Source of the DNA: an uncultured Eubacterium sp.
GTDB lineage: Bacteria; Bacillota; Clostridia; Lachnospirales; Lachnospiraceae
Assembly: GCA_947385775.1 (NCBI GenBank)
Contig: CANDMI010000032.1
Coordinates: forward strand, 1-40,236
Length of the DNA: 40,236 nt
Direction of reading: 5' to 3'
The translations under genes and the position numbers were made by a program. The notes under the pieces are model-generated. The model had not been told where the DNA came from, made no database searches, and worked only from the letters and a program-made list of their open reading frames with translations. Each line of letters starts with the position of its first letter. The stretch's first letter is position 1. Below are positions 1-40,236 of this stretch, in pieces.

Positions 1-59
1 GAAAAGGAAGCATCCGGATTATCTGTGAAAATCCAAAACACAAACAGCGCCAGGGTTAA
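1..59 (+). CDS. rpmJ: 50S ribosomal protein bL36, C-terminal end (partial)
   Basis: The window opens inside this gene. The frame with codons beginning at base 3 reads KGSIRIICENPKHKQRQG and then a TAA at 57-59. This is the diagnostic end of bL36, with the C-terminal CENPKHKQRQG motif that holds one zinc-ligand Cys and the His. About half of the roughly 37-residue protein is present. It sits directly upstream of the rpsM block, the expected order in Bacillota. The last codons lie inside one arm of an inverted repeat (40-48 pairing with 65-73). Confidence 0.93.
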   Translation, partial: KGSIRIICENPKHKQRQG

Positions 60-414
60 TCCGTGCTGTTTGTATTGCAGACAAGCGTTTGCAAAACTTT
101 TTTCATTATGTGCGGCTGTCAGCAGGAGAGAATCCGTTACGATTCGTTAGCTTGGTCAGAGGCTAAGCTGTGACAAAACGGTATGACGCTCCTGCTGATT
201 CATAATAAACAGCAGGCACGGCTGTGTCCGACGGCTTTATGCCGAGAAGCTGTTGGCAGAATGTGTCAGCCTGCCCATTGGCAGGTATTTTTGCAAGGCG
301 GCGCATGCACACATTTCAGGCCGGGAGATCGGAGCTGCATGTGTTTGTTTTTCGCAGAAAATATCACAAACAAAAAGATACTAATTTCAGATTATTTATG
401 GAGGTGTAATACAC
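60..414 (+). promoter_or_regulatory. Structured rpmJ-rpsM leader, attenuator-like
   Basis: This gap of 355 nt is long for the middle of a ribosomal operon, and I see no convincing gene in it. It holds a chain of competing helices. TCAGCAGGAG (119-128) pairs perfectly with CTCCTGCTGA (189-198). CCTGCTG (191-197) also pairs with CAGCAGG (210-216). GCAGGC (212-217) pairs with GCCTGC (269-274). CCTGCC (270-275) pairs with GGCAGG (280-285), which is followed by a T-rich run. Helices 1+3 and 2+4 are mutually exclusive sets, as in attenuators. Small hairpins (130-145 and 147-166) sit inside the first helix. Another hairpin with T6 lies at 75-103. The ligand is unknown; a ribosomal protein such as S4, which controls the alpha operon in E. 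coli at this position, is a guess. Confidence 0.55.
270..292 (+). terminator. Intrinsic terminator-like hairpin inside the rpsM leader
   Basis: A six-base-pair GC-rich stem (CCTGCC 270-275 with GGCAGG 280-285) has a CATT loop and is followed by TATTTTT (286-292). The 5' arm can instead pair with 212-217, so termination could be conditional. The stem is short, so efficiency on its own may be modest. Confidence 0.5.
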
Positions 415-783
415 ATGGCTCGTATCGCAGGCGTAGATTTGCCAAGAGAGAAACGTGTGGAGATCGGTTTAACTTATATCTATGGCATTGGCCGTTCCAG
501 TTCAAACCGTATTCTTGCAGAAGCGAAAGTAAATCCAGATACCCGATGCAGGGATTTGACAGATGAAGAAGTAAGAAGGATCAGCGCAGTGATCGATGAG
601 ACGCAGACCGTAGAAGGCGATCTGCGCAGGGAGATCGCTCTGAATATTAAGCGGCTCCAGGAAATTGGCTGCTATCGCGGAATCCGTCACAGGAAAGGGC
701 TTCCAGTCCGCGGACAAAAGACAAAGACGAACGCTAGAACCCGTAAAGGCCCGAAGAGAACAGTTGCGAATAAGAAGAAATAA
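415..783 (+). CDS. rpsM: 30S ribosomal protein uS13
   Basis: The protein is 122 residues long, the normal size for uS13, and starts [21 protein letters not shown]. It has the helix-hairpin-helix N-terminal region ([12 protein letters not shown]) and the basic [14 protein letters not shown] tail that contacts 16S rRNA in the small-subunit head. GGAGGTG lies about nine bases upstream of the ATG, which fixes the start. It is followed after 26 nt by rpsK, so the two are co-transcribed. It is the first gene after the structured leader and is the most exposed to any attenuation there. Confidence 0.98.
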
Positions 784-809
784 TTCACAGAAAGTAGGTT
801 AGTTTAGAA

Positions 810-1205
810 ATGGCTAAAAAAGTTGCAAAAAAAGTAACAAAAAAGCGTATTAGGAAAAACGTTGAACGTGGTCAGGCACATATTCAGGCATCTTTTAACA
901 ATACGATCGTAACGATCACAGATACTGAAGGAAATGCCTTATCCTGGGCAAGCGCAGGCGGCCTTGGATTTAGAGGTTCAAAGAAATCTACTCCGTATGC
1001 TGCGCAGATGGCAGCTGAAACAGCTACAAAAGCAGCTCTTGTACACGGTTTAAAAACAGTTGATGTCATGGTAAAAGGCCCAGGTTCCGGCAGGGAAGCG
1101 GCAATTCGCGCGCTTTCGGCATGCGGTTTGGAAGTGGTTTCAATCAGAGACGTAACGCCAGTGCCTCATAATGGATGCCGTCCGCCAAAACGCAGAAGAG
1201 TTTAA
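810..1205 (+). CDS. rpsK: 30S ribosomal protein uS11
   Basis: A 131-residue protein. Its Lys-rich N-terminus ([21 protein letters not shown]) is followed by the family hallmarks [37 protein letters not shown], the [13 protein letters not shown] loop and the C-terminal [18 protein letters not shown]. It lines the mRNA exit region of the 30S platform. The ribosome binding site is weak compared with its neighbours (AGTAGG about 14 bases upstream), so it may depend on coupling to rpsM. The next gene, rpsD, follows after 19 nt. Confidence 0.98.
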
Positions 1206-1224
1206 TTAGGAGGGATATACAAAG

Positions 1225-1818
1225 ATGGCAGTAAATAGAGTACCTGTATTAAAAAGATGTAGAGCGCTTGGCTTAGAACCAAGTTATTTGGGATATGATA
1301 AAAAGTCCAGAAGAAACCCGCAGCGTTCAAATAAGAAAAAATCCGAATATGCGATGCAGCTTCGTGAAAAACAGAAAGCAAAATTTATCTATGGCGTATT
1401 AGAAAAGCCTTTCCATAACTATTATGAGAAAGCGGACCGGATGAAGGGCATGACTGGCGCAAATTTGATGACGTTATTAGAGCGCAGGCTGGATAACGTT
1501 GTGTTCCGTATGGGCTTTGCAAGGACAAGAAGAGAAGCAAGGCAGGTTGTCGGGCATAAATTTGTGACAGTGAACGGAAAGCAGGTAAAAGTTCCTTCTT
1601 ATTTAGTAAAAGCTGGCGACGTGATCGAGATCAAAGAAAGCAAAAAGGGCATCCAGAGGATGAAAGACATTGTGGAGAGCACAGGCGGAAGGATTACGCC
1701 AGAATGGATGGATGTAAATCTGGAAGGCTTGCAGGGAACGATTAAGGAGCTGCCTGCCCGTGAAATGATCGACGTGCCAGTAGATGAGATGTTGATCGTC
1801 GAGTTGTATTCTAAATAA
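1225..1818 (+). CDS. rpsD: 30S ribosomal protein uS4
   Basis: A 197-residue primary 16S rRNA-binding protein. An N-terminal domain starts MAVNRVPVLKRCRALGLEPSY and lacks the four-Cys zinc knuckle of the C+ form (a single Cys is seen), so it is the zinc-independent C- type. The S4 RNA-binding domain follows at about residues 88-150 (LERRLDNVVFRMGFA through VNGKQVKVPSYLVKAGDVIEI). AGGAGG lies ten bases upstream of the ATG. It sits inside the alpha-type operon as in Clostridia, not as a separate gene as in Bacillus. In other bacteria S4 is an autogenous regulator, which makes it one candidate ligand for the leader before rpsM. Confidence 0.98.
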   Translation: MAVNRVPVLKRCRALGLEPSYLGYDKKSRRNPQRSNKKKSEYAMQLREKQKAKFIYGVLEKPFHNYYEKADRMKGMTGANLMTLLERRLDNVVFRMGFARTRREARQVVGHKFVTVNGKQVKVPSYLVKAGDVIEIKESKKGIQRMKDIVESTGGRITPEWMDVNLEGLQGTIKELPAREMIDVPVDEMLIVELYSK

Positions 1819-1860
1819 TTAATGTAATGCACGCTTGATCCGAAAAGGAGGGACTTGGTA

Positions 1861-2820
1861 GTGTTCGATTTTGAAAGACCAAATATTGAAATTGCAGAAA
1901 TCTCCGAAGACAAAAAATACGGCCGGTTCGTAGTGGAGCCTTTGGAAAGAGGTTATGGTACAACACTCGGTAATTCTTTGCGTAGGATTATGTTGTCTTC
2001 CTTACCGGGGGTAGCCGTAAGTCAAGTGAAAATCGATGGTGTTTTGCATGAGTTCAGCTCGATTCCTGGAGTAAAGGAAGACGTAGCGGAGATCATAATG
2101 AACATAAAGAACCTGGCATTGAAAAATACCAGTAGTACAAACGAGTCTAAAGTTGCTTACATTGAATTTGAAGGAGAAGGCACAGTTACAGCTGCGGATA
2201 TCCAGGCGGATTCCGATATTGAGATTTTAAATCCAGAAATGGAGATCGCAACGCTCAATGGCGGGGCAAATTCCAAACTATATATGGAATTGACGATCAC
2301 AAAAGGGCGCGGGTATGTCAGCGCGGAAAAAAACAAAAATCCAGAGCTGCCGATCGGCATCATCGCGGTGGATTCGATTTATACCCCGGTAGAGCGGGTG
2401 AATCTGATCGTTGAAAATACCCGTGTTGGGCAGATTACGGATTATGATAAACTGACCCTTGAAGTATTTACAAACGGGACGTTAGAGCCAGACGAGGCGG
2501 TCAGCCTTGCAGCCAAGGTTTTAAGCGAGCATTTGAACCTTTTTATCGACCTGTCGGAAAATGCGAAGACAGCGGAAGTCATGGTCGAAAAAGAGGACAA
2601 CGCAAAAGAAAAAGTGCTTGAAATGAACATTGACGAACTGGAGCTTTCCGTTCGTTCCTATAACTGCTTAAAGAGGGCAGGGATCAATACAGTGGAAGAA
2701 TTGACCAACCGCACTCCAGATGATATGATGAAAGTCCGTAACCTTGGGCGTAAGTCCTTGGAAGAGGTTTTGGCGAAGCTAAAGGAATTAGGGCTTCAGT
2801 TAAACCCTGGGGACGAATAA
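1861..2820 (+). CDS. rpoA: DNA-directed RNA polymerase subunit alpha
   Basis: The protein is 319 residues from the GTG at 1861. A TTG at 1855 is in frame, but AGGAGGG at 1846-1852 is only two bases from it and eight from the GTG, so the GTG is chosen (product [14 protein letters not shown]). The N-terminal assembly domain covers about residues 1-230 ([32 protein letters not shown]). The C-terminal DNA/activator-binding domain covers about 245-315 ([30 protein letters not shown]). Length and motifs are typical. Confidence 0.98.
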
Positions 2821-2836
2821 AGATCGATCGGAGTCC

Positions 2837-2956
2837 GGTACATCAGAATGGCTGGGCGGATAAGTCCGTATGTGTGCAGCCCGGTCATCTTCTTATGTGG
2901 CAGAATCAATCTATGGCATTTGGCAGGTAATCCCAACGCGTGCTGCCGGATGTACC
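2837..2956 (+). promoter_or_regulatory. Three-way-junction-like leader before rplQ
   Basis: The 153-nt gap between rpoA and rplQ can fold into a closed junction. GGTACATC (2837-2844) pairs perfectly with GATGTACC (2949-2956). Inside it, arm one is GGCTG (2850-2854) with CAGCC (2877-2881), capped by CGGA/TCCG (2857-2868). Arm two is GGCAG (2922-2926) with CTGCC (2943-2947). The closing helix ends seven bases before the AGGAGG of rplQ, which places it well for translational control. The ligand is unknown; autoregulation by bL17 is only an inference. Confidence 0.45.
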
Positions 2957-2973
2957 ACAAGCAGGAGGAAAAA

Positions 2974-3531
2974 ATGGGATCATATAGAAAATTAGGCAGG
3001 TCTTCTGACCAGAGAAAAGCTTTATTGAGAACACAGGTAACACAGCTGCTTTATAATGGCAAGATCGTGACGACGGAAGCCAGAGCGAAGGAAGTCCGCA
3101 AGATCGCGGAAAAACTGATCGCAATGGCTGTGCGTGAAAAAGATAATTTTGAAGAAGTGACGATCAAAGCCAAAGTTCCTCGCAAGGATGCGGAAGGCAG
3201 ACGTGTGAAAGAAGTCGTAGATGGAAAAAGAAAAACGGTTTATGACGAAGTCGACAAGACGATCAAGAAAGACCAGCCATCACGTCTCCATGCCAGAAGG
3301 CAGATGTTGAAAGTCCTTTATCCGGTGACCAGTTCCTGGACGACAAGGAAAGACGGAAAAACAGTCACTTCCAATAAGAGGAAGGACAAAAAGAAAGAAG
3401 ATTTAGTGGCAAAAATGTTCGACGAGATCGCGCCAAAGTACGTGAACCGCAATGGCGGCTATACAAGGATCATCAAGCTTGGGCCGCGCAGAGGCGATGC
3501 GGCGATGCAGGTAATCATCGAATTAGTATAA
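2974..3531 (+). CDS. rplQ: 50S ribosomal protein bL17, enlarged form
   Basis: The start is set at the ATG at 2974 ([20 protein letters not shown]), with AGGAGG five bases upstream; the frame stays open further upstream but without family similarity. The product is 185 residues against about 115-130 in most bacteria. The extra length is a charged insertion at about residues 60-110 ([18 protein letters not shown] and following) plus a basic stretch near 125-135 ([18 protein letters not shown]). The conserved ends are intact ([31 protein letters not shown]). Enlarged bL17 is, to my knowledge, usual in Lachnospiraceae. It is the last gene of the ribosomal operon. Confidence 0.96.
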
Positions 3532-3554
3532 GCTTGTGATAAAAAATCGGTAAG

Positions 3555-3599
3555 AAAAGACCGTCTGAAAAGCGTTTCGCTTTTTAGACGGTCTTTTTT
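3555..3599 (+). terminator. Ribosomal operon terminator, probably bidirectional
   Basis: AAAAGACCGTCT (3555-3566) pairs with AGACGGTCTTTT (3586-3597) around an inner AAGCG/CGCTT stem, followed by a T run. The A-rich left flank gives a T-rich tail on the opposite strand, so it can also end the convergent kinase transcript. Confidence 0.93.
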
Positions 3600-3644
3600 G
3601 CGCAGGCCCGCATGTGGAAGTTTGCTGCTGACACGGCCCGCCTC

Positions 3645-5084
3645 CTACTCAATTTCTTTTTTGTTTTCCTGATCCTTTGCGATCGGAAGCGTAAAAATAA
3701 ATTCCGTGCCAACGCCTTCGGTGCTGATGACGTTGATATTTTCCCCATGCGCCTGTACGATCTCCTTTACGATCGATAAACCAAGCCCCGTTCCAAGCTT
3801 GTCCTTGCCCCGGGACAGGTCTGTCTTGTAAAAGCGCTCCCATATTTTTTTCTGGCTGTCCCTTGGGATGCCGATGCCGCTGTCTTTCACGGATATAAAT
3901 ACTTTTTCGTTTTTTTCCGTCGTTTCGATCGTAATGGAAGAATCCGGGTGGCTGAATTTGATCGCGTTGTCCGCCAGGTTGTATATGACCTGCTGAATTT
4001 TTGCCATATCCGCGGTCACATACAGATTTTGTCCGGACAAGATCAGCTCGATGGAAATATGCTTTTCATTGCAGATCCCTTCAAAGGTCAGCGCGGTCAT
4101 GCGGATAATGTAGTTAATGTCAAAATCACTGATATATAACATCGTTTTTCCGTGGGAGCCGTATTTATTCAGCTCTAAAAGCCCGCTGGTCAGCTTGTTC
4201 AGCCGCTCCGTTTCAAATAAAATGATGTTTAAGTATTTATTTTGCATTTCCTGCGGGATCGTCCCATCCAGCATCGCTTCCACATAGCCTTTGATGGAGG
4301 TTAACGGAGAGCGGAAATCATGGGACACATTCGACACAAATTTCCGCTGGTCGTCCTCCAGCGTATGCAGCTCGTTTGCCATATAATCAAAGGTTTCCGC
4401 TAAATGCCCGACCTCATCCCTCGTATGGATGTTGATCTTATGTGAAAAATCGCCGTTCATATAAGCGTCCGACGCTTTCGAGATTTTGTGTATCGGACGG
4501 TATAAGGAAAGTGAAAACAGCGCCAGCAGCAAAAAAGCAAACAGGAAAATAAAAAACAGCGTGACATTTACAATATGCGAAAGCTGGCTCGTATATTCTG
4601 TAATATCGGACATTGGTTTGTGTATTAGCGCATAGCCGCGCACCTTGTACCGGAATGTGATGGGCGCGAACACCGTCAGGTAGTTTTCAGAAAACATGTT
4701 GTAAAAACAGTTGATCGTGTAATATTTGCTGCCAAAATCGCTGATATCAAAATCCTCTATGACCGTATGCTTTCGAAACGCTTCGGAATCGTCGGAATCG
4801 ATGATGATCTTTCCAGATGCGTCGATCACCTCGATCTTCGCATCCATATATTTGCTAAGGGTGCGCAGCTGGGCATGCAGCTCGATCGGCTGCCTGCTCC
4901 CGTTGTAATAATCCTGGGCGTAAACGGTGGCAATGGATGTGCATTCGGTATACAAAGCGTGCGCTTCCTTGGACTGTACGAGGTCGCGTAAAATACTGCC
5001 GGCGATCTCCGATACGAACAGGTAGCCAAAAAAGCCCGAAAACAAGAATACGGCAAAGAATTTATATAATAATGTCTTTTTCAT
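3645..5084 (-). CDS. Sensor histidine kinase (HAMP, HisKA, HATPase)
   Basis: A 479-residue membrane kinase. Membrane segments are at about 8-28 and 171-194 and flank an extracytoplasmic sensor region of about 140 residues with no recognised fold. HAMP follows at about 195-248. The H box has His255 (SNVSHDFRSPLTSIKGY), the N box is DNAIKFS at 372-378, G1 is DSGIGIP at 401-407 and G2 is GTGLGLS at 431-437, so all catalytic motifs are intact. It lies 34 nt behind the response regulator, its obvious phosphorelay partner, and at the end of the mutS2 unit. The layout resembles PhoR/VanS-class kinases; the stimulus cannot be told from sequence. Confidence 0.93.
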   Translation of the reverse strand: MKKTLLYKFFAVFLFSGFFGYLFVSEIAGSILRDLVQSKEAHALYTECTSIATVYAQDYYNGSRQPIELHAQLRTLSKYMDAKIEVIDASGKIIIDSDDSEAFRKHTVIEDFDISDFGSKYYTINCFYNMFSENYLTVFAPITFRYKVRGYALIHKPMSDITEYTSQLSHIVNVTLFFIFLFAFLLLALFSLSLYRPIHKISKASDAYMNGDFSHKINIHTRDEVGHLAETFDYMANELHTLEDDQRKFVSNVSHDFRSPLTSIKGYVEAMLDGTIPQEMQNKYLNIILFETERLNKLTSGLLELNKYGSHGKTMLYISDFDINYIIRMTALTFEGICNEKHISIELILSGQNLYVTADMAKIQQVIYNLADNAIKFSHPDSSITIETTEKNEKVFISVKDSGIGIPRDSQKKIWERFYKTDLSRGKDKLGTGLGLSIVKEIVQAHGENINVISTEGVGTEFIFTLPIAKDQENKKEIE

Positions 5085-5118
5085 CGCTTATCCTAAGCCC
5101 TTTCTGGCTGTCTCTTTC

Positions 5119-5823
5119 TTACGCATTCCTTAATTCAAATTTGTAGCCGATGCCCCAGACGGTGGCGATGCCCCACTGCTTTGTGTCTTTGATCTTTTCC
5201 CGCAGCCGTTTGACATGCACATCCACGGTGCGCGTATCGCCAATGTACTCGTATCCCCAGATATTGTCCAAAAGCTGTTCTCTTGTAAATACCTGGTTTG
5301 GCGAAGATGCGAGAAAATACAATAGCTCCAGCTCCTTTGGAGGCATATCCAAAATCTTTCCGTTGTATTCCACGCTGTAGTTTGAAAGATTGACCGTTAA
5401 CCCTGGGTACTCTACAAGCTTGACCACAGGCATCTGGGTGGCTGGTTTTGGAGGCTGGCTTCTGCGCAGGACTGCTTTGACCCGCGCCACCATTTCTTTG
5501 GAATCGAATGGCTTCATAATATAATCGTCCGCGCCAAGCTCCAGCCCCAGCACCTTGTCAAAAATTTCCCCCTTTGCGGAGAGCATGATGATCGGGACAT
5601 TGCTCTTTGTGCGGATTTCACGGCAGACCTGGTATCCGTCAATGCCTGGAAGCATCAGATCCAGTAAAATTAAATTCGGCGCGAATGTCCGGTTGGCGGC
5701 AAGCGCTTCCTCCCCATCGTTTACAATTTTTGTTTCAAAGCATTCCTTTGTAAGGTAAAGGGAGATAAGCTCCGCAATATTCACATCGTCATCTACAATT
5801 AAGATTTTTTGTTTTGTTGCCAT
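5119..5823 (-). CDS. OmpR/PhoB-family response regulator
   Basis: A 234-residue two-domain regulator. The receiver domain spans about 1-120, with the acidic cluster DDD at 11-13, the phospho-acceptor Asp55 (LILLDLMLPGIDGYQ) and the conserved Lys84 (MLSAKGE). A winged-helix DNA-binding domain spans about 135-232 (LPMPPKELELLYFLA-like recognition region, TVDVHVKRLREKI, TVWGIGYKF). AAAGGAG lies upstream of the ATG. It begins 23 nt after mutS2 and is followed by its kinase, so it is likely transcribed with both. Target genes are unknown. Confidence 0.94.
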   Translation of the reverse strand: MATKQKILIVDDDVNIAELISLYLTKECFETKIVNDGEEALAANRTFAPNLILLDLMLPGIDGYQVCREIRTKSNVPIIMLSAKGEIFDKVLGLELGADDYIMKPFDSKEMVARVKAVLRRSQPPKPATQMPVVKLVEYPGLTVNLSNYSVEYNGKILDMPPKELELLYFLASSPNQVFTREQLLDNIWGYEYIGDTRTVDVHVKRLREKIKDTKQWGIATVWGIGYKFELRNA

Positions 5824-5846
5824 AGATTCTCCTTTTCGGTTTACGA

Positions 5847-8225
5847 TTACTGAAACTGCACGATGGTCACGCCCGCGTCGCCTTCTCCGTACTCCCCTAA
5901 ATGAAAGCTGTCTACGTATTTTACGCGTCTTAAATGGCTTTGCACGGCGTTACGAAGCGCGCCCGTCCCTTTACCATGCACAACGCGCACGGTGGATAAA
6001 TGGGAAAGGTACGCGTCGTCTAAATATTTGTCTAATTCGATCAAAGCCTCGTCCACGGTTTTTCCGATCAAATTGATCTCAGCGGAAATGGAGGAGGACT
6101 TTGACATTTTTATTTTTCCTAAGGAGGCGCGGCTCGTTTTTTTGGAGGAAACCGCCGTATCCTCCTGGAGCAATACCAGGTCTTTGATATTCACCTGGGT
6201 GCGCAGGATGCCCATTTGTACAAACAGCTCTCCTTTGGCGTTTGGAAGCGTCGTTACGATCCCGCGCTGGTTTAGGGTCAGCACCTGCACGGCGTCCCCT
6301 AAGCGCAGCTTTTTTGGAGCCTTTGTGTTTTCGGACGGCTGTTTTTGCTTTTTTTCCATGCGCGACTGCGCCGCGTTCATTTTTTCTCTTAAGGCAGTCC
6401 GTTCCTTTTCCAGCTCGTTTGCAGTCGGGTTTGTGGTGCCGAATTTATGGAAATTGCGGATGCTTGCGTCCGCGGTTTCTTTTGCTTCTTTTAATATGGC
6501 AAGCGCCTGTTCGTTGGCTTCCTGAATGATCTTATCTCTACGGTTATCGATCTTTTCCTGCTTATCCTTAGCCTGCTTTCGCAGTTTTTCAATTTCTTGA
6601 CGGTACTGCTCCGCTTGCAGCCGTTCCTTTTCAATGGTCACGCGGCTGGTTTCCAGATCCGCGATTAAATCTTCAAAATTTTGCTCGCTTGTCGTGATCT
6701 GCGATTTGGCTTTTTCGATCAGTTTTTTTGGCATCCCAAGCTTTTGGGAAATCGCAAAGGCGTTGCTTTTTCCCGGTATGCCGATCAAAAGCCGGTAGGT
6801 CGGGCTAAGAGTTTCTACGTCAAATTCACAGCATGCGTTTTGGATGCCCTCGGTGGACAGCGCGAACACCTTTAACTCACTGTAATGGGTGGTCGCCATC
6901 GTCCGTATCCCGCGGCTGTGAAGCTCTGTTAAGATCGAGATCGCAAGCGCCGCGCCCTCCGTCGGGTCTGTCCCGGAGCAAAGCTCGTCAAATAACACGA
7001 GGGAATTTTTTGTAACCTTTTTTAAAATGCCGACAATATTTGTCATATGGGAAGAAAAGGTGCTTAAATTTTGTTCAATGCTCTGCTCGTCCCCAATGTC
7101 CGCAAACACGTTTTCAAAAATAGCAAGCTGTGAACGGTCGCCGGCTGGGATATGCAGCCCTGCCTGCCCCATCAGCGTCAGCAGCCCCACCGTCTTTAAA
7201 GAAACAGTCTTGCCGCCGGTATTTGGCCCTGTAATGATCAGCAGTCCAAATTCCTCCCCGATCATAATGTCGATCGGAACGACGGTCTTTTTATTCAGCA
7301 GCGGATGCCGTCCGCGCCGGATGTGGATTATGCCGTTCGTATTAAAGACAGGCGCAACGCCGTTATGGTCCTGCGCCAGCTTCGCTTTTGCAAAGATAAA
7401 ATCCAGCGTCGTAAGCAGCTTATAATCCGTTAAAAGTTGTTCGCTGTAAATTCCCGCCCTGCCGCTTAGCTCCGCGATGATCTGGTCGATCTCCTCCTGT
7501 TCTTTTAAAAACAGTTCCTTTAATTCGTTATTCAGATTTACAACGCTTACAGGCTCGATAAATAACGTGGAGCCGGAGGACGACTGGTCATGTATCATGC
7601 CCGGCACCTGGTTTTTATTTTCCGACTTCACCGGGAGGCAGTAGCGTCCGTCGCGCATCGTAATGACGGCATCTTGTAAATAACCTCGCGTAGTCGTGTT
7701 GTTCAACAGCTTCGTCAGCTGGCTGTGGATGCGGTCGTTCATGCCGCGGATGCTTCTTCGGATAGATTTTAAACGGCTGCTTGCGTCATCGGCGATCTCA
7801 TCCTCGGAAATAATGCATCGTCGGATCTCATCGGCTAACGGCGTAAGCGGCTCAATGGCTGAAAACATTGCGTCCAGTGTGTCGGCAGGCGCATCCTCTT
7901 GCTCCCTGCCATAGCTTTTTACCCGTTTTGCGGTATCCAATAAGGATGCGATATGCAAAAGTTCCTCGATGCTAAGGACTCCGCCAGCTTGTACGCGCTT
8001 TAAGGAAAATCCGATTTTGTGTATCCCGCTGAAAGAAACGCTTCCTTTCCGAAGAAGGCGGGAAAGAGCCGCAGAAGTTTCTGCTTGCGCCTGTTCGATT
8101 TTCGCCTTGTCTGTAATCGGCTTTAAACGCAGGCAATGTTCCTTCGCCCAGTCGGAAGACGCGTGCTCCGCCAGCTGATTTACGATTTTTTCATATTCTA
8201 AGGTTGACAAAGCTTTTTGATTCAT
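5847..8225 (-). CDS. mutS2: Endonuclease MutS2 / ribosome-rescue ATPase
   Basis: A 792-residue full-length MutS2. The core and clamp region covers about 1-320. The ABC-type ATPase has Walker A GPNTGGKT at 333-340, the Walker B and signature region (LVLFDELCSGTDPTEGAALA), and a His motif (ATTHYSELK). A long coiled coil follows at about 510-640. The C-terminal Smr nuclease domain covers about 715-792 (RVVHGKGTGALRNAV). MutS2 proteins suppress recombination and in Bacillus also act on collided ribosomes by splitting them. AAAGGA lies upstream of the start. It is the first gene of a unit with the two-component pair. Confidence 0.97.
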   Translation of the reverse strand: MNQKALSTLEYEKIVNQLAEHASSDWAKEHCLRLKPITDKAKIEQAQAETSAALSRLLRKGSVSFSGIHKIGFSLKRVQAGGVLSIEELLHIASLLDTAKRVKSYGREQEDAPADTLDAMFSAIEPLTPLADEIRRCIISEDEIADDASSRLKSIRRSIRGMNDRIHSQLTKLLNNTTTRGYLQDAVITMRDGRYCLPVKSENKNQVPGMIHDQSSSGSTLFIEPVSVVNLNNELKELFLKEQEEIDQIIAELSGRAGIYSEQLLTDYKLLTTLDFIFAKAKLAQDHNGVAPVFNTNGIIHIRRGRHPLLNKKTVVPIDIMIGEEFGLLIITGPNTGGKTVSLKTVGLLTLMGQAGLHIPAGDRSQLAIFENVFADIGDEQSIEQNLSTFSSHMTNIVGILKKVTKNSLVLFDELCSGTDPTEGAALAISILTELHSRGIRTMATTHYSELKVFALSTEGIQNACCEFDVETLSPTYRLLIGIPGKSNAFAISQKLGMPKKLIEKAKSQITTSEQNFEDLIADLETSRVTIEKERLQAEQYRQEIEKLRKQAKDKQEKIDNRRDKIIQEANEQALAILKEAKETADASIRNFHKFGTTNPTANELEKERTALREKMNAAQSRMEKKQKQPSENTKAPKKLRLGDAVQVLTLNQRGIVTTLPNAKGELFVQMGILRTQVNIKDLVLLQEDTAVSSKKTSRASLGKIKMSKSSSISAEINLIGKTVDEALIELDKYLDDAYLSHLSTVRVVHGKGTGALRNAVQSHLRRVKYVDSFHLGEYGEGDAGVTIVQFQ

Positions 8226-8339
8226 AATATTTCCTTTCTATGATCCTGCGGGCATTCGCCGCGCAGATATTTGCTGCTACTATTTTACCCTATATTTTCA
8301 AAGGAGAAAAGCCATTCTGTAAGAAAATTGCATTTTTCG

Positions 8340-8408
8340 TAACAGTACAGCCATCGGCTGTAAGATGGGCGAATCATGCTTGCATGAATGGCGCGGGCTG
8401 AACTGTTA
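8340..8408. repeat. Imperfect palindrome with inner hairpins
   Basis: TAACAGTACAGCC (8340-8352) pairs with GGCTGAACTGTTA (8396-8408) with one mismatch. Inside, ACAGCC/GGCTGT can form its own hairpin around ATC, and TCATGC/GCATGA forms another around TT. It lies between the divergent mutS2 and the HtrA-like gene, about 35 bp upstream of the latter's promoter, and is not followed by a T run. It could be a small dispersed palindromic element or a cis-regulatory site. Confidence 0.5.
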
Positions 8409-8443
8409 TCATTTTTCATGGCTCTGTTATTTGCACTTAGTTC

Positions 8444-8472
8444 TTGAAATCTGCATGAAATGCACGTATAAT
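8444..8472 (+). promoter_or_regulatory. Sigma-A promoter of the HtrA-like/yhaM/rlmD unit
   Basis: TTGAAA (8444-8449) and a perfect TATAAT (8467-8472) are 17 bp apart and about 20 bp ahead of the start codon, leaving a very short leader. Confidence 0.8.
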
Positions 8473-8494
8473 CTTAATAGAAGGGAAAAGGGGG

Positions 8495-9844
8495 ATGTCC
8501 ATGCCGCAGCATCAAAACAAAGGTGAAAAGGAAGATCCACATTTTATAAGTGAAAAGATCAAAGAAAAACCACACGCAAAAAAGAAAATTTTTCGGGAAG
8601 GCATTGCAGCGATTGGGTATGCAGTATTGTTTGGATTCGTTTCGTGCCTTGTTTTTTGTTGGCTAAAGCCTGTAATCGAGCCGTGGTTTGAACCCGAGCC
8701 GGAAGAATGGCTTGAGATTCCGGGGGATGCGGAAAATAAGGAAACCCAGGCGGATCAGGAAAACGAAGAAAACGGGAAAAAGCAAAATTCCGACGGGCAA
8801 AGTTTAGGCGGCACAAAAAACAAAGAAGGCTCTAAAAAGCAGACGGTGTACGTTACGGAAAAAAAGGAAATGAACCTGGACGATTACCAGATTTTGCAAA
8901 ACCAGCTGTACCGCATCGGGGCGGAAGTAAATAAGTCCATCGTGACGGTGACGGGAATCAAGGAAGGCACGGATATTTTTGACTCGCCATACGAAGCGAC
9001 CGGGCAGGCTTCCGGGCTGCTGATCGCGGATAATAAGGAAGAGCTTTTGATCCTGACCGAATATGAAGTGATCTTAGACGTAAAATCCATCCGGGTGACG
9101 TTTATAAATAATGACACGATGACCGCGAAGTTAAAAAAGTACGATAAAAATACCGGGATTGCGATCTTAAGCGTGCCGGAGCAAAAGATCAAAAAGGAAA
9201 CAAGGGATGAGATACAGGTCGCGTCATTGGGAAATTCCAGGAATTTAATGCAGGGCAGGATGATCATCGCGCTTGGAAGCCCACTTGGGACGAATTATTC
9301 GATTTTGACGGGCAATATTACTTCTGTAACAAATAAGATTACAACAGAAGACCATAACTACACCGTGCTTACGACGAATATTGTGACAAACAACAGGGGA
9401 AACGGTGTGATCGCCAACACAAAAGGGGAGATCCTCGGGCTTTTTTTAGGCTCGTCAGATTTCCAGAAAGAGGAAAACACGTTGACCGCTGTGTCCATTT
9501 CGGAATTAAAGGATATTATAGAATTGCTGTCTAATAACCGCAGCATTCCATATATTGGCATAAAAGGGAATACGGTGACAGACGCGATCTCAAAAGAATA
9601 TGACATTCCAAAAGGCGTATACATTAGAGAAGCCGTCGTGGATTCCCCGGCTATGAACGCGGGGTTGCAGATTGGGGACGTGATCGTGGAAATGAACGGG
9701 CGTAAGGTATTGACAATGGAATCTTACCAGCGAAGCCTTTTGGAGCTGAAAAAAGGCGATGAAGTGAAATTTACCATAAACCGCCAGGGCGCGGAAAAAT
9801 ACCAGAAATTTACCTGCTGGCTGGAGGTTGGCGCGCTTCGTTAA
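8495..9844 (+). CDS. Membrane-anchored HtrA-like protein, catalytic triad lost
   Basis: A 449-residue protein with a basic cytoplasmic N-terminus, one membrane segment at about 36-58, an acidic low-complexity linker at about 65-125, a trypsin-like fold at about 140-335 and a PDZ domain at about 345-440 (GVYIREAVVDSPAMNAGLQIGDVI). The layout is that of HtrA/DegP proteases. All three catalytic positions differ by my alignment: the His of the LTNxHV motif is Glu191 (LTEYEVI), the Asp of TDLAVL is Gly221 (TGIAIL), and GNSGGP reads NRGNGV, placing Gly302 at the Ser. It is therefore probably a non-proteolytic chaperone or sensor at the cell surface. It is the first gene of a unit with yhaM (54 nt) and rlmD. 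Confidence 0.85.
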   Translation: MSMPQHQNKGEKEDPHFISEKIKEKPHAKKKIFREGIAAIGYAVLFGFVSCLVFCWLKPVIEPWFEPEPEEWLEIPGDAENKETQADQENEENGKKQNSDGQSLGGTKNKEGSKKQTVYVTEKKEMNLDDYQILQNQLYRIGAEVNKSIVTVTGIKEGTDIFDSPYEATGQASGLLIADNKEELLILTEYEVILDVKSIRVTFINNDTMTAKLKKYDKNTGIAILSVPEQKIKKETRDEIQVASLGNSRNLMQGRMIIALGSPLGTNYSILTGNITSVTNKITTEDHNYTVLTTNIVTNNRGNGVIANTKGEILGLFLGSSDFQKEENTLTAVSISELKDIIELLSNNRSIPYIGIKGNTVTDAISKEYDIPKGVYIREAVVDSPAMNAGLQIGDVIVEMNGRKVLTMESYQRSLLELKKGDEVKFTINRQGAEKYQKFTCWLEVGALR

Positions 9845-9898
9845 GCGTGGAAGATAAAATACAGAAATAAAAAGAAGAAATAATTATGGAGGCGAAAC

Positions 9899-10843
9899 AT
9901 GCATTATATAGAAGGATTACGCGAAGGAGAGCGGATCAACGAGATTTATTTATGTAAAAACAAACAACCGTCTTTAACAAAGGCGGGAAAGCCGTTTGTG
10001 TCCTTAACGCTCCAGGATAAAACCGGGACGCTGGACGCGAAAATATGGGACCCAAATTCCCTTGGCATCGACGATTTTGAAAAACTGGATTACATTAACG
10101 TCGTGGGCGACGTCACCAGCTTTCAGGGGGCGTTGCAGTTAAACGTCAAGCGCCTGCGCAAGGCGCAGCCAAACGAATACGACCCAAAGGAATATTTGCC
10201 GGTCAGCAAATACGATACGGAAAAAATGTACGCCCAGTTGCTTTCGATCGTCAAAAAGACGGAAAATCCATATTTAAAACAGCTGTCGGATCATTATTTC
10301 CTGGATTCGAAATTTGCGGAGAAATTTAAATTTCATTCCGCCGCAAAAACGATACATCATGGATTCGTAGGCGGATTGTTGCAGCATACGCTTGGCGTTG
10401 CAAAGCTGTGTGAGCAATTCGCGGCACAATACAAGATATTAAATCGTGATTTATTAATAACGGCCGCCGTTTTCCATGATATTGGAAAATTAAAGGAGCT
10501 TTCCCGTTTTCCGGCAAATGATTATACGGATGAAGGGCAGCTGCTTGGGCATATTGTGATCGGGGCGCAGATGTTATCGGAGCAGATCGCAAAAATCCCG
10601 GATTTTCCAAAAAAGCTGGCGGATGAGCTGATCCATTGCATATTAGCGCACCATGGAGAGATGGAATACGGCTCGCCAAAAAAACCAGCCCTGGCAGAAG
10701 CGCTCGCGCTTAGCTTCGCAGACAATTTGGACGCGAAATTAGAAGCTATGGAAGAAGCGCTTACAACCGTGCCGGAAGGGAATACGGATTGGCTTGGGTT
10801 TAACCGTTCTTTTGAATCAAATATCCGCAGGACGAGTATATAA
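9899..10843 (+). CDS. yhaM: 3'-5' exoribonuclease YhaM family
   Basis: The protein is 314 residues, the same length as Bacillus YhaM. An OB-fold nucleic-acid-binding domain covers about 10-90 (LTLQDKTGTLDAKIWD, GALQLNVKRLRK). An HD phosphohydrolase domain covers about 145-285, with H153/H154 (HHGFVGGLLQHTLGV), the HD pair H193-D194 (FHDIGKLKELS) and ILAHHGEMEYG. The family degrades single-stranded RNA (and DNA) from the 3' end with a metal cofactor in the cytoplasm. GGAGG lies eight bases upstream of the ATG. The rlmD-like gene follows after 12 nt, forming an RNA-metabolism pair. Confidence 0.93.
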   Translation: MHYIEGLREGERINEIYLCKNKQPSLTKAGKPFVSLTLQDKTGTLDAKIWDPNSLGIDDFEKLDYINVVGDVTSFQGALQLNVKRLRKAQPNEYDPKEYLPVSKYDTEKMYAQLLSIVKKTENPYLKQLSDHYFLDSKFAEKFKFHSAAKTIHHGFVGGLLQHTLGVAKLCEQFAAQYKILNRDLLITAAVFHDIGKLKELSRFPANDYTDEGQLLGHIVIGAQMLSEQIAKIPDFPKKLADELIHCILAHHGEMEYGSPKKPALAEALALSFADNLDAKLEAMEEALTTVPEGNTDWLGFNRSFESNIRRTSI

Positions 10844-10855
10844 GCAGGAGAGACA

Positions 10856-12283
10856 ATGAAAAAAAATGATGAAATTGTTTTAGAGATCACAGATATGGGC
10901 GTAGACGGAGCTGGGATCGGAAAGCTGGGAAAGATAGATAGCATGGGCATGGCTTTTTTTGTAAAAGACGCTGTCATCGGCGATACTGTCTTAGCAAAGG
11001 TCATGAAGTTAAAAAAAACATATGGCTACGCAAAGCTGCTTAAAATCATAGATCCATCCCCTTACCGGGTAGAGCCACAGTGCCCGTTTCACCGTCCATG
11101 CGGAGGCTGCCAGCTGCAAGCGCTTTCCTACGAAAAACAATTAGAATTTAAGGAAAACAAAATCCGAAACAACCTGATGCGCATTGGAGGTTTTGAAGCT
11201 AAGGATATCCCAATGGAGCCGATTGTCGGAGCGAAAAATACATACCATTACCGCAACAAAGCCCAGTTTCCGGTGGGGCGCGACAAAACGGGGAAGCTGG
11301 CGGCTGGCTTTTACGCGATGCGCACGCACAGCCTGATCCCGGTGGAAAACTGTCTTTTGGGCGTGCCTCAAAATCAGCTTGTGATGAAAACGGTGTTAGA
11401 CTGGATGGAGCGCTACAAGATCCAGCCATACGAGGAACAAACAGGCGCGGGGCTTGTGCGCCATGTTTTGATCCGATATGGATTTTTTTCCAGACAGCTG
11501 ATGGTCTGTCTGATCATCAACGGTCATTCCCTGCCAAATTCCAAGCCCCTGATCCAAAATCTGAAAGAAATCGAGGGGATGACAAGCATTTCTATCAATG
11601 TCAATGAGCAGCGCGGCAACGTGATCATGGGGGATACCGTGCATAACTTATGGGGCAGCGATCATATCGAAGACAGTATTGGCGGCGTAAAATTTCAAAT
11701 TTCGCCGCTGTCCTTTTACCAGGTAAACCCAGAGCAAACGAAGGAGCTTTACGGGCTGGTTTTAGAATATGCGGGCTTAACGGGCAAGGAAACGGTTTGG
11801 GATTTATACTGCGGCATTGGCACGATCTCTTTATTTTTAGCCCAAAAAGCAAAAAAAGTCTACGGCGTAGAAATCATCCCCCAGGCAGTTGCGGACGCAA
11901 AGCGCAACGCAGAGCAAAATCATATTTCCAATGTGGAATTTTTTTTAGGAAAAGCGGAAACTGTCCTGCCGCAGTTTTACAGTCAGGCTTTTGAGAGTGA
12001 AAAAAGTATAGAAAACGAGCAGGGAATGCTCCATCCCCAGATAATTGTCGTAGATCCGCCAAGGAAAGGGTGCGGCGAAGAGCTGTTAGATACGATCGCA
12101 AGAATGCAGCCGCAGCGGGTCGTATACGTGAGCTGCGATTCAGCGACCCTTGCGAGGGATTTAAAGTATTTGTGCGGGCGTGGATATCGGCTGGAGAAAG
12201 TGCGGGGAGTGGATTTATTTTGTCAGGGAGTGCATGTGGAAACGGTTGCCCAATTATCCCTCAAAAAGAACGTCTGTAAATAA
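10856..12283 (+). CDS. rlmD: 23S rRNA (uracil-C5)-methyltransferase, RlmD family
   Basis: A 475-residue SAM-dependent RNA methyltransferase. An N-terminal TRAM domain covers about 1-60. Iron-sulfur ligands C76, C82 and C85 (CPFHRPCGGCQLQ) follow, with a likely fourth near residue 167 (VENCLLG). The Rossmann fold is at about 300-460 (DLYCGIGTISLFLA, VDPPRKGCGEELLD near D400). The catalytic Cys is C427 in YVSCDSATLARDL. It methylates a uracil at C5 in 23S rRNA. Bacillota often carry several paralogues (RlmCD-type), so the exact position is not certain. GCAGGAGAG precedes the ATG. It ends at a strong hairpin. Confidence 0.92.
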   Translation: MKKNDEIVLEITDMGVDGAGIGKLGKIDSMGMAFFVKDAVIGDTVLAKVMKLKKTYGYAKLLKIIDPSPYRVEPQCPFHRPCGGCQLQALSYEKQLEFKENKIRNNLMRIGGFEAKDIPMEPIVGAKNTYHYRNKAQFPVGRDKTGKLAAGFYAMRTHSLIPVENCLLGVPQNQLVMKTVLDWMERYKIQPYEEQTGAGLVRHVLIRYGFFSRQLMVCLIINGHSLPNSKPLIQNLKEIEGMTSISINVNEQRGNVIMGDTVHNLWGSDHIEDSIGGVKFQISPLSFYQVNPEQTKELYGLVLEYAGLTGKETVWDLYCGIGTISLFLAQKAKKVYGVEIIPQAVADAKRNAEQNHISNVEFFLGKAETVLPQFYSQAFESEKSIENEQGMLHPQIIVVDPPRKGCGEELLDTIARMQPQRVVYVSCDSATLARDLKYLCGRGYRLEKVRGVDLFCQGVHVETVAQLSLKKNVCK

Positions 12284-12285
12284 GA

Positions 12286-12322
12286 AAATGCAGTTGTTCG
12301 GAATTTCCGAACAACTGCATTT
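12286..12322. terminator. Long hairpin between convergent rlmD and lacZ
   Basis: A 17-bp perfect stem (12286-12302 with 12306-12322) has a three-base loop. There is only a TTTG on the plus side, but an A-rich left flank gives a T-rich tail on the minus strand. It separates the two convergent genes and probably stops transcription in at least one direction. Confidence 0.75.
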
Positions 12323-12374
12323 GATGGAAAAAACTATAATACAATTCATTATAATCTTGACATGATTATTTCTC

Positions 12375-20233
<7,859 letters not shown>

Positions 20234-20250
20234 CTGTATTTTTGAATATT

Positions 20251-20288
20251 AAAAAAGGCGGCTGCTGTTTCATGCAGCCGCTTTTTTT
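20251..20288. terminator. Bidirectional terminator between GH63 and NUDIX genes
   Basis: GCGGCTGC (20258-20265) pairs with GCAGCCGC (20274-20281) around TGTTTCAT. It is followed by seven T and preceded by six A, so it can serve both convergent genes. Confidence 0.92.
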
Positions 20289-20304
20289 GCGTTCCTTTTC
20301 CATT

Positions 20305-20754
20305 TTATTTAAGGATCGGTTTGCGTCGATCGCTGGAATCTAAAAACAGTTCGCTAAATTGTTCCCCGGTAAAAATGGGGATCATCAGATCCATATGCCA
20401 CATCAAATCCATATGTAATAAATCAGACTGTTCCACCCAAAAAACCTCACCCTCATCTGAAGATCTTAACGCACCCGTAAACTGGTTTGTCTTAAAGAGA
20501 AAAACAAGGTAACGGGTTCCATCTTCAAAAAACCAGTCTTTGATGCCGCAAAGCTTCGGATTTGAAATCGTAAGACCTGTTTCCTCATAAATTTCCCGGA
20601 TCACAGAATCCACGATCGGCTCGTTTTCCTCCACATGCCCGCCAGGAAACACAATGCCTGTGCCGTCCTTTGAAATCTTTCGTTCGACAAGAGCCTTGCT
20701 CCCATCGTATACCATGCACATATTCGTTAAAATAACGTTTTCAATTCTTTCCAT
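20305..20754 (-). CDS. NUDIX hydrolase (MutT-like)
   Basis: The start is set at 20754 (MERIENVILTNMCMVY), where AAGGAG sits seven bases upstream; a longer frame to 20799 lacks a well-spaced site. The product is 149 residues. The complete Nudix box runs from Gly39 to Leu61 (GHVEENEPIVDSV then REIYEETGL), with all the metal-binding Glu residues. The TNMCMVYDG start and the VERK/GIVFPGGH context resemble 8-oxo-dGTP diphosphatase-type MutT paralogues, but the substrate cannot be told. It stands alone between a terminator and the S8 protease promoter region. Confidence 0.9.
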   Translation of the reverse strand: MERIENVILTNMCMVYDGSKALVERKISKDGTGIVFPGGHVEENEPIVDSVIREIYEETGLTISNPKLCGIKDWFFEDGTRYLVFLFKTNQFTGALRSSDEGEVFWVEQSDLLHMDLMWHMDLMIPIFTGEQFSELFLDSSDRRKPILK

Positions 20755-20952
20755 AAAAATGCTCCTTAAACATTCCTTCGCTTGCTCAAAAGCCCGCATC
20801 CTTATTATCTTAACATAAGGAAAGCTTACTTACCAGAGTGATTTCAAATACGTTGCTTAGGTTAAATTTGCCGGACGGATGGCGTGGGGGGCATGAGGCC
20901 AAGGGGCGTTGAATAAAATAAAAAGAAAGGAAAGAAACAAAAGGATACGCCT

Positions 20953-22638
20953 ATGCTAAATTGTGAAGATCAGGTTTTTTCAAATGATTATTATGATTTT
21001 ATCGTAAATAAGCAGGATGCGGTGGATTATACAGACGAATCATACTGCATTCAGGAATTGGATAAAGATTTTGTCTGTATCTACAACAAAGCGCCCGCAA
21101 ACGACAGCACAGTAAGGATAGGGGATTATTCCTATTCTTCCATTCCAAAATGCTTTGGTTTGCTGGACCAGGTTGCGTTGGAAAGCAGCGGGATTTTGCG
21201 GGTGCGCGATCAGCCCAATCTTGCGCTGACCGGGCAGGGGGTTTTAATCGGTTTTGTCGATACCGATTTTGATTTTACCAACCCGGTGTTTTGCCATTCC
21301 GATGGCACAACAAGGGTAGAGCGTATCTGGAACCAGCAGGATCGCAGCGGAATCCCACCGAAAGGCTTTTTCTACGGGACAGAATACACAAGGGAGGACA
21401 TTAACCGGGAGCTGCAAAACAGCGATTCCCCGTCCCGCATACCCCACTCCAATGGACATGGGACGTTTCTTGCGGCTTTAGCGGCGGGATCGGAAGATCT
21501 TACGAACCAGTTCAGCGGGGCTGCGCCGGAATGCGACCTGGCGTTTGTGCAGCTAAAGCCAGCCAAGCAGTATTTAAAGGATTTTTATTTTATTCCCCAG
21601 CAGGCTAAGGTTTACCAGGAAAATGACATTATGGCAGGCATACACTATCTGAACCAATTGGCGGCGGAGCTAAAAAAGCCGCTTTGCATCTGCGTGGCCC
21701 TTGGCGCGAATATGGGAAACCGAGACGCGACAAACCCGATTTCCAATACGCTCTCCGCTGTGGCAGGCCGCAGGCAGCGCTGCGTTGTAGTTGCCGCGGG
21801 AAATGAAGCGGATAAAAGGCATCATTTTTTAGGCGGCTTAACGACTGCGAATGCGGAAGAACGTGTGGAGATCAGCGTGTCCGCGGGCGTAGAAGGCTTT
21901 ATAGCGGAATTTTGGGCTCTGTCGCCGGAATTATACGATGTAACCGTAATCTCCCCAACCGGAGAGCGGTTTCACGCGCAGCCTTCCATACCGGTCAGTC
22001 ATTCAGAATACCGCTTCTTATTCGAGGGAACGAAGTTAACGGTTGATTATGTCCTGATCGGCGCGTTCAGCCAAAACGAACTGATTTATTTTCGATTTGA
22101 AAAGCCCATCTCGGGAATCTGGGCGCTGATCGTGCGCGCCCGCAATTTTTACGACGGCCGTTATCACATTTGGCTGCCGATGGAAGGCATGGTTTCCGGC
22201 GAAGTCGTCTTTTTGCGCTCAAATCCAGATACGACGATCACCGTTCCGGCAAATACCAGGATGCCGATTACCGTTGCGGGCTATAACAGCAAGGACAACA
22301 GCATCTATTACGAATCAGGCCGCGGTTTTACCGCGAATAATGAAGTCAAACCAGACATCGCGGCCCCAGCCGTGGACGTATACGGCCCGGTTGGGAAGGC
22401 GCAGTACGGAACGCGCACAGGCACGAGCGTAGCCGCGGCGATCACAGCCGGAGCCGGCGCGCTGCTGCTAGAATGGACTGGTGTGCGGCGCAACGATATC
22501 GCGGCTTCCACGATAAATATTAAAAATTATTTTATCCGGGGCGCGGTGCGGGACGACAATAACAGCTATCCGAACAGAGAGTGGGGCTGGGGACGCATGG
22601 ATCTGTACCAGACGTTTGAAAATTTCAGGAATTTGTAA
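20953..22638 (+). CDS. S8 family (subtilisin-like) peptidase, Csp-like
   Basis: A 561-residue subtilase with no signal peptide. Asp103 lies in GFVDTDFDF (the usual DTG is DTD here), His169 in SNGHGTFLAALAAG, and Ser492 in TGTSVAAAITAGAGALL, so the triad is present. A large insert at about 290-430 carries a beta-rich domain (VEISVSAGVEGFIAEFW), and the end reads REWGWGRMDLYQTF, as in the CspA/B/C and related gut Clostridia S8 proteins. Those process spore germination proteases or remain cytoplasmic; the role here is not shown. AAGGA lies upstream of the ATG. It is a single gene followed by the promoter of the glycan locus. Confidence 0.9.
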   Translation: MLNCEDQVFSNDYYDFIVNKQDAVDYTDESYCIQELDKDFVCIYNKAPANDSTVRIGDYSYSSIPKCFGLLDQVALESSGILRVRDQPNLALTGQGVLIGFVDTDFDFTNPVFCHSDGTTRVERIWNQQDRSGIPPKGFFYGTEYTREDINRELQNSDSPSRIPHSNGHGTFLAALAAGSEDLTNQFSGAAPECDLAFVQLKPAKQYLKDFYFIPQQAKVYQENDIMAGIHYLNQLAAELKKPLCICVALGANMGNRDATNPISNTLSAVAGRRQRCVVVAAGNEADKRHHFLGGLTTANAEERVEISVSAGVEGFIAEFWALSPELYDVTVISPTGERFHAQPSIPVSHSEYRFLFEGTKLTVDYVLIGAFSQNELIYFRFEKPISGIWALIVRARNFYDGRYHIWLPMEGMVSGEVVFLRSNPDTTITVPANTRMPITVAGYNSKDNSIYYESGRGFTANNEVKPDIAAPAVDVYGPVGKAQYGTRTGTSVAAAITAGAGALLLEWTGVRRNDIAASTINIKNYFIRGAVRDDNNSYPNREWGWGRMDLYQTFENFRNL

Positions 22639-22695
22639 ATATCTGTTACAACCATTATAGCGGATTATGTGAAAGGTGTCCAGAATTTTATATTG

Positions 22696-22730
22696 TTGCG
22701 AATCATACGAATTATGTTATACTGTATAAC
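22696..22730 (+). promoter_or_regulatory. Promoter with palindrome over the -10 box
   Basis: TTGCGA (22696-22701) and TATACT (22718-22723) have a 16-bp spacer. A perfect 15-bp palindrome, GTTATAC-T-GTATAAC (22716-22730), covers the -10 box, so a repressor bound there would block the polymerase. The transcript start would be near 22730, about 95 nt ahead of the rgpF-like gene. Confidence 0.65.
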
Positions 22731-22823
22731 AGAACAAAAACAGAATAAATCCGCGATCAATGATTTACAAAACATATGTGCGTCGGGACAATGTGAAAGA
22801 AGAAAAATACAGGGGAGGAAACC

Positions 22824-24917
22824 ATGAAAAGGCTTGGAATATTCGTATTTTATGACAAAGAAGGAATCGTAGACGACTATGTGGTATATCTTTTAAAAAG
22901 CATACAACCATATTTAGACAAACTGGTCATAGTCTGCAACGGAAAGCTTACAGAAGAAGGTAAAAGCCGCCTGTCGGCGTTTTCCGACAGCATTACCGTA
23001 AGGGAAAATACCGGTTATGACGCAATGGCCTATAAGCTTGCGATGACAGAGTATCTGGGCTGGGAGGAAGTGCAAAAGTATGAGGAAGCGCTGCTGTTTA
23101 ACGACACATTTTTCGGCCCGTTTTACCCGTTTTCAGAAGTGTTTCAGAAAATGGAAAACACTCCATGCGACTTCTGGGGACTGACGTATCATGAAAAAGC
23201 GAAAGATTATTACAATGGGACAGACGAGATCCTTCCGCCTTGTTTGCAGACCTATTTTTGCGCTTATCGAAAATCCGTATTAAAAAGCGACGCGTTTATG
23301 GACTACTGGAATCGGTTCGATTCTACGGAATGGATTTTTTCAGACGTGGCGCGCCATGAGCAGTTTTTCACAAAATATTTAGAAGACGCGGGGTTTACAT
23401 GGGACGCGTATGTGGACGCAAAAGAATACAACTCCAGGGAGCCGGAGGGCAACTTTATCCAATATTATTATGTCGCCCATGAATTAATACGCGATTACCG
23501 CTGCCCGGTGATCAAGCGGAAAAATTTTGTGATCAAGCGCATGAACATGCAGTCTGGCAACACAGGAGAAGACATTGCCAACGCATTGCGCTACATTGAT
23601 AAAAACACAGATTACGACATAAACCTGATCTGGAGCAATATCCTTCGTTTATACAACATTACCGAGATCAAAAACGCCCTGCATTTAGATTACGTGCTTC
23701 CATGGAATCAGGCGCAGGCGTTGCCAGCTGTCCATGCGCATGAAAAAACAGTGGTCATTGCCTATCTGTCTTATGAAAACAGGCTAGAGCAATGCCTGTC
23801 CTATTTACAGCGGATACCGGAAACGATTGATTTATATATCGCAACGCCAGACCGGGAAATTGAAAGACAGATACGCGACATTTGCCAACAGCCAGCGTGG
23901 AAAAACTGCCACGTTCTTCCTGTGCTGGACAAAGGGCAAAAAAACTGCCACGTTCTTCCTGTGCTGGATAAAGGGCGGGAAATCGGCGCGCTTCTTATCG
24001 AATGCAAGGATTTATTGAAAAAATATGAGTACGTCTGCTTCGTGCATGATGAAAAAATCGAATCCGAAATGGCCCCGGTAACGATCGGGAAATCCCATAT
24101 GTACAATATGTGGGAAAATACGTTAAAGAGCACGGCTTATATCGAAAATGTCCTAAGCCTTTTTGAGCAAAACAGCCGCCTGGGATTTCTCGCGCCGCCG
24201 CAGCCAATTCATGCGGGCTATTTTGGCTCCATTGGCAAGGAATGGGGAAACAATTACGAAAATACAGTCAAACTGGCCCAAAAGCTGGGGATACAGACCG
24301 CGTTTTCCGTAGATATCCCATGCTTTGCGCTTGGAAATACATTCTGGTGCAGGACAAAAGCCTTACAGCCGCTTCTCGCGCATGGCTTTACCTACGAGGA
24401 GCTGACAAATGAGCCGACGCAGACAGACGGCGCGTTTTGCCATGCGATAGAGCGCATTTACCCATACGCCGCGCAGTCACAGGGCTATTACTCCGGAATT
24501 GTGATGAATACCGATTACGCTTCGCTGCAAAACACAAACCTGTATCACTATTTATCCGGCGTTTTGTCCGCGTTACGCGCTCGCCAGACGATTACCGATT
24601 ACGATTCGGTTTTCCAGACTGACGTGCTGTCTTACTGCAAAGGAAAAGAAAACATTTTAATATACGGAGCCGGGACGGACGGGGTAAAAACGTCAAACAT
24701 CTTAAAAAACAACCAGATTTACATCAAAGGCTTTATCGTATCCGACGACCAGCCAAGACAGGAAGAAAAAAACGGTTTCCCAATTTACCGATTATCCGAA
24801 ATTCCTTACGAGAAACAAAACATCGGGATTATAGTCGCCGTAGGATATTCCAGGGACAGGAGAGAGGTGTTAAACAATTTGGCGAAAAAAGGGTATGAAG
24901 ATTTTTATCAGTTGTAA
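22824..24917 (+). CDS. RgpF-like rhamnan/surface-glycan synthesis protein
   Basis: A 697-residue protein. The first RgpF-type domain covers about 1-230 (FYDKEGIVDDYVVYLLKSI, ENTGYDAMAYKLAM, LLFNDTFFGPFYPF). A second, divergent copy covers about 305-595 (VVIAYLSYENRLEQCLSYL, YVCFVHDEKIESEM, PQPIHAGYFGSIG). The C-terminal domain, about 608-697, starts NILIYGAGTDGVKTSNIL and looks like a nucleotide-binding Rossmann module. RgpF proteins act in rhamnose-polysaccharide assembly and side-chain transfer at the cytoplasmic face of the membrane. GGGGAGG lies upstream of the ATG. An in-frame 13-residue tandem duplication (KNCHVLPVLDKG twice) is present near residues 360-385. It is convergent with the TagF-like/LicD pair. 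Confidence 0.85.
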   Translation: MKRLGIFVFYDKEGIVDDYVVYLLKSIQPYLDKLVIVCNGKLTEEGKSRLSAFSDSITVRENTGYDAMAYKLAMTEYLGWEEVQKYEEALLFNDTFFGPFYPFSEVFQKMENTPCDFWGLTYHEKAKDYYNGTDEILPPCLQTYFCAYRKSVLKSDAFMDYWNRFDSTEWIFSDVARHEQFFTKYLEDAGFTWDAYVDAKEYNSREPEGNFIQYYYVAHELIRDYRCPVIKRKNFVIKRMNMQSGNTGEDIANALRYIDKNTDYDINLIWSNILRLYNITEIKNALHLDYVLPWNQAQALPAVHAHEKTVVIAYLSYENRLEQCLSYLQRIPETIDLYIATPDREIERQIRDICQQPAWKNCHVLPVLDKGQKNCHVLPVLDKGREIGALLIECKDLLKKYEYVCFVHDEKIESEMAPVTIGKSHMYNMWENTLKSTAYIENVLSLFEQNSRLGFLAPPQPIHAGYFGSIGKEWGNNYENTVKLAQKLGIQTAFSVDIPCFALGNTFWCRTKALQPLLAHGFTYEELTNEPTQTDGAFCHAIERIYPYAAQSQGYYSGIVMNTDYASLQNTNLYHYLSGVLSALRARQTITDYDSVFQTDVLSYCKGKENILIYGAGTDGVKTSNILKNNQIYIKGFIVSDDQPRQEEKNGFPIYRLSEIPYEKQNIGIIVAVGYSRDRREVLNNLAKKGYEDFYQL
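23901..23978 (+). repeat. 39-bp in-frame tandem duplication in the rgpF-like gene
   Basis: Bases 23901-23939 and 23940-23978 are identical except for three positions (GAC/GAT and the final AA/GG). Each encodes KNCHVLPVLDKG plus one residue. The near identity indicates a recent slip duplication that keeps the frame. Confidence 0.95.
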
Positions 24918-24920
24918 GCA

Positions 24921-25000
24921 GCAGTCCATTTAATAAAATTAAGTGAAATGTCTTTAGAAGATATTGCAGAAGCTACGGAACGGCAACTGGATGTTGTAAA
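24921..25000 (+). pseudogene. Possible C-terminal scrap of an Rpn-family nuclease/transposase
   Basis: Directly after the rgpF-like stop the reading gives KLSEMSLEDIAEATERQLDVVK, which resembles the (G)MSLEDIAE.T.LS.E.V tail of Rpn/PD-(D/E)XK transposases. No start, no body and no matching promoter are present, and it runs into the terminator hairpin. Similarity is by eye to a short low-information motif. Confidence 0.35.
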
Positions 25001-25034
25001 AACAGCCTCATATATTTTTAAGAGGCTGTTTTTT
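24998..25034. terminator. Bidirectional terminator between rgpF-like and TagF-like genes
   Basis: AAAAACAGCCTC (24998-25009) pairs with GAGGCTGTTTTT (25022-25033) around an AT-rich loop, with T runs on both strands. It serves the convergent genes on each side. Confidence 0.9.
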
Positions 25035-25073
25035 AATCAAGATTTTATTTATGTTAAATTTATATTAAGACAT

Positions 25074-27617
25074 TTACAAAGAAATAATTTCCCGGTAGAT
25101 CCGTGCGCCTACATTTTGATAAGGCTTTTGCTCGTTCTTGTTTTCAAAATGTAGGATATGATCTAAATAATTTTCCAGGCTGCATTGATAAAAACGGGCT
25201 TCCGTTTTCATATGCTGGCAAAACAATTCGTGAAAGTCAATATCCGGGATATCCGTTGTAAAAAGCTCCGCTTCCTTTTCCAGACTCCCATGATTCAAAA
25301 ACAAAAAGCGGTTATAAAACATGGAAAAAAGAATCAGCCGTTCCTTATCGCAAAAAATCGGGATCATTTTTCTGCGCCCGCTGATCCCGCGGTTTTCCTG
25401 GCCATGCATACAAGAGATTGTTTTTGGATTTCTCGCTTCTATATTATCCGTTTCCATATCGATCACAAAAATCTCCTGGCTAAGAAATGCAAAAACAAAA
25501 ACCTGCCTGCCATTTGCAAGAGCCTGGTCAAGCTCCGTGTCTTTAGATTCCAAGATCAGCGTGCATATTTCATCCTTCGGGTTCCAAAGCGCCGCTTTCT
25601 TGCCCGAAACAACCAGGCATTCGCTGTCCGTGTATGGAAATACGCCTTTTAAATTTTCCGTATATTTTTGTGGAAGCCTTTTCAAAACCGCCTGTCCTGT
25701 ATGGATATCATATTCGACAATAACGCGGGAAGCTGTAAAAGGAATGTATATTTTTTGCTGTATGCATGTACAATACCCGATCTTTTCCGCCGAATTTAAT
25801 CCGGCGACGCGGTCAGGAATGCATCCGCACCGGTTTATACTTCCCGTGTCCAAATGAAACCGTATCATCTCGATATCAGAAAATGACCCGATGAAATATA
25901 TCTCGCGTCCAAATACAAAGCCAGTCTGGAATTTTGGCTTGGCGATAGCCGCGATATCCTCCGGCAACGGATAAGAGCGCATTGTTTTCGTTTTCGTATC
26001 AAAAGTTACAATCGCTTTCGCCCGCAAAGGCGGGAATATAAGAAGCTCCCCGGCCTGTACGATATCGCCATACAGATCCTCCTGCAAAAAAGGCTCCTGG
26101 TCAAAAGAAGCTTCCAGTTTCGCTTCTGGAGGATTTTTTTGCACAGCATCCGCCGTTAGCAATGGAAAACGGTATAATCCGTTCATTTCCGGCAAAGTAA
26201 ACCACAGATCATTCTCCACAAGCGCCGGTTGAAAACGAAACCAAAGCTGCATATCAGGAGCATCGGGATGGAAAAACTCACTATCTACGTTTTGAAGCAG
26301 CATCGGCTTATTTAAAATCTGATAGCTGATCAAAAGACTGCTGTAATCCCCATAGTACGCGTCGGAAACCGCCATCGCAAGGTTTGGGTCCGGCGTTTGA
26401 TCAAAAATGCCCCAGCCCTCTTTTCTGTACTGTCGGATAAGCGCATCGTAAGCGTCCCGCAGCTGCGGGCGCATTGTTTTCAACGTTTTTTCCAGCAAAG
26501 GATGCGGGCGCCAAAGCAATATAATATCATCCTTTAATTTTCGGAATAAATTTAGCACAGACTCGATTTTTTTCAGCGACTTTTCATTATTTGCCAACAG
26601 CGATGAAATCGAAAGGTTGTACAATACGATCTTTTTCCTGCCGCCGTCTGGCTTTCGTATCGCGTTTTGCCATTGCTCTGGCAGGCGCTCCATCTCGCAA
26701 TTTGTATTGGCTAATTTATCCGTTTTTGGAGAGCCAAGCGGCAAAAACTTATCCTTTGCGCTTACCAATATAGGCTCGAAGCCATGCTCCTTTACAAAAT
26801 TTGTGTAAATACCGCAAAATCTCTGATAGATCGCCCCCGGCTGCACGATCGCCTTGTCCGCAAACAAAATGCCCGGCGTATAGCACTGAAAATAATCCGG
26901 CCCGTATTCCTGCGTCATATAATAAGGAACATAGACAAGCAGTTCGGTATGCTTTTTCAAATTCCTGGAATAATACCGCTCCGGCACCCTGGTCACGGTA
27001 TTCATATCATCGTAGGGGTTGTGGAAAAAAATAATGTCAGGATGCCGCTTTTCGATGTCATAATCCTGATAAGATGTTATCGGCACATCCTGCGGATAAA
27101 GGCCGCCCTCATAGCGCAGCTCCCCGAGAGAATTGTCCGCCAGCACATCGTATACAGGAAGCGGCATAACATAGCAGTCCGTTTGCGTATCCTGGGAAGC
27201 CGCTTTCCAAACGCTTTCTAAAGAATCCCACATAGATACCTGATATGACAAAAATAAGATTTCAGTCTTTACAGGAAACTTTCGGATATCCTTCTTTAAG
27301 TCCGCGATCAATTTCTGAATCCCCCCGCACAACGCGTTTATTTGCTCCAGAGCGTTTGCATTATTTAAATCAGGAAATAATATACTGCACTCATAATACA
27401 GCTCGCACAGATCCTCCAGCTTTTTCACCGCAAACTGGCAGTCAGCCTCCTTTTCCTCCAAAAGGTTGCCGGCGTCTATCGTGATCTGCTGCATGTTTGT
27501 TAATAAGTACACTCCGTTTTCCGATAAACCAGATAAAGCCGCATCCCTTACTGAGCTTATCGCCTGTGTTAATACTTGAAATGTCTGGTTTATTTTTTTG
27601 CTGTCGCTTTTATTCAT
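25074..27617 (-). CDS. TagF-like CDP-alcohol phosphotransferase with beta-propeller
   Basis: An 847-residue protein with three parts. A helical N-terminus covers about 1-112. The middle, about 115-480, has the signatures of the CDP-glycerol:poly(glycerophosphate) transferase family: PLGSPKTD (293-300), RPHP (370-373) and DAYYGDYSSLLISY (Asp424, Ser426, Ser427). The C-terminal part, about 510-800, has repeated blades (VTFDTKTKTMRSYPLP, VEYDIHTGQAVLKRLP, FVIDMETDNIEARNP) of a beta-propeller. TagF-type enzymes polymerise glycerol phosphate on the inner membrane face using CDP-glycerol. The propeller is unusual and could bind the glycan acceptor (inference). The start ATG overlaps the licD stop by eight bases, so the two are translationally coupled. 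Confidence 0.78.
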   Translation of the reverse strand: MNKSDSKKINQTFQVLTQAISSVRDAALSGLSENGVYLLTNMQQITIDAGNLLEEKEADCQFAVKKLEDLCELYYECSILFPDLNNANALEQINALCGGIQKLIADLKKDIRKFPVKTEILFLSYQVSMWDSLESVWKAASQDTQTDCYVMPLPVYDVLADNSLGELRYEGGLYPQDVPITSYQDYDIEKRHPDIIFFHNPYDDMNTVTRVPERYYSRNLKKHTELLVYVPYYMTQEYGPDYFQCYTPGILFADKAIVQPGAIYQRFCGIYTNFVKEHGFEPILVSAKDKFLPLGSPKTDKLANTNCEMERLPEQWQNAIRKPDGGRKKIVLYNLSISSLLANNEKSLKKIESVLNLFRKLKDDIILLWRPHPLLEKTLKTMRPQLRDAYDALIRQYRKEGWGIFDQTPDPNLAMAVSDAYYGDYSSLLISYQILNKPMLLQNVDSEFFHPDAPDMQLWFRFQPALVENDLWFTLPEMNGLYRFPLLTADAVQKNPPEAKLEASFDQEPFLQEDLYGDIVQAGELLIFPPLRAKAIVTFDTKTKTMRSYPLPEDIAAIAKPKFQTGFVFGREIYFIGSFSDIEMIRFHLDTGSINRCGCIPDRVAGLNSAEKIGYCTCIQQKIYIPFTASRVIVEYDIHTGQAVLKRLPQKYTENLKGVFPYTDSECLVVSGKKAALWNPKDEICTLILESKDTELDQALANGRQVFVFAFLSQEIFVIDMETDNIEARNPKTISCMHGQENRGISGRRKMIPIFCDKERLILFSMFYNRFLFLNHGSLEKEAELFTTDIPDIDFHELFCQHMKTEARFYQCSLENYLDHILHFENKNEQKPYQNVGARIYREIISL

Positions 27618-28506
27618 ACTGGTTCCCCTGCGGTAAATTTTCGCGGTAATATCTTTCCTGGATTTCTTTTAAAGTAATGTCTGGCAGTTCGATATAGGAT
27701 GCGTCCGCATGTCCCACACGTTCATGCTCCGGTGGCAGCTGCATATAATCTCCATAAGATAGCTGCAAAAATCGGTCGTAATCCGTGATCGACATAAAAC
27801 GCATACCCTCAAATTCCAGATCCATATATTCGTCGTAGCAGCTGGCAGGCATTCCGTACTTGCATTCCGGGCCTGGGTTTGGATACATCGTATGGGCCGC
27901 AAGCTTCGTTTTTTTCTGGTTGCACAACCCCGCCATACGGTTTCGGGCCTGAAACGCCAAATCTCTTGGTATTTTGTTCAAAAGGCTGTACCAAGCTCTC
28001 ATAAACTTCGTTTTTTCCGCCGTTTTTCCAAGCTCGGAATACAAAATCTTGCGTATGGCAAAATTCACTCCATAATAAATTCTGCGCAACGCGAAATTAT
28101 CCGGCACATGATCTAACGGAAACAGATCGATATAAACGCCTGATTGGTATTTCAAATGCTCCTGCCCCGCCCGAATGTATTTGGTGCCCTTACGGCGCAA
28201 TTTCGCATATCCCCACCGATACTCCGGATCTGTACGGTATTCCTGTAAGAAAAAACGCTCCGTATCCAGGTCTTTTTTACAGGCGCGGTAAAATTTCGCG
28301 TATTCATGTCGTGGAAACACGATATCCGCGTCGTCGTCCCACGGGATAAAGCCCTTATGCCGCACCGCCCCCAGCAAAGTCCCGCCGTCAAGCGTATACG
28401 TAATCCCATGCTTCCTGCATATCCGGTCCACTTCCACAAGCATTTCCAGCTCAGTTAATTGAAGCTTCCTTAAATCTTCCCGAGATAGTGTGATTGGTTT
28501 GCTCAT
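27610..28506 (-). CDS. licD: LicD family phosphotransferase
   Basis: The start is set at 28506 (MSKPITLSREDLRKLQL) with AAGGAG about eight bases upstream; the frame is open further but without similarity. The product is 298 residues. LicD motifs are clear: TLDGGTLLGAVRHKGFIPWDDDADI at about 38-62 and a second conserved block near MDLEFEGMRF at about 225. LicD enzymes move phosphocholine or related phospho-groups from a CDP-linked donor onto cell-surface glycans. Here the neighbouring operon makes phosphonates and contains a LicC-like nucleotidyltransferase, so a phosphonate head group is a reasonable substrate (inference). It is coupled to the TagF-like gene. Confidence 0.9.
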   Translation of the reverse strand: MSKPITLSREDLRKLQLTELEMLVEVDRICRKHGITYTLDGGTLLGAVRHKGFIPWDDDADIVFPRHEYAKFYRACKKDLDTERFFLQEYRTDPEYRWGYAKLRRKGTKYIRAGQEHLKYQSGVYIDLFPLDHVPDNFALRRIYYGVNFAIRKILYSELGKTAEKTKFMRAWYSLLNKIPRDLAFQARNRMAGLCNQKKTKLAAHTMYPNPGPECKYGMPASCYDEYMDLEFEGMRFMSITDYDRFLQLSYGDYMQLPPEHERVGHADASYIELPDITLKEIQERYYRENLPQGNQYE

Positions 28507-28531
28507 TTGTTTACTCCTTATAGTATCAATC

Positions 28532-28750
28532 TCATTCATTTCTTGGTTTGATGTCTGCGTTTTTATCGAATATATAATTTTTGCTGTGCTCCCTGCCAAT
28601 ATTAGCTTCTCGACAATCCCGCTGAAACCCATTTTTTTGCATATGCCGCTTTATGATTTCATAACTGCCCCGCCAGTTTTCACTGGGGTAATAAATTTCA
28701 AGCGCTTTTGTGTCAAGGTCAAAAGCGATTTGTTTTCTTGACTTTGCCAT
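28532..28750 (-). pseudogene. VapD-like (Cas2-fold) fragment
   Basis: The reading MAKSRKQIAFDLDTKALEIYY and the following NWRGSYEIIKRHMQKNGFQ match the start of VapD-type virulence-associated RNases. After GFQ (residue 43, about base 28622) the similarity stops; the remaining 29 codons do not resemble the HRQGSGYVS core that should follow. It is therefore a truncated gene, or a fusion to unrelated sequence at the edge of licD. It starts two bases after the stop of the upstream 100-residue gene, the arrangement expected of an antitoxin/toxin pair. Confidence 0.65.
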
Positions 28751-28752
28751 AA

Positions 28753-29055
28753 CTAAAATACCGGCATTTCCAAAACTTTTAGAATATCGCAATTTTCTCC
28801 TGGTTCCTCATCGTCAATCCATTGCCATGAATTTACTTGGCTTAAAAAATCATGTTTGTCCTCAAGCTCCAGCATCCCAACTTCCAGACAGCCAAATAGT
28901 TCATCTCCGCCTTTGAATATGAATTTGTATGGATCATTGCTGGAATTTTTGACTATGCCGGCCCGGTTCGAGAAAGCTTTTTCTGCAATTTTACGCAAGC
29001 CCGACAACAGCTCGCCAGGCACATTTTCTTTAATTTCTATAATAGAACTATACAT
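28753..29055 (-). CDS. Uncharacterised 100-residue protein upstream of VapD-like fragment
   Basis: I do not recognise a named family. The sequence (MYSSIIEIKENVPGELLSGL, AGIVKNSSNDPYKFIFKGG, FGCLEVGMLELEDKHDFLS, ending ILKVLEMPVF) is small, acidic and soluble, with no membrane segment. AAAGGAG lies eleven bases upstream and a clear minus-strand promoter is at 29132-29160. Because it sits two bases before a VapD-like gene, an antitoxin role (as VapX to VapD in Haemophilus) is possible, but this rests on context only. Confidence 0.75.
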   Translation of the reverse strand: MYSSIIEIKENVPGELLSGLRKIAEKAFSNRAGIVKNSSNDPYKFIFKGGDELFGCLEVGMLELEDKHDFLSQVNSWQWIDDEEPGENCDILKVLEMPVF

Positions 29056-29131
29056 ATTTTCAAATACTCCTTTTGAAAAATATACTTTCCTTTATTATGG
29101 TAAATAACGATATCAAATAATATATAAAGTA

Positions 29132-29160
29132 AGTATATAAGTTTTTGAAACACAAATCAA
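29132..29160 (-). promoter_or_regulatory. Promoter of the small-protein/VapD-like pair (and perhaps licD)
   Basis: On the minus strand TTGATT (29160-29155) and TATACT (29137-29132) are exactly 17 bp apart. No terminator is visible before licD, so this promoter may also feed licD and the TagF-like gene. Confidence 0.7.
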
Positions 29161-29244
29161 GCCGAAATATTGCGACCTTACGCCTTAATAGTTACAGTTC
29201 AACATTTGGTTTCACGGTAACCCTTAATATGCTTAGAATACCAG

Positions 29245-29273
29245 TTGACGCAACCCCATAACTTTGATAAATT
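29245..29273 (+). promoter_or_regulatory. Probable promoter of the phosphonate operon
   Basis: TTGACG (29245-29250) and TAAATT (29268-29273) are 17 bp apart. This would give a leader of about 140 nt before the PEP mutase gene. The -35 box is strong and the -10 box is weak. Confidence 0.55.
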
Positions 29274-29418
29274 AAATACATAACCCGCATTCCCACATCA
29301 TTCGCGATCAACCCCCGCGATTCAAAAACAAAAAGATCAAAATCAGGAAAACAGGAAAACCAAAAATTTATTTAAAACAAAAAATCAAAACAAGAAAACA
29401 CGGATAAAGGAAAAACAT

Positions 29419-30708
29419 ATGAAAAAAATATATACGTGCTTTTGCACAGACATCATCCACGAAGGCCATCTCAACATATTAAAAGAAGCCGCCAAATACG
29501 GAAAAGTCATCGTAGGCGTGCTGACGGATTCCGAGATGATCCGGTACAACCGATTTCCGACAAAGACCACCCAGCAGCGTGTGAAAATGGTGGAAGCGCT
29601 GCCAGGGGTGGACCAGGTCATCATACAGGACACGATTATGTATGACCATATCGTCGAGCAATACCGTCCCGATTACGTAATCCATGGCAATAACTGGGGA
29701 GGGCCGGGGATGAAGACGATCCGGGATAACATCGTTTCGCTCTTAGATAAATACGGGGGAGAGTTGATCGAGATTCCATACACGAGCAATCCAGTCACAA
29801 GAAAGATCGACAAACAGATGATACAAAAGCTTGCGATGCCGGAGTTTCGAAGAGGAAGGCTGAAAAAGCTTTTGAATCTGGTTCCGATCGTAAAAACGAT
29901 CGAAGTCCACAGCGGGCTGACAGGGCTGATCGCTGAAAAAACAATTGTGGCAAATGGAGAAGCGATCGACCAGTTTGACGCGATGTGGGTCAGTTCCCTT
30001 TGTGACAGCACGGATAAAGGCAAGCCGGATATTGAGCTTGTGGATATGACAAGTCGCTTCCAGACGATCAACGATGTAATGGAGGTTACGACAAAGCCGA
30101 TCATATTTGACGGCGACACAGGCGGCATGACCGAGCATTTTATATACACCGTACGCTCCTTAGAGCGCATGGGCGTATCCGCAGTCATCATAGAGGATAA
30201 GACCGGGTTAAAGAAAAACAGCCTGTTTGGAACCGAAGTGGAGCAGACCCAGGATACGATCGAAAATTTTTGCGCAAAAATAAAGGCGGGCAAGCAGGTG
30301 CAGCTTTCCGACGACTTTATGATCATCGCCCGCATTGAAAGCCTGATCTTAGAAAAAGGAATGGAAGACGCGCTTACGCGGGCATTTGCATTTCGCGATG
30401 CTGGGGCGGACGGCATCATGATACATAGCCGCAAAAAAGATCCGGCGGAAATCTTAGAATTTTGCGATAAATTCCGTATGCAGGATAAAGACACGCCGAT
30501 TGTCGTCGTTCCAACGTCCTTTAATTCCATTACCGAGCAGGAGCTTGCGGAGCATGGCGTAAACGTAGTGATCTACGCAAACCAGCTCATGCGCGCGGCA
30601 GTCCCGGCAATGAAAGAAGCCGCGGCCGAGATACTAAAATACCACAGGGCGCTAGAAATCGACGATAAGCTTATGCCGTTTAAAGAAATTATCCGGATGA
30701 TTGATTAA
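29419..30708 (+). CDS. aepX: PEP mutase fused to a TagD-like nucleotidyltransferase domain
   Basis: A 429-residue two-domain enzyme. Residues about 1-125 form a TagD/cytidylyltransferase-like domain with the HEGH motif at 14-17 and GNNW near residue 91. The second family signature (GISTT in TagD) is not kept: the aligned stretch reads YTSNPVTRK. Residues about 140-429 are PEP mutase, with FDGDTGG and the diagnostic EDKxxxKxNS as E259-D260-K261 to N267-S268 (EDKTGLKKNS). PEP mutase converts PEP to phosphonopyruvate, the committed C-P bond step. The reaction is thermodynamically unfavourable and needs the decarboxylase encoded at the end of the operon. It is the first gene of a seven-gene operon. 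Such fusions are, to my knowledge, found in other phosphonate clusters. Confidence 0.93.
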   Translation: MKKIYTCFCTDIIHEGHLNILKEAAKYGKVIVGVLTDSEMIRYNRFPTKTTQQRVKMVEALPGVDQVIIQDTIMYDHIVEQYRPDYVIHGNNWGGPGMKTIRDNIVSLLDKYGGELIEIPYTSNPVTRKIDKQMIQKLAMPEFRRGRLKKLLNLVPIVKTIEVHSGLTGLIAEKTIVANGEAIDQFDAMWVSSLCDSTDKGKPDIELVDMTSRFQTINDVMEVTTKPIIFDGDTGGMTEHFIYTVRSLERMGVSAVIIEDKTGLKKNSLFGTEVEQTQDTIENFCAKIKAGKQVQLSDDFMIIARIESLILEKGMEDALTRAFAFRDAGADGIMIHSRKKDPAEILEFCDKFRMQDKDTPIVVVPTSFNSITEQELAEHGVNVVIYANQLMRAAVPAMKEAAAEILKYHRALEIDDKLMPFKEIIRMID

Positions 30709-30732
30709 AAGAATTGAAAACGAGGTATGAAA

Positions 30733-30972
30733 ATGTATGCGTTAAAAGGATATTACGATGGGGAAAACATCCAGCTATTAGAAAAAAACCCGGCAAAAAA
30801 AAATCAAAAATTGATCATTACGGTATTAGATGAATTTGTCAGCGAAGAGCCTGTGGAAAAAGAACATAAAACAGCCAAAGGCGCATTGTCAAAATATGCA
30901 GATCCAAATCTGTGGGAGCTTGAGGATTCTGCATGGGAAAAGGCGGTAATGAAAGAAACTATTGCAAAATAA
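30733..30972 (+). CDS. Small antitoxin-like protein without a toxin partner
   Basis: The start is set at 30733, where GAGG lies seven bases upstream; the ATG at 30727 is too close to it. The product is 79 residues. It starts MYALKGYYDGENIQLLEKNP, continues LIITVLDEFV, and ends with KGALSKYADPNLWELEDSAWEKAV, the pattern of small Clostridia proteins often found upstream of PIN or RelE toxins (beta-hairpin N-terminus, then a toxin-wrapping tail). Here the next gene is a phosphoesterase, so no toxin is visible. It is embedded in the phosphonate operon with 24 nt before it and 28 nt after it. Confidence 0.75.
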   Translation: MYALKGYYDGENIQLLEKNPAKKNQKLIITVLDEFVSEEPVEKEHKTAKGALSKYADPNLWELEDSAWEKAVMKETIAK

Positions 30973-31000
30973 CGATCAATAAATCATAGCAGGTAAAAAT

Positions 31001-31732
31001 ATGGCAAAATACGCAATCCTATCAGACATACACGGCAACCTGCCGGCATTGCAGGCCGTCTGCTCGGACATAGAAAAACAAAACATAGACGCGGCCCTGC
31101 TGCTGGGCGATATCATCGATTACGGTATGCAGTCAAACGAATGCGTGCGCTATATCAGCAGGCAGTTTCCCTGCCAGATAAAATGTAATCTTTGGGGGAA
31201 TCATGAGCGCGCCATCATGCAGTCTGATTTCACAGGCTTTTCCTCCAAGCGGGGCGCGGAGTCGGCAATGCATACGGCGAAAAAATTAAATCAGGATGTA
31301 AAAGAATATCTGGATAAAGAACTAACGCACGAAGGATATCAGGAATTGGAATTAGACGGGTTAAAAGCTTTGGCGGTGCACGGTTCTTTGGAAAATCCGT
31401 ACTGGAAATCGATATTCCCGGAAAACGTAAACGGAGATTATTCTTCCTATGACGTAGTGTTATCCGGGCATTCGCACAATTCTCATATGTTTACAAAATT
31501 CTACCGAAAAGAAGATGAAAAAATGAGAAACCAGCATACGGTCATTTTTCTCAACCCAGGCTCCGTCGGACAGCCGAGAAACCATCGTCCGCAGGCGCAG
31601 TACGCTGTTTTTGACACAGATACAAAGGCGGTTGAAATGCGGGCGTTAAATTACGATATCAAACTTGCAATGTCCTATTTTGACGGCAGCGTCGATGATT
31701 TTTACCGGACAAGGCTGCTGACTGGAATATAA
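31001..31732 (+). CDS. Calcineurin-like metallophosphoesterase (YfcE/MJ0936 type)
   Basis: A 243-residue cytoplasmic protein with the full metallophosphoesterase motif set: SDIHGN at 8-13, LLGDIIDYG at about 34-42, GNHE near 67, GHSHNSHMF near 157 and NPGSVGQPRNH near 187. These bind two metal ions and hydrolyse phosphomonoesters or phosphodiesters. It follows the small antitoxin-like gene by 28 nt and is followed by the SDR gene after 34 nt. Its place in the phosphonate operon suggests a phosphodiesterase or phosphatase step on a nucleotide-linked intermediate, but a housekeeping role cannot be excluded. Confidence 0.88.
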   Translation: MAKYAILSDIHGNLPALQAVCSDIEKQNIDAALLLGDIIDYGMQSNECVRYISRQFPCQIKCNLWGNHERAIMQSDFTGFSSKRGAESAMHTAKKLNQDVKEYLDKELTHEGYQELELDGLKALAVHGSLENPYWKSIFPENVNGDYSSYDVVLSGHSHNSHMFTKFYRKEDEKMRNQHTVIFLNPGSVGQPRNHRPQAQYAVFDTDTKAVEMRALNYDIKLAMSYFDGSVDDFYRTRLLTGI

Positions 31733-31766
31733 AAAATTGGAATATAAAAAATCAGGAGGGATAACA

Positions 31767-32771
31767 ATGGGAAAATTATACGCCATCAGCGGCGTTACTG
31801 GCATGACGGGAAACGAGCTTGTGCGGCAGATCTTATCCGATAAACAGGCGGACGACCATATCTTGGGCTTTGACAACTTTTTCGCTTCCTCCATAGATAC
31901 GGTAAAAGACTGCCTTGGGGACAGCCGTTTCGAATTTTTTGAATACGATTTAAATAACAAAAGCCAGATGCAGGATTTTGAAGAACGCGTGAACGGGCAA
32001 AAAAGCGGCTATGGCGAAATCATCTATATCAACTGCGCGGCAGTCGTCCATACCGAGCACTTTTATCATGTATACGAAACCTATGAGACAAATGTCACAG
32101 GCATGAACGACTTTTTGCAGCAGGCGATCCGCGTTAAGGCGCAAAAATACATCAACTGTTCCACGTCAGAGGTGTATTCCATGAATTCCTGGAATGAAAA
32201 CGGGGGAGTCAAAGAGAGCGACTATATCACAATGGCGGACGCGGAGCACAGCCAGCGCACATCCTATGCGGCGGGAAAGCTTCTAACAGAGTTTTTCATG
32301 AAAGACGCGGTGGATGAGGGAAAGATCAAAGGCTGCTCGATTCGTTTTGCAAACGTCTACAGCCGGAATGAAAAATATCCAAAGCACATCATTCCATTTA
32401 TCATAAACAGCTTAAAAAACGACGGCAAAGTCGTCCTGTTAGAAAACAGCAAAAAAAATAAAAGGACGTTTCTAAATAACTACGATAGCTGTAGCGCGGT
32501 GCTTGCCTTGGCGCAGACGGAAACCGCGCTGGATGGAAGCATTTACAACGTGGCCACCGATGAAGAAATATCTATTATAGATCTGGTAAAACTGTGCGCG
32601 AAAAAAATGGGGATTGAAAATCCCGTTATCGAATTTGAGGGCTACCGCGAATCCGACCCGCCGCGCCGCCTGCTTTCCACAGAAAAGATCAAACAAAGAA
32701 CGTCCTGGAGGCCAAAGGTCACGCTGGACGCAGGCTTAGAGGAATGCGTAAAAAATTATATAAAAGTTTAA
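31767..32771 (+). CDS. NAD-dependent epimerase/dehydratase (extended SDR)
   Basis: The start is set at 31767, with AGGAGGG seven bases upstream (MGKLYAISGVTGMTGNELVR). The product is 334 residues. The Rossmann glycine motif is SGVTGMTG at 8-15. The catalytic Tyr167 and Lys171 are in SYAAGK, preceded by the Ser region NCSTSEVY at about 130. The C-terminal part carries FRFANVYSRN-like and DPPRRLLSTEKI elements of sugar-nucleotide epimerases. The family acts on UDP/GDP/dTDP-sugars; which one is used here is not visible. It could make the sugar that carries the phosphonate. Confidence 0.9.
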   Translation: MGKLYAISGVTGMTGNELVRQILSDKQADDHILGFDNFFASSIDTVKDCLGDSRFEFFEYDLNNKSQMQDFEERVNGQKSGYGEIIYINCAAVVHTEHFYHVYETYETNVTGMNDFLQQAIRVKAQKYINCSTSEVYSMNSWNENGGVKESDYITMADAEHSQRTSYAAGKLLTEFFMKDAVDEGKIKGCSIRFANVYSRNEKYPKHIIPFIINSLKNDGKVVLLENSKKNKRTFLNNYDSCSAVLALAQTETALDGSIYNVATDEEISIIDLVKLCAKKMGIENPVIEFEGYRESDPPRRLLSTEKIKQRTSWRPKVTLDAGLEECVKNYIKV

Positions 32772-32788
32772 TATAGGAAAATAGCAAA

Positions 32789-33583
32789 ATGAAGATCGCA
32801 ATCATAACAGCGGCTGGAGTCTCCAGCAGATTTAATGAAGGAATCATAGACAGTGAAAAACAGTTAAAAGTCATATATCAGGAAAAAGAAAGCCCGGACA
32901 CGCTGCTTTTGCATTTAGTCAGAAAATGCGCCTATGCGGATGAGATCATACTCGTTGGCGGCTATAAATACGAAGAATTAAAAAACTATGTAAGCGAAAA
33001 GCTGCCGGCGAATCTTGTAAAAAAGATCACGCTGGTCTTTAACCCGCATTTTCATGACCTTGCATCCGGCTATAGCTTTTACATGGGACTGTCCGAGGCG
33101 TTGCGCCGGGAAGACGTAGAAGATATCCTGTTCGTAGAGGGGGATTTGGACATAGACGAAGAATCCTTTCAAAAAGTGGCGGAAAGCCAAAACACCGTGT
33201 TGACCTATAACCGGGAGCCGATTTATTCCAATAAAGCGGTCGTCTTATACCAGACCGGCGACGGGGCGTATCACTACGCGTTTAATTCCGCCCACGGTCT
33301 GTTGACCATTGAAGAACCGGTAAAATGCATCCTAAACTCCGGCCAGCTGTGGAAATTCACAGATATCGACGAGCTGTCGGATGCAAATCAATACTTTGCC
33401 CAGGAGGATATTACAGGAACGAACCTGCTGATCATACAGCGTTACCTGGATGCTTTGACAGATAAAAAAAGCGGTCCGTCCGTCCTTGGCATAAAAAAAT
33501 GGGCAAATTGCAACACAAGAGAAGATTTTCATAAAATCAGGGAAGGATGGCAGGAGCATGAAGCAGTTAACGGAAAGATTTAA
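32789..33583 (+). CDS. LicC/PntC-like nucleotidyltransferase
   Basis: A 264-residue GT-A-type nucleotidyltransferase. The nucleotide-binding loop is ITAAGVSSRF at 6-15 with a Lys nearby (SEKQLKVI). The metal-binding region is EGDLDID with Asp119 and Asp121, and a GYSFYMGL stretch lies near 92. The arrangement is that of choline-phosphate (LicC) and 2-aminoethylphosphonate (PntC) cytidylyltransferases, which charge small phosphonate or phospho head groups with CMP. In this operon it probably makes a CDP-phosphonate for LicD or the TagF-like protein (inference). Its 3' end overlaps the next gene by 26 nt. Confidence 0.82.
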   Translation: MKIAIITAAGVSSRFNEGIIDSEKQLKVIYQEKESPDTLLLHLVRKCAYADEIILVGGYKYEELKNYVSEKLPANLVKKITLVFNPHFHDLASGYSFYMGLSEALRREDVEDILFVEGDLDIDEESFQKVAESQNTVLTYNREPIYSNKAVVLYQTGDGAYHYAFNSAHGLLTIEEPVKCILNSGQLWKFTDIDELSDANQYFAQEDITGTNLLIIQRYLDALTDKKSGPSVLGIKKWANCNTREDFHKIREGWQEHEAVNGKI

Positions 33584-34742
33584 AAAATTAGAGAGCCATA
33601 TCAAAGAAGACGGCGTGACAGTCATGATCGTCGGGCTTGGAAGTGTAGGGACTTACCTGTTAGACTATCTTGTTTCCACAAACGATGAAGCGCTCCATAT
33701 CGTCGCCGCAGGCCGCGACCGCGCAAAAATGGAGCAAAAAGTCAATATTGTGCGGATCGCCGGGCTGATACGCCAGGTCAACCGTTCAAAAATAGACATA
33801 GAGCCAGGCGTGGAGCTTTCAGATATCGATTCTATAAAATCAGCGATTGAAAAATGGAAGCCGGACTTTATCGTAAATTCCAGCCGCGCGTATCCGGGAT
33901 TAAAATACGGGAGCATAAGCTGGAAAAATATCCGCGCGTATGGGATATGGACGCCGCTTGCCATCCGTTTCACCAAAAACATCATGGAAGCCTGTGAAAA
34001 AGCAGGCTCCGACGCGGTTGTGATAAATACCTCCTATTCTGACGCGGTCATCCCGTGGCTAAAAAGCGCGGGAAAGGCATACCCGGATTTTGGCTCTGGC
34101 AACCTGAACCATCTGATACCAAGAATCCGTTACGCGGCTGCGCAGCTGCTTGGCGCGGAGGATTATTGGAATATCGATGTGGATTTTGCCGCCGGGCACT
34201 TCCATGACGTGTGCATAAGCAAAGAAGGGCATACCGAGGGAGTAGAGCTTCCGCTTCGGATATGCTATAAAGGAGAAGAAAAACAGCTCGACCTAGATTA
34301 TGATAAAATATTCAAACTGTGCAGCATCCCGATGCCGGTAGACGCGCAGCGCAACATGATGAACGCTTCCAGCAATTTCGCCATCATAGACGCGCTTTTA
34401 AAAACCGTGCGGACAGGAAGGAGCCAGAAAATCTTTATCCCTGGCGCGTTTGGAAATCTGGGCGGCTATCCGGTTATCACAGGCTATCGCGATGGAAATC
34501 TGGACGCATGGATAGACGAGTCCGTATTTCCATTTGAAAAAATGAGCCAGTGCAACCAAAAATCCATGTACTTAGACGGCGTAGAAAACATAAGCGACGG
34601 GGCTTTGTATTATACCGATGAGCTGATCCAAAAAGTAAAAGACGCGTTTGGCGCACAGCTGCCAAAGCGGGTCGGATTCGACGAAATCGAACATGTCAGC
34701 CAGCTTTTGATCGATAAAGTGATCATGCCAAACATTTCATAA
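33558..34742 (+). CDS. Saccharopine-dehydrogenase-like Rossmann oxidoreductase
   Basis: A 394-residue protein. The NAD(P)-binding motif VMIVGLGSVGTYLLDYL is at about 22-38. A PDFIVNSSRAYPG stretch at about 95-107 and an INTSYSDAVIPWL stretch at about 155-167 are kept as in saccharopine-dehydrogenase-type folds. The C-terminal catalytic part is not recognised. The start overlaps the upstream gene by 26 nt and GCAGGAG is very close to the ATG, so the start is somewhat uncertain. Placed between the nucleotidyltransferase and the phosphonopyruvate decarboxylase, it is the only clear oxidoreductase besides the SDR; a role in reducing phosphonoacetaldehyde or a condensed product is speculative. Confidence 0.8.
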   Translation: MKQLTERFKKLESHIKEDGVTVMIVGLGSVGTYLLDYLVSTNDEALHIVAAGRDRAKMEQKVNIVRIAGLIRQVNRSKIDIEPGVELSDIDSIKSAIEKWKPDFIVNSSRAYPGLKYGSISWKNIRAYGIWTPLAIRFTKNIMEACEKAGSDAVVINTSYSDAVIPWLKSAGKAYPDFGSGNLNHLIPRIRYAAAQLLGAEDYWNIDVDFAAGHFHDVCISKEGHTEGVELPLRICYKGEEKQLDLDYDKIFKLCSIPMPVDAQRNMMNASSNFAIIDALLKTVRTGRSQKIFIPGAFGNLGGYPVITGYRDGNLDAWIDESVFPFEKMSQCNQKSMYLDGVENISDGALYYTDELIQKVKDAFGAQLPKRVGFDEIEHVSQLLIDKVIMPNIS

Positions 34743-34766
34743 TAAAATAAGAAAGGATTTCCTGTT

Positions 34767-35885
34767 ATGAGAGTGGAGGACTTTACAAACAGCATCGACG
34801 CAGGCTTTTACGCAGGCGTGCCGGACAGCCAGTTAAAAGCGCTGTGCGATTATCTGGTTCATACATATGGCGCGCATGGCGACCGCCATATCATAGCCGC
34901 CAATGAGGGCAACGCGTTAGCGATCGCCGCCGGATATCATCTTGCGACGGGCAAGATCCCGCTTGTATATATGCAAAACAGCGGAGAGGGAAACATCATC
35001 AACCCACTGGCAAGCCTGACAAACGAAAAAGTATACGCGATTCCGTGCGTGCTCGTGATCGGCTGGCGCGGGGAGCCGGGCGTAAAAGATGAGCCGCAGC
35101 ACATTTACCAGGGCGAAGTGACCTGTAAGCTGTTAGAAGATATGGGCATAGAATACTGCATACTTTCCAAAGACACGACCACAAAGCAGCTGGAAGCACA
35201 AATGGAAAAATTTCGGGGGCGGCTGTCAGCCGGGCGTTGCGTAGCTATCGTAGTCCGAAAGGGCGCGCTTGTCTATGAAAAAGAAATCCATTACCGCAAC
35301 CAAAATTCCATAACCCGAGAAGAAGCGATCCGACATATCCTGTCCGCAAGCGGAGACGACCCTGTCATATCCACGACCGGAAAAGCGAGCCGCGAGCTGT
35401 TTGAAATCCGTGAAGCGAACGGAGAGGGACATAGCAGCGATTTCCTCACCGTAGGTTCCATGGGCCATTGCAGCTCGATTGCGTTGGGAGTCGCCTTACA
35501 CCAGCCGGAAAAAACGATCTGGTGCATAGACGGCGACGGCGCAGCCTTAATGCATATGGGAGCCTTGCCCGTGATCGCCCATTGCCGCCCAAAAAACCTG
35601 ATCCATATCATAATTAATAACGGGGCCCACGAAACAGTCGGGGGCCAGCCTACGGTAATGGAAGGCAGAAGCTTTGAGGAAATCGCAAAAGCCTGTGGCT
35701 ATCCGCACAGTATCAGCGTATCCGATATAAAAGACCTGGATAAAGAGCTTGCGGCGGCAAAATCCAGGAAAGATTTAACTATGCTGGAAATCAAATGCGG
35801 CCTTGGCGCAAGGCCGGACTTAGGCAGGCCGACAACGAGCGCGCTGGAAAATAAGCAGATGTTTATAAAAGCGCTGAAAAACTAG
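34767..35885 (+). CDS. aepY: Phosphonopyruvate decarboxylase
   Basis: A 372-residue thiamine-diphosphate enzyme, the usual length for the family. The cofactor-activating Glu47 is in AANEGNALAIAAGYHLATG. MQNSGEGNIINPLASLT is typical of phosphonopyruvate decarboxylases. The ThDP/Mg motif begins at G256-D257-G258 (DGDGAALMHMGALPVIA) and ends with INNGAHETVGGQPT. It converts phosphonopyruvate to phosphonoacetaldehyde and CO2, pulling the PEP mutase equilibrium forward. AAAGGA lies upstream of the ATG. It is the last gene of the operon; no transaminase or alcohol dehydrogenase follows it. Confidence 0.94.
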   Translation: MRVEDFTNSIDAGFYAGVPDSQLKALCDYLVHTYGAHGDRHIIAANEGNALAIAAGYHLATGKIPLVYMQNSGEGNIINPLASLTNEKVYAIPCVLVIGWRGEPGVKDEPQHIYQGEVTCKLLEDMGIEYCILSKDTTTKQLEAQMEKFRGRLSAGRCVAIVVRKGALVYEKEIHYRNQNSITREEAIRHILSASGDDPVISTTGKASRELFEIREANGEGHSSDFLTVGSMGHCSSIALGVALHQPEKTIWCIDGDGAALMHMGALPVIAHCRPKNLIHIIINNGAHETVGGQPTVMEGRSFEEIAKACGYPHSISVSDIKDLDKELAAAKSRKDLTMLEIKCGLGARPDLGRPTTSALENKQMFIKALKN

Positions 35886-36020
35886 CAAACTGTGGATAAA
35901 AAATAATTTTCAAAAATAAGGCTAAACTATTCCGTAAATGTGCCGAAATATAATGCAAGAGTTATACATAGGTTTGATGGATTCCGAATACAGCGGTTTA
36001 AGGAGTGGAAACGGCTATTT

Positions 36021-37418
36021 ATGAAAAAACCTATGAAACTTTTACGAAATCTCCTGGTTGGAGTCTTCGCTATGTCTCTGTGGGTTGGCGTAAATAGTCA
36101 GACCGTAAGGGCAGATGAAGAAGCTTCGATCATGCCGATTGACATCACGATTGACTATGCGAAACAAAAGCTGATCCTTTCCGAAAGGAGCACAAGGGAC
36201 AGCGAGATACGCTACGAGTTTGGCGTACGCAAGTATGTGAAGAAATACGACACGGAGATATGTAAGTTTTACACATCGTCTACCTTAGACTATAAGGATG
36301 GATTGACGATTGACTTATCCTCACTGAAACGTGAGAAAGACAACTACATCCGCTTGTCCGGGAACTATAACGAATCGCCAATTACAATCAAGATACCGGC
36401 GATCAATACAAAAGTGAAAGCGAAGTTTGACCCGGTTACGGCTGGCGTGAGAATGTATGATAATACGGATAAGATGGATGCGTCGCAGTATACAACAGAA
36501 AAAATCGAGTACCGTAGCGGTTGCAGCAAATGGGAAGAATACGAGTATTTCGATGATTTTGATGTATACAGCAATTTATCCAAATACCAGCAGCGTGGGG
36601 CAGTGCTTTATTTCCGACTGAAAGCGGAAGATGCGCAGCTGCTATATACGACCGTGCAGCAGCCTACATTTGGAGACATTGAGGATGAAAACGGAGACGC
36701 TATTCCGGTATACGAAGCGTTAAGCTTTCCTGGCAAGGAAGTGAAGGTAGTCATACCAAGGCTGCCGAAAGCTCCGAAGGTAAAAGTGAACTACGATAAG
36801 CAGATATTTACGCTCCCAAAAGGAACGGAATATCGCGTGGTAAACACACGCAGCGATATGAAATGGATACCTGCGAAAAAGTCAACAAGCCTTCAGGTGG
36901 ATTTATCCGACCTTACTGCAAAGTACGGAACGGACAGCAGTATCATTTTTGAAGCCAGGCTGTCACAGACAGAAACAAAGCCAGCGTCAAGATTGTACAG
37001 AGTATGCGCGTCCATACCGGATCAGCCAAAAGTGTCAGCCATTAAAAGCAGCGTGATAATTGACGGCAAGCAAAACATAGACCAAAGCTGTTTAAAAGAT
37101 GAGTTCGGCGCAGACGCGCTTGTGGCACAGTATGTATTTAATGAAAAAGGACAACAGTGCGAAGCGGTCAACTTCTGGACGAATCTGGATGAGGCGTATG
37201 AGATATGCACAGTCAAAGGCAGCGGGGAGCCGTCTCCTTCCAATGCGGGAATCCTAAAGTTGAAGCCATTTGGCGATACAAAATTCGTCGTGTCAAAGCT
37301 AAGGGATGGGAGCAGGCTGTTTATCCGCCGCAGGGCGGACGCAAAAGCAAAGCAGTTCAGCGGTCCGTGGGCGGTATTTGGAGTGGTATCTTATCCGGAA
37401 GAAGAACCGGATTATTAG
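36021..37418 (+). CDS. Secreted protein of unknown function, paralogue A
   Basis: The start is set at 36021 (MKKPMKLLRNLLVGVFAMSLW), which begins a signal peptide cleaved near residue 31 (TVRA-DEE); AAGGAG lies 15 bases upstream, a long spacing. The product is 465 residues with no membrane anchor, SLH or LPXTG motif. It shares an ordered set of blocks with the next gene: LSSLKREKDNYIRL, ITIKIPAINTKVKAKFDP, FPGKEVKVVIP, LPKGTEYRVV and DGSRLFIRRRADAKAKQF. The shared blocks suggest repeated beta-rich modules. A TATAAT at 35949-35954 could be its -10 box, without a good -35. I do not recognise a named family. Confidence 0.85.
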   Translation: MKKPMKLLRNLLVGVFAMSLWVGVNSQTVRADEEASIMPIDITIDYAKQKLILSERSTRDSEIRYEFGVRKYVKKYDTEICKFYTSSTLDYKDGLTIDLSSLKREKDNYIRLSGNYNESPITIKIPAINTKVKAKFDPVTAGVRMYDNTDKMDASQYTTEKIEYRSGCSKWEEYEYFDDFDVYSNLSKYQQRGAVLYFRLKAEDAQLLYTTVQQPTFGDIEDENGDAIPVYEALSFPGKEVKVVIPRLPKAPKVKVNYDKQIFTLPKGTEYRVVNTRSDMKWIPAKKSTSLQVDLSDLTAKYGTDSSIIFEARLSQTETKPASRLYRVCASIPDQPKVSAIKSSVIIDGKQNIDQSCLKDEFGADALVAQYVFNEKGQQCEAVNFWTNLDEAYEICTVKGSGEPSPSNAGILKLKPFGDTKFVVSKLRDGSRLFIRRRADAKAKQFSGPWAVFGVVSYPEEEPDY

Positions 37419-37452
37419 TTCCAGGAAAACACAAAATTGTGGTAAAAAAAGG

Positions 37453-37481
37453 TTGCGGTTTTATCAAAGATGTGTTATAAT
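37453..37481 (+). promoter_or_regulatory. Strong promoter of paralogue B
   Basis: TTGCGG (37453-37458) and a perfect TATAAT (37476-37481) are 17 bp apart. They give a leader of about 110 nt before the start at 37602. Confidence 0.8.
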
Positions 37482-37601
37482 TAAAGTGGTATTATGGAAT
37501 CCATCCCACGCTATGTTTTGGGTATAACTCAAAGAACAAAGCAAATGTATGAACAGACAGGGATGTATATGTTCAACAATATTACAAGGAGGTATTCAAT
37601 T

Positions 37602-39146
37602 ATGCAATTGAAGAAATTATTACAGGGGTCAGCTTTTGCGCTCGTTGCAGCGGCATGTGCAATCGCAGTTCCAAGTGTTGTTAAAGCGGCAGATGTAACA
37701 GGTACAACTACTGAAACAGGCGTAGGTACAGTAGCGGTAGATGGGGAGAAAGCACAGCTGACAGTTAGTGGCGCAACAGATAAGGAAGTGTTAGTTGGTT
37801 TTGCAAAAGTAAATGCAAAAGGCAAAGTTACAGTTGCTGCTTGGGATACTTATGATGGTGCAAGTGCAACAGTTGATCTGTCCAAATTAAGCAATACTAA
37901 AGATAACTATATTGCGCTTACAACGCCGTCTAAGCTTGCTACAGACGCTATTACGATTGTAAAGATTCCGGCTACCAAGAAAGTAGTTAAGGCAGAGTTT
38001 GATGCGTCCACAGCAACGGTTAAAATTGGCGAAGCTGATAAGGGCAAGCCGGAAATGAAAGAGCTTTCTAGCACTGATACTGATGCAAACGCTGCTAAGA
38101 ATTATGAATACAGAACAGCGTATACAGGATGGGCTTCAATGAAAGGCGCGTCTGATGTAGTGGATCTGAAATTATATCAGGAAGAAGGAGCTACTCTCTT
38201 TATTAGGAAAAAAGGTGTAAAAGAGACAGCTTTTCCAACAACCCAGGAGTCAGAAGGCACATACACATTTGGAGCAAATGACAAATTAAAAATATACAAA
38301 ACTACTTCCAGTCTTCCAGGTAAAGAAGCAAAATTAGCTATCAAAGCAAGAGCGAAAGGGCCGAAAGCTACTGCTGATTACGTAAACGGCAAGGTTAAAT
38401 TACCAAAAGGCGCTGAATATCGTCTTTGCTCAAGCACAAAGTTAGAGGACGCTAATACTACAACGAAAAAATACAATGAAGTTGGCGCAGCGGCTAAGAC
38501 AATGACGATTGCGGAGCTTACGAGCGGAAAGGATTCGGTTGTAACGACAACGACTACAGAATTTGATCTTGAGGTGCGTACAGCAGCTGATACTGCAAAG
38601 AAGAAAGCAGCTTCTAAATGGTCGCGTTTGACGGTTTCCGTACCGAAGGCGTTGACAGATATAGCAGCTGGATCAGGCAAAGCGTTAATTAATACAGGCA
38701 CAGATTTGGATTCAAAGAAGGTAAATGGTAACCTTCCGGCTCAAACAACTAGTGATCAAGAGGGTGGTGGCGCTGGTATTAAGGCCGCTGTATTAAAAGA
38801 AGAAGGCACTGAAACTTCTTCCCTTTTAGCAGTTAACTATGTTGTAAAAGGCAAATTAGATTCAACGAAGTATTATACTTCAAATGCAGTGGAAATTCAG
38901 AATAATGGCAAGGCAGCTTATGAAATTATTGTAGGCGGCAAGACCGATACAAAGGCTCCAGAAGGAAGGGCAACAAAGATTGCGGCAGGCAAGAAGATTG
39001 TCTTGACGAAGGTGGAAGACGGCTCAACTGTATGGATTCGTAAAGCTGGTGACAAGAAGACTAAGACATGGGTTTCTGACTATGCTAAACTTGGTGTGAT
39101 TGACCATACGTACAAAGTTCCGAAGCAAGCAACACAGACTCCGTAA
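37602..39146 (+). CDS. Secreted protein of unknown function, paralogue B, probably abundant
   Basis: The start is set at 37602 with AAGGAGG nine bases upstream (MQLKKLLQGSAFALVAAACA); the signal peptide is cleaved near residue 29 (VVKA-ADV). The product is 514 residues, rich in Ala, Thr, Lys and Gly, nearly free of Cys and without an anchor motif. It aligns block by block with paralogue A (LSKLSNTKDNYIALT, VKIPATKKVVKAEFDA, LPGKEAKLAIK, LPKGAEYRL, DGSTVWIRKAGDKKTK). A near-consensus promoter, strong ribosome binding site, own terminator and such composition suggest a highly expressed surface or S-layer-like protein (inference). Thr-rich stretches (TTTKKYN, VVTTTTTEF) could be glycosylated. 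Confidence 0.88.
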   Translation: MQLKKLLQGSAFALVAAACAIAVPSVVKAADVTGTTTETGVGTVAVDGEKAQLTVSGATDKEVLVGFAKVNAKGKVTVAAWDTYDGASATVDLSKLSNTKDNYIALTTPSKLATDAITIVKIPATKKVVKAEFDASTATVKIGEADKGKPEMKELSSTDTDANAAKNYEYRTAYTGWASMKGASDVVDLKLYQEEGATLFIRKKGVKETAFPTTQESEGTYTFGANDKLKIYKTTSSLPGKEAKLAIKARAKGPKATADYVNGKVKLPKGAEYRLCSSTKLEDANTTTKKYNEVGAAAKTMTIAELTSGKDSVVTTTTTEFDLEVRTAADTAKKKAASKWSRLTVSVPKALTDIAAGSGKALINTGTDLDSKKVNGNLPAQTTSDQEGGGAGIKAAVLKEEGTETSSLLAVNYVVKGKLDSTKYYTSNAVEIQNNGKAAYEIIVGGKTDTKAPEGRATKIAAGKKIVLTKVEDGSTVWIRKAGDKKTKTWVSDYAKLGVIDHTYKVPKQATQTP

Positions 39147-39206
39147 TTTTAAAAGTAAAACCATTGACAGCATAGGATAGACAACTTAAGAGTGGTTAAT
39201 TATTAT

Positions 39207-39240
39207 AGAAAAGAGGACTGCATAAGCAGTCCTCTTTTCT
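39207..39240 (+). terminator. Terminator of paralogue B
   Basis: AGAAAAGAGGACTGC (39207-39221) pairs perfectly over 15 bp with 39226-39240 around an ATAA loop. The 3' arm supplies the T-rich stretch. Confidence 0.92.
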
Positions 39241-39354
39241 GTTATAAGTAGATCATACGCTTCAAAAAATTTAAAAATAATCTACATATATTCTTCGTTT
39301 CAGTTTAGCTTTTGGCTTTACTGGAGCAATCATTTCGTCTGTCTGCAAAATCTG

Positions 39355-39441
39355 ATGGAAATATCTATAAAAATATAATATACCGACAAAAAAAGAATGA
39401 AAACTAGTTAATGCACAGACGCAGATGCGAAAGCCTTTAGG
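39355..39441 (+). repeat. Imperfect direct repeat, upstream copy
   Basis: The stretch beginning TGGAAATATCTATAAAAATAT and ending GCGAAAGCCTTTA matches, with mismatches and small gaps, the stretch 39700-39786 (TGGAAATATCCATAGAAATAT to GCAAAAGCCTTTA), which is the leader and first codons of the Rpn-like pseudogene. It is probably the 5' end of a second, lost copy of the same element. Confidence 0.6.
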
Positions 39442-39477
39442 AACTGTTCAAAAATAAATTTTAATATTGCTTATCTT

Positions 39478-39605
39478 TTTCTCCAATAGAGCGGCGGGTT
39501 AATTCGTTTATAGCGTACGATGCTCTTGATTTTTCCGATAGAGTGGCAGAGAAATCCGTTTATAGAGTACGATACTCTTGATTTCTCCGAAAGAGCGGCA
39601 GAGAC
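39478..39605 (+). repeat. 52-bp tandem repeat with inner hairpin
   Basis: AGAG(C/T)GGC recurs at 39488, 39540 and 39592, exactly 52 bp apart, with CGTTTATAG.GTACGAT.CTCTTGATTT between them in the first two units. The second unit folds perfectly: GAGAAATC (39549-39556) with GATTTCTC (39580-39587), and inside AGAGTA (39564-39569) with TACTCT (39573-39578). About 2.3 units are present and the hairpin is less perfect in the first. Confidence 0.85.
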
Positions 39606-39764
39606 AACAGCTACATTCCGCTACGCGCCTTTCCTTTGTCGCAAATCTCTTACAAATTGTGGAATATATCTGTCAGAAAGCATTTTCAAACATGCTCTAG
39701 TGGAAATATCCATAGAAATATGTTACACTTATAAAAGAAAGGATGAAAGTCAGGTGATGCGTGG

Positions 39765-40236
39765 ATGCACAAGCAAAAGCCTTTAAATGATTTCATATTT
39801 GGAAAGACCTTTGGGGAAAAGGAGCAGCTGTTGTCGCTTCTGAACGCGATTTTGGCAAAGACAAAACAAAAAAGTTAGTCAGGATTGAAATTTGACAGAC
39901 GCGTTGGAGATCCACTTCATAGACGTGAAAAAGTTCAACGCCCTGCCGGAAAAGGACATAAGAAATGACGCGCTGCACAGGTGGCTGACGTTTTTTGACC
40001 AGAACATATCGGAAGACCAGTTAAAGGAGTTGATAGACATGGACGCGGCGATTTATAAGGCGAATGAAAAGCTGACATTTCTGGCGAATGACAAAGAGGC
40101 GCTCCGGCTGTACCATATGCGTGAGCTGGCGCAGATAGATTACAACAGCGGAATGCGCAGAGCAAAGGATGAAGGCAAAAAAGAGGGAAAAAAAGAGGGA
40201 AGGATAGAAGGCAAAAAGGAAGGAAAAATAGAAACA
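39765..40236 (+). pseudogene. Rpn-family PD-(D/E)XK nuclease/transposase, broken
   Basis: The N-terminal reading from 39765 (MHKQKPLNDFIFGKTFGEKEQ then LLSLLNAIL) is typical of this family but stops at a TAG at 39876. In another frame from about 39892 the C-terminal part resumes (LTDALEIHFIDVKKFNALPEK, LHRWLTFFDQN, AIYKANEKLTFLANDKEALRL) and ends in the Lys/Glu/Gly repeats (KKEGKKEGRIEG) usual for the family's tail, running off the window. The central part with the PD-(D/E)XK catalytic residues is missing, so an internal deletion with a frameshift has inactivated it. Intact members promote RecA-independent recombination and DNA cutting. Confidence 0.8.

Follow-up and report, generated by a model that had tools for sequence, protein, structure and literature searches.

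A putative phosphonyl-tailoring locus with a conserved four-gene module in an uncultured Eubacterium

Gene content of the locus

The window analysed here is a stretch of 40,236 nucleotides from an uncultured Eubacterium sp. of the Lachnospiraceae, a gut bacterium. It contains an operon (29419-35885) that reaches from a PEP mutase gene through a gene for phosphonopyruvate decarboxylase, and three further genes considered here lie upstream of it. The features are the following:

22824..24917, plus strand: RgpF (498 bits)
25074..27617, minus strand: TagF-like protein (37.1 bits against a cut-off of 22.1 for the Glyphos_transf domain of CDP-glycerol glycerophosphotransferases, a partial match to positions 156-297 of the 367 in the profile)
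27610..28632, minus strand: LicD (PF04991, 148.7 bits, cut-off 22.6), divergent from the operon
29419..30708, plus strand: CyPepM, an N-terminal cytidylyltransferase domain (PF01467) fused to PEP mutase (TIGR02320 above cut-off)
30727..30972, plus strand: ORF of 81 amino acids between the PEP mutase and Mpe genes, outside the conserved cassette
31001..31732, plus strand: Mpe, calcineurin-like metallophosphoesterase (Metallophos_2, PF12850, 75.4 bits)
31737 (TTG) or 31767 (ATG, the probable start)..32771, plus strand: SDR, extended short-chain dehydrogenase resembling dehydratases/decarboxylases of nucleotide sugars
32789..33583, plus strand: DUF6564, LicC/PntC-like nucleotidyltransferase with a MobA/LicC-like domain (PF20202, 307 bits)
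33558..34742, plus strand: Sdh, saccharopine-dehydrogenase-like Rossmann oxidoreductase (PF03435, 25.5 bits, cut-off 25.1)
34767..35885, plus strand: Ppd, phosphonopyruvate decarboxylase (TIGR03297, 457.2 bits, cut-off 312.5)

The six cassette genes are co-directional with spacings of -26 to 28 bases, the genes of DUF6564 and Sdh overlapping by 26 bases; those of LicD and the TagF-like protein overlap by 8 bases. Because this tightly spaced, co-directional set is bounded by two equivalogs of a single pathway, both above cut-off, and is conserved elsewhere, the operon is more than a chance arrangement. The first-pass annotation had delimited it by the same two enzymes at about these coordinates, and the nucleotidyltransferase, SDR, Rossmann oxidoreductase and phosphoesterase that it had placed in this operon were all recovered. 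The 81-amino-acid ORF has no Pfam match to E 0.1 and no tblastn match in 33 loci of the family or in 80 module loci (see below); together with a 100-amino-acid ORF, which likewise has no Pfam match and no match in the other loci searched, it was discarded as a part. LicD, the TagF-like protein and RgpF had been described as a divergent group. This holds for the first two, whereas rgpF is located on the plus strand and converges on the pair, and hence is outside the LicD-TagF transcript. With no match in the 33 family loci or the 80 module loci, RgpF was dropped from the system to which it had been assigned.

Among solved structures the closest to CyPepM were PEP mutases, and the closest to its cytidylyltransferase domain (PF01467, 48.8 bits, cut-off 21) was 5x3d (E 2.1e-28, 48 of 120 residues identical), which we take to be Fom1. 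The window protein shares the Fom1-like architecture of an N-terminal cytidylyltransferase followed by PEP mutase, with HxGH kept. This domain had been overlooked in the first-pass annotation; as it is fused to the PEP mutase and DUF6564 is present besides, the operon has two nucleotidyltransferases. CyPepM scores 412.1 bits on TIGR02320 (cut-off 319.55) and contains EDKxxxxxNS, the PEP mutase signature according to Rice et al. (2019; PMC6697681). The only other PF13714 match in the genome, below cut-off, is the ketopantoate hydroxymethyltransferase PanB and was rejected as a second PEP mutase. By family assignment above both cut-offs, CyPepM is predicted to convert PEP to phosphonopyruvate and Ppd to convert the latter to phosphonoacetaldehyde, in agreement with the initial proposal.

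Distribution and exchange of the module

The 80 module loci, which were picked by Sdh in a scan of genome contigs and are related among themselves, originate from Bacillota, Bacteroidales and Methanobrevibacter. A PEP mutase is encoded on the fetched stretch in 67 of them (63 with the full motif, four as contig-end fragments) and elsewhere in the genome in nine of the other 13, which gives 76 of 80; in all four genomes without a detected PEP mutase the module is located at a contig end. Within the family, Sdh is present in four of 299 genomes, all of them among the 32 that encode a PEP mutase (hypergeometric 1.1e-4; kinship ignored). The order PepM-Mpe-SDR-DUF6564-Sdh-Ppd is exactly preserved in 32 of 81 loci; Mpe is found in 73 and SDR in 71 of the 81, and module gene counts are slightly low because Sdh and SDR of L091 and L108 were lost to opposite-strand ORFs. 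A scan of viral contigs for Sdh gave 75 pattern matches, none of which was a relative. Judged by sequence, Mpe, SDR, DUF6564 and Sdh constitute a module conserved across phyla, and this module is the real novelty of the locus. No description of it, and no paper on DUF6564, was found in the open-access literature that was searched.

On a tree of 91 PEP mutase rows (CyPepM matches over more than 360 residues without a stop; 88 different, three loci being present twice under two ids), module loci and 2-aminoethylphosphonate (AEP) transaminase loci are intermixed. With labels taken from the fetched stretch, and with transaminase and Fe-ADH rows from one family, there are at least nine label changes for transaminase loci (13 rows), at least 11 for module loci (61 rows) and two for Fe-ADH loci (10 rows). 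All six genes are present in 51 loci, of which 49 remained after dereplication and 39 without the Bacteroidales loci L135-L145. In these 39 loci the distances of the four module genes correlate at 0.69-0.87 with one another, at 0.35-0.54 with those of PEP mutase and at 0.40-0.58 with those of Ppd; with the Bacteroidales included (49 loci) the correlation of Mpe with PEP mutase (0.77) is inside the within-module range of 0.72-0.86. The four genes track one another more closely than they track PEP mutase, most clearly outside the Bacteroidales. Mpe-SDR-DUF6564-Sdh looks like a swappable head-group module, and we propose that it replaces the AEP transaminase and PntC of sister clusters and was exchanged repeatedly onto the same PEP mutase/Ppd backbone. 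With the usual enzymes apparently replaced by the module, the group that is attached probably differs from the common one.

Putative head group, activation and transfer

The solved structure nearest to SDR is dTDP-glucose 4,6-dehydratase 6bi4 (E 2.9e-23), and its motifs TSE and YxxxK are invariant in 24 aligned sequences. Mpe is nearest to 3rqz, 3qfm and YfcE and perhaps hydrolyzes a phosphoester or CMP-phosphonate. DUF6564, which scores just under the cut-off of NTP_transf_3 (PF12804, 25.5 bits versus 27) and whose profile reaches LicC 1jyk at E 5.9e-4, is the proposed source of the CMP-activated head group. It is likely to be the activator rather than the fused cytidylyltransferase because its EGD motif is kept in 74 of 74 cases, while in nine loci from eight Bacteroidales genomes (L136-L144) HPGL stands where the fused domain should have HxGH, and in L124 the PEP mutase is devoid of the domain; the HPGL replacement also sets back the fused domain as a candidate for sole activator. 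For Sdh, all 50 members match the NADP-binding domain PF03435 with E values of 1 or below, the best being 7.1e-9. The similarity seen by hhalign is confined to about 100 N-terminal columns, so that likeness to the saccharopine dehydrogenase family is limited to this domain and wider membership was rejected. The Sdh profile has no PDB match to E 0.1, and its catalytic C-terminal domain has no counterpart in the PDB or PF03435 comparisons. We propose that Sdh acts on phosphonoacetaldehyde or a derivative thereof.

An AEP transaminase, already noted as absent in the initial annotation, is not found above the TIGR03301 cut-off in the whole genome of the window (best 153.5 bits versus 360.8), nor does this genome encode a relative of the Fe-ADH of L058 at E 1e-40, a threshold chosen by us. 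The family Fe-ADH, which scores 145 bits on TIGR03405 (below the cut-off of 423.7), is presumably a phosphonoacetaldehyde reductase. Among 50 module genomes (those of 46 of the 80 loci plus four family genomes), five have an AEP transaminase above cut-off and 11 a close relative of Fe-ADH (1e-40 or lower), whereas 35, the window's included, have neither. These counts favour the earlier suspicion that the head group differs from AEP, and we consider it probably not to be AEP.

On balance, the locus appears to encode a cell-surface phosphonyl-tailoring pathway in which the four-gene module makes and activates a non-AEP head group, a reading we hold with moderate confidence. Phosphonoacetaldehyde, formed via phosphonopyruvate by PEP mutase and Ppd, would be converted by Sdh, with or without SDR, in an NAD(P)-dependent reaction, and DUF6564 would activate the product as CMP-phosphonate. 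SDR may act on the nucleotide-bound form, nucleotide sugars being the substrates of its nearest relatives, and Mpe might conceivably clear or trim a phosphoester. Finally, LicD would move the head group onto a surface glycan or a teichoic-acid-like polymer. More tentatively, phosphonate chemistry of the cell surface may have in this module a third branch, so far undescribed, with a product that is neither AEP nor hydroxyethylphosphonate (HEP). Sdh, if it works in the manner of a saccharopine reductase, could then join phosphonoacetaldehyde to an amine or an amino acid by reductive coupling, yielding an N-substituted AEP (phosphono-opine) that is activated by DUF6564 and, in its CMP-bound form, modified by SDR; the module would move among gut Bacillota, Bacteroidales and Methanobrevibacter and swap places with the AEP module on a shared backbone.

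A route to HEP is rather unlikely, yet it is the best of the alternatives. Sdh or SDR, both of which are NAD(P) enzymes, would serve as the non-orthologous phosphonoacetaldehyde reductase that is needed because Fe-ADH is absent from 39 of the 50 module genomes at E 1e-40; the Fom1-like domain or DUF6564 would form CMP-HEP, LicD would transfer HEP, and the remaining proteins would be housekeeping. The resemblance of the N-terminal domain to that of Fom1, which makes CMP-HEP (PMC6697681), is compatible with such a route, but a one-step reduction hardly requires four conserved genes, and loss of HxGH in the nine Bacteroidales loci also argues against it. Moreover, in L078 the module stands together with a fusion of NTP_transf_3, cytidylyltransferase and Fe-ADH, which is a natural enzyme for HEP, and Fe-ADH is also present in L103, L106 and L135, so that the module would be redundant there. 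It is improbable that an aminotransferase which escaped recognition supplies AEP as the head group and that the module only modifies it further. Some distant transaminase match exists in all 50 module genomes, four Methanobrevibacter genomes encode a full-length relative (228-231 bits, under the cut-off of 360.8), and the module operon of L068 contains AEP transaminase and PntC. However, the distant matches are uninformative because all 14 control genomes give them too (none above cut-off), only five of the 50 module genomes exceed the cut-off, and the conserved core does not include any transaminase.

LicD occurs in 41 of 80 module loci compared with six of the 29 PEP-mutase loci outside this set (p 0.005; kinship ignored, and LicD profile derived from module loci); of 81 loci, it adjoins a core gene in 33 and is enclosed by the core set in 10. 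On the basis of this linkage, CMP-activation of the head group and its transfer by LicD, as first suggested for a surface chain, can be inferred with good reason. In its C-terminal half the TagF-like protein contains internal repeats: by hhalign, residues 460-660 align with 650-847 over 69 columns at a probability of 85%, which fits a propeller. Its pairing with the phosphonate operon, singled out in the first-pass annotation, stands as a co-occurrence: relatives are found in 54 of 299 family genomes, in 10 of the 32 PEP-mutase genomes where 5.8 are expected (p 0.04, or 0.07 without the window's genome; kinship ignored), and in six of the 80 module loci. The two halves thus do meet in related genomes, though only occasionally. 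That the TagF-propeller enzyme is a dedicated partner polymerizing or attaching the phosphonate is hardly probable. The LicD/TagF-like overlap in the window and an 852-amino-acid protein of L067 that unites both (Pfam LicD), encoded two genes after Sdh, point in this direction; yet the six loci represent about three lineages only, no TagF-like gene is present in G052, G177 and G189, the three remaining genomes with the module in the family sample, and 44 of the 54 TagF genomes have no PEP mutase. Furthermore, L149 (LicD beside TagF) and L169 (LicD-TagF fusion) belong to genomes without a detected PEP mutase, and hence the pair is not phosphonate-dedicated. The TagF-like protein appears to be accessory, occasional and not phosphonate-specific. 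Very unlikely is a secreted, antibiotic-like small-molecule phosphonate with LicD and TagF as unrelated capsule neighbours: antibiotic pathways also start with PEP mutase and Ppd (PMC6697681) and in 39 of 80 module loci the fetched stretch is without LicD, but the proximity of LicD to the core, glycosyltransferases that recur near the module (family 7 in 25 loci) and the cell-surface role ascribed to most PEP-mutase clusters (PMC6697681) speak against it.

Relation to known phosphonate systems

As a mobile unit that would replace the AEP genes, the module provides a short list of two oxidoreductases, one nucleotidyltransferase and one phosphoesterase. Surface decoration with phosphonates is believed to be widespread, but few head groups and few enzymes acting past phosphonoacetaldehyde are known. 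Cultured carriers of the module are Eubacterium ruminantium ATCC 17233 and Butyrivibrio sp. INlla21 and X503. Its presence in rumen and gut methanogens may exemplify bacterial-type surface chemistry in these organisms; from Methanocorpusculum, a PEP mutase-Ppd-reductase cluster is described (PMC10035134).

With Fom1 of the fosfomycin pathway CyPepM shares the two-domain architecture and the degree of identity given above; by contrast, the window genome has no close Fe-ADH at E 1e-40, and the locus is one of surface-polymer genes. In the family, clusters of the AEP type (for example L033, L034, L039 and L043) also contain CyPepM (68-72% identical) and Ppd, but carry an AEP transaminase (421.6 bits on TIGR03301 in L043), a PntC-like NTP_transf_3 protein and often a YidC-TagF fusion. 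HEP-like clusters of the family, such as L055 and L058, likewise have PEP mutase and Ppd; they differ in an NTP_transf_3-cytidylyltransferase-PEP mutase triple fusion accompanied by Fe-ADH and are placed in a separate part of the tree. A close parallel in layout is the phosphonyl-tailoring (Pnt) pathway described by Rice et al. (2019; PMC6697681), which, like the window, has a PEP mutase with EDKxxxxxNS, fused and nearby nucleotidyltransferases, Ppd and a LicD-like transferase in the vicinity, and for which a CMP-phosphonate donor for cell-surface glycans is proposed, as we propose here. The main text of that paper, by text search, does not contain 'epimerase', 'metallophos' or 'Lachnospir'. 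Unlike the Pnt pathway, the window is without an AEP transaminase and seems to lack a canonical PntC, with DUF6564 instead and Mpe, SDR and Sdh in addition. What is new here is, as far as gene content indicates, a variant of a known phosphonyl-tailoring pathway.

Cluster types and the window locus

The phosphonate operon of the window is genuine and belongs to a widespread variant of phosphonyl tailoring that carries an uncharacterised head-group module. This module consists of four genes encoding a metallophosphoesterase (Mpe), an extended short-chain dehydrogenase (SDR), the LicC/PntC-like nucleotidyltransferase DUF6564 and a saccharopine-dehydrogenase-like oxidoreductase (Sdh); PEP mutase and phosphonopyruvate decarboxylase (Ppd) complete the cassette. 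Gene and domain calls on the window recovered the operon and its divergent genes as described in the first-pass annotation, and additionally revealed a cytidylyltransferase domain on the PEP mutase and a small ORF between the PEP mutase and Mpe genes. The RgpF gene is located on the plus strand:

window 22824-24917, + strand, RgpF protein with a PglD_N-like domain at its C-terminus

Two mutually related proteins with signal-like N-termini are encoded 3' of the operon (window 35940-37418 and 37494-39146). A Pfam search gave no match for either, and relatives of both are found on another contig of the window genome (L065).

At E values of 1e-20 or lower, relatives of PEP mutase are present in 32 of the 299 genomes of the family sample, and mapping of the genes within up to 20 kb around each of them distinguished three cluster types. 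Type A combines a PEP mutase bearing an N-terminally fused cytidylyltransferase with Ppd, a 2-aminoethylphosphonate (AEP) transaminase and an NTP_transf_3 protein; in the example locus L043 the transaminase scores 421.6 bits against TIGR03301 (cut-off 360.8). AEP-type clusters also encode a YidC-like membrane insertase domain fused to Glyphos_transf (L039:5307-7415), a protein family present in 10 loci. Type B is defined by a triple fusion (NTP_transf_3-cytidylyltransferase-PEP mutase) together with an Fe-ADH which scores below the TIGR03405 cut-off and, judged by context, is likely a phosphonoacetaldehyde reductase. Type C, that of the window, occurs in four of the 32 (window, L038, L041 and L046). 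The PEP mutase of L041 is identical to that of L134, and that of L046 to that of L100; these matches place the window genome in a family with Kineothrix and further Lachnospiraceae records, and it is therefore probably a member of the Lachnospiraceae.

Spread and exchange of the four-gene module

A scan of genome_contigs with an Sdh alignment yielded 85 relatives, from which 80 loci were taken, the underlying genomes being metagenome bins for the most part. The loci belong mainly to Lachnospiraceae and other Bacillota, among them L105 of Eubacterium ruminantium ATCC 17233 with the complete cassette; seven are from Methanobrevibacter, eleven (L135-L145) bear a Bacteroidales or related label, and one record each is assigned by its label to Treponema, Selenomonadaceae, Synergistales, Acidaminococcaceae and Muribaculum. 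The Muribaculum label may reflect a binning error because the respective PEP mutase groups with those of Bacillota in the PEP-mutase tree. A search for PEP mutase in the Treponema-labelled genome found none. The Methanobrevibacter loci look genuine rather than contaminant, since they form one supported clade nested among Bacillota (100/100, PEP-mutase tree) and since in several of them the cassette is followed by shared chromosomal genes, including purine genes. Methanobrevibacter loci L075, L077, L079, L080, L085, L092 and L099 contain the whole cassette and, much like the window, a LicD gene upstream in divergent orientation; the cassette was apparently transferred from or to Bacillota. At L076:2542-6050 and in six further loci, an ABC transporter is encoded 5' of the cassette; its best matches are PhnS2/PhnT2/PhnU2, each scoring under the cut-off, and its substrate-binding protein family occurs in 7 of 81 loci.

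In these 80 loci plus the window, Sdh is present in 79, DUF6564 in 78, Mpe in 73, SDR in 71, Ppd in 68 and PEP mutase in 64, counts to be read with many stretches ending at contig ends. The exact order PepM-Mpe-SDR-DUF6564-Sdh-Ppd is found in 32/81 loci, and the run Mpe-SDR-DUF6564-Sdh is retained through several rearranged gene orders. PEP mutase lies on the same stretch in 67 of the 80 module loci, and elsewhere in the genome for nine of the remaining 13. Within the family sample, all four of the 299 genomes with Sdh also possess PEP mutase (p 1.1e-4).

The PEP-mutase tree comprised 91 rows, 88 of them different. Type A rows required 10 changes, of which supported branches force at least 9, compared with 12.4 after shuffling. 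For type C rows the number was 12, with no fewer than 11 forced, compared with 25.6 after shuffling, and type B rows required two. Thus, closely related PEP mutases are repeatedly accompanied by either the AEP genes or the module. Among 39 non-Bacteroidales loci, pairwise distances correlate at 0.69-0.87 within the module versus 0.35-0.54 with PEP mutase and 0.40-0.58 with Ppd. Inclusion of Bacteroidales (49 loci) reduced the contrast (0.72-0.86, 0.59-0.77 and 0.57-0.61, respectively). The pairs are non-independent, and the correlations are given without a p-value. Gene content, conservation, co-occurrence and phylogenetic intermixing of the module are established by these data.

LicD and TagF-like putative transfer genes

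The proposed link between LicD and the phosphonate operon was borne out: LicD is encoded on 41 of 80 module stretches, compared with 6 of the 29 loci whose PEP mutase belongs to another cluster type (p 0.005, obtained with related rows and a LicD profile derived from module loci). It adjoins a core gene in 33/81 loci and lies within the core set in 10/81. Because the 4.0-Mb window genome contains about five LicD genes (six matches), the closeness of LicD to the operon is not expected by chance.

The suggested pairing of TagF-like protein and LicD with phosphonate genes held in part. Relatives of the TagF-like protein occur in 54/299 family genomes and in 10 of the 32 with PEP mutase (5.8 expected, p 0.04; 0.07 without the window genome), and the gene is found in 6 of 80 module loci. 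However, LicD is adjacent to TagF not only in the window but also in L149, whose genome was negative in the PEP-mutase search, and both are fused in one protein in module locus L067 (12396-14951) as well as in L169 (1501-3951), from a genome without a PEP-mutase match. LicD and TagF make up a working pair that is not phosphonate-specific.

Predicted enzyme roles and the head group

All reactions past phosphonoacetaldehyde would be steps proposed from predicted enzyme functions. The DUF6564 profile aligns with LicC (1jyk, E 5.9e-4), and structure-database profile comparison relates the fused cytidylyltransferase to the Fom1 domain. The EGD motif of DUF6564 is kept in 74/74 proteins. In each of the nine Bacteroidales loci L136-L144, L140 of Prevotellaceae HUN156 included, HPGL replaces HxGH in the fused domain, which may therefore be inactive there, and the PEP mutase of L124 lacks this domain and has NTP_transf_3 at its C-terminus. 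Based on these features, DUF6564 is more likely than the fused cytidylyltransferase to be the activator in the module. The closest relatives of SDR (dTDP-glucose dehydratase, UDP-glucose epimerase and UDP-glucuronate decarboxylase) and its invariant TSE and YxxxK motifs suggest a nucleotide-bound substrate. Mpe is a generic metallophosphoesterase. Sdh has an NADP domain of the saccharopine-dehydrogenase type, beyond which a PDB profile search and profile-profile alignment gave no recognisable relative.

AEP transaminase had been reported missing, and in the window genome the best relative stays under the cut-off of 360.8 bits, which is exceeded in five of 50 module genomes. The case against AEP is weakened by this relative (153.5 bits) and by those of four Methanobrevibacter genomes (228-231 bits). 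Relatives of the type B Fe-ADH, at a threshold of our own choice (E up to 1e-40) that is a further weak point, occur in 11/50; one genome has both enzymes and 35, including that of the window, have neither. The nearest PEP mutase to that of the window (83%) is from L070, whose genome has Fe-ADH. Plain hydroxyethylphosphonate (HEP) as the module's product is disfavoured by Fe-ADH in module loci L103, L106 and L135, and by a fusion beside the module in L078:

L078:11194-13434, NTP_transf_3 + cytidylyltransferase + Fe-ADH fusion, 747 aa (domain search)

Here the reductase stands where the type B triple fusion has PEP mutase, an architecture which hints that the fused cytidylyltransferase might act on HEP.

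The gene set of the module was not found in the open-access literature searched. The general logic of phosphonyl tailoring, of which the type C clusters form a variant, is given in PMC6697681.
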